NCBI GenBank assembly: GCA_021234155.1
Contig: JAJEKV010000018.1
Location: forward strand, 14,082,925-14,146,924
Origin: Isoetes taiwanensis
Lineage: Eukaryota > Streptophyta > Lycopodiopsida > Isoetales > Isoetaceae
Length of the DNA stretch: 64,000 bases
Reading direction: 5' to 3'
How positions within the stretch are numbered: position 1 is the stretch's first letter; every line of letters starts with the position of its first letter. Shown piece after piece: positions 1-64,000 of this stretch. Under the pieces are notes generated by a model that was not told the origin of the DNA, ran no database searches, and saw only the letters and a program-made list of their open reading frames with translations. A program made the translations under genes and the position numbers.

Positions 1-1424
1 CTGAGGTCTAGCAGCTGCTGGGCTTGTTGCTCTTGGGCTATAGCTTCCTGTAGCCCTCCCCTTATCCTGATAGTACTGTTGCTTATGTCCACTACCTTGA
101 AGGCATGTTCCTTGTAAGCTCATTGCTTTAGACGCTGCTTCTGACACTGTTCTGGGGTTTATTGCTCTCATCAGCTTCCTGATCTCTTCAATCAAGCCTT
201 CGATGTACCCCTTTCACTCAACTTTGGCATATAGAGCCTCAGCCTCATGAACTCTTCGGTGTATTTCTGGACTGTCTTATTGCCCTGCTCTAACCTGTAG
301 AATTGTTACATCATATGGCACGTGCTTCCTCGGCACGTAATGACGCTTAAATGCCTTGGAGAACTTCTTGAATCTGCAGCTATCTCTGCTTAACCCATGG
401 GCTTTGACATAGCCTTTCCACCAAATTCTGGCTGCCCCCTTGAGGTTGGCTGTTGCTACCCTACCCTTGTCCTTATCTTTCATGCTATAATCATTCCTGT
501 ACTCCCTCATTTCGTTCAACCAAGCCTCGGCTTCCATTCCAGACTTATTGTCTCATGAGAACTGTTCCAACTTCCTGGCTTTCCACACGTTGCTCAGTGC
601 AGAGTCGACTTTCTTCTAGTAGTCAGCTTCAATTCTGCCTCTATCATGGTTGGGACCCTCCCGGCGGTCCTACCAATCGTTGTCCTGCTCTTCAGATTCA
701 GAGTCAGAGTCGGAACTAGAGTTGGAGGAATCCGTGCTAGGTGATCTCCTTCTTCAATTTCTCTTCTTTGCTTTGTCTGTTCTGTCAGCCGGTGTTTGAG
801 GTAGTTGGACATTTTGGTCTGATCCGATCACTGTCCCCCCTGCCAGCAGAACTCTTATTTCGTGGATATCCAATCTTATTTGTGATATCGGCTATTCTGG
901 GGTTGGCTCAAACTCTTGGAACATGTTCCTTGGTTGAAACTGCCTTGCGGGTGTCTGCTCTTGACCAGGATGACCTGGTTGATGTTTGGAGGCATCCGAG
1001 CATGCCTATCAAATCCCGAGAGGGCAATCAGCATGAAGACTCCTCCTCCCCGTGGGTTGAACTGACGGTGTATGACTGCTATTCTTCCGTCGGTGAGGAG
1101 TGGAAGATAGAACCTGAGGGCTTTGTCGTGTCCTCCCTCTGCTGTTTGTTCTCCGGTTCTGATCCCGGACCTGTGCCTACCAGAGTATTCGTCACTTCTA
1201 TCATTTATCTGTAGTCGCGAAACATGGACTTGGAAGAGGTCAAGTTAATGCCGCCTTTTTCTCATCCAGCTGGCACTACTGCGGAGGTGCTAGACAGGAG
1301 CATGCTTGTTGTCTTTCCTCTGATGCCCATCCGCTCCTGGATGGCTATAAATTCCTCCTCGAAGGGTAGCTACTGTTGTGTTATCATCTGCTGGATGCCG
1401 GTGTACGCTTCAATGTCTGATGAC
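1..1424 (-). pseudogene. Decayed gag region of an old Ty3/gypsy element (the H3-carrying element)
   Basis: The best preserved part, about 277-537 on the minus strand, encodes EAWLNEMREY, then NLKGAARIWWKGY, then FKRHYVPRKH. This is the pattern of plant Ty3/gypsy gag (Retrotrans_gag: a WLxxM start, a GxAxxWW core and a basic FxxxYxP helix). Downstream, toward base 1, a second frame continues with EYTEEFMRLRLYMPKLSERG and a Gln/Ser-rich tail. Several in-frame stops and frame changes make it non-functional. The region joins 11256 onward once gypsy-1 and one TSD copy are removed, so it is the downstream continuation of the acidic ORF. The RT and integrase of this element would lie beyond the left edge. 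Confidence 0.65.
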
Positions 1425-3327
1425 TGTTGCCCCCAAAGGGCAACATACTAATTGTTGGTTCATATGTTAAAGTTAGGAAGGCTAAGTCAAAGGAGAACTT
1501 GGTAGTCAACATTGGTGTGAAGGTCAAAGGATATTTATCTTCAAGGTCAACTCCCATAAGGAATACTTCATTTGAGGTCAAAGCTAGTCAAAGATGCTGG
1601 GTTAAAGAAGATTGGAAGATGCTTTTTGAAGATTGGAAGTTAGAGTTTGGAAGATCCCATGGTACTTGGTTCCATCCCTTAGCCATTTTTTATCCACACC
1701 CATACCATATTCTCACCTCCCTTTTTGAATTTTCCCTAGTCATTTTCCCTTATACTCATATTTTTCCTTGCTCACCTTTTGCAAATCATATTTTGCTTTG
1801 CCTAAGTCCTTTTTTAATGCATTTTATTTCCCCATGGGATGTCCTACCTATTTCATATCTTTTTGCTTTATTTTCATTCCCCATATCACACCCTTGCAAA
1901 TGCCCTTAGCCTAACTCTTATTTGCAACCTCTTATACTCCCTTGCTTCATTTACCATTGTGCCCTAAGTACCCGTGCCACCCAAATATCCCCCATGGTAT
2001 ATTCCAGTTATGGTATCTACCTAGAATATTCCCCAAAAGATTAGGGTTACCATAGACCCAAATGATCAAAAGCTTCATAATTATTTTTGGGTATCTTTTG
2101 AACCATGGCCTAGCTTCTCGAAATTGCTAAATACAGCATATTCTCAGTTTATACCCCAAAAAATACGGCCACCGTATCGCAAAATTTCTGGAAAAATACT
2201 ATCGAAGAACCCTAAGTTTGGAAACCTGCTCGAATCACGCCGGAATGGAATCATTAGGCTCTGAAAACTATCTATTTCTGTATTCCCGCCCTTAAGCATC
2301 CTATCAAGCCTAAATTTAAGCTCTAAGATGCCGGAACTGTTAAACCTAAATATATACTGGGAAAATAATGACAGAAGATTTTTGAAGGCCCAGACGCATC
2401 AAACCTCAACATTGATACATGCTGAGCATGATCTGAAGACGTTTATGAAGTATCTGAGTGTTCCACAGTTCGATTTGAGAAAATTGGACTGATATTCCTG
2501 TTATGATATTATTTTATGACCTCCTGAGATATTTTGATAATTGATTTATGATCCTGAGACCCCTATTCATCTTGTATTACCTTCATATCAATGAAAATTG
2601 CCTGCCAAGTGCTTAAAAAGTTGACTGTCATGATCTTTTAGTATTTTTGTCATACAAACATTTTTACAGTAAAACATCCCATCATTTTTTCTTGCATATG
2701 ACCGCTTGCCCTTCTTTTTTCATCATATTTGCACCTGTGTGCACAAAAAGCTCGAAAAAAAACCATTCCAAACTCAAGATATCATTTTTTGCATTCTGTC
2801 TGATACAATTTTAGACTGTTATTCACAAAACAGTGCCAAAAAAATAGTGTTAATGATCCAAAATATGATTTGATTGCATGCCCCTCACCTTTGGGACCTA
2901 TACTTCACCTCCATTTTGGAATCTCTCAAAAATTCCCTCTGCAACCCAAGCTACAAAATTCTGAGATCTGTCTGTAGTTCTGACTGGTATTGACCAAAAA
3001 TTGACCCAACTTTGAGATCGAATATCTTGCAGATTAGAACTCAGACTTAGTCAAGATCTTCTCCCTTGCTTGCCTATAACTTTTCTGTACAAGTCACAAT
3101 CATTTGACATTGGGAATCAATCCACCTATGAGCGCTACATCAATTTGAGTGAGGATTCCATATTCTTGAATTGGGAAAGGTATGAATGCTTGATATTTGA
3201 GCTTTTTCTTTGAGAAATTCTTGTGTAGACTGATCACCTTAAGTGATCTGGAGGTTCTAACCCCAACTTGAGCATAAACTCAAGTTGGCTTCTTGTGTTT
3301 GACTCTCTAGCCAGGTTGAGGTCAACA
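1425..3327 (+). repeat. 5' LTR of gypsy-1
   Basis: Direct repeat of 9538-11255, about 1.9 kb. It begins with an 8-bp perfect inverted repeat (TGTTGCCC, 5-nt loop, GGGCAACA) and ends CAACA. Compared with the 3' LTR it keeps about 185 bp extra near 2262-2440, which the 3' LTR lacks. No long ORF is supported; predicted reading frames here are accidental. Confidence 0.92.
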
Positions 3328-3330
3328 TCT

Positions 3331-3349
3331 TGGAGGTTCTACCGAGATC
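3331..3349 (+). promoter_or_regulatory. Primer-binding site, tRNA-Gln type (gypsy-1)
   Basis: Three nt after the 5' LTR is TGGAGGTTCTACCGAGATC. It pairs, apart from about two positions, with the 3' end of plant nuclear tRNA-Gln plus CCA (as I recall that sequence). Gypsy-2 has the same site with one difference. Confidence 0.7.
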
Positions 3350-3368
3350 TTCCTGGATTTCAGAACTC

Positions 3369-4085
3369 ATGGCTCCAAAGCAAAAATTTCTAGCAGAACA
3401 AGAACCATTAGAAGATATTGATGCACCAGATCATTGTAAAGAAAGGCCATTGCCTTCAAGTTTCTCAACTAGCCTGCTTCAAAACATGTCATACCAATTC
3501 GAGTTGAACGTTCCTGTTTCTTTGCCTACTTTTGATTCCAGTATGAGTGCTAATAACTTTTTGAGAATATTTGAGCATTATTATAGGGATTATGGTTTCA
3601 AGAAAGGCTGCGAGCTTTCAGAGTTTGAAAAATGTTTCAAAGAAGAGAGTGAAGCTGGTGCTTGGTTAACTTATGAAAAGTTAATGGGTACCACTTCATG
3701 GGATGAATTCGTCAAGAAGTTTCTGGATAGATTTGGTAAGTTAGCTGCTCCAAAAGATTTGGTTCATGAGTTGCAAGGTTTTTCTATACATGCAGGAGAA
3801 AGTGTGAATCAATACAAAGAAAGGTTTAGCACATTTATGAGCAGGTGTCAAAGAGCACAAGTTACAATCCCAACCCTTTTTTTAGTTACTGCTTTCATCA
3901 ATGGTTTGGAAAGAAGACCAGATATCCAAAGAAAATTGCTCAAGATCCAAGCTGCTGAAGGATTTGATTCTATATACAAAGTTTTTGCCAAAACCACTGA
4001 CCTAACTCAGATGCTCTCTACTTTGCCTGACAAGCATCATGTTTCTCACCATAGCCATGATCCTTTTTACCACGATGCTACTTGA
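3369..4085 (+). pseudogene. gag capsid region of gypsy-1
   Basis: The ATG at 3369 (MAPKQK) is 20 nt past the primer site and is conserved in gypsy-2, so I prefer it to the non-ATG extension upstream. The roughly 238-residue reading frame contains the Retrotrans_gag core: FEKCFKEESEAGAWLTYEKL, SWDEFVKKFLDRFGKL, then ESVNQYKERFSTFMSRC and FINGLERRPDIQ. The frame ends in TGA at 4083-4085, just before a His/Asp-rich linker. In gypsy-2 the corresponding frame reads further, so the stop is probably a lesion in this copy. Role: capsid subunits that package the RNA in cytoplasmic particles. Confidence 0.85.
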
Positions 4086-4963
4086 TGCACATTATGATCA
4101 TCACCCTTCCATTCCGGTTTATGCCATCTGTAAAGAAAAGAAAAATTCTAAAGAGGGGAAGCTAATTCTCAAGTTGCGGAGGTCAAACCGGACCTATCTA
4201 AGGTTCTTGAAGCTTTAGCGAAATAACCGAGACAATTGGTTGAACTCAAGGCTGCAAGAACAGTAAAACTTTTGAATGTATTCATTGCAATAGGAATTCT
4301 CATCCATCAGAAATTTGCTATTGGCAAGTGTGTCCTAAATGCAATAGAAAAGGCCACTTTGGAAAGGAATGTCCTGTTTGTTCTTTTTGTAAAGAAGTTG
4401 GCCATACTGATGTTAGGTGTGCTGTTAAGGAATATTTTGCTAAGCAGGAAAAAGAAAAGAGACCAGAGCCTAAACCTCCCGTGAGATTTGCTGAACCAAG
4501 TACCTCCATAAGGTTTATTCAAGCTACAGAAGTTCCTAAATCTGAAGAAGTTATGGTGGTGCAAACTAGAAGCATGAATGAAGCTCATGTACATGCTGAA
4601 TCAAGTAGGCATTCCACTGCCAGGTCTTCACCACCTGTGGTGGAATCACCTGCTCAAATCATAGCTCTACCCCCTCAGCAAAAATATGGTAAGAAAGATC
4701 AAGACTTTGATGAGGTTGATGTTTTGCTCAAAAATTCCAAAGTAAGTGTGGATCTTTTCACATTGCTAAAGATTGCACCTAGTTATAGAAAAAGAGTACT
4801 GCAGCAAACTGGTGGTGAGATATTAAATGCTTGTGTGAATTTTACTGATGCCACTAACCTTGTTCTAGCACAGAATGAAGAAGACCCTGGGGCATTCACA
4901 TGTTCAGCTACTTTAGGAGGTTATACCTTCTCAAATGTGTTACTTGATGGGGGATCCCCCTAA
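4086..4963 (+). pseudogene. gag zinc-knuckle region, linker and start of protease (gypsy-1)
   Basis: From 4328 the frame shows two CX2CX4HX4C knuckles (CPKCNRKGHFGKEC and CSFCKEVGHTDVRC). A third knuckle just upstream (intact as CIHCNRNSHPSEIC in gypsy-2) is out of frame here. A Pro/Ser-rich linker follows, then LLDGGSP, the active-site loop of a retropepsin with DGGS in place of the usual DT/SG. The frame then hits TAA. The same site in gypsy-2 has one more base in the C run after GGATC, so a one-base deletion separates protease from its N-terminus in gypsy-1. Confidence 0.8.
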
Positions 4964-4968
4964 ACATC

Positions 4969-5829
4969 ATGCCATATCACATTATGAAAAAATGTGGTTT
5001 CGAGGTGGACAAGAAAGCTTTTATATTATTAAGATCTTTTTATAATGCTAAGATTACCCCTATTGGTGTGGTAACTAAAGTGCCTGTTAATACAGAGGGC
5101 ATAACTGTAGCTGCTAACTTTATTGTAGTAGCTTTTGAAGATATAGGGGATGAGTCTGACATCTATGATCTACTTCTAGGGAGAAGATGGTTAGCCACTG
5201 TGGATGCTAGACCAGTCTGGTCCCAAGGGAGATGTACCATCTCCAACGGTTCTCAAACTGCTACAATTTACAATCAAGATGGCTCCAATGAAGAGGTAAA
5301 CTTTATTAAGGAAATGCTGATTGAAGAACCTTTGGGATCTTACAGAATAAAAAATACAAGACCAAGAAAATATGAAATGGTTCCTCTCATTATGGAATGT
5401 GCACTCCCCAGCAGACAAGGGCCATCAGGATTCTTATGGTTTGACGGAGGTATTTCTAAAAAATTAAATATTGCATCATCTGCTGCTATTTTGAAAGATT
5501 CCTCTCACAAACTTTTAGCTAAAGTAGGAAGAATCTCCCCCCAAGTTACATCTAATGTAGCAGAATATAAGGCTTTGATTGCAGGTCTTCAGGAGGCCAA
5601 AGCTATGGATATTGCCAACATTCACATTTATGGTGACTCACAATTAATTTGTAGACAAGTTTCAGGAAACTACCAAACAAAAAATGCAGATATGGAGCTC
5701 TTGAAGAATCAAGTAATGGGAGTACTCTTGAGTTTTGCTTCATGAGAGATCACTCACATACCAAAAGAGAAAAATGTGGAAGCGGATGCCCTATGTAGAG
5801 AAACTCTCATGTCACATTTAACTGAGGGA
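4969..5829 (+). pseudogene. Protease body plus additional RNase H domain, upstream of RT (gypsy-1)
   Basis: Residues 1-90 (MPYHIMKKCGFEV to DLLLGRRWL) are the retropepsin body and flap, with the typical D-LLGR-WL end. After a linker comes a second complete-looking RNase H: GFLWFDGG (first Asp), NVAEYKALIAGLQEA (Glu), IYGDSQLI (Asp), ITHIPKEKNVEADAL (last Asp). This pattern matches the archaeal/plant-type RNase H found as an extra domain in plant Tat elements. Its position between PR and RT is unusual. One in-frame TGA (about 5743) replaces a Trp codon seen in gypsy-2. Confidence 0.85.
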
Positions 5830-7113
5830 GCTATTCCAGAGGAAGACCTTGATGCTAGTGAGGTAAAGGCACTTCGTCCCATTCTAACCATTAATGCATC
5901 AGAGGAAAAAGACACTGAGGAGATTACAATCACAAAAAATGGTAAGACTAGAACCTTGTTTGTTGGAGATTTAATTGAATACCAAAATAAGGAGAACATA
6001 CAAATGTTTTTTGAAGAAAGGAAGGATGTGTTTGCCTGGGATTATTCTGAGCTCACTGGTATTAAAGCTGAGGTATGCCAATTTGAAATCAAGATTAAAG
6101 AAGGATGTAAGCCTGTGTTTCAAAAACTGAGAAGAATTAATGCTTCATTAATGGGATTAATCAAAGATGAGTTGGATAAAATGCTAGATGCAGGTGTTAT
6201 TATTGAAATCATTAATCCAGAATGGGTATCTTGCATTGTGCCTGTAGAAAAAAAGAGTGGTGCCTTGAGGATTTGCATTAATTATCGAGATCTCAACAAA
6301 GCTACCATCAAGGACTGCTATCCCTTGCCTTTTTTAGAAGAAATTTTATATGCTGTAGCAGGAAAAGAGATGTACTCATTCTTAGATGGATTTTCAGGAT
6401 TTAATCAAATTGGCATTAAGGAAGAAGATCAACCAAAGACCTCTTTTATTACCCCTTGGGGAACTTATGCAATGAAAAGAATGCCTTTTGGATTAATGAA
6501 TGCACCTGCTACTTTCCAGAGAGCTATGGACGTTATTTTTAGACCTATGTCTCCTCAAGAATTCAGAGTCTACCTGAATGACCTTTGCTTAGGATCTCAC
6601 CCTGCTAATCATTTGGAATTGCTTGCAAAAATATGCTCTTTGTGCAGGGACTCTGGAGTCAACCTTAACCCAAAGAAGTCTATTTTCTTTGCATCTAAAG
6701 GGCAACTTTTGGGGCATGAGGTGTCCAACAATGGTATACAAGTGGCACAAGAAAAGGTTGAAGCCCTCAAAAGACTGGTACCTCCCAAGAATTTGAAGCA
6801 GGTTAAAAGTTTTATTGGCATGACTAGTTTTCTTAGGATGTATATTCCTAATTTTGCTCATATTATAAGTCCTATTTCTAAACTGACAAGGATAGGCAGG
6901 ATTTCTAAATCTGAGAGCAAGTATGTCCCTGTCACATGGTCATCAGATTGTCAAGAGTCTTTTGAGTTACTTATAAAGTCCATTTGTGAGGCTACTCTTT
7001 TAAAAAAACCTGATTTGGATATGCCATTTGAGGTCTATATTACTATCACTAAAAAGGCCATAGGTCTAGCTATTCTACAAGACAAGCATACCATAGCTGT
7101 TGCCAGCAAATAG
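5776..7113 (+). pseudogene. Reverse transcriptase of gypsy-1 (YLND in the catalytic box)
   Basis: The uninterrupted frame carries all gypsy RT blocks: SGALRICINYRDLNKAT, YPLPFLEEI, YSFLDGFSGFNQI, TPWGTYAMKRMPFGL, ATFQRAMD, FRVYLNDLCLGS, LLGHEVSNNGI, LKQVKSFIGMTSF. The catalytic YxDD box reads YLND; gypsy-2 has YLDD. The change Asp to Asn at the first catalytic Asp would be expected to abolish polymerisation. The frame stops with TAG at 7111-7113, inside the following RNase H region. Confidence 0.92.
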
Positions 7114-7530
7114 TGGAGTTCAACTGAAGAAAAATACACTAGAATGTAGAAGAGTGCTGCTGCTCTTATGTTCCTTATTGACAGACAAGGTCACCTACTA
7201 TTGAAGAGTTCTGTTCAAGTCTATATGAAGCAAAATCCAATGGGATTGTTATTTGGTAAGGCTACCTCCAAACCAAAAATTCAAAGGTGGCTTGTAAGCT
7301 ACAAACCTTTGATATTTCCATTAAGGAATTACATCATGTGAAGAGTCCCAGTCTTTATTTACCTTACATTTTCTTTGATCATGAGGATGCAGTAGAGGTT
7401 GTTGACTTTGTGGATGCCTTAGCTTATTTGCAGGCAGAAGATGAAGAGCAGTTGCAACAGGATTGGCAGTCACCTATAAAAAATTTTCTACAATTCAAGG
7501 ATATGCCCTCAGGACTGACCTCGAGTTAGC
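7114..7530 (+). pseudogene. Degenerate gypsy RNase H / connection region (gypsy-1)
   Basis: The order of blocks is that of a gypsy RNase H: FEVYITITKKAIGLAILQDKH, then WSSTEEKYTRM, then KIQRW and CKLQTFDISIKELHHVK. The usual YTDAS is replaced by YITIT, so the first catalytic Asp is missing, and no AD-LSR end follows. Gypsy-2 shares the loss. The region probably survives as a structural tether between RT and integrase. Stops and frame changes occur around 7111, 7149 and 7290. Confidence 0.7.
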
Positions 7531-7565
7531 AAAGGAGATTTAAAGAAAAATGTAGGCAATTTAAA

Positions 7566-8744
7566 ATGATTAATGATGTTCTATGTAAAGTCAACAGGGA
7601 TGGACTATTACTGAGGTGTGTCAATGAAGAGGAATATGCTCTGACCATTAGAGAAATGCATGAAGGAGCATGTGGAGGCCATTTTGCTGGAGATACTACT
7701 GCCAAGAAAATCCTCAGGTCAGGTTATTATTGGCCTACAATATTTAAAGATTGTTATACTGCTATAAAATCTTGCCACAAGTGTCAAATATTTGGCAAAA
7801 AGATCCTCCTTCCAGCTGCACTAAACCCCATAATTTCTCCAGGACCTTTCCAAATATGGGGATTAGATTATATTGGCCCTATTAACCCCCCTTCTGCAGG
7901 ACAACATCAGCACATTATTGTAGCTACAGATTATTTTACTAAATGGACAGAAGCTATTCCTTTAAGACAGGCCAATGCTACTACAACAGCAAAGTTTTTA
8001 CATGAATATATCTGTGCACGGTTTGGTATTCCTCTACAATTGCACTCTGACAGAGGTACCCCTTTTGTGAATGAAGTTATTGCTAATCTGCTAACCATTC
8101 TTAAGGTCAAACATACCAAGAGCTCTTCTTATTACCCCCAAGGTAATGGTCAAGCAGAAGTTACTAATAAAGTTTTGAAAAACATTTTGTAGAAAACAGT
8201 AGATGATAATCAAAGGGATTGGCATGTCAAATTGGTGGATGCTCTTTGGGCTTATAGAGTTACTATTAAAGCAGCAACCACTCATACACCTTTCAATCTA
8301 GTTTATGGCATTGAAGCTGTGCTTCCAGTAGAGCTTGAGCTCCCATCTCTAAGGTTAGCTCACAAACTATGTTTACCTTTTGAAAATGCCTTGCAGGAGA
8401 GACTTGATGCCCTTTTGCATTTAGAAGAATATAGAATGGAGGCTGAGAATGCCAATCTGCTAAAGAAAGCCAAAGATTTGGCTGCCTTCAAAGCTGCTCA
8501 TAAAAAACAAGGGACTTTCAGAGCAGGAGAGCTAGTTTTAAAATGGAATAAATCAAGGGAAGACTCAGCTAGTAAGTTTGAAAATCTGTGGGAAGGTTCC
8601 TATGAAGTGCTGGAATCAGCAGGCACCAATTCTTATTGGTTAAAGGAATTAACTTCAGGGGTGTCACTTCCAAATCCCATCAACATTATTCACTTGAAAA
8701 GGTACTGGGATCAGCATATATGCTTGTCCCTTTTTATGCTTTAG
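7566..8744 (+). pseudogene. Integrase of gypsy-1
   Basis: The zinc-binding HHCC domain is visible as MHEGACGGHF, SGYYWPTI and SCHKCQ. The DDE core follows: WGLDYIGPI (D), LHSDRGTPFVNE (D), YYPQGNGQAEVTNK (E), then WAYR and FNLVYG. The C-terminal part (GELVLKWN, FENLWEGSYEV, NPINIIHLKRYW) is the usual gypsy GPY/F-like end, without a chromodomain. One TAG at about 8190 separates two frames; gypsy-2 has CAG there. Function in the family: 3'-end processing and strand transfer of the cDNA. Confidence 0.9.
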
Positions 8745-9537
8745 AATTTTTTAAATCAGAATTAGGATTAGATAGGTTAGATTCCTCTTTGTCTTGATTT
8801 TTAGTATTAATTCTTTCATTGAGTTCATGTTTGCAGCCAGCCAATTGTCAAGTGTCATCTGCAGGAGCATCCTTTTCTCATCCACATTCATCTGTTTCAC
8901 TGTGGTCCTACCTCCCACCTAGCTATTCATTCTTCATTTCATTCCCCCAAGCATGCACTCTGCGAATTCAGCTTCACCATCATGGCAGAGTTGGAAGAAT
9001 TAAAATTAACATGTTTATGTGTTTCCATGGCAGGTGCATCCTTTTCCCATCTATATTCATCTGTCACAAGTAGTCCTGCCATTCATTTGGACTCCTCATT
9101 CTTATTTTCATTCCCCCACAAAGCACTCTGCATTTCAGCTTCACCACCATAGCAGAGTTGCAAATTTTTGAAGAAAGGACATGCATTTTCTTGTTTTGGC
9201 GAGATCTCAACACTAGCATATTCATCTTATCTCTTTACATCATTCACGCTTCACTCACACCATCTCTTTATCATTCTTATACTTATTCTCATTCTATTCA
9301 CCCATCACACTCCACTCACACCATATTACCACCATATTCACATTCATCACACTCATTTTACCTCCCTATCGTCACAATATCACCACACTCACACTCATCT
9401 TTCTATTATTTGCACCCTACATTCTATTCCATCTTGTTCTCATTTTTCACACTTTGACAAAGTTTGAAGACCCCTCTATAGATTCCTTTTGGCATAATAT
9501 GGCTGAGGGGACCAGCCATTTTCTTGTTTTGGCGAGA
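8745..9537 (+). other. 3' untranslated region of gypsy-1 with repeats and PPT-like 21-mers
   Basis: There is no credible ORF. Two diverged tandem units (about 8845-9000 and 9030-9160) share a CACTCTGC, TTCAGCTTCACCA and GCAGAGTTG pattern. They are followed by a CAC/CATT-rich low-complexity stretch (9210-9460). A 21-bp motif ending TTGTTTTGGCGAGA occurs at 9184-9204 and again at 9517-9537, where it abuts the 3' LTR and occupies the polypurine-tract position. Confidence 0.7.
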
Positions 9538-11255
9538 TGTTGCCCCCAAAGGGCAACATACTAATTGTTGGTTCATATGTTAAAGTTAGGAAGGCTAAGT
9601 CAAAGGAGAACTTGGTAGTCAACATTGGTGTGAAGGTCAAAGGATATTTATCTTCAAGGTCAACTCCCATAAGGAATACTTCATTTGAGGTCAAAGCTAG
9701 TCAAAAAGATGCTGGGTTAAAGAAGATTGGAAGATGCTTTTTGAAGATTGGAAGTTAGAGTTTGGAAGATCCCATGGTACTTGGTTCCATCCCTTAGCCA
9801 TTTTTTATCCACCCCCATACCATATTCTCACCTCCCTTTTTGAATTTTCCCTAGTCATTTTCCCTTATACTCATATTTTTCCTTGCTCACCTTTTGCAAA
9901 TCATATTTTGCTTTCCCTAAGTCCTTTTTTAATGCATTTTATTTCCCCCATGGGATGTCCTACCTATTTCATATCTTTTTGCTTTATTTTCATTCCCCAT
10001 ATCACACCCTTGCAAATGCCCTTAGCCTAACTCTTATTTGCAACCTCTTATACTCCCTTGCTTCATTTACCATTGTGCCCTAAGTACCCATGCCACCCAA
10101 ATATCCCCCATGGAATATTCCAGTTATGGTATCTACCTAGAATATTCCCCAAAAGATTAGGGTTGATCAAAAGCTTCATAATTATTTTTGGGTATCTTTT
10201 GAACCATGGCCTAGCTTCTCGAAATTGCTAAATACAGCATATTCTCAGTTTATACCCCAAAAAATACGGCCATCGTATCGCAAAATTTCTGGAAAAATAC
10301 TATCGAAGAACCCTAAGTTTGGAAACCTGCTCGAATCACGCCGGAATGGAATCATTAGGCTCAAGACGTTTATGAAGTATCTGAGTGTTCCACAGTTCGA
10401 TTTGAGAAAATTGGACTGATATTCCTGTTATGATATTATTTTATGACCTCCTGAGATATTTTGATGATTGATTTATGATCCTGAGACCCCTATTCATCTT
10501 GTATTACCTTCATATCAATGAAAATTGCCTGCCAAGTGCTTAAAAAGTTGACTGTCATGATCTTTTAGTATTTTTGCCATACAAACATTTCTACAGTAAA
10601 ACATCCCATCATTTTTTCTTGCATATGACCACTTGCCCTTCTTTTCTCATCATATTTGCACCTGTGTGCACAAAAAGTTCGAAAAAAAACCATTCCAAAC
10701 TCAAGATATCATTTTTTTCATTATATCTAATACAATTTTAGACTGTTATTCACAAAACTGTGCCAAAAAAATAGTGTTAATGATCCAAAATATGATTTGA
10801 TTGCATGCCCCTCACCTTTGGGACCTATACTTCACTTCAGTTTTGGAATCTCTCAAAAATTCCCTCTGCAACTCAAATTACAAAATTCTGAGATCTGTCT
10901 GTAGTTCTGACTGGTATTGACCAAAAATTGACCCAACTTTGAGATCGAATATCTTGCAGATTAGAACTCAGACTTGGTCAAGATCTTCTCCCTTGCTTGC
11001 CTATAAATTTTCTATACAAGTCACAATCATTTGACCTTGGGAATCAATCCACCTATGAGTGCTACATCAATTTGAGTGAGGGTTCCATATTCTTGAATTG
11101 GAAAAGGTATGAATGCTTGATATTTGAGCTTTTTCTTTGAGAAATTCTTGTGTAGACTGATAACCTTAAGTGATCTGGAGGTTCTAACCCCAACTTGAGC
11201 ATAAACTCAAGTTGGCTTCTTGTGTTTGACTCTCTAGCCAGCTTGAGGGTCAACA
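9538..11255 (+). repeat. 3' LTR of gypsy-1
   Basis: Direct repeat of 1425-3327, starting TGTTGCCCCC with the same terminal hairpin and ending GGTCAACA, followed by TSD ATGAC. It is shorter than the 5' LTR mainly because of one internal deletion of about 185 bp near 10363. Otherwise the two align along their length with scattered substitutions. Confidence 0.92.
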
Positions 11256-11544
11256 ATGACGACTGGCAAGAGTAAGTCTGGGCCTCCCTGATGCTAACTG
11301 GAAAGATCTATATCTCCCAATCGATGAAGTCATCGAGGTCGAGCTGCTGGCGTAGAAGATGCAGAAGCTCGTCTACCCTCTAGTCTCTGTCTCTTCACTC
11401 TGGAAGATTCTTTATGTCGCGCAGCGTCAGGTATTCCTCTCCTTGGATGATGACCGGGGTTAGATTGGCGATGTCTAACCCAAGTGGAGGAGCTGTCCTC
11501 GTTACTCTCAAACCTTCTTCGAAGCCTTGAGGCTCTTCTTCTGC
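11256..11544 (-). pseudogene. Readthrough extension of the acidic ORF, toward gag
   Basis: Directly after the TAG that ends the acidic ORF, the same minus frame continues open for about 50 codons (AEEEPQGFEEGLRVTRTAPP, then LTPVIIQGEEYLTLRDI) to a TGA. The TAG is explained by a single CAG to TAG change. Beyond it the frame is broken, and the sequence runs into the gypsy-1 TSD at 11256-11260. It is probably the junction between the acidic ORF and gag of the same old element. Confidence 0.45.
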
Positions 11545-12198
11545 CTATTGTCTCTCTTGTATGGGATCGACGTCGATGATGTCTTCAGCGTCGTAGCCCT
11601 GTCCTTCTTCTGCCTCTTCCTCTTGCTCTGACCCTTCATACTCCAAGAGCATTTGCTCTTCTGCTTCTGCTTCTGTGGCCATGGGTTCAATCTCCAGAGG
11701 CTTAACGGAGAGTTCCCCTATCTGGGTTTGGGCTTTTTGGGACAAAAAGATAGCTACAACTGCAGTATAGGAGAAATGTCTCTTCAAACTTATGGATATA
11801 GTCATGTAATTTGGCATGCGAGCAGCTTTATTTTCTAGATACTTGTCTATGTTTGGGATATCATTCAGAGCTGCACAGAGGGCTGTTCTAGGTGCAAAAT
11901 AACCTATGCATGGGGGGAGTTCTACTAGGGAAGGTCCTATCTTGGCATGAAACTTAGTCATGATCTCTTGGTAAAAAGGTGTGGCAGTTATGGTGGCATC
12001 CACATCGATCTCCTTTTGGAAAACAATGAAGACCGAGTTGATGTCAGCCCCAGCCACATGAGCAGTGGCGCTGTACCATTGCCTGAATACAGTGGTGGCC
12101 ATGATGCTGATGCTGATGGGCTTATCAAACAGATCATAAAATGCCTCTGGGAGCTGAAAAATTGCCTTGGAGTGGATGCAAATGAAGGTGGTGGTCAT
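11545..12198 (-). CDS. Acidic-tailed ORF upstream of gag in the H3-carrying element; function unknown
   Basis: Open frame of 217 codons from the ATG at 12198 (MTTTFICIHSK), intact to TAG at 11545. A later in-frame ATG (MATTVFRQW) could be the real start. The first ~150 residues look globular (LPEAFYDLFDKP, TPFYQEIMTKFH, LCAALNDIPNIDKYL). The last ~50 are strongly acidic (EAEAEEQMLLEYE, EEEAEEGQGYDAED). I do not recognise a family. It lies between the H3-like ORF and gag on the same strand, like the extra ORF1 of some Tat/Ogre-type elements. The acidic tail is reminiscent of histone chaperones, but that is only a suggestion. A matrix-like gag N-terminus is an alternative. Confidence 0.5.
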   Translation of the reverse strand: MTTTFICIHSKAIFQLPEAFYDLFDKPISISIMATTVFRQWYSATAHVAGADINSVFIVFQKEIDVDATITATPFYQEIMTKFHAKIGPSLVELPPCIGYFAPRTALCAALNDIPNIDKYLENKAARMPNYMTISISLKRHFSYTAVVAIFLSQKAQTQIGELSVKPLEIEPMATEAEAEEQMLLEYEGSEQEEEAEEGQGYDAEDIIDVDPIQERQ

Positions 12199-12260
12199 AT
12201 TTATAGGCAAAACCCTGATTTGAGAAATTTTTAGGGTTTGGAAATATCTATCACTTCAAG
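12199..12260 (-). promoter_or_regulatory. Telo-box and CCTATAAA leader before the acidic ORF
   Basis: On the minus strand, AAACCCTAAAA (12229-12239) precedes CCTATAAAT, which ends one base before the ATG at 12198. The H3-like ORF has a comparable pair upstream. TATAAA this close to the ATG cannot be the TATA box for that ATG, so either a later ATG is used or the motif is part of a shared leader. Confidence 0.35.
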
Positions 12261-12356
12261 GTCCTACTAAGCAATTGATAGGTACTCTAGGTCTAAAGTA
12301 CATCCTAATGATCCCATTGCAACAAAGTTTATCTAATTTGAAGGTTTACTCTGACC

Positions 12357-12426
12357 ACTCACACAGTGCGCGAGAGGCATTTTCAAAACTTTTGGAAATG
12401 GTCCTGGCGCACTGTGTGACGGGTGG
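12357..12426. repeat. Hairpin repeat, copy 1 (13-bp perfect stem)
   Basis: Arms TCACACAGTGCGC (12359-12371) and GCGCACTGTGTGA (12407-12419) are perfect inverted repeats around a 35-nt loop containing CAAAACTTTTGG. Copy 2 lies 198 bp away. It sits in the spacer between the H3-like ORF and the acidic ORF. Confidence 0.75.
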
Positions 12427-12554
12427 GCTCCTGTTTGGGTCCTAGATGGCTCTAAAATTATGATGTAAAGATAGAATCCTACTTATCTCACCGAGTAGTC
12501 TGTGCCCTTACTTTCTACATTTGGACAAGTCTAGACATAGATTGGTGGCCAAAC

Positions 12555-12624
12555 ACTCACGCAGTGCGCGAGAGGCATTCTCAAAACTTTTGGAAATGGT
12601 CCTGGCGCACTCTGTGAGGGGTGG
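12555..12624. repeat. Hairpin repeat, copy 2 (stem with two mismatches)
   Basis: This is the same 70-bp unit as copy 1, with an almost identical loop. Arms are at 12557-12569 and 12605-12617, and the stem has two unpaired positions. Outside the two units the flanks differ, so the unit itself was duplicated. Confidence 0.72.
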
Positions 12625-12759
12625 GGCCCAAAACAGTGACTTGTTTTCCAAATTAACTAATTCCAAATGCACCTGCCATTATTACAACCTTATTAAATAC
12701 AATTTTACATTTTACAACTTAATCAAAACACGTTTTTATATTTACAAATTTTTTTACAA

Positions 12760-12862
12760 TTACATCATGAACCTAGCTAACTCCATGTCTCTAGGCATAC
12801 AAGTGACTCTCTTTGCATGGAGGGCACATGCTAGGGAATCTTTGAAGTGCGAGACTAACTTC
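12760..12862 (-). pseudogene. C-terminal end of the histone H3-like ORF (downstream of the copia-1 insertion)
   Basis: Continuing from 18500 across the copia-1 insertion and its ACTTC duplication, the same frame encodes [28 protein letters not shown] and then TAA (12760-12762). This matches the H3 end LVGLFEDT, IHAKRVTIMPKDIQLARR residue for residue at most positions, covering helix alpha-2 end, loop 2 and alpha-3. The very last residues of H3 (IRGERA) are missing. A TAG lies just after ALQEAAE, two codons upstream of LVSHF, in the position of an Ala or Asp; a C-to-T change from CAG would explain it. Confidence 0.8.
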
Positions 12863-13416
12863 TGAAGAATTTGTTATGCACAAGAACAAGTTTAGTTCAA
12901 AACATTTACTTAGCAAGTTTCATATTCATAGTCTTTCATACCATCAAATATCATGAAATTCAACTTATCTCTATAATACCATGAAATTCAATAGCCCAAA
13001 ACATTCAATGGTTTTCAATGTGCATAATCGACATTTACTGTAGCAATGGGAATATCAGATAAAACATCTTCATTCAGACCTCTCCTTTGAGCAATCGGAT
13101 GCACGACTGCGGATTCCCCCTTGCCGTCTATCTCCCTTACAGCTCTACTTCCTCATTAGATTAATTTCGGCCAGATCCACATAAGGAATCCGGCTCCAAA
13201 CGGTTCGGCAGCTCCAGCTTTCTTTCTATATATGCCAATGCTTATCTGTTCATATTTTATTAGACCAACTAGGTTCACCGACCTATGAACCAGGCTTATC
13301 ACATTTCCCATGGTTTGAATTTTCCCTTTTCCTTTACTTCATTATCCACTTGAAACTTATAGGTTCTATGCCATCGTCTCCACAATATTGCATCATGAAC
13401 CTAATATTTATTTTCA
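12863..13416 (-). repeat. 3' LTR of copia-1
   Basis: Direct repeat of 17945-18499 with few differences (for example around 13226-13240). Just inside it, at 13417-13426, is the polypurine tract, read on the minus strand as GAAGGGGGAA. Confidence 0.93.
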
Positions 13417-13674
13417 TTCCCCCTTCATGAGCAATATTCATCTGTTTCAACTGTCATCTCTTCAACAACTTCAGCAAAATACTTGTGCCTGTAACAAATG
13501 AAAAATCTGTTCTGAATGATTCATTTATGGGTCTGTATCAACTTCAGCATAATACTTGTGCCTATAACAAATGAAAAACCTGTTCTGCTATTTCTTTAAA
13601 ACTATAAAAGCACCTTCTACAGCAAAATTTGAAACCTGTAGCATCTTTAACAAGGAAATATCTTCTGCTAATAT
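13417..13674 (-). other. 3' untranslated region and PPT of copia-1
   Basis: Lies between the polyprotein stop and the 3' LTR. It contains a direct duplication of about 48 bp (13465-13512 and 13540-13588, sharing CAACTTCAGC, ATACTTGTGCCT, ACAAATGAAAAA) and the PPT next to the LTR. No coding potential. Confidence 0.7.
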
Positions 13675-16600
13675 TCAACATCTCAGGTTTTGCGTAGCTT
13701 CTACTGCATCTGAAACTCCAAGCAACTTCTGGAAAATCTGAAACTTGCCCGTGCTTAAAGGCTTTGTCATAATTTTGTCTGCAACCTGCATATCTGTGTG
13801 AATATATTCTACTGTAATAAGACCCTTAGCTACCATATCTCTGATGAAATGAACATGTACTTCAATATGTTTAGTTCTTTCATGTAGAACAGGATTTCTC
13901 GTGATTGCAATGCAGCTTATATTGTCTGACCATAAACTTGTTGGCTTTACTTGCAACATGTCAAGTTCATTTAATAATCTTCTAATCCAAATAATTTCTC
14001 TGGAAGCCAAAGATGCTGCCTTATACTCTGCTTCAGCAGTTGACATGGCTATGCTTCCTTGTTTCTTACTTCTCCATGAAATGGCACCTCCTCCTAACAT
14101 TAATGCATAGCCTGAAGTAGATTTCCTCGTATCTACATCGCCTGCCCAATCTGCATCTGAGTATGCAGTAAGAGTTAGATCCTTACTGCTATATGTGACA
14201 CCATGGTTTTGTGTTCCCTTTAAGAACCTCAGAATTCTTTTCGCTGCCTGCCAGTGCTGCTTGCCAGGATTATTCAAGAATCTACTGAGCAGATTTACTC
14301 CATAAGAGATGTCAGGTCTTGTGCAATTAGAAACATACAATAGGCATCCGATTAATTCTCTGTAAGGTACTTTCGACATTTCTTCTAATTCTGTTTTGTT
14401 TGATGGACATAACTCAGTGCTAAGTTTCTGTCCAGTTACTAAAGGTGTAGATACCTCCTTGCACGACTCCATCTTGAATCTTTTAAGCATGCCTTGTATG
14501 TTTCCCTTTTGAGTGAGAGTAAGGACTCCCTTTTCTCTATTTCTAGAAACTTCTATACCTAAAAATTTCTGTAATACACCTAGATCTGTCATCTCAAACA
14601 TGTCACACAGAATTTTCTTGCATCTATTCATGCATTCCATTTTGTCTGCCACCATTATGCAATCGTCTACATATAGCGCTACAATGCAAAACTCATCTCC
14701 ACATCTAAGTTTATACACATTCCCTTCATTTTTGAGTTTTATAAACCCATGCTCCTTCAAGAAATTATCCATACACAAATACCATTTTCTCGGAGATTGT
14801 TTTAGACCATAGACTGCTCTTTCTAACTTCCAGACCTTATTATCTTCCATTTCAAAACCTTTGGCTTGCTTCATGTACACTTCCCCTTCAAGTTTTGCAT
14901 TCAAAAAGGCTGTTTTTACATCCATGTGATGGATTTCCAGATTATTTGCATTTGCATATGCTAGTAGAACTCTTATACTTGTAAGTTTTACTAGTGGCGA
15001 GAAAATGTCATCAAAATCAATTCCTTTTCTTTGCGTGAAGCCTTGGGCTACTAATCGTGCTTTGTATTTCTTAGAGCCATCACTACCATCCTTCAATTTG
15101 TAAATCCATTTACTTCCAACGATATTTTTGTCACATGGCTTCTCTTCTATTTTGTACGTGTTTGTCCTTTTGAAGGAATTAATCTCATCCATCATTGCCT
15201 TTTTCCACTCAACTGCATTTTCACAGTTAATTGCCTCTTCATAAGATTGAGGTACTTCTGGTTCAATAATGGCCATCACTGCTTGAATTTCTTCTTCAGT
15301 CAGTCTTTTACTTCTTCCCCCTTCCTCTCTTCCGAACTTTGTAATATCAAACTCAGTTCCCTTTTGCAATTTCTCCACTTCTGTCATTCTTTTTTTTCTT
15401 GTGAGTTGAGCTTCTATTTCCACTGGCTGATTTTCCCTTTTATCATGTTCTCCTTCTGATATGCTATCAGCCCTAAAGTTTTGTTCACTGTCATCTTCTT
15501 CTACTATATCCGTGACTGTTTTAAAATCAGCAGAGTCATCTTTTGCTTCACTTGTTGCTTAATTTCTTGTTGTTTCAGACCTGTTTTCAGCAAAGCCTTC
15601 AGCTTCATCATTCAACTTTGCACGAGACTTGTACAAAATGCTCTCACCAAAACTTACGTCTCTGCTGATTATTATTATTTTTCTCGCTGGATCATAGAGC
15701 TTATAGGCCTTGGACATTTCATCATAACCTACCAGGAAGCTTACTATAGCTCTGTCGTCTAGTTTTCTTCTTAATTCTCCAGGGACATGAGCAAATGCCA
15801 GGCAGCCATATGCTCTAAACCTGTCATAAGTTATTCCTCTATTATTCCACAGTTCCTCTGGAATATTTCCTCTTATGCTTGCTGAGGGCAACCTGTTTTG
15901 CACATATACTGCAGTGTGAATGGCTTCTTCCCATAAATAATTTGGCAACCCTGCGTGTTTTAACATTGCTCTTGCTGCATCCAAAATTGTTCTATTTTTC
16001 CTTTCTGCTACTCCATTCTGTTGAGGTGAATACCTGCAAGTTAGTTGTCTTTTTATTCCCTTTTGTGAACAGTATCTTTTAAACTCACCTGAGATATACT
16101 CTCCTCCTCTATCAGACCTCAAACATTTAATTTTCCTGTTGGTTTCCCTCTCCACTTCAGCTTCAAACATTTTAAATGCTGCAAATGCCTGATCCTTGGA
16201 TTTTAGAGTGTAACACTTCGTCTTCCTGGTGTAATCATCTATGAAGGTCATAAAAAACTTCCTTCCATGTAAGCTTCTTACATTTATTGGTCCACAAAGA
16301 TCCGAATGTACAAGATCTAAAGGACCTTTTGCTCTTTTGCTTGATCTGCCAAATACCAGCCTAGTATGCTTTCCTAGTTTACATCCAATGCATGTAAACT
16401 GATCATGTTCTTCACTTGAGGCATCAATCCTTCCCTTTTTTATCAAGAATTTCACATTATTACAATGTGTATGGCCCAATCTTTCATGCCAAACTTTTAT
16501 GGATGGTAATGATATAGCATTTACACTACTTGCCAAAGCGTTATGAAAACCAAAAAGATTGCCCACACGTTTTGCTAAAAATCTCATTTCATTATTGTAG

Positions 16601-17919
16601 AACACTTTACAATGATGCTTTTCGAAAACTACTCTGTAACCCAAATCAACCAACTGGCTGATGGAAATAAGATTTTTAACAATCTTTGGAACACACAAAA
16701 CATCACTTAGATTTACTACGTTTCCTTGCAAATCAAAAAGTTCTAACATTCCAGTTTCCTCCACCTTTTGGAGATCTCCATCTCCCATTTGCACATAACG
16801 AGTTACTCTGGCACTCCTTTGTTTTAGTTGGTTGGACCCTTTTACTATGCTTCTCTCAGCTCCACTATCTAAAAAATATAGATCATGATTAGCTTTACTC
16901 TCAAAAACACTTAATGTATTATCAATCATTACCTCTGCATCAGGGTCTTCTTCATCAAACTCAACCTCCTTTGCTACATTTATGGAAGAATTTCCTCTCC
17001 CCATATTTTCCCTTCCTCTACCTCTGCCTCTATAGTTGCCTCTGCTTCTTCCTCTGTAACCAGTCTCTTTATTTCGTCCTCTTCCCATGTCTTTTGGACT
17101 GGAACAGTTAGAGGATATATGTCCGAACCCGTCACAATTGTAACATCTCATTTCTCTGCCTTTGGGACAGTTCGCCCTCAAATGTCCATACGCTTTGCAT
17201 GCATAACAGGGACCAATCTTACCTCCACGTGCCTTCCCTTTCCCAGCAAACAATACCTCAGTTTCTTCATCTTCATCTTCTTCTTTAGTCACCTTCCTTT
17301 GCTCCATTTCTGTCCTAATTAGAGCCTCTGCCTTTTCTCTATTTCTTCCAACTGTTCTTATCAAGGTACTTAACTGTCCAAAACTTGAGAAAGCTCTTGC
17401 AAGATTCAGTACCTGGAATTCTCTAGTGATTGGAACCTTTGCTGCCTCCAAGTCTGCAATGATGTTATCAAACTTTTGAAAAAACTGAGTTAGATTTTCA
17501 TTCTCCTTGAATTTCAGTTTCCTTAACTCCCTAAGCATTTCAAGCTGGGATGTATTTTTCACTTCATACGTTTTGATCAGGAACTCCCACATCTCTCTTG
17601 GAGACTTGTCTCTAATTTTGTGCACAATATTAGAGCTTAACTTACTTGCGATAATAACCTTGGCTTCTTGTAGTTTGCCTTTCACACTAGTATTCCCTGT
17701 GCCTCCAGCTCCACCTGTGGCAGCTTCAGAAGAACCTTCACCCTGATGTACACTTGTTGAACTACTCTCACCTTGTACGTCATTATTACCAATGACAAGT
17801 TCCCAAAGACCCTCTGCCTCCAACACATCCTGCATTCTGCCTTTCCATGATTAGAAACCAGCCTCACCTTCAAAAACATTGATACCACTTAACAAGCTTG
17901 CACCCAGTCTAGTTGCCAT
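13675..17919 (-). pseudogene. Copia-1 gag-pol polyprotein with two premature TAA codons
   Basis: The ATG at 17919 (MATRLGASLL) opens a single frame of about 1414 codons. Order: gag; knuckles CYACKAYGHLRANC and CYNCDGFGHISSNC; protease YFLDSGAERSIV; GAG-pre-integrase VWHERLGHTHC with CIGC; integrase with HSDLCGP, RSDRGGEYI and QNGVAERKNRT; RT with DVKTAFLNAKLEGEVYM and ALYVDDCIM; RNase H with AYSDADWAG, STAEAEY, WSDNIS and ADKIMTKPL. Catalytic residues look intact. In-frame TAA codons lie near the N-terminus (about 17851, GF*SWKGRM) and after integrase (15556-15558). Both are explained by CAA to TAA, so the copy is a very recent pseudogene. Confidence 0.95.
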
Positions 17920-17931
17920 GATAGCTGTACT

Positions 17932-17943
17932 GCTCTGATACCA
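17932..17943 (-). promoter_or_regulatory. Primer-binding site, tRNA-iMet (copia-1)
   Basis: The minus strand reads TGGTATCAGAGC one base inside the 5' LTR (17945-18499). This is the standard initiator-Met primer site of plant copia elements. Confidence 0.92.
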
Positions 17944-17944
17944 A

Positions 17945-18499
17945 TGAAGAATTTGTTATGCACAAGAACAAGTTTAGTTCAAAACATTTACTTAGCAAGT
18001 TTCATATTCATAGTCTTTCATACCATCAAATATCATGAAATTCAACTTATCTCTATAATACCATGAAATTCAATAGCCCAAAACATTCAATGGTTAACAA
18101 TGTGCATAATCGACATTTACTGTAGCAATGGGAATATCAGATAAAACATCGTCATTCAGACCTCTCCCTTGAGCAATCGGATGCACAACTGCAGATTCCC
18201 CCTTGCCGTCTATCTCCCTTACAGCTCTACTTCCTCATTGGATTAATTTCGGCCAGATCCCCATAAGGAATCCGGCTCCAAACGGTTCGGCAGCTCCAGC
18301 TTTCTTTCTACACTTGCCACTGCTTATCTGTTCATATTTTATTAGCCCAACTAGGTTCACCGACCTATGAACCAGGCTTATCCCATTTCTCATGGTTTGA
18401 AATTTTCCCTTTTCCTTTACTTCATTATCCACTTGAAACTTATAGGTTCTATGCCATCGTCTCCACAATATTGCATCATGAACCTAATATTTATTTTCA
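17945..18499 (-). repeat. 5' LTR of copia-1
   Basis: Partner of 12863-13416, with ends TGAAGAATTT and TTTATTTTCA. It is followed at 18500-18504 by TSD ACTTC and then the histone-fold sequence. Confidence 0.93.
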
Positions 18500-19568
18500 A
18501 CTTCTACTCTGCTGCCTCTTGTAGTGCAAGTAGCATGTCATCTGTTACTCGCTTGGTCTTGTCAAATTCTTGCAAGATTTCATGGGTTAATTTTGCGAAG
18601 GCGGCCCTTAAAATTAGCAGTCCGTAGCTCCTATGAAAATGTCGAATCTCCCGAGCAGCTCTTGCAAAATAGGAGTCCGCCTTTCTCTTCATTGGTTTCT
18701 TAGGTGGTACGGGTTTCAAGGTATTCTTCTTGGTTGGTCTTCCTCCCTCCACGTATGTTACCTTATTTGCCTCATAGTATTTTGAGTACTCCTCATACAT
18801 CTTCATGTACTTTTGGTACTCTTTCAACTTCTTCCTGTACTCCCGCTCGTGCTTGAGTATAAAGGACTCCCGTGCCGGTTTGCCCTTCTTGGGGTCAGTT
18901 GTTGGCTTCGGTCACTTCGGGTATGGAGGTGCTGTTGCAGATTCTTCCTCCTCATTATCTGGGTTTGAAGGTCCCGAGCCTTCTGCTGGGCGGGGGACTC
19001 TTGACGCATCCTCGTCCGAGTTGTGTCTGATGAAGACGATGGTGGCCTGTCGGGCTCCCGCTCAGGTATGCTAACCCCTTTACTTGATGATGTTTTCGTT
19101 TTCCTCTGGGGTTTCTTTGGTACTTCTAAATCTTTCCCTTTGGCCTCCCTCAATTTCTTGCGCTCCTCCTTCTCTGCAATTCTCTTCCTCTTTGCTGTCT
19201 CTTCCTCTTACACATTTTCTTTAGCCAACGTGCTAGCTCCTCTGGTAGCAGCTTGTCCTCCTCGTCCTTCTTGTCTTGGTCATTTCCGGGTCCCATAGGC
19301 CGATTGGCCTCCGCGGACGATAAAAGAACCTTCCTTCCTTTCTTCCTTCCTGATCCTCCGAGTTTTCTTGGTTATCAGGGCCCTGGGTTTGTTCTTGCTC
19401 ATCCTGCTGCTGCTGGTCCTCCTTCTCAGCATCTGGATTAGGGTTAGGGTTTTCTTCTTGCCTGGCTCGCTCTTCAGCCTCTCTGGCCTTCTGTTGAGCT
19501 GCAAGAACTTGGGCGCTGGTGTAATTGTCTGGCATAACCACTCGAGCAGTTTGTTTGGTACGGGCCAT
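18500..19568 (-). pseudogene. Histone H3-like ORF: H3 N-terminus, long charged tail and first part of the histone fold
   Basis: The ATG at 19568 opens MARTKQTAR, identical to the first residues of histone H3, but VVMPD follows in place of KSTGG. A charged Glu/Gln/Lys-rich tail of roughly 300 residues follows (RAREAEERARQ-type, EEDKLLPEELARWLKKM, PKKPQRKTKTSSS, PDNEEEES, REYRKKLKEYQKYMKMYEEY). Then KRKADSYFARAAREIRHFHR, LLILRAAFAKLTHEILQEF and ALQEAAE match H3 alpha-N, alpha-1 and alpha-2. Loop 1 has H3 length, while EIRHF and the AAF segment recall CENH3. The tail needs about three frame changes and has one TGA (a CGA to TGA change would explain it). The fold is split by copia-1. Canonical H3 is only about 136 residues. 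No intron is visible. Confidence 0.78.
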
Positions 19569-19716
19569 GTTTTGAAATATGTCAATCACCTTCTGAGCGC
19601 CTAAAAAATTGGAGAAGAAAGGTGAAAATGAAGAACCCTAAGGGCCTATCTATAGGTCTGGGAATTTTAGGGTTTGGACCTGCAATTTCATGTTATACCA
19701 TTATGTCAAGGATTAG
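19569..19716 (-). promoter_or_regulatory. Leader/promoter-like segment of the H3-like ORF with telo-box
   Basis: The minus strand has AAACCCTAAAA (19665-19675) and CCTATAGATAGG (19645-19656) about 80-100 nt before the MARTKQTAR start. The acidic ORF has the same telo-box plus CCTATA arrangement. Telo-boxes are known in promoters of plant translation and histone genes. The segment is cut by the gypsy-2 LTR at 19717, so anything further upstream is lost or displaced. Confidence 0.4.
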
Positions 19717-21571
19717 TGTTGACCCCCAACCTGGCTTAGAGAGTCAAACACAAAAAGCCAACTTGAGTTTTCACTCAAGTTGGGGTTAGAACCTCCAGAT
19801 CACTTAAGGTGATCAATCTGCACAAGAATTTCTCAAAGAAAAAGCTCAGTTACAGAGTTCTCATACCTTTCCCAATTCTGGAATATGGACCTCTTACTCA
19901 AATCGATGCAGATCTCATAGGCAGATTGATTTTCAAGGTGAGATGACTGTGACTTGTTCAAAAAAGTTGTAGGCAAGCAAGGATGAAAATCTTGACCAAG
20001 TCTGAGTTTTAATTTGTAAGATATTCGATCTCAAAGTTGTGTCAAATTTTGGTCAATATCAGTCAAAACTACAAACAGAGCTCAGAGTTTTGTAACTTGA
20101 GTTGTAGGTTAAATTTTGAAGAAATTCCAAAACTAAGATGCAATATAGATCCCAAAGGTAAGGGACATGTTGTCAAATCATGATTTGAATCACTAAAACT
20201 ATTTTTTTGGCACTGTTTTGTGGATATCAGTCTAAACCTGTATCAGACAGAGTGCAAAAAATGGTAACTTGAGTTTGGAATGGGATTATTTCGAAATCTT
20301 TGTGCACACAGGTGCAAATAAGATGGGAGAGGGAGTGCAGATGGTCATATGCAGGAAAAAATGAAGGAATCCTTCACTGTAGAAATGTTTGTGATGCAAA
20401 AATACTAAAGGATCATGACAGTCAATTTTTTGAATACTTGGCAGTCAATTTTCATTGATATGAAGGTAATATAAAATAAATAAGAGTCTTAGAAACATAG
20501 ATCAATCATCAAAATAGCTTAGAAGGTCAATAAATAGTATCAAATCAAGAATATCAGTCCAATTTTCTCAGATCAGACTGTGGAACACTCAGATACTTCA
20601 TGAACGTCTTCAGATCATGCTCAGCATGTATCAATGTCGAGGTTTGATGCGTCTGGGCCTTCAAAAAACTCTGTCATTGTTTTCCCCGGTATATAGATTT
20701 AGGTTTAATGATTCTGGCATCTTAGGGCTTGATCATAGGCTTAATGGGATGCTGATGAGCGGGAATCCAAGAATAGGTAATTTTTGTAGCTTAAGATTCC
20801 AGTTCCGGCGTGATTCGAGCAAGTTTCTAAGTTTAGGGTTCTTCACTGTATTTTTCCAGAGTTTGCGCGATACGGTGGCCGTATTTTTGGAAGTATAAAC
20901 CAAGAATATGATGTATTCAGCCATAGAAAAGCTAGGCCATGGTTTCAAAGGGTGCCTTATAAAATAGAGATAGTTTGATCATTTGAGGAGATGGCAACCC
21001 TAAGTTTTTGGGGAATATGCTAGGTCTAGATACCATGCATTGGGATATTCCATGGGTAACATGAATATTTAAGGCACAATGGTGGGCAAAGCAAAATGGT
21101 CATAAAATTCCAAACAAGAAATGGACTAGGGGTATTTATAAAGGTGTGATAAGAATGGGAAAAGGGATATGAAATGAGAAGACAAAGGCATTAGAGAAAA
21201 GAAATTAGGCAAACAAGGTGTGATTTGGCAAAAAGATGAGCAAGGGAAATATAAGCATAAGGGGAATATGACTAGGAAAATGGGGGTAAGAATATGGATA
21301 AAAATGACTAGGAGGTGGAACCTAATACCATGGGGTCTTCCAAACTTTGTCCTCCAAACTTCAAAAAGCATCTTCCAATCTTCACAACCCAGAATAGTAT
21401 AGAGCATCCTTTGAAAACCTTTGACTTCTGATAGAGCATTTTCCATGGGATTTGACCTTTGAAGATTGATATTGTTTGACCTTCATATCAATGTTGACTA
21501 CCAAGCTCCTTTTGATTTAATTCTTCCACAATAACTTGACCTACTTCAACACATGAGCTATGGGGGCAACA
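19717..21571 (-). repeat. 3' LTR of gypsy-2
   Basis: Direct repeat of 31079-32947. Its outer 5' end starts TGTTGCCCCC but lacks about 20 bp containing the second arm of the terminal hairpin. It ends GGTCAACA at 19717. Confidence 0.9.
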
Positions 21572-22452
21572 TCTCGCCAAAACAAGAAAATGGCTGGTCC
21601 CCTCAGCCATAAAGGGTCTTCATATCTGCTCCAAAGTGTATGAATGAGGATTATGGTAAAAAGAGGGTGTAAAGTGTAAGTGTTGGTGGGATAAAAGTGA
21701 GTGTATTGGTAAAGAGGATGTAAGTGAGTAAAAAAAGGTGAGAATGAGTGTGAATATGACAAGGTAGTGATGGAAATGTAGTGTATGAGATGAGATGAGT
21801 GTGCAAATATTGGAATTTCGCCAAAACAAGAAAATGTGTGAAAAGAAGGTAAGAATGAGTGTGAATATGGTCAGGTGGTGATGGAAATAGGGTGTAAAAG
21901 GGTGGAGTGGATGTGCAAAAAGTTGAGATCTCGCCAAAACAAGAAAATGTGTGCCTCCCTGATCCTTAAAAATGCAACTCTGCTATGAAGGTGAAGCTGA
22001 ATTGCAGAGTGCTTTCTTTTGGGAATGAAAACAAGAATAAGGAGTTTAAATGGATAGCAGGACCACTCATGGCAGATGAATAAAGATGGAGAAAGGATGC
22101 ACCTGTCATGGAAACATACAAACAAGTTAATCTTGATCCTTGCAACTCTGCTATGATGGTGAAGCTAAATTTGCAGAGTGCACTTTTAAGGAGATAAAAT
22201 GAGAGTACATGGCTGAATGGAGGGCAGGACCACAATGAGACAGATGAATGAAGATGGAAAAAGGGTGCTCCTGCAAATGACACTTGGCAATTAATAAAAC
22301 TCCCTGTTCTGAAGCTATTTGATAACTCATCCTTCATGCTGGCTAATCTGCAAATATAAACTCAATGAAAACATTAGTTCTAAATTTAAGACAAAGTGAA
22401 ATCTAATCCAACCTCTTCTAATTTTTAACTTTAATTCTAACTTATCTAAGTT
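21572..22452 (-). other. 3' untranslated region of gypsy-2 with three PPT-like 21-mers
   Basis: The 21-bp motif ending TTGTTTTGGCGAGA (minus strand) occurs at 21572-21592 (against the LTR), 21816-21836 and 21929-21949. Between the copies are ACTCA/CATT-rich stretches. Upstream are two diverged roughly 190-bp tandem units like those in gypsy-1. No ORF is supported. Confidence 0.7.
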
Positions 22453-22957
22453 CTAAAACATAAAAAGAGACAAACATATATGCTGATCCCAGTACCTTTT
22501 CAGGTGAATAGTGTTGATAGGATTTGGAAGTGGCATCCCTGAAGTTAGTTCCTTTAACCAATAGGAATTGGTACCTGCAGGTTCCAACACCTCATAGGGG
22601 CCCTCCCAAAGGTTTTCAAACTTACCAGCCAAGTCTTCCCTTGATTTATTCCATTTTAGGACTAACTCTCCAGTCTTGAAAGTCCCTTGTATTTTATGAG
22701 CAGCTTTGAAAGCAGCCAAATCCTTGGCTTTTTTTAGCAAATTAGCATTCTCAGCTTCCATTCTATATTCTTCTAAATGCAGAAGGGCATCCAATCTTTC
22801 CTGCAAAGCATACTCAAAAAGGCAAACACAACTTATGGGCCAACCTCAGAGATGGCAGCTCAAGTTCTACTGGAAGCACAACTTCAATGCCATATACTAA
22901 GTTAAAGGGTGTATGGGTGGTTGCTGTTTTAATGGTGACTCTATAAGCCCATAGAGC
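22453..22957 (-). pseudogene. Integrase C-terminal part of gypsy-2
   Basis: Starts at the SBE-element insertion with WAYR and continues through FNLVYG, the LQERLDALLHLEEYRMEAE helix, GELVLKWNKSREDLAGKFEN, LWEGPYEV and NTIHLKRYW to the stop. Colinear with gypsy-1 8250-8744. A frame change lies near 22806. Confidence 0.85.
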
Positions 22958-23867
22958 TGATATGATTAAGGAAACTTAAAGATAATAACCACTTGTTCAA
23001 CAGTTTAAGAGATAGAGAACAGACGAGATAATAACTAGATTCTTATATCAGCTCTTCTCAAGAGCGATTGTACAAGGTTTCCACAACCAGGGGTTGGAGC
23101 ATCCAGTTTCCACCCAACCGGATCCAGAAAAACTAAGGCAATTTCAAGGGATTTAGGAAAAGGAAAGATCAAGGCTTTTTCCTTCAACACATGATCTTCC
23201 CCAAAATACAATGGCATAAGGCTTTGATATGCTTAGGCAAGAAGAACTGTCAAGAATAGGCTCAATTCAATCTTCAGCTGTTCAAAAGGACAAAGCTCTT
23301 AAGATCGACTCCCAAGCTGTCGTCGAGTCCCCTGCCCAGATCAATTTAAGAACAGCCCAAAAAACCAGGAATCTCTTATAACTCCTTTTGCTCAATCGGC
23401 TAGCAAGCGATGCCGGATTCAATGGCGAGGAGCCGGAAGCTAGTTTGATGATGCCGCAAAATGATGGTGGAAGTGCGCTCTGCCGGATTTGAGGATGCAT
23501 GGCCGGGGCTGATTCATTGATGCCGAAATTGCTATCGAGTCTTCCGCTTCCTTATGTCTGTCACCAGAAGCCGCCCTGCTATAGCAGTTTGGTTCCCCCT
23601 TTTGTTAAAGGCCACGTTCCTGTTCTATTCTGGTAACCGCCTTTTTTGCTAAAATATGGTTGCATGAACTCCCCTTTAAAATATCGCACCCTTTTTGGCA
23701 AAGATAGTTGCATGTGCCTTTTCTCATAAAATATCATCCCTTAGCTATGGAAAATATAGTTGTATGTAGAATATTTCGCCCTTATTCTTTTGCCTTACAA
23801 CCATTAGTTTCCATGTGCCCTATTGCCTTAATCTTCTGGACCACTCCCCCTAGCATGCTCCATATCA
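22958..23867 (-). repeat. 3' LTR of the SBE-carrying element
   Basis: Direct repeat of 25231-26135. Differences concentrate in one GC-richer stretch (about 23305-23370 and 23540-23580), often at CAG/CTG sites. A purine tract, GAAGGGATGGAAT on the minus strand, lies at 23868-23880. Confidence 0.92.
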
Positions 23868-24002
23868 ATTCCATCCCTTCTTAAAGAAGATCGTCCGCGA
23901 TCTTTCGAATGCACTTGAGATGGGTCCATCCCTTCTCAAAAAAAATTTGCGTCCAAATCAAATTGCATCGAAGGGTTCCCTAGTCCTGCAAACTTAAGAA
24001 AC

Positions 24003-24126
24003 AGTTATGGATATCCGCGTACTTCCGCAGTACGATATACCCTTGTACCTCCGCGGTACTACTTGATTGTATCTCCACGATACAGTATCTCCACGATACC
24101 CAATCATTGTATCTCCGCGATACTGA
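24003..24126. repeat. Cluster of five 15-bp imperfect palindromes
   Basis: Consecutive near-palindromes GTACTTCCGCAGTAC, GTACCTCCGCGGTAC, GTATCTCCACGATAC (twice) and GTATCTCCGCGATAC occur within about 120 bp. All follow GTAYYTCCRCRRTAC and can fold on themselves. They lie between the enzyme fragment and the 3' LTR. Confidence 0.75.
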
Positions 24127-24238
24127 TGTAAACTTTGTCAGGCCTATTGCTACAACTACAATTACCATTCTTCAAGAATTTACATCAAATGCGCCATGCT
24201 TACCTAGTAGTTTAATTTTTGTTCCACACAAAGAAAAT

Positions 24239-25143
24239 CAACTTACAGATCTTAGTCTAAGAAATGTAAATTTTACTATGTTTACCCCAAGATGATGATA
24301 GAACATTGATGTTGTACCATCAAAATTGAGCCGCCAACGCAGATTGGAAAGTAGGAATCTCTGAACTTCCCAGTTACCATAGCTGAATAAACGACTATCC
24401 CAAAGTCGATGGTATCCTCCATCTCCATAGTAGGCATGCTCCATTACAACCATTAACTGTACGGTATTGTAATTGTTTCTCTTGATTCGTGGAAGTACAG
24501 TATCTGCAAATTCAATATATGTTGAGACCCTGGGCTCCTTTGAACTCATGCCCACATGTGCCTCATATATGCGTGGAGCTACACACTTATTTGGGCGTGG
24601 ATATTTGGATTTATATCTTTCTGCCTCAGGTAGATCCCAATAAATGCCATCTTAACTTGCTGTAAACTTGCCAGGCTCAACTGTTGCCCAGTGTATCCAC
24701 GCAAGAATACGATCAAACCAGGTGCCATCTGCTATTTTCATAAGCAACTTAACTTTGGGACCATGAGTAATAGCAGGCTTTCCATTAACATCTGGTATTC
24801 GAATTGTCCACACTCCCTATTTATCCTTATCCATCTGGTGAGATGACCCATCCCAGTTATTGAAATCACCAACAAGTTATGCCACCTGTGCAGCAGGTGC
24901 CCATTCTTGATAGACCAACCATCCATCCTTATAGTTGAAACCATACTTCTGAAATCTGAGAGACAAGGGCCTCTCATAAGAAGCTAGATTAGGGTCCACA
25001 TCTATGATAGGCAGTCTGCCTTTCTCATAATTCATATTGTTAGCTTCCTCCGCTCTTTTGCTCTCAGCATAAACAACATTTGGCTTATAATTTCCCGACA
25101 GCTTTGCTTGCCTTCCTGGATTGCAAGGAACTGGGACGGTCAA
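24239..25143 (-). pseudogene. Captured, intron-free fragment of starch branching enzyme I (SBE I / BE family B), internally deleted
   Basis: One minus-strand frame with three in-frame stops gives PIIDVDPNL, RFQKYGFNYKDGWLVYQEWAPAAQ, VGDFNNWDGSSHQMDKDK, GVWTIRIPDVNGKPAI, PRIYEAHVGMSSKEPRVSTY, VLPRIKRNNYNTVQLM, YYGDGGYH, LWDSRLFSYGNWEVQRFLLSN and FDGTTSM. These are the CBM48 and early GH13 blocks of plant SBE I. Exon-sized blocks are fused without introns, so the copy came from mRNA. Two deletions are visible: after DPNL, and from the GYH of YYGDGGYH to the GYH before LWDSRLF. The second removes the barrel with its DVVHSH region, so the fragment cannot be an enzyme. It has the same orientation as the element. 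Confidence 0.9.
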
Positions 25144-25216
25144 TAAAATGATTCTTAGATATCAGCTTCAGCAACATTGAAGCATTGGGCCATTGATCAG
25201 GTAGGAGGATCAACTC

Positions 25217-25228
25217 GCTCTGATACCA
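25217..25228 (-). promoter_or_regulatory. Primer-binding site, tRNA-iMet (SBE-carrying element)
   Basis: TGGTATCAGAGC on the minus strand, two bases inside the 5' LTR. It fixes the orientation of the element. Confidence 0.92.
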
Positions 25229-25230
25229 CT

Positions 25231-26135
25231 TGATATGATTAAGGAAACTTAAAGATAATAACCACTTGTTCAACAGTTTAAGAGATAGAGAGCAGAAGAG
25301 ATAATAACTAGATTCTTATATCAGCTCTTCTCAAGAGCGATTGTACAAGGTTTCCACAACCAGGGGTTGGAGCATCCAATTTCCACCCAACCGGATCCAG
25401 AAAAACTAAGGCAATTTCAAGGGATTTAGGAAAAGGAAAGATCAAGGCTTTTTCCTTCAACACATGATCTTCCCCAAAATACAATGGCATAAGGCTTTGA
25501 TATGCTTAGGCAAGAAGAACTGTCAAGAATAGGCTCAATTCAATCTTCAGCTGTTCAAAAGGACAAAGCTCTTAAGATCTGACTCCCAAGCCTGTCAGAG
25601 TCCCTGCAGATCGAATTTAAGAAGCAACAGCCAAAAACCGGAATCTCTTATAACTCCTTTTGCTCAATCGGCTAGCAACTGATGCCGGATTCAATGGCAG
25701 GAGCCGGAAGCTAGTTTGATGATGCCGCAAAATGATGGCGGAAGTCTGCTCTGCCGGATTTGAGGATGCACAGCCAGGGCCTGATTCATTGATGCCGAAA
25801 TTGCTATCAGAGTTTTCCGCTTCCTTAATCTGTACCGACCGCCCTGCTATAACAGTTTGGTTCCCCCTTTTGTTAAAGGCCACGTTCCTGTTCTATTCTG
25901 GTAACCGCCTTTTTTGCTAAAATATGGTTGCATGAACTCCCCTTTAAAATATCGCACCCTTTTTGGCAAAGATAGTTGCATGTGCCTTTTCTCATAAAAT
26001 ATCATCCCTTAGCTATGGAAAATATAGTTGTATGTAGAATATTTCGCCCTTATTCTTTTGCCTTACAACCATTAGTTTCCATGTGCCCTATTGCCTTAAT
26101 CTTCTGGACCACTCCCCCTAGCATGCTCCATATCA
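25231..26135 (-). repeat. 5' LTR of the SBE-carrying element
   Basis: Partner of 22958-23867 with identical 7-bp ends, followed by TSD AGAGC (26136-26140) and the upstream half of the gypsy-2 integrase. Confidence 0.92.
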
Positions 26136-26640
26136 AGAGCATCCACCAGTTTGACATGCCAGTCCTTTTGATTATCATCCACTGTTTTCTGCAAAATGCT
26201 TTTCAAAACCTTATTAGTAGCTTCTGCTTGACCATTGCCTTGGGGGTAGTAAGAGGAACTCTTGGTATGCTTGACTTTAAGAATGGCCAATAAATTAGAA
26301 ATGACTTCATTCACAAAAGGAGTACCTCTATCAGAATGTAATTGTAGAGGGATACCAAACTGTGCACAAATATACTCATGTAAGAACTTTGCTGTTGTGA
26401 TGGCATTAGCTTGTCTTAAAGGAATTGCCTCTGCCCACTTGGTAAAATAATCTGTAGCTACAATAATATCTTTGATGTTGTCTGCTTGAAGGGGGTTAAT
26501 AGGACCAATATAATCTAATCCCCACATTTGGAAAGGTCCTGGAGAAATGATGGGGTTTAGTGCATTTGGGAGAAGGATCCTTTTACCAAATATTTGGCAC
26601 TTGTGGCAAGATTTTATATGATATAACAATCTTTAAATAT
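26136..26640 (-). pseudogene. Integrase core of gypsy-2
   Basis: Encodes CHKCQIFGK, WGLDYIGPI, LHSDRGTPFVNE, SSYYPQGNGQAEATNK and KTVDDNQKDWHVKLVDAL, colinear with gypsy-1 but with CAG where gypsy-1 has TAG. The frame then runs into the inserted element. The HHCC part upstream (26640-26830) is recognisable but frame-broken, with CAG/CTG sites altered. Confidence 0.88.
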
Positions 26641-26889
26641 TGTAGGCCAATAATAATCGACACGAGAATTTTCTTGGCGGTAGTATCTCGACAAAATGGC
26701 CTCCACATACTCCTTCATGCATTTCTCTAATGATCAAAGCGATTCCTCTTCATTGACACACCTCGGTAATAATCCATCCATGTTGACTTTACATAAAACA
26801 TCATTAATCATTTTGAATTGCCTGCACTTTTCTTTAAATCTCCTTTGGCCGCTCGAGGTCGATCGAGGGCATTTCCTTGAATTGTAGAA

Positions 26890-27540
26890 AATTCTTTATA
26901 GGTAGCGCCAATCGATAGGTAGCCGCCAATCTGTTGGTTACGCTCTTCATCATCGCTGTAGTAAATAAGCTAAGGCATCCACAAAGTCAACAACTTCTAC
27001 TACATCCTCGTGATCAAAGAAAATGTAGGTAAATAAAGACTGGGACTCTTCACCTGATGTAACTCTTTTATGGAAATATCAAAGGTTTGTAGCTTGCAAG
27101 CCCACCTTTGAATTTTTGGTTTAGAGGTAGCCTTACCAAATAACAAACCGTTGGATTTTGTTTCATATAAACTTGAACTGAACTCTTCAATAATAAATGA
27201 CCTTGTCTGTCAATGAGGAACATGAGAGCAAAGCGTGACACTCTTCTCCATTCGGTGTATATTTCTTGAGTTGAACTCCAGCGTTTCTTTGGCAAAAGCT
27301 ATGGTGTGCTTGTCCTGCAGAATAGCTAGGCCTATAGCCTTTTTAGTAATAGTAATGTAGACCTCAAATGGCTTGTCCAAATCAAGTTTTTTAAGAAGAG
27401 TTGCTTCACAAATGGAATTTATAAGCAACTCAAAAGACTCTTGGCAATCTGATGACCATGTGACAGGAACATACTTGCTCTCAGATTTGGAAGTCCTGCC
27501 TATTCTTGTCAGCTTAGAAATAGGACTTATAATGTGAGCA
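26890..27540 (-). pseudogene. Degenerate gypsy RNase H / connection region (gypsy-2)
   Basis: Encodes FEVYITITKKAIGLAILQDKH (no YTDAS aspartate), FLIDRQGHLLLKSSVQVY and KFKGGLASYKPLIF in different frames. Loss of the catalytic Asp is shared with gypsy-1, so it predates both insertions. Confidence 0.68.
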
Positions 27541-28470
27541 AAATTAGGAATATACATCCTAAGAAAACTAGTCATGCCAATAAAACTTTTGACCTGCTTC
27601 AAATTTTTGGGGGGCACCAGTTTTTTGAGGGCTTCAACTTTTTCTTATGCCACTTGTATGCCATTGTTGGATACCTCATGTCCCAAAAGTTGCCCTTTGG
27701 ATGCAAAAAAAATACATTTCTTTGGGTTAAGGTTGACTCCAGATTCCCTGCACAAAGAACATATTTTTGCCAGCAATTCCAAATGATTAGTAGGGTGAGA
27801 TCCTAAACAAAGGTCATCCAAATAAACTCTGAATTCTTGAGGAGACATAGGCCTAAAAATAACATCCATAACCCTCTGGAAAGTAGCAGGTGCATTCATT
27901 AGTCCAAAAGGCATTCTTTTCATTGCATAAGTTCCCCAAGGGGTAATAAAAGAGGTCTTGGGTTGGTCTTCTTCCTTAATGCCAATTTGATTAAACCCTG
28001 AGAATCCATCTAGAAATGAGTACACCTCTTTCCACCTTTCTGAAGATATAAGATTTCTTCTAAAAAAGGCAAGGGATAGCAGTCCTTGATGGTGGCTTTG
28101 TTGAGGTCTCGATAATCAATACAGATCCTTAAGGCACCACTTTTTTTTCTCTATAGGTACAATGCAAGACACCCATTATGGATTAATAATTTCAATAATA
28201 ACACTTGCATCTAGCATTTTATCCAACTCATCTTTAATCAGTCCCATCAATGAAGCATTAATTCTTCTCGTTTTTGAAAACAGGTTTACACCCTTCCTTA
28301 ATCTTGATTTCAAATTGGCATACCTCAGCTTTAATTCCGAAGCTTCAGAATAATCCCAAGCAAACACATCCTTCCTTTCTTCAAAGAACATTTGTATATT
28401 CTCCCTATTTTGGTATTCAATTAGATCTCCAACAAAGCGGGGTTCTAGTTTTACCATTTTTTTGTAATGG
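27540..28470 (-). pseudogene. Reverse transcriptase of gypsy-2 (YLDD retained)
   Basis: Blocks FVGDLIEYQN, LIKDELDKMLD, MYSFLDGFSGFNQI, TPWGTYAMKRMPFGL, FRVYLDDLCLGS, LLGHEVSNNGI and LKQVKSFIGMTSF are spread over three frames, with breaks near 28176, 28025 and 27640. The catalytic box is intact, unlike that of gypsy-1. Confidence 0.88.
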
Positions 28471-28559
28471 TAATCTCTTGATATCCTTTTCTTCCGATGC
28501 ATTAATGGTTAGAATAGGACAAAGAGCTTTTACCTCACTAGCATCAAGGTCTTCCCTCC

Positions 28560-29471
28560 GGAATAGCTCCCCGAGTTAGGTGTGCCATGAGAGTTTCCCC
28601 AAGATAGGGTATCGGCTTCCATTTTTTCTTCTCTTGGTATGTGAGTAATCTCCCATGAAGCAAAACTCGAAAGCACTCCCATTACTTGGTTTTTGAAGAG
28701 CTCCATGTCTGCATTTTTTTGTTTGGTAATCTCCTGAAACTTGTCTACAAATTAACCGTGAGTCACAAAAATGTGAATGTTGGCAATATCCATAGCTTTG
28801 GCTTCACGAAGACCTGCAATCAAAGCCTTATATTACGCTACATTAGATGTAATTTGGGGAAGATCCTCCCTACTTTAGCTAAAAGTTTATGAGAGGAATC
28901 TTCGAGAATAGCGGCCAGATGATGCAATATTTAGAATTTTAGAAATACCTCCATCAAACCATAAGAATCCTGATGGCCCTTGTTTGCTGGGAAGTGCACA
29001 TTCCATGATGAGAGGAACTGTTTCATATTTCCTTGGTCTTGTATTTTGTATTCTGTAAAATCCCAAAGGTTCTTCAATTAGCATTTCCTTAATAAAATTT
29101 ACCTCTTCACTGGAACCATAGGAGCCATCTTGATTATAGATTGTAGCAGTCTGAGAGCCATTGGAGATGGTACATCTCCCTTGAGACCAAACTGGTCTAG
29201 CATCCACAGTGGCTAACCACCTCCTTCCTAAAAGTAAATCATAGATATCAGACTCATCACCTATGTCTTCAAAAGCCACCACAATAAAGTTGGCAGCTAC
29301 AGTTATGCCCTCTGTATTAACAGGCACTTTAGTTACCACACCAATGGGGGTGATCTTAGCATTATAAAAGGATCTCAATAGTATGGAAGCTTTCTTGTCC
29401 ACCTCTAAACCACATTTCTTCATAATGTGATATGGCATAATATTTAGGGGAGATCCCCCATCAAGTAACAC
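28560..29471 (-). pseudogene. Protease and additional RNase H upstream of RT (gypsy-2)
   Basis: LLDGGSPLNIMPYHIMKKC opens the protease without the one-base deletion of gypsy-1. DLLLGRRWLATVDARP and GFLWFDGGISK follow. The rest of the RNase H (Glu, Asp and last Asp blocks, 28900-28600) is present but frame-broken. The order PR, RNase H, RT is the same as in gypsy-1, so it is a property of the family and not a rearrangement of one copy. Confidence 0.85.
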
Positions 29472-29594
29472 ATTTGAGAAGGTATAACCTCCTAAAGTAG
29501 CTGAACATGTGAATGCACGGGGTCTTCTTCATTACGTGCTAGAACAAGGTTAGTGGCATCGGTAAAATTCACACAAGCATTTAATACCTCACCA

Positions 29595-30176
29595 CTAGTT
29601 TCTTTGAAGTACCCTTTTTACGTAGCTAGGTGCAATCTTTAACAAGGTAAAAAGATCCACACTCACCTTGGAATTTTTAAGCAAAACATCAACCTCATCA
29701 AAGTCTTGATCTTTCTTACCATATTTTTGTTGAGGGGGTGGGGCTATGGTTTGAGCAGGTGATTCCACTACAGGTGGTGAAGACCTGGCAGTAGAATGCC
29801 TACTTGGTTCAGCATGTACTTGAGCTTCATTCATGCTTCTAGTTTGCACCACCATAACTTCTTCAGATTGAGGAGTTTTTGTAGCTTGAATAAATCTTAT
29901 AGAGGTGCTTGGTTCAGCAAATCTCACAGGAGGTTTAGGCTCTGGTCTCTTTTCTTTTTCCTGCTTAGCAAAATATTCCTTAACAGCACACCTAGCATCA
30001 GTATGGCCAACCTCTTTGCAAAAAGAACAAACATGACATTCTTTTCCAAAGTGGCCTTTTCTATTACATTTGGGGCACACTTGCCAATAGCAAATTTCTG
30101 ATGGGTGAGAATTCCTATTGCAATGAATACATTCAGGGTAAGTTTTACCTGTCCTTGCAGCCTTGAGTTCAACCAA
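29595..30176 (-). pseudogene. gag zinc knuckles and linker of gypsy-2
   Basis: Three consecutive CX2CX4HX4C motifs: CIHCNRNSHPSEIC, CPKCNRKGHFGKEC and CSFCKEVGHTDARC. Then a Pro/Ser/Gln-rich linker with VVQTRSMNEA and KKDQDFDEVDVLLKN leading toward the protease. The knuckles bind packaged RNA in related elements. Confidence 0.85.
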
Positions 30177-31037
30177 TTGTTTAGTTATTTAGCGAGAGCT
30201 TCAAGAACCTTAGATAGATCGACTTCACCCTGCAACACGAGAACTTGCTTCCTCATCTTTAGATTTCTTCTTTTCTTTCTGTATGGCATAAACTGGAATA
30301 GAAGGGTGGTGATCATAATGTGCATCAGTAGCATCAGGGTAAAATGGGTCATGATTATGGTGAGGAGCATAGTGCTTGTCAGGCAGAGTAGAGAGCTTCT
30401 GAGTTAGATCAGTGGTTTTGGCAAAGACTTTGTATATAGAATCAAACCCTTCTTGACTTGGAACTTGAGCAACTTCCTTTGGATATCTCGGTCTTCTTTC
30501 CGGACCATTAATAAAAGCAATAACTAAAAAGCGAGTTGGGATGGTGACTTGTGCTCTTTGACACTGCTCATAAATGTACTAAACCTTTCCTTGTCTTGAT
30601 TCACACTCTCTCGCATGTATAGAGAAACCTTGCAGTTCATTAACCAAATCTTTTGGATCAGCTAACTTACCAAATCTATCCAGAAACTTCTTGACAAGTT
30701 CATCCCATGAAGTGGTACCCATTAACTTTTCATAAGTTAACCAAGCACCAGCTTCACTTTCTTCTTTGAAACATTTTTCGAACTCTGAGAGCTTGCAGCC
30801 CTTCTTGAAGCCATAATCCCTGTAATAATCCTCAAATATTCTCAAGAAGTTGTTAGCACTCATACTGGAATCAAAAGTAGGCAAAGGAACAGGGACATTC
30901 AACTCAAATTGGTATGGCATGTTTTGAAGCAGGCTAGTTGAAAAACTTGAATTCAATGGCCTTTCTCTGCAATGATCTGATGCATCAATATCTTCTAATG
31001 ACTCTTGTTCTGCAGGACATTTTTGTTTTGGAGCCAT
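30177..31037 (-). pseudogene. gag capsid region of gypsy-2
   Basis: ATG at 31037 (MAPKQKCPAEQ) is colinear with gypsy-1 gag: FEKCFKEESEAGAWLTYEKL, SWDELVKKFLDRFGKL. A frame break near 30600 is followed by recognisable but shifted FINGPERRPRYPK-like sequence and the His-rich linker. Confidence 0.83.
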
Positions 31038-31056
31038 GAGTTCTGAAATCCAGGAA

Positions 31057-31075
31057 GATCTCGGTAGGACCTCCA
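31057..31075 (-). promoter_or_regulatory. Primer-binding site, tRNA-Gln type (gypsy-2)
   Basis: The minus strand reads TGGAGGTCCTACCGAGATC, three bases from the 5' LTR. One base differs from gypsy-1. Confidence 0.7.
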
Positions 31076-31078
31076 AGA

Positions 31079-32947
31079 TGTTGACCCCCAACCTGGCTTA
31101 GAGAGTCAAACACAAAAAGCCAACTTGAGTTTTCACTCAAGTTGGGGTTAGAACCTCCAGATCACTTAAGGTGATCAATCTACACAAGAATTTCTCAAAG
31201 AAAAAGCTCAGTTACAGAGTTCTCATACCTTTCCCAATTATGGAATATGGACCTCTTACTCAAATCGATGCAGATCTCATAGGCAGATTGATTTTCAAGG
31301 TCAGATGACTGTGATTTGTTCAGAAAAGTTGTAGGCAAGCAATGGTGAAAATCTTGACCAAGTCTGAGTTCTAATTTGTAAGATATTCGATCTCAAAGTG
31401 GGGTCAAATTTTGGTCAATATCAGTCAAAACTACAAACAGAGCTCAGAGTTTTGTAACTTGAGTTGTAGGTTAAATTTTGAAGAAATTCCAAAACTAAGA
31501 TGCAATATAGATCCCAAAGGTAAGGGGCATGCTGTCAAATCATGATTTGAATCACTAAAACTATTTTTTTGGCACTGTTTTGTGGATATCAGTCTAAACC
31601 TGTATCAGACAGAGTGCAAAAAATGGTAACTTGAGTTTGGAATGGGATTATTTCGAAATCTTTGTGCACCACAGTGCAAATAAGATGGGAGAGAGGAGTG
31701 AGATGGTCATATGCGGGGAAAAAATGAAGGAATCCTTCCTTTGTAGAAATGTTTGTGATGCAAAAATACTAAAGGATCATGACAGTCAACTTTTTGAATA
31801 CTTGGCAGTCAATTTTCATTGATATGAAGGTAATATAAGATAAATAAGAGTCTTAGGAACATAGATCAATCATCAAAATAGCTTAGAAGGTCAATAAATA
31901 GTATCAAATCAAGAATATCGGTCCAATTTTCGGATCGGACGATCGTGGAACACTTTCGGATACTTCATGAGCGTCTTGGATCATGCTTTCGGCATGTATC
32001 AATGTCGAGGTTTGATGCGTGCGGGCCTTCAAAAACTCTGTCATTGTTTTCCCGGTATATAGATTTAGGTTTAATGATTAGGCATCTTAGGGCTTGATCA
32101 TAGGCTTAATGGGATCTTTGATGGCGGGAATCAAGAATAGTAATTTTGTAGCTTAAGATTCTTGATTCCGTGATGATTAAAACCAGGTTTCAGGGTTAAA
32201 GGGTTCTTCAACTGTATTTTTCGAGTTTGCGGCGTCGATTAAGTAGTATTTTTGGAAGTATAAACCAAGAATATCTTGTATTGACCATTTAGAAAAGCTA
32301 GGCCATGGTTTCAAGGGTGCCTTATAAAATAGTTGAATAGTTTGATCATTTGAGGATGGCCTTCCCTAATTTTTTAGAGGTGTAACTTGGAATTCTAGAT
32401 ACCATGCATTGGGAGATATTCATAGGTAACATGAATATTTAAGGCACAATGGTGGGCAAGGCAAATGGTCATAAAATTCGAGAACAAGAAATGGACTAGG
32501 TATTTATAAAGGTGTAGTGGAGATAGGAAAAAGGGATATATGAAGTAAGGAAGGCAAAGGCATTAGAGAAAGGAATTAGGCAAACAAGATTGTGGTTTAG
32601 CAAAAAGATCGCAGGAAATAAGCGCATAAGGGGCTCGACTGGAAAATGGGGGTAAGAATAGCAGATAGAAATGACTATGGAGTGGAATCTAATACCATGG
32701 GGTCTTTGACTTTGTCTTCTGACACAAAAGCATGTTTAATCTTCACAACCGAATAATATAGAGCATCCTTTGAAAACGACTTACGATAGAGCATTTTCCA
32801 TGGGAGTTGACCTTTGAATTGATATTGTTTGCAGCCTTCATACCAATGTTGACTACAAGCTCCTTTTGATTTAATCCTTCCCCACAATAACTTGACCTAC
32901 TTCAACACATGAGCTAACAGTTAGTATGTTGCCCTTTGGGGGCAACA
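31079..32947 (-). repeat. 5' LTR of gypsy-2
   Basis: Direct repeat of 19717-21571. It keeps the full terminal hairpin (TGTTGCCC and GGGCAACA). Between about 31920 and 32900 it differs from the 3' LTR mainly where the 3' LTR has CAG or CTG, suggesting consensus error more than natural divergence. Confidence 0.9.
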
Positions 32948-34126
32948 CCCATGCCATCCTAACCATCCTTCCAAAATATTTCGTCACATATAATCCACAA
33001 AATTAATCTACGCCTTCAAAATGTCACTTCCTCCCTTCACATAAGGGTTGCCCCTCACACCCAATAGGCAACCCAAAAAATCAAATTATTCAAGAAGCTA
33101 AGTTGTGGCACAAAATTGCCCATCTTGGTTCATTAGAAATGGCATTTAAAGACATGTCGAGAGTAAGTGGGCATCTTTGTCACGCCTACTCTTGGATCAT
33201 TGCTTATCAGGGCCAAGTCGCTTGTAAGCCGGAAGAATCGATCGTGTTACCTTGCACCTTGACGTTAAGTTATGTGGAGCTAGCAGCTAGCAGCCAGCAG
33301 CCGGGAGCGCCGTAGCCAACTTGCCCTGCTCTGGCAAGAATCGCCGAACTTTTGCCATTTCCACAGCGTCAAGAAAATGATCAGACTATTGCCCAGATGA
33401 TCCGAGGATGATGTTTACAGGTTTCGAGCTCCGCTCATGTTTTGATGCTTCAAGTTTCGAGCTCAAAATCTAGCGATGCTTCAGCTATGGTGACGGTTTC
33501 AGACTTCAGGCTCTTGCAGGTTTCAGGTTCCCAACGCGTAAATGTTAGACTCTTGCAGATTTGAAGCTATGCGTCCGCTGCGCAAGTAACTTGCCCCAAC
33601 CTGTCATGCTAAGAATGCTCGATTGATTTTTCATTCTTAGACAGAATGATCGCCACATGGCAAAATATCATTGGATGACAACCAGAACGAAGACCAACTT
33701 CCTTCCAACTTTCCTTGACGTAGTGGAAATAGAAAGAAGTCTACATTCTTGCCATCACCTGCCTTGTAGAATCTTGTCGCGCCTGACGCTCCCAAACTCT
33801 ACAAGTGGGGTGCTAGCAAGAATGCCCTCCCCTTCGCATTCCATATAACATCAAAGGACCCTCCGCCCCGACACCGTTAGGCAGAAGGCTGCCCCAGAAA
33901 AATGGTATACACTCAAAAGAGATCACTAAAATGCAAAACATCAATATGCAGGTGGCCTTGTCACCATAGATAAATTTTAGAAAGGGAAACATTTCTAGAA
34001 GACGGAAAGAATTTGATGTTTAATTGAATGTAAATGGGACAACCTTGTGGATAGTTAATTTGTTCGAAGGAATTTCAATGTTTTACAGAAAGAATTTAAT
34101 ATATTTTCACGTAAGAGAGCGACCAA
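32948..34126. other. Unassigned DNA between gypsy-2 and the DUF3537 gene
   Basis: No conserved ORF or RNA gene was recognised. The right end (about 33900-34126) is the likely 3' untranslated region of the DUF3537 gene, being AT-rich and directly after its stop. A 20-bp unit (TCACGTAAGAGAGCGACCAA) is tandemly duplicated at 34107-34126 and 34127-34146, and the second copy overlaps the stop codon. Confidence 0.4.
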
Positions 34127-34257
34127 TCACGTAAGAGAGCGACCAAGGATAAACCATGTTGTGGTGAGAAGACCACCGATACTTGTATGCACAAAGAAGC
34201 GGTCAAGGATAAAACCATATACAGATATACCAACCGTAATGTTCGACAGGTACGTCA
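34127..34257 (-). CDS. DUF3537 last exon (C-terminus)
   Basis: Acceptor TTTGCAG, then TG completing the Val codon begun at 48911. Encodes TYLSNITVGISVYGFILDR, FFVHTSIGG, TTWFILGRSLT and TGA (34127-34129). It matches the family end GITVYGF-LDR-LHT-FGIEL-WLL. It forms the seventh membrane helix. Confidence 0.85.
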
Positions 34258-37200
34258 CTGCAAAGTTCAATGCCGTACAAGAATTAGCTAATATGAATAA
34301 CGGGACTCCTCATGAGAACAGTATAGACAAGTAAATTGCAATCACATTCATAATGTCATGTAATAGGAATTGCTTACAAAGTGGCACATAAGAGTTTTTG
34401 TTGAATTGATCACCAAACAACACAGAATCTGTTAGATCTAGTAGAATGAACATATTTGAATTACCCTATGATACATGTTGTCTAACCTCTCAATTTGTGG
34501 TAATCTTTGTATGGATTTGGGTAAATATTCATCCTTATCTGATGGCAATCATCAAATGGTTCCATGTAAACTTTCAAGGTTGTCATCCTCTTTCTTTCGC
34601 TAATGTTTTTTGAATACAGGGGCTAAAGCTCTGCTGTTGTGTACAAGCTCTGTATTAGATAGATCAATCTAGAACGAAGATCTCTTAGAAGAATGTTCAA
34701 GCAAATTATGTCAATAAAGGGCAGTTCTGTATATATGCAATCCGGGCTATCTACTTGCTGGTGGAGCTCTCTTTACTATCAAGTCTCCTTACTATCGATA
34801 TATGCCTGCCTGTGTACCACTGTAAACATACCAAAACTTCAAAACTTGTATATGATATATGCAAAAGAGAAGGCATGGATCTCTGCCGTCGAGTCATCAA
34901 TAATCACATTTGCCATAACTTGTTCCATTGTTATACTCCGCGCTAACAGCTGAATATACCTCTTCACCATCTCTACTGCTCTTATGTAATGTAATGTAAT
35001 GTTAGACTTCCTTTTTCTTTTCAAGCAGCTTTTGCTCTCCTCTCTGGTTGGATTTTGCATTTGGTCCCCTTCCTAGCTCGTGGTACTATCATGCCGTCAA
35101 ACCTATTCCTACACAATTGTAGTCTACCCTTGCTCTTTTTCAATCTCAAGAACAGCTTACTCATGTGAGACGGTTCTAGAATTGATTCAGAAATTCAGAA
35201 ATCAGAGAAGAGAAAGCAAAAAAGGAAACTTCTTGTCAAAGGAACACTTCAGAACTGTAAGATACTTCAATTGGCTCAAAAGCAGACTTCCACCTGGTTT
35301 ACATGCTCATATGGAAGTCCACTCCCATTTTATTTACAGTTCGCAAAGTCGATGGCCATGAACCGGATTTTACAGGTTATAAGGCCATTTCCAAGTATAC
35401 ACATGATCAATGCATCCTGATAACTTACACTATTTGAATGCTACGAAGTTCTCCATGTGAATTAGGGAGTGAAATTTCCATATACAGGAATGTCCATTTA
35501 CTGGACATTCTTGGGGTGGCAACCATTTAGTCGTCCGTTCTGTGCCACACATCATAAATTCGTGGTTGAGGACAAGAATGTTAGCAAAAAACCAGAGTGT
35601 AAGTAAAAAAACCAGATTGTAAGTAAATGGAGATTCCTGGGATTGAAACATCACCATGTGGTGACATATCACTGGACAATAGCACAGAACGGAGACTAAC
35701 GGGTTCTTAAGTACGAGTGAAGTTTTGGGCTACTTAGGGGTTAGTAAACCGTCTTCTATAGGACAGTTACTGAAACTGGATAAAGCAAACTTCCACATCC
35801 AAATGCTTTTGAGGCAAAGCATTGTACACCTCGATATTGTCAGAACGGAGTGTAGCTGGTTGGACACGGATACTTAACTCCTCCAGGGAGTGTATCTTTT
35901 AGAGAACGAGAGCTATACGGAAAATAAGGTGGCGCTAACAATCAATGTCTGTATTAGCAAGACAAAAGTTAAAAAGTTATGACAAAAAGATGCACACGTC
36001 CCTAAATAGGATGTGCTGACGTGGCATGTGCTGTCATCATGTTAGGGTTACAATAGTTAGGGTTACAGTAGTGTTTCCTAATTCTAACACCCTTTCTGAA
36101 ACGCTACTGTAACTAAAATAGAGTAGGAAAAGAATCAAACAGGAACTTATAACTTCTGAATGCCCAATAAAATCTTCATTTGGTTAAGGCCTGAGCCTGT
36201 AAGTGGTTTCGTCATGCCATCAGCTAGTTGACTGGAAGTTGCACAATATTCCACATCCAATGTAGACTGTTGCATTTGTTCCCTGACAAAACAGAGCTCA
36301 GTATGATGCTTAGTTGGATGATGGTACTGTTCATTCTTGAGCAGATCTATGGCACCAGAGTTATCCACTAACAATTTAGCCTTTGGAATTGGAACTTGTA
36401 ATTCTTGAAAGAGTTGTAACAGCCACATCATCTCTTGAGCTCCTGTAACCAATGCTTTGATTTCTGCTTCGGTAGTACTTAGGCTGACCGGAGTCTGCTT
36501 TTTAGATCCCCAAGTGATTGGGCTTGCTCCAAGCATAGAAATATAACCTTCTGTAATCAAAATCAGTGCCAGCATGATCAACATCTGTATATAATAGGAG
36601 ATCCATATTGGTCTGATTTCTATAAACAATGCCTTCAGTCATGGTAGCTTTAAGATAAGGAAGAAATAGTTTGGCATGCGCCACAATGGTTTGTTGGGGA
36701 ACTGCACATAAACCTGCTGACTTGACTAACAACAAAGGTAATGTCGGGCCTAGTATGTTGAGATAAATCAGTGATCCCACAAGCTGGCGGAATAGTGTAA
36801 CATCATAGGAAGCTTCCATCGAATTCAATGTGAGTTTGTTGCCCTGCTCATATGGACTGGGAGCATCTTTACTATCCTCCATATGGAATCTAATCAATAG
36901 ATCCTTGATATATTTGGTTTGAGTAAGCTGGAGATATGTAGAGTGCTGCCACACTTCGATTCCCAAACAAAAATGTAACAGACCCCAAATCCGTGAGTTC
37001 AAAAGGAGTTCCCAAAGTCAGCTTTGAAGGCTTTATCAAGTCACTAGCATACAAGCATGTGATGACATCATCTACATACAAAGGTAAAATGCATATCTTA
37101 CCATGAAGATACTTATAATAGACTACAGGATCTTTGTGGGATCTCCTGAAAGCCTGCAGCTAAGAAATGCATTAATTTTGTGATTCCAGCACCGTGGAGC

Positions 37201-40200
37201 TTACTTTAAACCATATAAACTGCGTTTGAGCTTGCAGACAAAATGTTAGGTGCCCTGGTTTGACAAAACCAGGAGGTTGTCCATATAAATTGTTTCCTTT
37301 GATCGCATTAAAGAATGCACTTTTGAAATCCATTTGCCATATTGACCGTACCCTTAGAGGCTGCAGAGCTAAGACTGCGAATAATGTCCATCCAGCAGCT
37401 GGAGCAAAGACATCATGCCTTAGAGGCTGCAAGAGCTGAGACTGCTGCAGATAGTGTCCATCCTGGCAACTGGAGCAAGACATCAGTATAATCATTTCAA
37501 ATTTCTGATTATAACCCTTTGCTACTAGGCGAGCCTTATGCTTGTGGCAATAGATCCATCTGAGTTAAACTACGTATGGAAACCATTTGCTGCCAATGAC
37601 AGTATGTTGAGGATGGACGGGGGACCAAATCCCATGTGTGCTGTTTTGGTGAGCATTGAAATTTCGTTTTCATAGCATCAAACCACTCTGTGTTGGATGC
37701 CTGTTTATAGGTACAAGGATGTGATGTTCTTGATATTTTGCCATCAATGCAAAATTGCACGTGGCAGTTGTTGGTGCCAAACCAGCCAATCTCCTAGATC
37801 TTAGGTGGAGTCAATACAGTGGCTGAATGCTTGAGGAGCAGGTGCAAAAGGCGAGGAAGCAAAGATGTGTGATCTGCATCCAAGAATTGATGGGGGACTC
37901 ACTCTCCTTAAGGAGGAAAAGAAACTCCTTTGCCCACCAAAGATTCCATGATGATGATCATCCAAATTGGAATCAACAATGTAGGTGAAGATACCTCATC
38001 TTGAGTCAGAAACGAATTATCAAATTATGATTTTCTAAATTAGGCTGTATTTCATGAGAATGGCAGGGCAGCAGGGGAGTGGTTCCAGGCATCGTGAACA
38101 CATACTCGAGATGATGCAACAGTTCAGGTGAAGGAAGAGCTATCAGACTTATCTTCCGTAATTTGCACACTTCAAAACAAAAGCTGCCCCTGTTTTGGGG
38201 TCAAAAATCGCCAACCTTTGTGATTGAGGCAATACCCAAAAATATGCATTTAATAGCCTATCCGACAATTTTCAGCCTTTTAAGTTTCTCCATGGGTATG
38301 GCAGCATAAAGCAAGACAACCAAAATCTGGAATGATCATAAAATGCTTCAAACAGTGTCATGTTTGGTGGTGCTTTGGTGGCGCCCTGTTCACTATATAG
38401 ATAACCCGCGTACAAGTACTTCTCCCCATTCAGATTCAAGTGCTTATATATGTGAGCATAGACCTAACCAGATTCTATAGGGACCTAATAGCTTCCTCTC
38501 GACTCCTTTTGTGAATGAGCAAAGGGCATGAGGTCAGGGTGCCTATGAATACCATCGAAGCAGCCAAAGTTAGTAAATTCACCATTCACATAAACTTTCG
38601 GTCACCATTATCTGTTCTGGAGTTCTTTAATAGGATTGCCCATATGCTGCTGAATGAAACTAGAAGTCCTTAAAACAAGGAAGTACCTCATTTTTAGTTT
38701 TCAAAAGAAAAACCCATGTGAAGCAGTCATCGATAATAAAAGAAATATGCTGCTCCTCCATATGACAGCAGGACATGTAACAAAGATCAATTATTTCCAA
38801 AGGTTTTGAGCTCGATCATGTACTGCGATCCTCTGGATATGGGCAGTTAGCAGCAGGGTGACAAGCTTCATTCACAATACATTTGGATGCTAATTTAGGC
38901 ATTCCTTCAACCATGTTCAAGCGTGTCAACTCTCGAATGGCTTGACCACCTATATGAGCAAATCGAGCATGCCATAATTTTGCTGCAGTCATATCAGTGG
39001 CTATAAAAGTGGTGGCATATGATAATGGTTGAGCATTTAAAGTGTATAAGCCCGCCTTATTAAGATGACCAGTCAACAGAATACCAAGTTGAGTAGGAGA
39101 TAAAAAATCAAAAGGATTTTTCATGGAATGTAAACTTTCTTATTTCCAAATATGATAGTCATGCCTTGAAGATCAAATTGAGAAACAGATAGGAGATAGG
39201 AGATTTGTGAGAAGAGTATGCAGATACGTCACATCAGGAATTTCAATGACAATGCCATCCATGGATTGTAGACGAATTTCTCCTTAGCTTTGAGCTGCCA
39301 TTTCCAACAGTAACTTGGATTGGGAAGGGGGTAGACACCTAGTAGCCATTATTTAGATGATGCTCCTAGTTTAGACCCCTTAGTTCCTATTAGTTGCGGC
39401 CTGTGCATAGGAGCCCACCGGGCTACAGGGGTTAGGGAGTGACTAAGCACCACATAATGGGGTTAATGACAAAGTGGGGAAGGTCACGGTGGTAGCTCTT
39501 GAGGGACCAATAGAGAACTAGACTATAGTCGGTCGCCGGAGGGCCGGATATGGGTCCGACACTTCCTGGGTCAAGAGCGCCTCATCTCCTATAAGATGCT
39601 TAGATGCCCCTGAATCTAGCATAAGAAGTGAGGAAGATGTGCTACTCAAACAATATTAACATTGGAAACTCCAAAACATGATGGAAGATTGGCGCAGTAC
39701 CAAAAGCTGGCAGTCATGATCGTCACGAGCAAAAGATACTCATTAGCAAAAGAAGCTGAGATCCTCATCAACAAAAATTGGAGTTTGAGGTAACTTCAGC
39801 ATCATAGGTAAGAACAAATCTTGTAAATTACCACTAATTGCCATGCCAAGATATTCTGTGTGAAAGCAGGAGGTGGAAGCAAGACACGTGATCGGAAAAT
39901 ACATCTTTCTTCATGTTGGTGTGGAAGGCGAGGAGGTACCCGGTTTTTAACTTAGTAGACTCCAACCCTTTGCTTGAATTGATGACATTATTCGAGTGCC
40001 CTTATACGGCCACAAGCAAAACATTTAACAGCAAGGATACATCTTTAGGAGGCTTCTTTGATCCTTTATATTTTCCGCTTGCTTGGCCTTTATGGAAAAT
40101 GCAGCTGACCACATTGAGTTGAGCTAAGTGAGATTTGGCCTTGCTGCACTTTGTTGAGTCTTCAATTCTTCTTAGTTGAATAAGCAGATTTTGGACTTCA

Positions 40201-43200
40201 TGAAAGGTAAGCGCCGCCACGAGGAACATGTTTTTGATTGAACCAATAATATCTTTGGTGTCCCCCTTGCTCTAAAGATCAAGATTATCAAATCGTGTTC
40301 GGTGATATTACCTCCTGCTCAATAAAGCTCTTTGCTTTAATGTTTTGAGTTTAGACAAATAGGCTTGCACATTTTCACATGCTCGCTTTGCTCCATTTCT
40401 TGTTTAATCAAAAGTACGTTTGGCAAGGCCGATGGCGCACATGATGATTTAAGATACTCCTATGCTTCCATAAATGTTTTACATTCTTTGGTGCAATGCG
40501 ATCTCGAGAATCAACGGGGGACTTGGAGTGATCAATGGCTTCTTCATCTTCATCGGCAACCACGGATCCCACCAACAGAACCTTCTTCAATTTGAAGACC
40601 AAGAAATTCACACCATAGTATAGTTTGGAACCATCTATCTTTGGATTTTATGTAATCTTCCAAGGATCAGGTCCTCTCATGACTTTGCTGCAAATGAGAA
40701 TACTCAATATAATTTGTAATATAAGAAAATTGTATTGAGATCAAGCAAGAACCATGATCAAGCAGAACCATACAAGCTGGCATAATTCCTGAGCTGATCG
40801 AGGAGGCTAAAAAATTGTTGCCCAGCCTCAATATCAATACAGATTTAAGAGGAAAGAGCGAGGATCGGATGTTAGCAGTTTTGAGCAATCTTGCAAAATA
40901 TCTTTGTCACAAATTCTTGCTCAAACTTCGCCGTCTCAGCAGACTCGCGGATCCTACCCAGGATTGGGATCAAGGGAGCTGAAGACCATTTAGCCTTAGT
41001 TCCTAGAGCCGTTTGCCAGGATACATGATATCACGCAAGTAATTCCTCCTGCTTGCTTAGGCATGCTATTTTCATATAGTGTGGCTCACGATACCATTTA
41101 GAGAGCGAGAGCTATCACGAAAAATAGTGGCGCTAACAATCAATATGCATTATTAGCAAGACAAAGTTATGACAAAAGATGCACCGTCCTAAATAGGATG
41201 TGGTGACGCCGCGTAATAACACAACGTCGTATTGCAGGGTTCTGATGATTACCAGAGTTACAATAGGTTTTCCTACTTCTAACAGTATCAACCAAGGCAG
41301 CTGTACAGTGACTCCAATTACAATATCCTCTTGTCCCAAGCAATTGATGACTTCCAAATAAGCAAACATACTCAGCAATTACAACAATTATTTTTCTGCT
41401 GTCATTCTTCCCCGAAAAGATTGTTCTGTTGCCTTCTAGTGACTAAGCTTGTAAGTTTTACTCCTTTCTAGTGACCGAGTTTGGGGTTTCTCATTTACCT
41501 GGACAGCGTACCACACACTAATTCTGGCTAGTAGCCCTGGCGAGGCTGAGGCAGCCTTATGCTGCAGTTCATAGGAGGGCTCATCTATCTTTCCATTACG
41601 GGTTTAGATTCTGACATGACTCATCAAATACAGCACATGTTTGCAGTTTTCCATATAAAATTTTGCTATCAGTTTTCAAGCATATTTTCTGCTGAGTAAA
41701 AATGAATACCCTCAGCTTTGCTGCCATACCTCCTCTCCCAAGCAATATGCATCAAGACTCTGATTTCAGAACTCTAGTTCTGGGACTAATCACTGGCATC
41801 TACTTTACGGATCATATCGTTGTTATGAATATGATAGCTCGGGGGAGTGGTCTTGGATGTTAGTCTTGGTGGACTAGCATGAGTGTCTAAGTTTGGCAAA
41901 TTATTGGCAAGGAAAGGCAATGAAGGCAACCTATGGTCTATATTTATGAAGCTAAAAAGGCATAGCTAAATAAAAAAGGGCTAAAGTCGTAGCAGAGACC
42001 TATAAATAGACCACGAACTTGATTTACACATATCTCGGCAACGAGCTCGATGGGCGATTCTTATGGAACAGCTCAGTCTAGTTCAGTGGGGTGGCAGTTT
42101 CCGTGAGTCATCAGAATAAGAGGATATGGCTGGAAGAGTGATAGGGGGGTCAAAGAAGACTGCTCTACACATTCGCTCTTGAATGCGATTCTAAAGCCAT
42201 TACTTTTCCTGAAACCTGTTGTTCTTATTCAATAACTTTATTACTGTCCTAGAGCCTAACTCTTGGTGTTTTATATTGAGGACGCTGCTAGCTCGAGGAG
42301 GCCTACGATGGGCGATTGTCGGGGCCTTGCCATAATTACGCCAATTCTTAGGGCCAAAGCCGGTTGGGTGGTGAACTATCATACATTGGTTATTGCATCT
42401 TGAGGCTAGCTACGGTTTTGGTGAACTAAAGCTTGGCCAATCCCGAGTTATCCACTTTAACTCATATTGTAGCAAGGCTTTGTTTCAAATAGAGATCTTG
42501 TCATTGCTAGTTTGATTGTGGATTATATAGCAATTGGATGGATTCTGATTGGGAGACCATGAATTGATTAAGCTTTAAATAGGGTTTCGGGATATAAAGG
42601 TATGGTTCATTGGTTGATCCATAACGATTGGTATCTGTCGAGCTAGTTATTCTAAAGTTTGCAAAGACTTCAGTTGGTACTAGAGATTTGCAAGCGAGGA
42701 ATAGAGAACCTAATACGGCTGTTCGATGTTTGTAAAGTCATCTAGTTGGTGCTAGTGATTTGCAAGCGGAATAAATTCCTCTCTTGAGAGTCTAAATGAT
42801 CTTCTTTCTATGGTTAAAATTTTAACTTCTTGGATCATTCTTTCCAATCCAATTCTACCTAGAGTAATCAATCTTTTGGATATCGATGCGACAAAATTAT
42901 TTGTTCGAAATATATAGGTGGGTGATTGGTACGGCGTGATTGGTGGCGTCCTGGAATAAGCGAGAGAATTGAGCTAATCTTTCTTATCAATCCATTTCGT
43001 TTGCCAAAATGGATCTCCCGCAATCAAGTAACCAAAGCGACAATCCATCTCCTTGGCTGGGATCTCAGATTCGAAACTTTTCACGCATCTGACGTATCTA
43101 TGGTGGGCGGATCAATCTTTGCTCCGGAGCTCTCTGCTCCTTGACATATCTTGAACTATTCAAACTAAGCAGATTCTAAACAACAATATAAAGTCGCAGC

Positions 43201-46200
43201 CCATTGTTTTAGTAAGATGTCTTGATAATGAATTCACATCTATAAAATTGTAAATCCTATTTTATAGTCGTGTTGCTAATGAATGATTATGCCATTAATA
43301 GTTGCACAATGGTTGGTGCCATAAGTGTTGATGTTAAAAGGATGACATTGATTCTAGATTGGTGTCAGAGTCTTGGGCGTGGTGGTGCTACTGGTTGGGT
43401 CCCGGTACTTCAGCGGAACCCCTTGATCTTTTCTTAATCTTGCCTTTATCTTAAAACTTAAATTTTATCTAGTAGATCTTAAGCTTTGCTAATATATCTC
43501 AAAGAATAATCAAATCTTTTCTTTGAATCTTTATTATTATAATCTTTAGCCTATGCAGTTGTGCTTGTCATAAATAGTTGAGGTGCTATTTGCTAGAGAT
43601 CATAATCCTAGCCTTTGGTGCTTAAAATGGATTGAGTTGGTGCTCATGTACAAATTGAATTAGTTACTTAATTTGAAGTTACAGGCGAGGTCAAATTTGC
43701 TTCAAAAAGGAAGAATTGTTATGAATATGGTGGCTTCGGGGAGTGGCCTTGGATGTTGGTCTTGGTGGACTAGCGTGAGTGTCTAAGTTTAACCAAATTA
43801 TTGGCAAGAAGGCAATGAGAAGGGCAGCTTCTACCCAGTCTATATTTATGAAGCTAAAACTTAGCTAAATAAAAGGCTAAAGTATTGTGAGAGACCTATA
43901 AATGAACCGAATTCGAGTTACAAATATCTAAACGGCGAGATCTTTCTTTGGGCGATTCTTATAGATTGGAACGTGGAGTCTAGTTTCGAGTGGGGGCGGC
44001 GGTTTCGTGAGTCATCGGAATAAGAATATGGCGGAGAGTAGGGGTCAAAGAAGGCTGCTCTACACATTCGCTCTTGGTCTGATTCTAAGAAGCCATTATT
44101 TTTCCTAGAGCTTACGCTCTTCTTATTCAATAACTGTTACTATCCTAGAGCCTAACTCTTGGTGTTTTATATTGAGAATGCTATTTCCGAGGAGCTGAGT
44201 GGAAAGGCGGTGTCCGAGCCTTGCCATAATTACGCCAATTCTTAGCACCGAATGACCGGTTTGGGTGGTGAACTGCTCATACATTAGTTATTGCATCTTG
44301 AGCTAGCTCTGGTTTTGGTGAACTAAAGGCTTGTGTCTGAGTTATCCATGCCAACTCATATTGTATGTTGTTTCAAATGAGATCTTTTGTCATTGCTAGC
44401 GGTTTACGATTGTGGATTTATGTAGCAATTGGATGGATTCTGATTGGGAGACCATGAATTGATTGAGAGCTTTAAATAAGGTTTGAGGATATAAAAGGTA
44501 TGGTTCATTGGTGTGATCCATAACAATTGGTATCGAGCTAGTTATTCTTAAAGTTTGCAAAGACTTCCGGTTGGTACTAAGTTTGCAAGCGAGGAATAGA
44601 GAAAGAAGGCTATTCGATGTTTGTAAAGTCATCTAGTTGGTGCTTACAATCGATTACCAAGCTGGAATAGAATTCCTCCTCTTGAGAATCACAAATATGA
44701 TCTTTCTATGAATTTAAAATTTTAACTTCTTGGATCATTTCTTTCCAATCAATTCTACCTAGGCTAATCAATCTTTGGATATACGATGCGACAAAGGTGT
44801 TGTTGCGGGGAAATATAGGTGCGGTGATTGGTGGCGAAATGGCGAGGAATTGAGCCTAATCTTTCTTATCAATCCTTTTGTTGCCAAAATGGATCTCCCC
44901 TCAATCAAGCCTAACCAAAGCGACAATCCGCATCTCCTTGGCAGGGGATGGATCTCAGATTTAAACTTTCACTGCATCTGATATCTATGGTGGCGGATCA
45001 ATCTTTGCTCGAACTCTATCCTTGACATATCTTGAACTATTTCCAAACTAAGCGAATTCTAAACAATATAAAAGTCACGGCCCATTGTTTTAGTAAGATG
45101 TCTTGATAATGAATTCTGTCTATAAGAAGTGTAAATCTCTTTTATGATCGTGTTGCTAATGAATGATTATGCCATTAATAGTTGCACAATGGTTGGTGCC
45201 ATAAGTGTTGATGTTAAAAGGATGACATTGAAATTCTAGATTGGTGTCTAGAGTCTTAGGCGTTAGTTGGTGCCTCTTTGAAAGTTTGGAGTCGATGCTT
45301 CAACGGAACCCTTAGATGCTTTCATAATCTTGCCTTTATCTTAAAACTAGAATTTATCCTAGTAGATCTTAAGCTTTGCTAATATATCTCAAAGAATAAT
45401 CAAATCTTTCTGAATCTTTAGCTTAATCTTTACTTCTAGCAGTTGTGCTTGTCATAAATAGTTGGTGCTTATTTATGAGATCATAATCCTAGCCTTTGGT
45501 CCTTAAAATAGATTGAGTTGGTGCTCATGTACAAATTGAATTGGTGTAGCTGAGATTTTACAGCGAGTCGGTTACTTCAAGGAAAAATTATTATGAATAT
45601 GGTAGCTCGAGTGGTCTTGGATGTTAGTCTTGGTGGACTAGGCGTGAGTGTCTAAGTTTGGCAGTGTGTGAGGAAGGCAATGAAGGCAACCTGGCTATAT
45701 TTATGAAGCTAAAAGGCATAGCTAAATAAAAGGGCTAAAAGTCGTGGCAGAGACTATAAATAGACCACACAATTCGATTTTTACATATCTAAACCTTGAG
45801 ATCTTTGATGGGCGATTCTTACTTCGTTGGAACGGCTACGAATCTAGTTGGTGGGCGGATTTTTGGTCGAATAAAGAGATATGGCGGAAGAGTGATAGGG
45901 GTCAAAAGAAGGCGCTCTACACATTCGCTCTTCGTCGGTTCTAAGAAAGCCATTACTTTTCCTGGAAGCTTACTTGCCGTTCTTATTCAATGCTTGTTGT
46001 TACTATCCTAGGCGTAACTCTTGGTGTCTTATATTGAGGCGCTAGCTCGGGGAGGGAGCTACAGTGGGCGATTGTCGGAGCCTTGCCATAATTACCAATT
46101 CTTAGCACAGGAGCCAGCCCGGTTGGGTGGTGAACTGCTCATACATTGAATTGTGCATCTTGATAGCTACGGTTTTAGTGAACTAAAGCTTGTGTCTGGT

Positions 46201-49200
46201 TATCCATGTAACTCATATTGTATGTTTCAAATAGAGATCTTTTTGTCATTGCTAGTTGATTGTTGTGGATTATGTAGCAATTGGATGGATCTGATTGGAG
46301 ACTATGAAATGATTGAAGAAGCTTTAAATAGGAGTTTGGGATATAAAAGTATAGTTCATTGGTGTGATCCATAACAATTGTAGTATCGAGGAGCTAGTTA
46401 TTCTAAAAGTTTGCAAAAGACTTTCGAGTTGGTACTAGAGATTTTGCAAAGCGAGGAATGAAAGGAGAACCCTACGGCTATTCACGATGTTTGTAAGTCA
46501 TCTAGATTGGTGCTAGTGATTGCAAGCTGGAATGAAAATCTCCTCTTGAATCTGTTGATCTTCTTTCTATGAATTTAAATTTTAACTTCTTGGATCATTC
46601 TTTCCAATCGAATTCTACCTAGAGTAATCAATCTTTCTGGATATCGGTCGACAAAATTATTTGTTGGAAATATATGAGTGCGGTGATTGGTGGCGATGGA
46701 ATAGCGGAGAATTAGGCCTAATCTTTCTTAATAGTCATACGTTTGCCAAAATGGATCTCCCTCCAATCAAGGCCTAACCAATGACCAATCCATCTCCTTG
46801 GCGGGATGGATCTCAGGTACGAAACTTCTGCATCTGATGTATGGTGGGCGGATCAATCTTTATCTGAACTCTCTATCCTTGACATATCTTGAACTATTAT
46901 TCAAAAATTCATGAATTCTAAACAATATAAAGTGAAGCCCATTGTTTTAATGGAATGTCTTGATAATGAATTCTGTCTATAAGAATTGTAAATCTCTTTT
47001 TATGATCGTGTTGCTAATGAATGATTATGCCATTAATAGTTGCACAATGGTTGGTGCCATAAGTGTTGATGTTAAAGGATGACATTGATTCTAGATTGGT
47101 GTCTAAGTCTTGGGCGTTAGTTGGTGCTCACGGTTGGAGTCGGTGCTTCAGCGGGACCCTTGATCTTTTCTTAATCTTGTCTTTATCACCAAAACTTAAA
47201 TTTTTATCTAGTAGATCTTAAGCTTTGCTAATATATCTCAAAAGATAATCAAATCTTTTCGAATCTTTATCTTAATCTTTAGCCTAGCAGTTGTGATTGT
47301 GTCATAAATAGTTGATTGCTATTTAGCAGATCATAATCTAGCTTTGGTCCTTAAAATGGATTGAGTTGGTGCTCACATGTACAAATTGAATTGGTGCTTA
47401 ATTTGATTTGCAATGGTCGGTTGCTTCAAGGAAGAATTATTATGAATATATGGTAGCTCGGGAGTGGCGCGGATGTTAGTCTTGGTGGACTAAGCGTGAG
47501 TGTCTAAGTTTGGCGAGTATGGCAAGGAAGGCAATGAAGGCAACCTATGATTATATTTATGTGAGCTAAAGGCATAGCTAAATAAAAAGTGCTAAAGTCG
47601 TGGCAGAGACCTATAAATAGACCACAATTTCAATTACACATATCTAAAGCAACCCGGATCTACGATGGAGGCGATTCTTACTTCGTTAGAACATTTCGGT
47701 CGGTTTCGAATTAAGTGCTTGATTTCCGTGAGTCATCAGAATAAAGAGATATGGCGGAAAGAGTGATAGGGGTCAAAAGGCGACTGCTCTACACTTCGCT
47801 CTTGAATACGATTACAGAAAGCCATTACTTTTTCCTAGAGCTTAATGGATTCTTATTCAATGGCACTGTTACTGTCCTAGGCCTAACTCTTGGTGTCATA
47901 TGTTGAGGACTCTAGCTCGGGAGGAGCTACGATGGGAAGCTGATTGTCGGGCCTTGCCATGGTGCTAATTCTTAGCAGGAGCCCTGGCCCGTTGGGTGGT
48001 GAACTATCATACATTAGTTGTTGCATCTTGAGCTAGCTCTGGTTTGGTGAACTAAAGCAGCCCGTCTGAGTTATCCATGTAACTCATATTGTATGTTTGT
48101 TTCAAATAGAGATCTTTTGTCATTGCTAACAGTTTGATTGTGGATTATGTAGCAATTTTGGATGAATTACAGATTGGGAGACCATGAATTGATTGAGAAG
48201 CTTTAAATAAGGTTTCAGGGATATAAAAGGTATGGTTCATTGGTGTGATCCATAACAATCGTCCACAGAAAGAAGCATGCTACAAATATGACCATTATCA
48301 TGCCTATAGTAGAAATTAAGATCTGCCCTCAATTTGATGTAAACCCATGTAAATCTGAACTAGTTTTCTTATGCCAACACCTGAGATGATTTTTTCAACC
48401 ATTTTCTTCAGTCTGTACACATGACTTCCTGGTCCTTTCAACTTGAAATCCAGGTGGTGGTTGCATAAAAATCTCCTCAAGATCACCATTGAGGAAGGCA
48501 GAGTTAAGATCCATGAAATAAGCTTTGTTTAGTTGCAAACTGGATAGGAGCAATATGAGAAGAGGAGCTTCCTGCAGAACTAAAGCTGTCATAATCAGAG
48601 ATCCGATCAGAAAATTCATCTTCAGCAAAGTGTGCTCCTTGAAGCAAAAACCTTCTTGCTAAAGGATCATACAATCTCCATCCTTCATATTTGCAGGATA
48701 CCCAATGAAAATACACCAAATTGTCTGCTTGCTGCAGCTTCTCTTTCGAATTAGTAAAGCAAATGCTCGGCACCTAATATGCCAGCTATTTAATTTCAAG
48801 CCGTACACGCACTCATAAGATCTAGTAGGTATGATCAGGGAGCAAGTTGAACATGAAAGACATAAATAAGATTTCAAAAGGCAAATAAAATTGAAGATAG
48901 TTCCAGTTACCAAGTGCTGCACGTTTGCTATAATCCTCTTGATTTTCCCAATAGCGTTCCAAGTTCTGCAGTATCTCAAGATTAACATTTTCCTTTGATG
49001 ATGGTATACGTGGCGCAAGTGAACGTTCGAATGTACTCATTGCATGCATTGAGCTGGCTGCTCTAACAATCCTTCGATGCAAATGGGCAATCCGAGAAGC
49101 AGACTTCAAGCAAAGACCTGTACCAGTCAAATTCACGATGTTCAAAACCTGCAGAAGGATGACAAAAAAGTGTTAGTCTACTCAAACAGTATTGTATAAG

Positions 49201-52200
49201 AAATATTTTATAATATGCAAGTTGAGATTGAGATAGAGCGGAAGAATGGCGCTCTTCCAATCATGATTAGTGAGACTGAACTCACCCTCTTTACATAGCT
49301 TGTCTTAAACCAACAGTCTTTGATATATTTGAGAACTCTCTTTGTTGCATTCCAATCGGTAAATTAGAGCTCCAACAAGATTCATGTAGTGTGTTTCTAA
49401 ATTGAGTCATAAATACACAGTTTTATATGCATCTCCATTGCCATGCATACCTTGTTAATCAAGCACGGAAAAAAACCCAAGTATTCATCAACACAGTTGG
49501 ATTCATTAATAAAGAACCAACCATATGTCTGTACAAAAAAACTAGAACTTTTCATCTCAATATCACTATTGGAGGTTCTTAGCTACAATCGAATGAATGT
49601 TACAAAGAGTAATGATCTCAATGTAGAGACAAATCAGAATCAGTTTAACAAGGCCATCCTTTGAATCAAATCACGCATGGCTTGCTTGAAGTTGTTCAAT
49701 GATTTGTCCAACTTATAAATTATATCTTCATTTTCAATCACATACTCTTTTCCTGGTGCTTCATTGCAAACGGATATGTGCAATGATTGTCCAACTTATA
49801 TTCGTTGCTTCTAATCACATACCCTTACGCTGGTTCTAAGTATGTCCAGTAAGAACGTATGAAGGCATAAATTATGATTAGACATTTGGAACCATAGCGA
49901 AAGTGCCCACAATCCACTCTGTTCTTGCATTGGCCAGCCCATCAAGCTCAGTGATCCATCAAACAGATGTGAATCAGCTTTTTTGCATGTGATTTGAGTC
50001 GTGTATCGTGACCATTAACTCCTTTAACATGTTTTGCTATGCCTTTCTCTATAATCTATGCTTGTTGTTAACTGATAAGAAGCAAAAGTGACTTGCTTGC
50101 ACCATTTACTTCCACTTTTAATGGTCTTCTTGAACCATTTTGGAAGGGGCTTTTGTAGTTCGCATAAACCAGCTTGTCAACTCAGCTTCTACATTTTCAC
50201 AATTGGTCTCCCATAAATGTGGATTGCACCTCGGTAAGTATGGTAGAGAAGCGTGGTATGTTGTAGTTGTAAACCAGCTTGTCAACTCAGCTTCTTAAGA
50301 AGCCACAATTGGTCTTCCCATAAAAAAATGTGGATTGCACTGGTAAGTATGGTAGAGTATGGTATGTTGTAGCTGTAAATCTGGTACGTTCTAATGCTGC
50401 ACAATATGTCTGTTACATATTTGTAACTTGGAGTGAGCCTTGAATTGAAACTTGCCCAGAAAAAATCACTTCTTTGAACTTGGAGTCCATGGGAAAGGTT
50501 GCATGTTGCTCATCCAAAACATGTCTATTTGCAATAGATCTACTCAAATTTAAACTTGTTTTTTTGAAATGCTAATCCAGGTCTCCTTGGCTGCATAAGC
50601 ATAGCCCTGGCATTTAAATGCATGCAGAAACTTGAAGGTTGCATTCCTTCCAATTTATTTGAATTCTTCATAGACATCCTTAGGCTTGTCCAAAGCTTCT
50701 TTTGAAGTAGTTGTATTAAAAACTGCTGCGTTAGATGTTAAGAGAGGGTGCTTCTTCACAGTCCATTCTTCTAGTCCTAGAGTTCTTTTCCAAAACTGGG
50801 CTCTTCCGCTTGTACCTCTTCTTCTAATACTGTTATCATCAACGCCTTCCAGTCTCTGAAGTTTTTATCATCAAACAATTGCTCGTAATGCTCTGTCACT
50901 ATATGCAAATTCCTACCACAAGAAAGAAGCATTTCTTTGAGTGCTTCCCTCTTTAGTTTTGAAAACTTGCTCCATGGGATCGAGATTTCATATCAAGTTC
51001 AGAAATGGAATCGGGCAAGAGTGGACACAAGAACCAGCATTGAGTTCACAGAAGAATAGAGTAAAGCATCTGTAATAACCGTTTGCTTAAAATTACTGGG
51101 TTTTTTCTTTAGTTTTATACGGCATAAACATTTCTCCATTATTTAGATGGCGCCCGCTAGCTAGTCGACTGTTTGTCACCTTTCTCTCTGTTTTGCTGTG
51201 TGCTTTAGCTGGCCTAACGGATTTCTTTTGTTGTGCTTTGCACCAGACTTTGCAATTTCTAAAGATTGCTTCAACAGATTTGAGTAAATAGCCCACGAGA
51301 GCAAAGATGGACTTTTTAAGTTTAATCCAAACCCGTCTGAAAAGAGAGATGGACGTTTTGAAGCTTTAAACTGGTGGATTGAATTGCTCTGCTTATTTTT
51401 TATTGATTCACGGTGGAAGGAACAGAGCTTTCTTCTTCTTAAAATTTTCTGACCGAGAGGATTCATCATAGAATGCTTGATCGCTCCTTCTTTATCAAAT
51501 ATTTTGAAACCGAACAAGAAACCTTGGATGAATGCCTTTTTGCCATCTCTCTGCAGTGGACAGTAACATTCCGCTATTGGTAGCTCTTTGTCTTTTATCC
51601 TCTGGTACCAAATTTTCTTTACATACCATTTTGGTCTTTTAAGAAGCTAAAATCTTGCCGTTTTTGCAGTTCAATCGCAAAAAGTTTCAAGCAAACAAGA
51701 GGGTTTTGTTAGCTGAAGCATTCATCTTGTTAGATTGAATAAATATCTTACCCTCCAGTCTGCCATAGCTTCTCCTCCATAGCCCCAAAAATATCTTTCC
51801 CTTTCGTTTGCTATAGCTTCTCCGCCATAGCCGCTTAGAGGAAATTCAGTCGCTATGTGGCAACGTATTATTGGACGTAATTTAGCAGGTGATATCGTCC
51901 TGTAATTCCCACCACTTGGGCATTACGCCCGTAAAGGCCTGGCGGCACCGCTTAAGCGCCGGTGGCGCACTCGTGGCTCCGCCACTTTCGTGCCTTTCGT
52001 TTAGCGAGCAGCGAACCTTTACAAGCGTAACCTCATGAAATACCTAGTACGTAATTCCCACTCATTAAATTCATGATGATTACTCTTTTCTAGTGGCTCA
52101 TTCTGGTCTAAATGTCTACATTATCAACCCCCTAACTTATGACGCATGTACTTATGTTCCTTCCTACATAGTGCATTTCCTATATTTCATGTGCATCTTG

Positions 52201-55200
52201 CACCCTCAATGATAATAGAGCATTAAGTATCAAATTTGCAGAGTCCATCTATTGTGATCTGCTGCATCCATTATCACCCCCCGGGAATTTTCCATACAAA
52301 AGGCATCATAAACAAGCTTTCTTATGTACTTCCATTTCCTCCCTAAGGGTCTCCCATAGACGTTGATAAAATGTTCTTCATTCTTTAAGAAACAACTTTC
52401 CATTTTCAAGTCACATAAGTACTAAGACAATCAAACATATCCAAACATTTTTATCCACTTTTTAGACTGATTGAAGCCATCAAAATATCATCACATTGTA
52501 AACATTTTTACTCGTAACATGCCAAAATCAATTTGAAAACCAGCATATTATCATTTAAAAAGACACTCACCAGTAAATCTCCTGCTACAACAATGTTAAC
52601 ATTGTATGTTTCAAGGTTTGCAACTATCTCGTACATAGAGGCCAGGGCTCCAAGTACACAGATCGAACCAATAAGTGCTAAGAAAAGCCGGAAGCGTCGA
52701 CTTGTAATCTGCATTCCCATCACAATTTTGACATACTGACCATAGTAGAAGGCAGGGTCCATTCTTTCTTTAAGTAGTTCTTTGAACTTTGTCATCTTTA
52801 GCTCCTGAAATATGCCATAATGGAACAGAAACGAAAATAAAGTTTATTACATGATTGTGTAAGACAATTTCTTGCAAGAGCATCACCTGTAGGATGCAAA
52901 CTTTCCAAAACAGCACGCAAGCATAAAGATATGTGGTGGTTTGGAATATCCATGACAATGTTGAGAGTAAAATTACAATCACAAGGTCAGCAATTCTGCT
53001 TTGTAAATTCAAGGGCAGCGGTTGCAGCTCCACTGCAGAATAAAGCCAAGACTTCTGAATAATATACAGAATAAATGCAGGAAGAAAGAGCTTTGCCAGA
53101 AGTGGACGCCCTTGCTGTTATCATAGATGAAGCAAGTTAGATTATAACCACAAAAGAAGCACTCGAATAAAAAAATAACCACTGTACCTCAATAGCTGAT
53201 TGGTAGTCCCTTTGTACTTCAGCTACTTCTTCAGCTACGGTATCAAGAAAAAGCACTCCTTTAAGGCCATGATACCAAATTGCTTGAGCTATGAAAAGAA
53301 ATGAAGCAGCGGAGTTTAATGCCCCAACAATCACCACTAAAGGTTGGTATACAAGCTGCATAAGCAAAAAAAGAGCTATTTAGACACATAGGGTCTTATG
53401 AACATAACTAATGTACCTAAGCTTCATTCAACGAAATAAGAGACTTGATACTTCTGGTGCTATTACTAATTTACTGCCACAATTGTTGGTAACAGAGTAG
53501 ACAATCTAAAGTTCCTTTGAACTCAGAACTCAGAGCTATTTAGACACATAGGGTCTTATGAACATAACTAATGTACCTAAGCTTCATTCAACGAAATAAG
53601 AGACTTGATACTTCTGGTGCTATTACTAATTTACTGCCACAATTGTTGGTAACAGAGTAGACAATCTAAAGTTCCTTTGAACTCAGAACTCTAAAAAACA
53701 AATCATATACAACCGGTTATGCTGAAGAGCGATTATTTAAGAAGCTAGCATTCTGATGTCTGAGTTGTGCAAGTGAGCTGTTGCTCCACTATAGGCTTCC
53801 ATCTTCTTGCTTGAAATATCCTGCCTGAAACTGCTAACATTTCTTTGAGGATGCAGGAAATTACATTGTTGCTGCCATATCTGCATTTTGAACCTATCTT
53901 TGTTCAAAGTGCAACCAGATATGCACAATCATCATGGAGCTCCTGACGTTCAGGAAAACAATTCAAATCTGTGCTCTAAAGTTTAGATACCTCACTACGA
54001 TAAAACCAACAAAAAAACCTAATAAAGTAACTGAATCCAGGTTGTATTGAAGAAAATTAAAAAGCCAAGTTCTCTATCAAAAACAGATTTGACTAGGCGG
54101 AGCTTGCTGCTAGGCCCTCTGAGAAAATAAAGAGTAATTGTGAGACCAAGTACATACAACATTTTGAACCTGCAAAGGAGGTCAGAGGATTTCAAACCTG
54201 TAATGGCATAACACTATGTAGTTGAACATCATTATTGTTCGAGTTTCATCTGGGTCCTTGGTAAGCACGTTTAACTCTCCTGGAGGTGGAGTTAACCCGT
54301 TTGGTTGGGACGAGTTTCATCTGGGTCCTTGATAAGCACGTTTAACTCTCCTGGAGGTGGAGTTAACCCGTTTGGTTGGGAAGTTATCGGAGGCTCTGTA
54401 ACATTGTAGCTTTCCCCTGAAAGCCCTTATCAGGTCTACCATGTGTCACTGTTTCCCATAGTATCTGTTAGTTCACCATTTCAGTCGATGTACGTCACAA
54501 TTATGATCTAAAATACAGTCACAAAGGATATATGTATCTGTGTAGACAGATCAGTTTACCTGTGTGGTCAAGAGACCTGTGTGGTCTAAGTGATCTGGTG
54601 GTCACTCCTGGAAGAGCTTTGCGTCTCCAGAGTGATTATGTGGATAATTCTGGTTGCATGTGTTGATCCAAACCCAGCTGTGTGCCCTAAAGAGGCGCCA
54701 AACATTAGCTAGGCTAATGTAGGCACTAGTTGAGCTAGTGCAGTGGTCTTGGTATAAGGATGAATGATGCCCTAATACTCCAATTGTACATCACTTTTCA
54801 GCCAAAAGGTGATGGGATAAAGGCAGAGGGAAAAGGTGAAACGGGAACTAGAGCCTATATAAACGAACTTATCCTTGAAGAAAGGGACGTTTTTCCTGAT
54901 ATTGAGTGCTTGGACTTGCTCTGTGCCTAGTTCCCAGCTCAGGGCGTGATTCAGTCTCTCTTAATCTATGGTTGGGTGGCGTGTTTTTCAGTTTCCCTTG
55001 CAGTCTCCATAGTCCTGGGTGAACTTAGACGAATTTCTCTTGCTGTTTGTAACAATGTCAGTCTACGTCTGTGTATCTTGTGTACCTTTGCTCCGTGATG
55101 TCTATGTACACAGTGCATTTTACCAGAAGGTTCATGTTGGAATTCAATTGAATTTGCCGGTTCTACCTATTCACCTTGACATCAATCTTTAAGTAACACA

Positions 55201-56705
55201 TTCTTATCTTCATTGAATTTCCATGTCTATAGCCCAGAATAAGGTTGCAACGTGCAGATATTGCTGTATTATCAGCCTCCTAATGTTTCCTCAGCTCCTT
55301 GAAGCTTTCCAGCTTGTTCAAGAAATCCTTCATGTTCTTTGCATTGTTAAGATGCAATTGGTCATTTTGAGCATTGACGAGTATGTTTGCCTAGTCCTTC
55401 AAGGTACTTTTATGCTTCCATAAAGGTCTTAAGTGTCTATGCTGTCCCCTTAGGTGCATCAACCAGGATTTACTCATCCTTGTCAACATCTTGAGTGGCC
55501 TTCCAGTCCTGGTTTGATGCATAACCAATCAAGGCAAAATAAACCTCAAAATCTCTCAAGTTTGGTAGTTACTTCCATCAAAAAGCCAGATTGTTTATTG
55601 CTTGCATGTCCCAATGGCTCTACACCAAACCCCATAACTTCAAGAAGAAACTTGAAATAAACTTTCTGAGAATGAAACGAACTTTCTCGGAATGGCAAGC
55701 AACAAACCCCAAAGAAATCTCTCTCAAGTTTAGTAGTTACTTTTACCAAAAAGCTAGATTGCCTATTGCTTGCACTGTCTTAAAGGTCTTAAGTGTCTGT
55801 GTTATCCCCGTAGCGGGGTATTAATCAAGGGTTTCTCATTCTTTTCAACATCTTGAATGGCCTTCCAGTCCTGCTTTAATCCACAATTAGTCAAGCCAAA
55901 AACTCAAAGAAATCTCTCTCAAGCTTGGTAGTTACCTAAGCTAGATTGTCTATTTGTCTGCATGTCTCCATAGCTCTACATGAAACCCCATAATTTCAAG
56001 GAAAAAGTTGCTGGGAACAAACATGACGAAAGCAACGTGAATGAATTGGACATAAATTGAAGGGTACAACATAGGCTCCCAAAGCTGAAAGTTACCAAAA
56101 CATGAGACCTAATTAGATACTAAGGCCTTATCTAATGCAGTTTGATAACATGGAACAATCTGGTTCCATGGATAAAACATGTAGACATATTTATACAACC
56201 TCAAGCCCAGGAGTTGAAGAGCTGCCCAAGGAGCTCAAAAGTTCAAGTGCCTGATCTTGTGAAATTATTTCTTGCTCTTCTCTACATTCTCCATCAGAGT
56301 TTTGCAGTAAACCATAACCCTGAGACTAAGTCTAATTCAGAGCTTTGGATTATCTTCTATTTTCTGTGTATCATACATCTCTTTACATTGTATATAATAT
56401 ATATAGTTCTTTCATCATTCTCAAGTCCATCATAAAGCATGCTAATCGAAAGATAAAACAGAACATTTCCAGCATATTTTATCTATCTTATCCGACACCT
56501 TAGATTTTCACAATTTACCTGCTTTTGAGGTTCCTTACTAGCAGCTCTGACATACATTAGTCTGAGTACTGGAACCAATATGAGCAATATAAAACCAACA
56601 ATCCATGACATTAACCCCCAACTTGAATTTGAATGATCTAGCTGGAGTGCTCGCATGGTGAAGCGAAAGCTTTTTAACCTCATGTACTCAGCAGAAACTT
56701 CATCC
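34127..56705 (-). CDS. DUF3537 seven-transmembrane protein gene, six exons found, first exon missing
   Basis: Exons on the minus strand: 56519-56705, 53188-53355, 52887-53114, 52571-52804, 48911-49148, 34127-34257. All visible borders are GT-AG and all joins keep frame, giving 394 residues plus TGA. The product matches plant DUF3537 proteins such as Arabidopsis At3g20300 from the first membrane segment to the end (for example LFLDTVAEE, RFRLF, GTGLCLKSA, KRAALVTYL, VYGFILDRFF). About seven hydrophobic helices are visible. Family members are about 440 residues and are proposed distant relatives of insect gustatory receptor channels; their plant role is not settled. The N-terminal exon (phase-2 end) must lie above 56705 or outside the window. 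The last intron is about 14.65 kb and full of transposons, yet the frame survives. Confidence 0.88.
34258..35749 (-). other. Intron sequence with no recognised feature
   Basis: This is the part of the last DUF3537 intron between the final exon and the copia remnants. Reading frames up to 90 codons occur but none matches a family I know. Confidence 0.4.
35750..35891 (-). pseudogene. Old copia element: RNase H tail fragment
   Basis: Joined across the 35897-41284 insertion (TSD GTATC), the minus strand gives LEELSIRVQPATLRSDNIEVYNAL then KHLDVEVCFI. This resembles the copia RNase H block LxELxIxxxxPTxLxCDNxxA...KHIExDxHFI. Heavily decayed. Confidence 0.4.
35897..36089 (-). repeat. 3' LTR of copia-3
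   Basis: About 193 bp, matching 41097-41284 (GGCGCTAACAATCAAT, TTATGACAAAAGATGCAC and CTAAATAGGATGTG blocks). Adjacent polypurine tract CAGAAAGGG (minus) at 36090-36098. Confidence 0.8.
36147..37770 (-). pseudogene. RT and RNase H of copia-3
   Basis: RNase H: ITWGSKKQTPVSLSTTEAEI, LLVDNSGAIDL, KHHTELCFVREQMQ, SQLADGMTKPL and a stop near 36147. RT: KHKARLVAKGYNQ, WQMDFKSAFFNA, YGQPPGFVK, LYVDDVITCLY, FELTDLGSVTFLFG. Several frames. A 68-bp tandem duplication inside RT (37353-37488) adds to the damage. Confidence 0.88.
37353..37488. repeat. 68-bp tandem duplication inside copia-3 RT
   Basis: TTAGAGGCTGCAGAGCT through GGAGCAAAGACATCA occurs twice in tandem with a few differences. Confidence 0.75.
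37771..40640 (-). pseudogene. Integrase, protease and gag remnants of copia-3
   Basis: In minus order: gag (YGVNFLVFKLKKVL near 40610 and further pieces to 40000), protease LLMLDSGASKHLIGDEAL (39580-39635), GAG-pre-integrase LWHARFAHIGGQAIRELTRL with CIV-EAC (38820-39124), integrase HISFIIDDCFTWVFLLKTKNEVL (about 38690-38760). A GC-richer block at 39305-39580 with no coding sense separates protease from pre-integrase and may be a small insertion. Extensive frame damage. Confidence 0.75.
40641..41096 (-). other. Leader region of copia-3 with primer-binding site
   Basis: The primer site at about 41083-41096 reads TGGTATCGTGAGCC on the minus strand. It resembles TGGTATCAGAGCC with the CAG altered, as at other CAG sites in the window. 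The rest is leader and a decayed gag start. Confidence 0.55.
41097..41284 (-). repeat. 5' LTR of copia-3
   Basis: Partner of 35897-36089, with scattered differences. It starts TGTTAGAAGTAGG on the minus strand. Confidence 0.8.
41285..41815 (-). pseudogene. Old copia element: RT/RNase H fragment
   Basis: The minus strand shows LLSRKYA, KLIAKFYMENCKHV (RT tail pattern SQRKYALDLLxKFxMxxCKPV), then RNase H-like VTRRQQNN and AEY pieces. It lies between the LTR array and copia-3 and continues at 35891 and 48258 when those insertions are removed. Confidence 0.4.
41821..42626 (+). repeat. LTR A of the array
   Basis: Begins TGTTATGAATATG and contains CTATAAATAGACC (about 42001), a likely TATA box. 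It ends CATAACG where the other copies have CATAACA. Primer site TGGTATCTGTCGAGC starts at 42629. Confidence 0.9.
42627..43716 (+). other. Internal region 1 of the array
   Basis: Primer site at its start; a block with CAATCAAG and CCAATCCATCTCC; ends in CTTCAAAAAGGAAGAAT (purine tract). An ORF of 72 codons at 42926-43144 is not conserved in length in the other units and is probably not a gene. Confidence 0.8.
43717..44525 (+). repeat. LTR B of the array
   Basis: Same unit as LTR A, ending CATAACA. The following primer site reads TGGTATCGAGC (44528). Confidence 0.9.
44526..45588 (+). other. Internal region 2 of the array
   Basis: Colinear with internal region 1. Purine tract TTCAAGGAAAAAT at the end. 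No conserved ORF. Confidence 0.8.
45589..46376 (+). repeat. LTR C of the array
   Basis: Same unit, starting TATTATGAATATGG and ending CATAACA. Altered primer site TAGTATCGAGGAGC follows. Confidence 0.9.
46377..47437 (+). other. Internal region 3 of the array
   Basis: Colinear with regions 1 and 2, ending TTCAAGGAAGAAT. No conserved ORF. Confidence 0.8.
47438..48257 (+). repeat. LTR D of the array
   Basis: The last LTR, complete, ending CATAACA and followed by TSD ATCGT and copia RT sequence. No internal region follows. Confidence 0.9.
48258..48835 (-). pseudogene. Old copia element: integrase C-terminus and RT start
   Basis: The minus strand, in two frames, gives CIFIGYPANMKDG and GWRLYDPLARRFLLQGAHFAEDEF (the GYS-KGYRLYDP-R--V-F-E block after integrase). 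It is followed by YFMDLNSAFLNGDLEEIFMQPPPGFQV of RT. It lies 75 bp from the DUF3537 exon at 48911, inside its last intron. Confidence 0.85.
48911..49148 (-). CDS. DUF3537 exon with the sixth helix
   Basis: Acceptor CTGCAG, donor G-GTAACT, ends in phase 1. Encodes VLNIVNLTGTGLCLKSASRI, HRRIVRAASSMHAMS, then ENQEDYSKRAALG. It corresponds to LVTGLCICLRSA and YQKRQAL of family members. Confidence 0.88.
49149..52570 (-). other. DUF3537 intron (3.4 kb)
   Basis: No gene recognised. Contains a tandem repeat of two about 105-bp units (50168-50272 and 50273-50384, sharing CCAGCTTGTCAACTCAGCTT and GTGGATTGCAC). It also has a short GC-rich self-complementary stretch (51945-51990, around CACCGCTTAAGCGCCGGTG) in otherwise AT-rich DNA. 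Confidence 0.6.
52571..52804 (-). CDS. DUF3537 exon with the fifth helix
   Basis: Acceptor TTTCAG, donor G-GTGAGT, phase 0 at both ends. Encodes ELKMTKFKELLKERMDP, QITSRRFRLFLALIGS, ASMYEIVANL and NVNIVVAGDLL. The SRRFRLF block aligns with SHRFRAF of the Arabidopsis proteins. Confidence 0.9.
52887..53114 (-). CDS. DUF3537 exon with the third and fourth helices
   Basis: Acceptor AACAG, donor CAG-GTGATG, phase 0. Encodes QGRPLLAKLFLPAFILYII, then RIADLVIVILLSTLSWIFQT and YACVLFWKVCILQ. No internal ATG-to-stop frame covers the whole exon, so an ATG-based ORF search finds only part. Confidence 0.9.
53188..53355 (-). CDS. DUF3537 exon with the second helix
   Basis: Acceptor TATGCAG, donor GAG-GTACAG, phase 0. 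Encodes LVYQPLVVIVGALNSAASFL, then GLKGVLFLDTVAEEVAEV and QRDYQSAIE. KGVLFLD corresponds to RKFLFLD in relatives. Confidence 0.9.
53372..53691. repeat. Two perfect 160-bp tandem copies in a DUF3537 intron
   Basis: 53372-53531 and 53532-53691 appear identical (AGAGCTATTTAGACACATAG to CTCAGAACTC). The first copy begins 17 bp from the exon at 53355, on the acceptor side. Confidence 0.9.
54241..54381. repeat. Two 71-bp tandem copies in a DUF3537 intron
   Basis: The GAGTTTCATCTGGGTCCTTG to TTTGGTTGGGA unit is duplicated at 54241 and 54312, with one substitution. Confidence 0.88.
54466..55198 (+). repeat. Possible solo LTR in a DUF3537 intron
   Basis: Starts TGTTAG, ends AGTAACA and contains GCCTATATAAACG (about 54855) like an LTR promoter. 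There is no matching TSD and no partner LTR, so this is tentative. Confidence 0.3.
55221..56060 (-). pseudogene. Decayed copia gag remnants with internal duplication
   Basis: The minus strand gives DQLHLNNAKNMKDFLNKLES-like text and TLKTFMEA pieces. Blocks containing AAGGTCTTAAGTGTCT, CCTTCCAGTCCTG and CTCTCAAGTTTGGTAGTTAC recur (about 55420-55680, 55710-55780, 55780-56020), so the region was duplicated in part. All frames are broken. Confidence 0.4.
56519..56705 (-). CDS. DUF3537 exon with the first helix
   Basis: Acceptor CATATAG, then one base completing a split codon; donor CAG-GTAAAT, phase 0. Encodes DEVSAEYMRLKSFRFTMRAL, QLDHSNSSWGLMSWIVGF, ILLILVPVLRL and KEPQKQ. The LRW--LDQS--W--G pattern of the family is recognisable as MRALQLDHSNSSWGL. 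Confidence 0.83.
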
Positions 56706-57779
56706 CTATATGATATATTGCACAGATAAGAAATTTGAATTTCTTGAATACGTACAAACACCTAAATTTCAACAGAACTGCATGCAGTAAAATATCAATT
56801 AGAAACATCAACTTTGCACGTCGTATTTAGCAAACTTTTGGCAGTTTTGGGCACATGGTGTTCACTCTAGGAATACTATAAAATAGAAGATAAATAATCA
56901 TTATCATCGTGGTCAGATGGAAAGATAAGCTAGAAAATACAAGAACACATCAACCTTGCGAAACATGTTCTCTGCATCTTCTAACTTTCTCTAGCTTAAT
57001 TATGTACAAAGGCTGCTATTCTGTAATGAGTCACGACTTCGAATGATGTGGATACACCTCAGCTACTCATTTGTTTCTAACATTAGTTTACAGTTTCAAT
57101 TAGATACTCTTAACATTGCTCCATTCATCCTTCAGATTGGCACCTGGAAACATGTTATCTAGGTCCTCTAACTTTCTCTAGCTTAATCATGCAAAGGTTC
57201 GCATTTTATAATGAGTCATGCCTTAGAATGATGTGGATACACCTCAGCAGTTTCTCATGATAGTATATAGTTTCAATTAGATATTTTTCCTTAGAAGATC
57301 AAGATTTATGAATTAAAGTGCTAACCACTAAACCAAGAGCCAAATATTAAGAACAGAATCGAGAGAAAAAATTTCTGATAAATTGAATATGAGCCAAGCA
57401 TGTGCACACCAAGATTCTCAATGGCTTTGATAATATGCCAAGAAACGTGACGTCATCTAAGCCACAGATTAATGTGCACTTATTCCAGTTTCCCTTATGC
57501 ACATACCAAAACTCCTCTTGAAATTGACCGAACCATGAAGCTAACCAAGACTTTCCCTTTCTCTCCATCTAGCTTCAATTGCCAGATCCCCAGAAACTAA
57601 CTTGCATCATATGCTTAAGCTTAGAACCAATTTAGTAAAGTGCTGCATGATTCTCTTGTAGAATAGTGAGGAATGTTAGCTCAAGTTGCTTTTAAATTAC
57701 GCACAAATGGATGTCAAGGGCTGATGCCATTGTAAGGCCAATTGCACCTGAATTGACACAAAATGAACAAGCTGGTGTA
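56706..57779. other. No recognised feature
   Basis: Likely DUF3537 intron. A block containing CTAACTTTCTCTAGCTTAAT, AATGAGTCA, GAATGATGTGGATACACCTC and AGTTTCAATTAGATA occurs twice (about 56965-57110 and 57160-57285), a diverged tandem duplication. No exon candidate for the missing N-terminus was found. Confidence 0.5.
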
Positions 57780-58210
57780 ATATTCAGCTGCAGATCCCGA
57801 AGCAACAACTTTTTTTTATCTCCTGCACTAACAATTTAAGCTCAGCTGCAGTAGAGCTCCTCCTTAAAGTGCATTTTAAATATGCAAGAATGTGCTTGAT
57901 ACCAATATAATTGTTTTGCATGCTGCATAATCGATCCACTGTGGTGGAATATGTGATCATGGGATAACTCATTGGTGAATACTTTGCATACAAATAGGAG
58001 GTCCCAGGTCAAATACATATTCAACCCATTCTCAGTTTCTAACAGATCCACTATTGACTGGTCCATTGCCCCAGTGGAGGGTGGAAATATGCCAAGACAG
58101 ATGAGGATGGGAAGGGCTTGGCTGGTGTACCAATAAAAAGAGAGTGCATAATAATGAGCATAGTATGGCTCTAATAAAAACCTATCTGCAGATAGATTAA
58201 TCAAATATCA
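57780..58210 (-). pseudogene. Decayed copia RT/RNase H fragment
   Basis: The minus strand shows MYLTWDLLFVCKVFTNEL (like YLTxTRPDxxFAVxxLSQF) and IGIKHILAYLKCTL (like AAKRILRYLKGTL) in neighbouring frames. Confidence 0.4.
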
Positions 58211-58559
58211 CTTGATTAAGCAGTACTAAAGAAGAAAAACAGAGATAGGAAAACCCTACTCTAAGAGTGATATGAATAAGTAGGTAGGAGGTTATAGAAG
58301 CAGGAAAAAAGTAAGTAATATGAAGCACGACTGTGCCCTTATACTTACAAGCAATAAAGACATTAAGTTACAAGCCCTTAGATAAACGAACCAACCAAAG
58401 TAGCTCCTGTGTACACATTGGTTTTAGTTCGGTTTTATGTCACACTTGTACTGACAGTATCCTGTTTGTTGGAGCTTGCATCAGTGGCCTCCAAATGTTC
58501 AAGTATAGACTGTAATAGAACTTGTATGGGACTTGATGCCATATTTTGCATTGTTAATA

Positions 58560-58730
58560 CAAAAACCCTTCTGATTTTGTACCTTTATATATTATAAAAC
58601 CTTTTTGGCTGTCTTCCAATGATCACATTTAGGATGCTGCATAAACCTTGACAATACTTCCATAGGAAAAGCAACATCCGGTCTAGTGCTAGTAGGGCAG
58701 ATCAAGCTGCCAATAAAAATGGCGCACATT
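58560..58730 (-). pseudogene. Copia RT end fragment
   Basis: The minus strand encodes IGSLICPTSTRPDVAFPMEV, then LSRFMQHPKCDHWKTAKKVL, the well-known block after copia RT. Confidence 0.7.
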
Positions 58731-59199
58731 TGACAGAGAGTGGATTGGTCCACAAGAACTTTACTATGACTCTAGTTTGAGGGACAGATTTCTTCTATTA
58801 GCAACTTGCTGAGGATAAAAAGTTAGGTTTACTTAATAAATTGACAAGCAAAACACTAAAGTGGTCTTCAAATCACGCATACTTCACATGATCTCTACAA
58901 TCAGGTTTGGAACTGTGTAATGATGAAGATTTTGTGAAGAATGTTTTGGTTCTGTAAGGTTGAAATGTATTATGAAACCTTGCATCCTCATTCCTGGTTT
59001 TGCTTACTGGGTATCAGAGCGCTTATAGGTAAATTGATGTCCCACAATGTTAGCCAGTTTGTTCTGTCTTTGCTGTGAATATAATCTTTGATATCTAATT
59101 ATCTGAAGTGGATTTACATCAGCTCCCTACTGATCTAATTCTTGGGGAGTGTGGCAAAGTATTTGGGAAGGTTTTCATCAATCTGTGCAGACAGGTATC
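58731..59199. other. Mostly unassigned; one plus-strand primer-site-like motif
   Basis: GGTATCAGAGC at 59010-59020 (plus strand) matches 11 of 12 bases of the iMet primer site and may mark a truncated element in the opposite orientation. Nothing else recognised. Confidence 0.3.
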
Positions 59200-59464
59200 A
59201 ATTGGAAGTTTCAGGAGTTTTTGTGATAATTCTTGAGTAAATCTTTGTTGATCTGCTTAATATCTGAAAGTCTATTGAGTTCAATGTATTGAGGGAAATA
59301 GAGACAACAAAGGAAAATGAAGCGTAAGCTATCTCGTAATGCTCAAGAGAAGGAACTCCTACTCTAAGCTGACTATGACATTTATAGTAAGATGTCATGT
59401 CAGCACAATAGGTGGCATATTATGCTGAGTCATCATAACAATGTGATATAGTGAATGTCTAACA
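59200..59464 (-). repeat. Probable 3' LTR of copia-5 (lower end uncertain)
   Basis: On the minus strand TGTTAGACATTCACTATATC follows directly on a G-rich tract (CGGGGGGT, 59465-59473) after RNase H sequence, the order expected for PPT and 3' LTR. The lower boundary could not be fixed. Confidence 0.4.
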
Positions 59465-59599
59465 ACCCCCCCGATGACCAGCATAGCTGAAAGGAAATAT
59501 AGATCCTAACAAAAAGGAACCTTAAAAGGTTTGTATTTCCCCCTGGGAATGATCCACAGGTACGACGTGAGAAATTTTTCCTTAGCAGAGAATTGTTGC

Positions 59600-61923
59600 C
59601 TGCCTGAGACCCTTGGTGAAACCATCAACTGCGCTGATCCTTAGTGGGAGAACTCAAGGTGCTGGAGAGACAGGCCTGCAAGACCCATGATTGGAGAACC
59701 ATCAACTGACTGATCAGCCTTGAAAGTAGAACAGTAGGAAAGTGTAAGTAACTTATTCTGCAGCTGTTCTCGAGACAAAGCAGAGTTTGATGCCATTAGT
59801 GGAGGTGCGATGGCCCTTGCATGTTGTATTGCTCTAAAGTTGTCTCAGCCAGTATATTTTTTGCTATTATTGGTTGGGATGCCAAGATCTTCAAACAAAT
59901 GAACTAACCACAACATTTTCCTGCACTGTGACAGTAAGGGCTTTTAATCTCACAAACCAGTGGTACCTGTATTTGGAGTCTTGTTTTGGGACTTCAGCTG
60001 ATAGGATTATCAACAAAGAAGGAGTAGCCAAATTGGACTAAAATTAATATTGAAAAGTTTGAGGAGCCATATGCAGATCAGAGCAGAGGATAGAGATTGT
60101 GGATTAAGCACTCTAGTGTAGTAGTGAAGACCATCTGTGCTTGAAGTGCTGCTTTTAGATATCCCGAAGTACATGGCTGCTGCCTTCAATGCGATTCTTT
60201 GGATATCATGAGACAAGACTCAATGACATAGACAATATCAGGTCAGAGTAGTACAAAGATATAGGAGTGCTCCAACTAATAATTGCCTATATATTAGAGA
60301 TCCACATCTTCTTCTGCAGGCTGCTTGTACTAACTTTTATTATTCAGATGAGGTGTTGGAGATGATTGCAGTCTGCCATATCAGGCCCTATCCAAAATTT
60401 CTGAAAGGTATTACTTGTAGAGACAGTGATATACCTGTGCGATTATATACCTGTCACGATGCTGCAGACTTCTATTCGAGAGGCAATAGTGCATAAACCC
60501 TGAATCTCTAAGCTCAAAATGATTTACCGAAGACCTTTGGTGGAAAGGTTAAGATCATTGGCATCCCCTATGTAATCGTGTCATCCACATACAAAGAGAA
60601 TTATAGAAACCAAATCCCACGCGTTTGAAATATAAAATTTGGATCTGCCCTTGGTCTTTGGTACTGCATCTAAGTGAAATGTACAAACCCCGATCTTCAT
60701 GCTCCAGGTTGCTTATTTCGACCATATGATGCACTTTTCTTGAGCTGCAAAACATAATTAAATTTGATCTGCAAATCCAGGTGCCTCTATATATACAGTT
60801 CTTCTTACATGAATCTCCATTTAGTCATAGATTTGAGAATCCATTTGACCAAATGGTTGACACTTTCTGTGCTGCCAAAGGAGATAGCTTAGCTGCATGG
60901 CTGCATAGTGTCAATCTTACCACAGGTGCAAATACTTCGTTGTAATCAAAGCCTTCCTCTTGTGTGTACCCTTTAGCTACCAGTCTCGCTTTGTGTTTAG
61001 ATATTGTGCCATCTGAGTGATAATTTGTACGAAAGATCCACTTGGCTCCCATAATATTTAATATTGTGTCTGCTGGTTTTGGAACTAGATCCCAATTTCC
61101 TTTCTTAGAAAGCGTGGACAATTCTTCTTTCATAGCTTGATGCCAGTGAGCACACGTTCATGTAATACCTTAGCCATCAATGCATAATTATTGAATGTCT
61201 AATTTGCATTACTGGGACGATGTAAAGAGGCTATTCGAGCAGATCTGCGTGGTGGTATACCAGAAATGTGATGCGCAGTATTTTGAAAATCAAAAATCGG
61301 TTCAAGATCATGTGTTAAATGATCTACTACATCTTCAGAGGTTGCTGGAGATATAACAGGTTCAACATAATCAGTGGGTACAAAATCGTCATAAGCATTG
61401 GAGCTTGTTTGGTCTGGGACGATTTGAGCATCTGAACTTAAATGGAATAAGCATTGTTTTTGAGGAGGAACTGATAGATGGTTCAATAGAGAGTGACTTG
61501 AGATGTAACCTGAGAGTAATTGTCATCCAAGAGATTGCAAATTACTTTGTCATAATCTGCCTCCTTATTAGTTGTGTATCCTATAAATATGACCTTGAGA
61601 GACCTGTCGGACAGTTTGCCATTCTTTTGTAATATCTCACGAGGATATGCAGCATAGCCCAAGCAGCCAAATATCTTAAAATGAGAGACATCAGGTTTGC
61701 GAACCTCAAAATTATTGGATATATATGCTGCAGCGACAGCAACTTCAACCCAAAAAACAGGTGGTAATTGTTTATGCTTGAGCATACTCCGAGTGAGAGC
61801 CATAATAGTTCTGTTCTTGCGCTCAGCAACTCCGTTTTGAGGATGTGCATATGGGACGATCAGCTTCCTGGGTACTCCTTTGGATTGACAAAACTTATGA
61901 TCTAGGCTAGAACCAAACAGCAA
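59600..61923 (-). pseudogene. Copia-5: truncated copia pol (integrase, RT, RNase H)
   Basis: In minus order: integrase VPYAHPQNGVAERKNRTIMA, HFKIFGCLGYAAYP and VIFIGYTTNKE (61483-61923); spacer with GIPPRRSARIASLHRP (61199-61486); RT AKWIFRTNYHSDGT, KHKARLVAKGYTQEEGFDYN (60825-61133) and KVHHMVEISN (about 60720); RNase H MLWLVHLFEDLGIPT and SREQLQNKLLTLSYC (59640-59990). Frames are broken. It is cut inside integrase at 61923, where the 50-bp repeats begin. Confidence 0.8.
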
Positions 61924-62020
61924 GAAAACAAGACAGAAAGAGAGACGGAGTGAAAACTCAGAAAATGAAACAAGAAAACAAGACAGAAAGAGAGACAGAG
62001 CGAAAACTCAGAAAATGAAA
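61921..62020. repeat. Two 50-bp tandem copies at a copia junction
   Basis: 61921-61970 and 61971-62020 differ at two bases (CAAGAAAACAAGACAGAAAG start). They lie exactly between truncated copia-5 integrase and the putative copia-6 LTR. Confidence 0.85.
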
Positions 62021-62022
62021 TA

Positions 62023-62270
62023 TGATGGATTGATTGTGTTTTCTTGATTACTTTCCTGAGAAGATGAAATTACATATGTGACCTGTAGAACAAGCTTACG
62101 AGGAAGATGGTCACATATGTGAGCCGGTGTAAGAACCAACACGTTGACACCTGAACCTACCAAAGTGATACATGAACATAAATGTAAACTATAAACCATG
62201 GTCTGTGAAATACATAGGCTGCCGTATCCATACATATGTGTGCTTAACCATTAAGAATTATTTCTAATCA
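62023..62270 (-). repeat. Putative 3' LTR and PPT of copia-6
   Basis: The minus strand starts TGATTAGAAATAATTC and ends AATCCATCA. The purine tract GCTTAGGGGAGGA (62271-62283) lies just above. CACATATGTG-like palindromes recur at about 62072, 62110, 62232 and 62283. A partner LTR is not in the window. Confidence 0.4.
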
Positions 62271-62339
62271 TCCTCCCCTAAGCACATATGAACTGAGGAA
62301 CAAAGAAGATGAGAACAAGAAGAATGCTACAGCTTATGC

Positions 62340-63480
62340 GTGGTTCCCTAGAGCTGGAGCATTGAATCTAGCTGAGTCTTAAATTTGTTCACAGAATGTA
62401 AGACCCTGCTAATGGCAATTGATCTGTGGTTAGAACATGAGTGAAGATCAAGCTGACCATCAAAGGACCTTCTCTCGCACAAAATGATAATATGTTTCAA
62501 TGTGTTTACAGCTGACATGAAACACACAGGATTATTAACCAAGTTGCAAAGGAGGATTTGGATTTGTCACAATAGAGTGGAATAGTGCTGGTGTCAAAGC
62601 CTAATTCTGCAAAAGTTTAGCTAATAAACAGCTTCAGCAGCAGCAATCGCTAAGGCTTATACTCTGCCTCCGTGCTAGAAGACTGAGGGCTGATGCTTGC
62701 TGAGCCAAGTAATGATGTTCTTACCAGTACCAAACCTTAACCTGCCAGCAGAATTGCTGCGTCGGCGTATCAAGATAACCAAAGTATTGATCAGCATCTA
62801 CAAAACCATGTAAAGCAGGCGATGGCTGGATCCATATAGCAGAGGCCCTCATTAAGAGTACCTTTTAAATAAGTAGGCACTCTTTTTAAACAGCATAGCA
62901 ATGTGAAACTCTACTTTGGAGCGAAGGCCATAAAATGGCTCAACATGCCCACTGCAAAGAGATCTCGGTTTAGTGGTGTAAGGTAAAATCAGTCCACACC
63001 AACAAGTGAAGCTGATACAAAGTAGCATCTACCGAGGGAGACTCATCATAGGTGGATAACTTCAAACCCGAGGCTCCATGGGGTGTTTGGTAACCTTACA
63101 ATCTAATATGAGAATTTTAGGAAGATGAAGTAGGGCGATGCCACCTTGACTTGAGGGGCAAAGTGATGCCATCGTAAATTTGCCAAATTTCAATCCAGAA
63201 GAAAGTAATGGGACAGACCTAGAATCTTGTCATAGCAAATTCATGTATAAGCCCGAAGTCGCAATTGATCCAATCAATAAAAGATCTTAGGCATCTCACG
63301 TAAGCAGCAAATCATCAACATACAACACAACAATGCGAGAGATGTACCCTTTGGTTTTAAAAAAGGTATAAATTGGGATGCTATGAAAAGAATAGCCATA
63401 TGCTTTTAAGATAGAATCCTATCTTATGGTACCAGCACCAAGATTAGTTGTTTAAGGCCCGTGAGACTCCTGTTCCAATT
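62340..63480 (-). pseudogene. Copia-6: decayed RT and RNase H
   Basis: The minus strand pieces in order: VCKLEQESHGP (as VCRLxKALYGLKQ), RIVVLYVDDLLLT, KSAYLKGTLNEGLCYMDPA, LHGFVDADQ-like text, SSTEAEYKP, AELGFDTSTIPLYCDKSKSS, then a shifted RNase H end NKFKTQLDSMLQL. Enough for a copia assignment, but no intact frame. Confidence 0.7.
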
Positions 63481-64000
63481 TACAAACTAAGGGTCATTTC
63501 CACTTTCGTCATTAAGTTAAAGTTAAGCAACTATTTGGTTATCGCTTACCCTAACTAGAAAATTTCTAGTTTTTCCATTGGAGTGAAAGTTAGAACAAGA
63601 CCGCTAGCAATGAAGTATGAAATTTGCATTCCTATCATGCCCCAGTAAGTTAAATTAAAAAATTAAATTAAAGAGCTTGGGTTGATGATTCGCTAGTAGA
63701 ATGTTAAGTTAGAGTTTAATTATGCTTGTTCCACAATGCCACTTAAGAAATTTATATGTTAGAAGTTAAAAAGAGAGTTTGTTGGCTAAAGTAAAATGCC
63801 AACTACCAGCGTTGCACACTAGAAGTACATAAGGCCTAACACAAATGTAGTGCTAGACTTTGCAACTAATTTGGTAGAAGCAGAGTCTTTTTCATGGTGA
63901 AACCGGAGCCAATTACTAAAAGAGCTATAAAATAGGAATATAACTATGCACAAATGTTATGAAATGCATGTTCTAAGGATGTTGAAGGGGCAACCAAGAA
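63481..64000. other. No recognised feature
   Basis: AT-rich sequence without an ORF over 60 codons or a recognisable family. It may be the upstream, more decayed part of copia-6 or intergenic DNA. Confidence 0.4.

Follow-up and report, generated by a model that had tools for sequence, protein, structure and literature searches.

The question raised by this locus is whether a plant retroelement has carried its own gene for histone H3. The window, which is the whole 64,000-nucleotide stretch of Isoetes taiwanensis DNA that was analysed, contains an H3-like sequence in two parts on the minus strand: the first part (18504..19568) encodes the ARTKQTAR peptide, a charged tail and the start of the fold up to QEAAE, and the last part of the fold (12760..12862) lies beyond a Copia insertion. 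The first-pass annotation had described one intron-free gene with the exact H3 N-terminus, a giant tail and a C-terminal H3 fold, placed in a gypsy-type element upstream of an acidic ORF and a gag. The motifs, the fold and the strand order stand; the single ORF does not. The N-terminus MARTKQTAR starts at 19568, about 300 charged tail residues precede REIRHF, and the fold runs from EIRHF to ALQEAAE, ending at 18504, and on through a remainder that ends at about 12760. The coding sequence is broken by three frame changes, two in-frame stops and the 5.6-kb Copia element. The portion at 18504-19568 holds all three frame changes (tail frames 0, 2, 1 and 0 in order) and one stop, a TGA ahead of PKPTT; the other stop, a TAG, is located between QEAAE and KLVSHF. 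Read through its breaks, the sequence yields 387 residues. An intron is ruled out as the cause of the gap in the fold, the gap being a Copia element with LTRs and a target-site duplication (TSD). Broken in these ways, the copy is unable to yield protein as one piece. Judged by its sequence, the likeness to H3 is real and no chance match; the gene, now decayed, encoded an unusual, very long-tailed histone H3.

A Pfam search, the check that had been proposed together with the annotation, bears out the H3 identity: the Histone family (PF00125) matches 18504-18911 on the minus strand (6.1e-07, 30.2 bits, cut-off 26.4). With the fold joined across the insertion and its stop written as X, the best PDB match is H3.3 (8.7e-19), and BLASTP against canonical H3, the reference used also for residue numbering, gives 41/82 identical residues (50%) in an ungapped alignment (E=5e-23). 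By tblastn, residues 104-128 of canonical H3 match the part at 12760..12862 with 64% identity (E=2.3e-07). A significant match to the H3 family extends across the whole fold; if the family were delimited by the canonical H3 tail (K4, K9, S10, K14, K27, K36), or by an open reading frame, the sequence would fall outside it, in the latter case through its frame changes, TGA, TAG and Copia insertion. In the protein database, 32 proteins of 7317 candidates pass an E value of 0.001; all of them align over the H3 fold, with 19-30% coverage of the query. The model predicted without an alignment for a 135-residue fragment, in which the fold is incomplete, is helical, with a mean pLDDT of 72.6.

At 21 of 27 chosen fold positions the canonical residue is kept, including R83, C110, H113, R116, D123 and L126; the altered positions are R63, K64, R69, R72, F84 and A88 (canonical H3 numbering). 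Five of the kept residues, C110, H113, R116, D123 and L126, are what we take to be H3–H3′ contact residues. Identical fold columns vary less across other H3 proteins than changed ones (Mann–Whitney p=0.00045), and a median-split test of the fold changes is not significant (p=0.080), most of the proteins compared in these tests having been picked up through similarity to the H3-like query itself. The changes sit at variable columns, and we take the pattern as a sign that purifying selection once acted on the fold.

The suggestion that the protein could act on centromeric nucleosomes finds little support. Loop 1 has the length of canonical H3 and lacks the insertion that lengthens this loop in the CENH3 rows of the same alignment (HTR12 and Candida CSE4, P0018). 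No CENP-A or CENH3 name appears among the best 60 of 174 PDB matches to the fold. That the sequence is a host gene for centromeric H3 (CENH3) in decay, as the EIRHF motif, the ELAR ending and the long divergent tail might suggest, is very improbable in the light of these features; the tree does pair the sequence weakly with Arabidopsis HTR12 (53% bootstrap, 92 SH-aLRT), but the end branch is long (1.11) and the placement is therefore unsure.

Only ARTKQTAR is kept from the canonical H3 tail, and the remainder of the tail is unlike H3. Positions 9 and 10 are both V, replacing K9 and S10. The tail piece at 19233-19637 is matched by six Pfam families, the best of which, CDC45 (0.0009, 18.1 bits, cut-off 34), we take for a low-complexity likeness; the piece at 18824-19207 matches no Pfam family. 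An H3 fold behind a tail of hundreds of residues is also found in proteins P0013, P0021, P0028 and P0029. P0021 starts with MARTKQTARK and P0028 with MARTKQSARK, and P0013 and P0029 hold MARTKKTARK and MARTKQTPRK internally; their folds, however, are much closer to canonical H3, and BLAST covers 21-22% of the H3-like query. In P0009, an H3 fold is joined to a PF02902 (Ulp1-type protease) domain. P0009 and the long-tailed proteins could represent additional H3 genes carried by mobile elements or viruses. Scans of viral contigs gave 52 pattern-matching stretches for the acidic ORF, 92 for P0021 and 7 for the H3-like fold, none of them confirmed.

The order of H3-like sequence, acidic ORF and gag holds on the minus strand, as annotated. 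The acidic ORF occupies 11545-12198 in the ORF list (minus strand; it may itself begin at the ATG at 12102) and is separated from the H3-like sequence by an AT-rich spacer (12199..12759, minus). It matches no family of Pfam or NCBIfam at E values up to 1 and has no homolog among 236 protein candidates; its model, predicted without an alignment, is uninformative (mean pLDDT 45.2). The gag, interrupted by stops, lies at 1..538 on the minus strand and runs off the window edge. It is assigned to the Ty3/gypsy type by matches to PF19259 Ty3_capsid (7.7e-6, 25.9 bits) and PF03732 Retrotrans_gag (4.5e-5, 24.0 bits), both slightly below the curated cut-offs of 29.1 and 24.1, and is on the same strand as the H3-like sequence.

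These parts are now split by two insertions. The Copia element nested in the H3-like sequence (12863-18499, minus; RVT_2, rve and Retrotran_gag_2 in Pfam) has LTRs at 17945-18499 (555 nt) and 12863-13416 (554 nt), which share 539 identities with 15 mismatches and 1 gap (97%). Its TSD, GAAGT, is present on both sides, with one copy at 12858-12862. Against proteins, 4006 of 7986 scored candidates pass 1e-50 with the Copia pol; the top identity among the best 120 of the 4006 is 46%, and the named ones are mostly from plants, with one from Phytophthora. Gypsy element A (1425-11255, plus; RVT_1, RVT_3 and Retrotrans_gag in Pfam) is nested between the acidic ORF and the gag and is flanked by the TSD ATGAC (1420-1424 and 11256-11260). 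Within element A (3303-7113, plus), an RVT_3-type RNase H domain (4948-5745) is located upstream of the reverse transcriptase.

The TSDs at the LTR ends of both insertions are perfect 5-bp repeats, so the H3-like sequence, the acidic ORF and the gag were formerly contiguous. With both insertions set aside, 562 bp separate the H3 stop from the acidic ATG, and 2386 bp separate it from the gag. The three frames of the joined stretch contain stops at 39/755, 39/755 and 29/754 codons, and the blocks poor in stops do not share one frame. The acidic frame seems to continue, interrupted by stops, toward the gag, and the acidic ORF and gag may once have formed one ORF.

Composition likewise supports one unit. 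The GC content is 49.3% in the H3-like sequence, 46.0% in the acidic ORF and 47.8% in the gag; it is 38.3% in element A, 38.9% in element B (the upstream neighbour) and 38.2% in Copia, and the background (44 tiles from 33-64 kb of the window) has a mean of 39.5% and a maximum of 45.9%. At third positions, the GC fraction of the fold is 0.54, of the N-terminal tail 0.47, of the acidic ORF 0.50 and of the gag 0.52, as against 0.32-0.34 in the Copia pol and the gag and reverse transcriptase of A. The observed/expected CpG ratio is 0.58 for the H3-like sequence, 0.44 for the acidic ORF with the stretch to A and 0.46 for the gag, as compared to 0.11 for A, 0.25 for B, 0.26 for Copia and 0.47 for the background; this depletion, milder than in the neighbouring elements and near background, suits host genes too.

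A host origin could also account for features ahead of the two ORFs. The 148 nt upstream of the H3-like ATG (19569..19716, minus) hold the TATA-like sequence CCTATAGATA at 19647-19656, 79-88 nt ahead of the ATG, and another, CCTATAAATA at 12198-12207, abuts the first acidic ATG (positions counted by hand). TATA-like sequences near both ORFs suit separate genes and weigh against one transcript of a retroelement. An LTR with a primer-binding site (PBS) was considered for the region preceding the acidic ORF, a reading that is not supported, because CCTATAAATA directly adjoins the first ATG and there is no space for these. Further upstream, TGGTAT at 19695-19700 starts like the iMet PBS of Copia and element C, a weak match of 8/12 bases by hand count. 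The spacer has a GC content of 38.9% and contains a nearly identical pair of 70-nt direct repeats (at 12554-12623 and at 12356-12425, counted by hand), which look like promoter or enhancer repeats.

The sequence might accordingly be the pseudogene of a host H3 variant, originally a gene or a retrogene, that lies by chance beside a gag remnant of the same strand, both having later been broken by transposons. We consider this possible but rather unlikely. The TATA-like sequence, the AT-rich spacer ahead of the acidic ORF and the near-background CpG ratio are consistent with it, and it is favoured by the plant H3-like variant genes described in PMC4357034, which have altered N-terminal tails with K4, K9 and K27 substitutions and occur with or without introns. 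Chance proximity, however, has to explain a gag on the same strand at 2.4 kb and the GC and third-position GC common to the two, and the one host-derived coding sequence available for comparison, a single decayed example in element C, has a GC content of only 41.1%.

Gypsy element B (19717-32947, minus; delimited by self-BLAST and its LTRs) ends just upstream of the H3-like sequence. It was rejected as the carrier, since the H3-like sequence sits outside its LTRs. These LTRs are 89.6% alike and the flanks of the element mismatch (ATGGG vs CTAAT); B is possibly a recombinant of two elements. As B ends there with unmatched flanks, the upstream continuity of the H3-like sequence is lost. Nested in B is element C (22958-26135, minus), a non-autonomous LTR element recognised by its LTRs (25231-26135, 905 nt, and 22958-23867, 910 nt), its TSD (GCTCT) and its primer site; AGTGGTATCAGAGCGAG follows the first LTR, the primer site being TGGTATCAGAGC. 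The interior of C is a decayed coding sequence of 1,4-alpha-glucan (starch) branching enzyme of about 250 codons, with rice-type chloroplastic enzymes as the best PDB matches (5.1e-91), a sign, together with the plant names among the Copia pol matches, of a plant source; the sequence is continuous apart from one inner deletion, as if derived from a spliced transcript. Such capture of coding sequence therefore occurs in this genome.

Element C makes it conceivable that the H3-like sequence travelled in a mobile element of its own, either a C-like non-autonomous LTR element or a DNA transposon, adjoining the gag-bearing one; H3-like genes are indeed carried by fungal hAT elements (PMC3538342, PMC6710886). 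The regions upstream of the H3-like sequence and the acidic ORF are weakly alike: their score of 69 is reached in 0/200 shuffles (maximum 65), and the match is the best of 630 tiles (56 vs 49 for the next). The likeness is, however, not the best in the reverse direction, where a score of 57 stands under a 58 and is tied with another 57, and the sequence above 32947 does not resemble the spacer (188/200 shuffles score equally high). No LTR was found around the H3-like sequence by the repeat search and self-BLAST, nor any inverted repeat at the minimum length of 120 used in the general repeat search. Separate cargo is, on balance, improbable.

We favour the reading in which an old retroelement had the H3-like sequence as an accessory first ORF ahead of its gag, and put the chances of this at close to even. 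That it is part of the gag-bearing retroelement, as the first-pass annotation had it, is likely, though unproved: order, strand and former contiguity speak for membership, and no LTR, PBS or pol of such an element is visible in the window. The repeat search and self-BLAST revealed no LTRs around the H3-like and gag unit, which leaves the window at one edge and is cut upstream by B; no pol was seen within the window, the gag itself reaching its edge. The lack of visible LTR, PBS and pol, the TATA-like sequences near both ORFs, the AT-rich spacer and the single decayed copy seen in the window all count against one retroelement. In all, the H3 identity and gene order of the earlier interpretation hold, its element membership is likely and its centromeric role has little support.

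If the H3-like sequence and the gag do belong together, the locus would represent the decayed 5′ portion of an old retroelement whose gag is of gypsy type. The first ORF of this element would have encoded an H3 variant of about 390 residues, in which an intact ARTKQTAR peptide and a long charged tail precede a histone fold. The element may have picked up either an H3 cDNA or an H3 gene lacking introns and then retained it under selection. The protein would pair with host H4 and, given that the H3–H3′ contact residues are kept, with a second H3, and might enter nucleosomes on the DNA of the element itself. H3K9me2 is the usual silencing mark of plant retroelements. With the K4 end of the tail preserved and V replacing both K9 and S10, nucleosomes of this kind could be open to active marks but not to H3K9me2. 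Beyond the sequence itself, every step of this mechanism is one that we infer, and the full proposal, namely a plant gypsy lineage encoding a long-tailed, K4-keeping, K9-lacking H3 that was selected and made the nucleosomes of the element resist H3K9me2 silencing, is an unlikely one.

The first-pass annotation knew of no described LTR retrotransposon with an H3 gene. This agrees with a full-text search of open-licence literature (titles and abstract beginnings), where no LTR element with a histone gene is found among the matches listed; the word "histone" is also absent from the main text of reviews on giant transposons (PMC6431247) and on additional ORFs in plant LTR elements (PMC7264820). 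Fungal DNA transposons with H3-like genes have, however, been described. H3L genes are reported in hAT transposons of Pyrenophora tritici-repentis, with 26 copies that have insertions in the N-terminal tail (PMC3538342), and of Pseudocercospora fijiensis and relatives, the captured P. fijiensis copy being without introns (PMC6710886). The likeness is an H3-like gene within a mobile element, membership being unproved here; hAT elements, however, are DNA transposons with terminal inverted repeats, whereas the present sequence is from a plant, has a gypsy-type gag as neighbour and a tail of about 300 residues, and is seen in one copy. Gypsy elements of Klebsormidium nitens carry Dnmt3 in the Pol polyprotein, in many copies under purifying selection (PMC5890265), and are similar in that a gypsy element acquired a host chromatin gene that selection then preserved; Dnmt3 is an enzyme inside Pol, whereas here a histone stands upstream of gag in one decayed copy of unproved membership. 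Orchid Gypsy elements carry an ORF for an AlkB-type RNA demethylase (PMC9289625); they too are plant gypsy elements that have an extra ORF derived from a family of host genes, and the gene differs.

The combination of an H3-like gene with a gag-bearing retroelement would be new. Confirmation would add an LTR element with a nucleosome component to the gypsy captures of Dnmt3 and RNA demethylase and the hAT captures of H3, and would provide a naturally occurring H3 variant that uncouples the K4 site from the K9 site. It would also permit a direct test of whether elements escape silencing through a changed histone and not through marking enzymes. Should other copies share the layout, this would be a jumping element with its own histone.

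Rfam and tRNA scans of the window gave 0 matches. Elsewhere in it, the region 41820-48262 contains copies about 80% alike, spaced at about 1.9 kb, with no ORF of at least 100 residues in the ORF list, and a perfect tandem duplication of 160 nt is located at 53372-53691.
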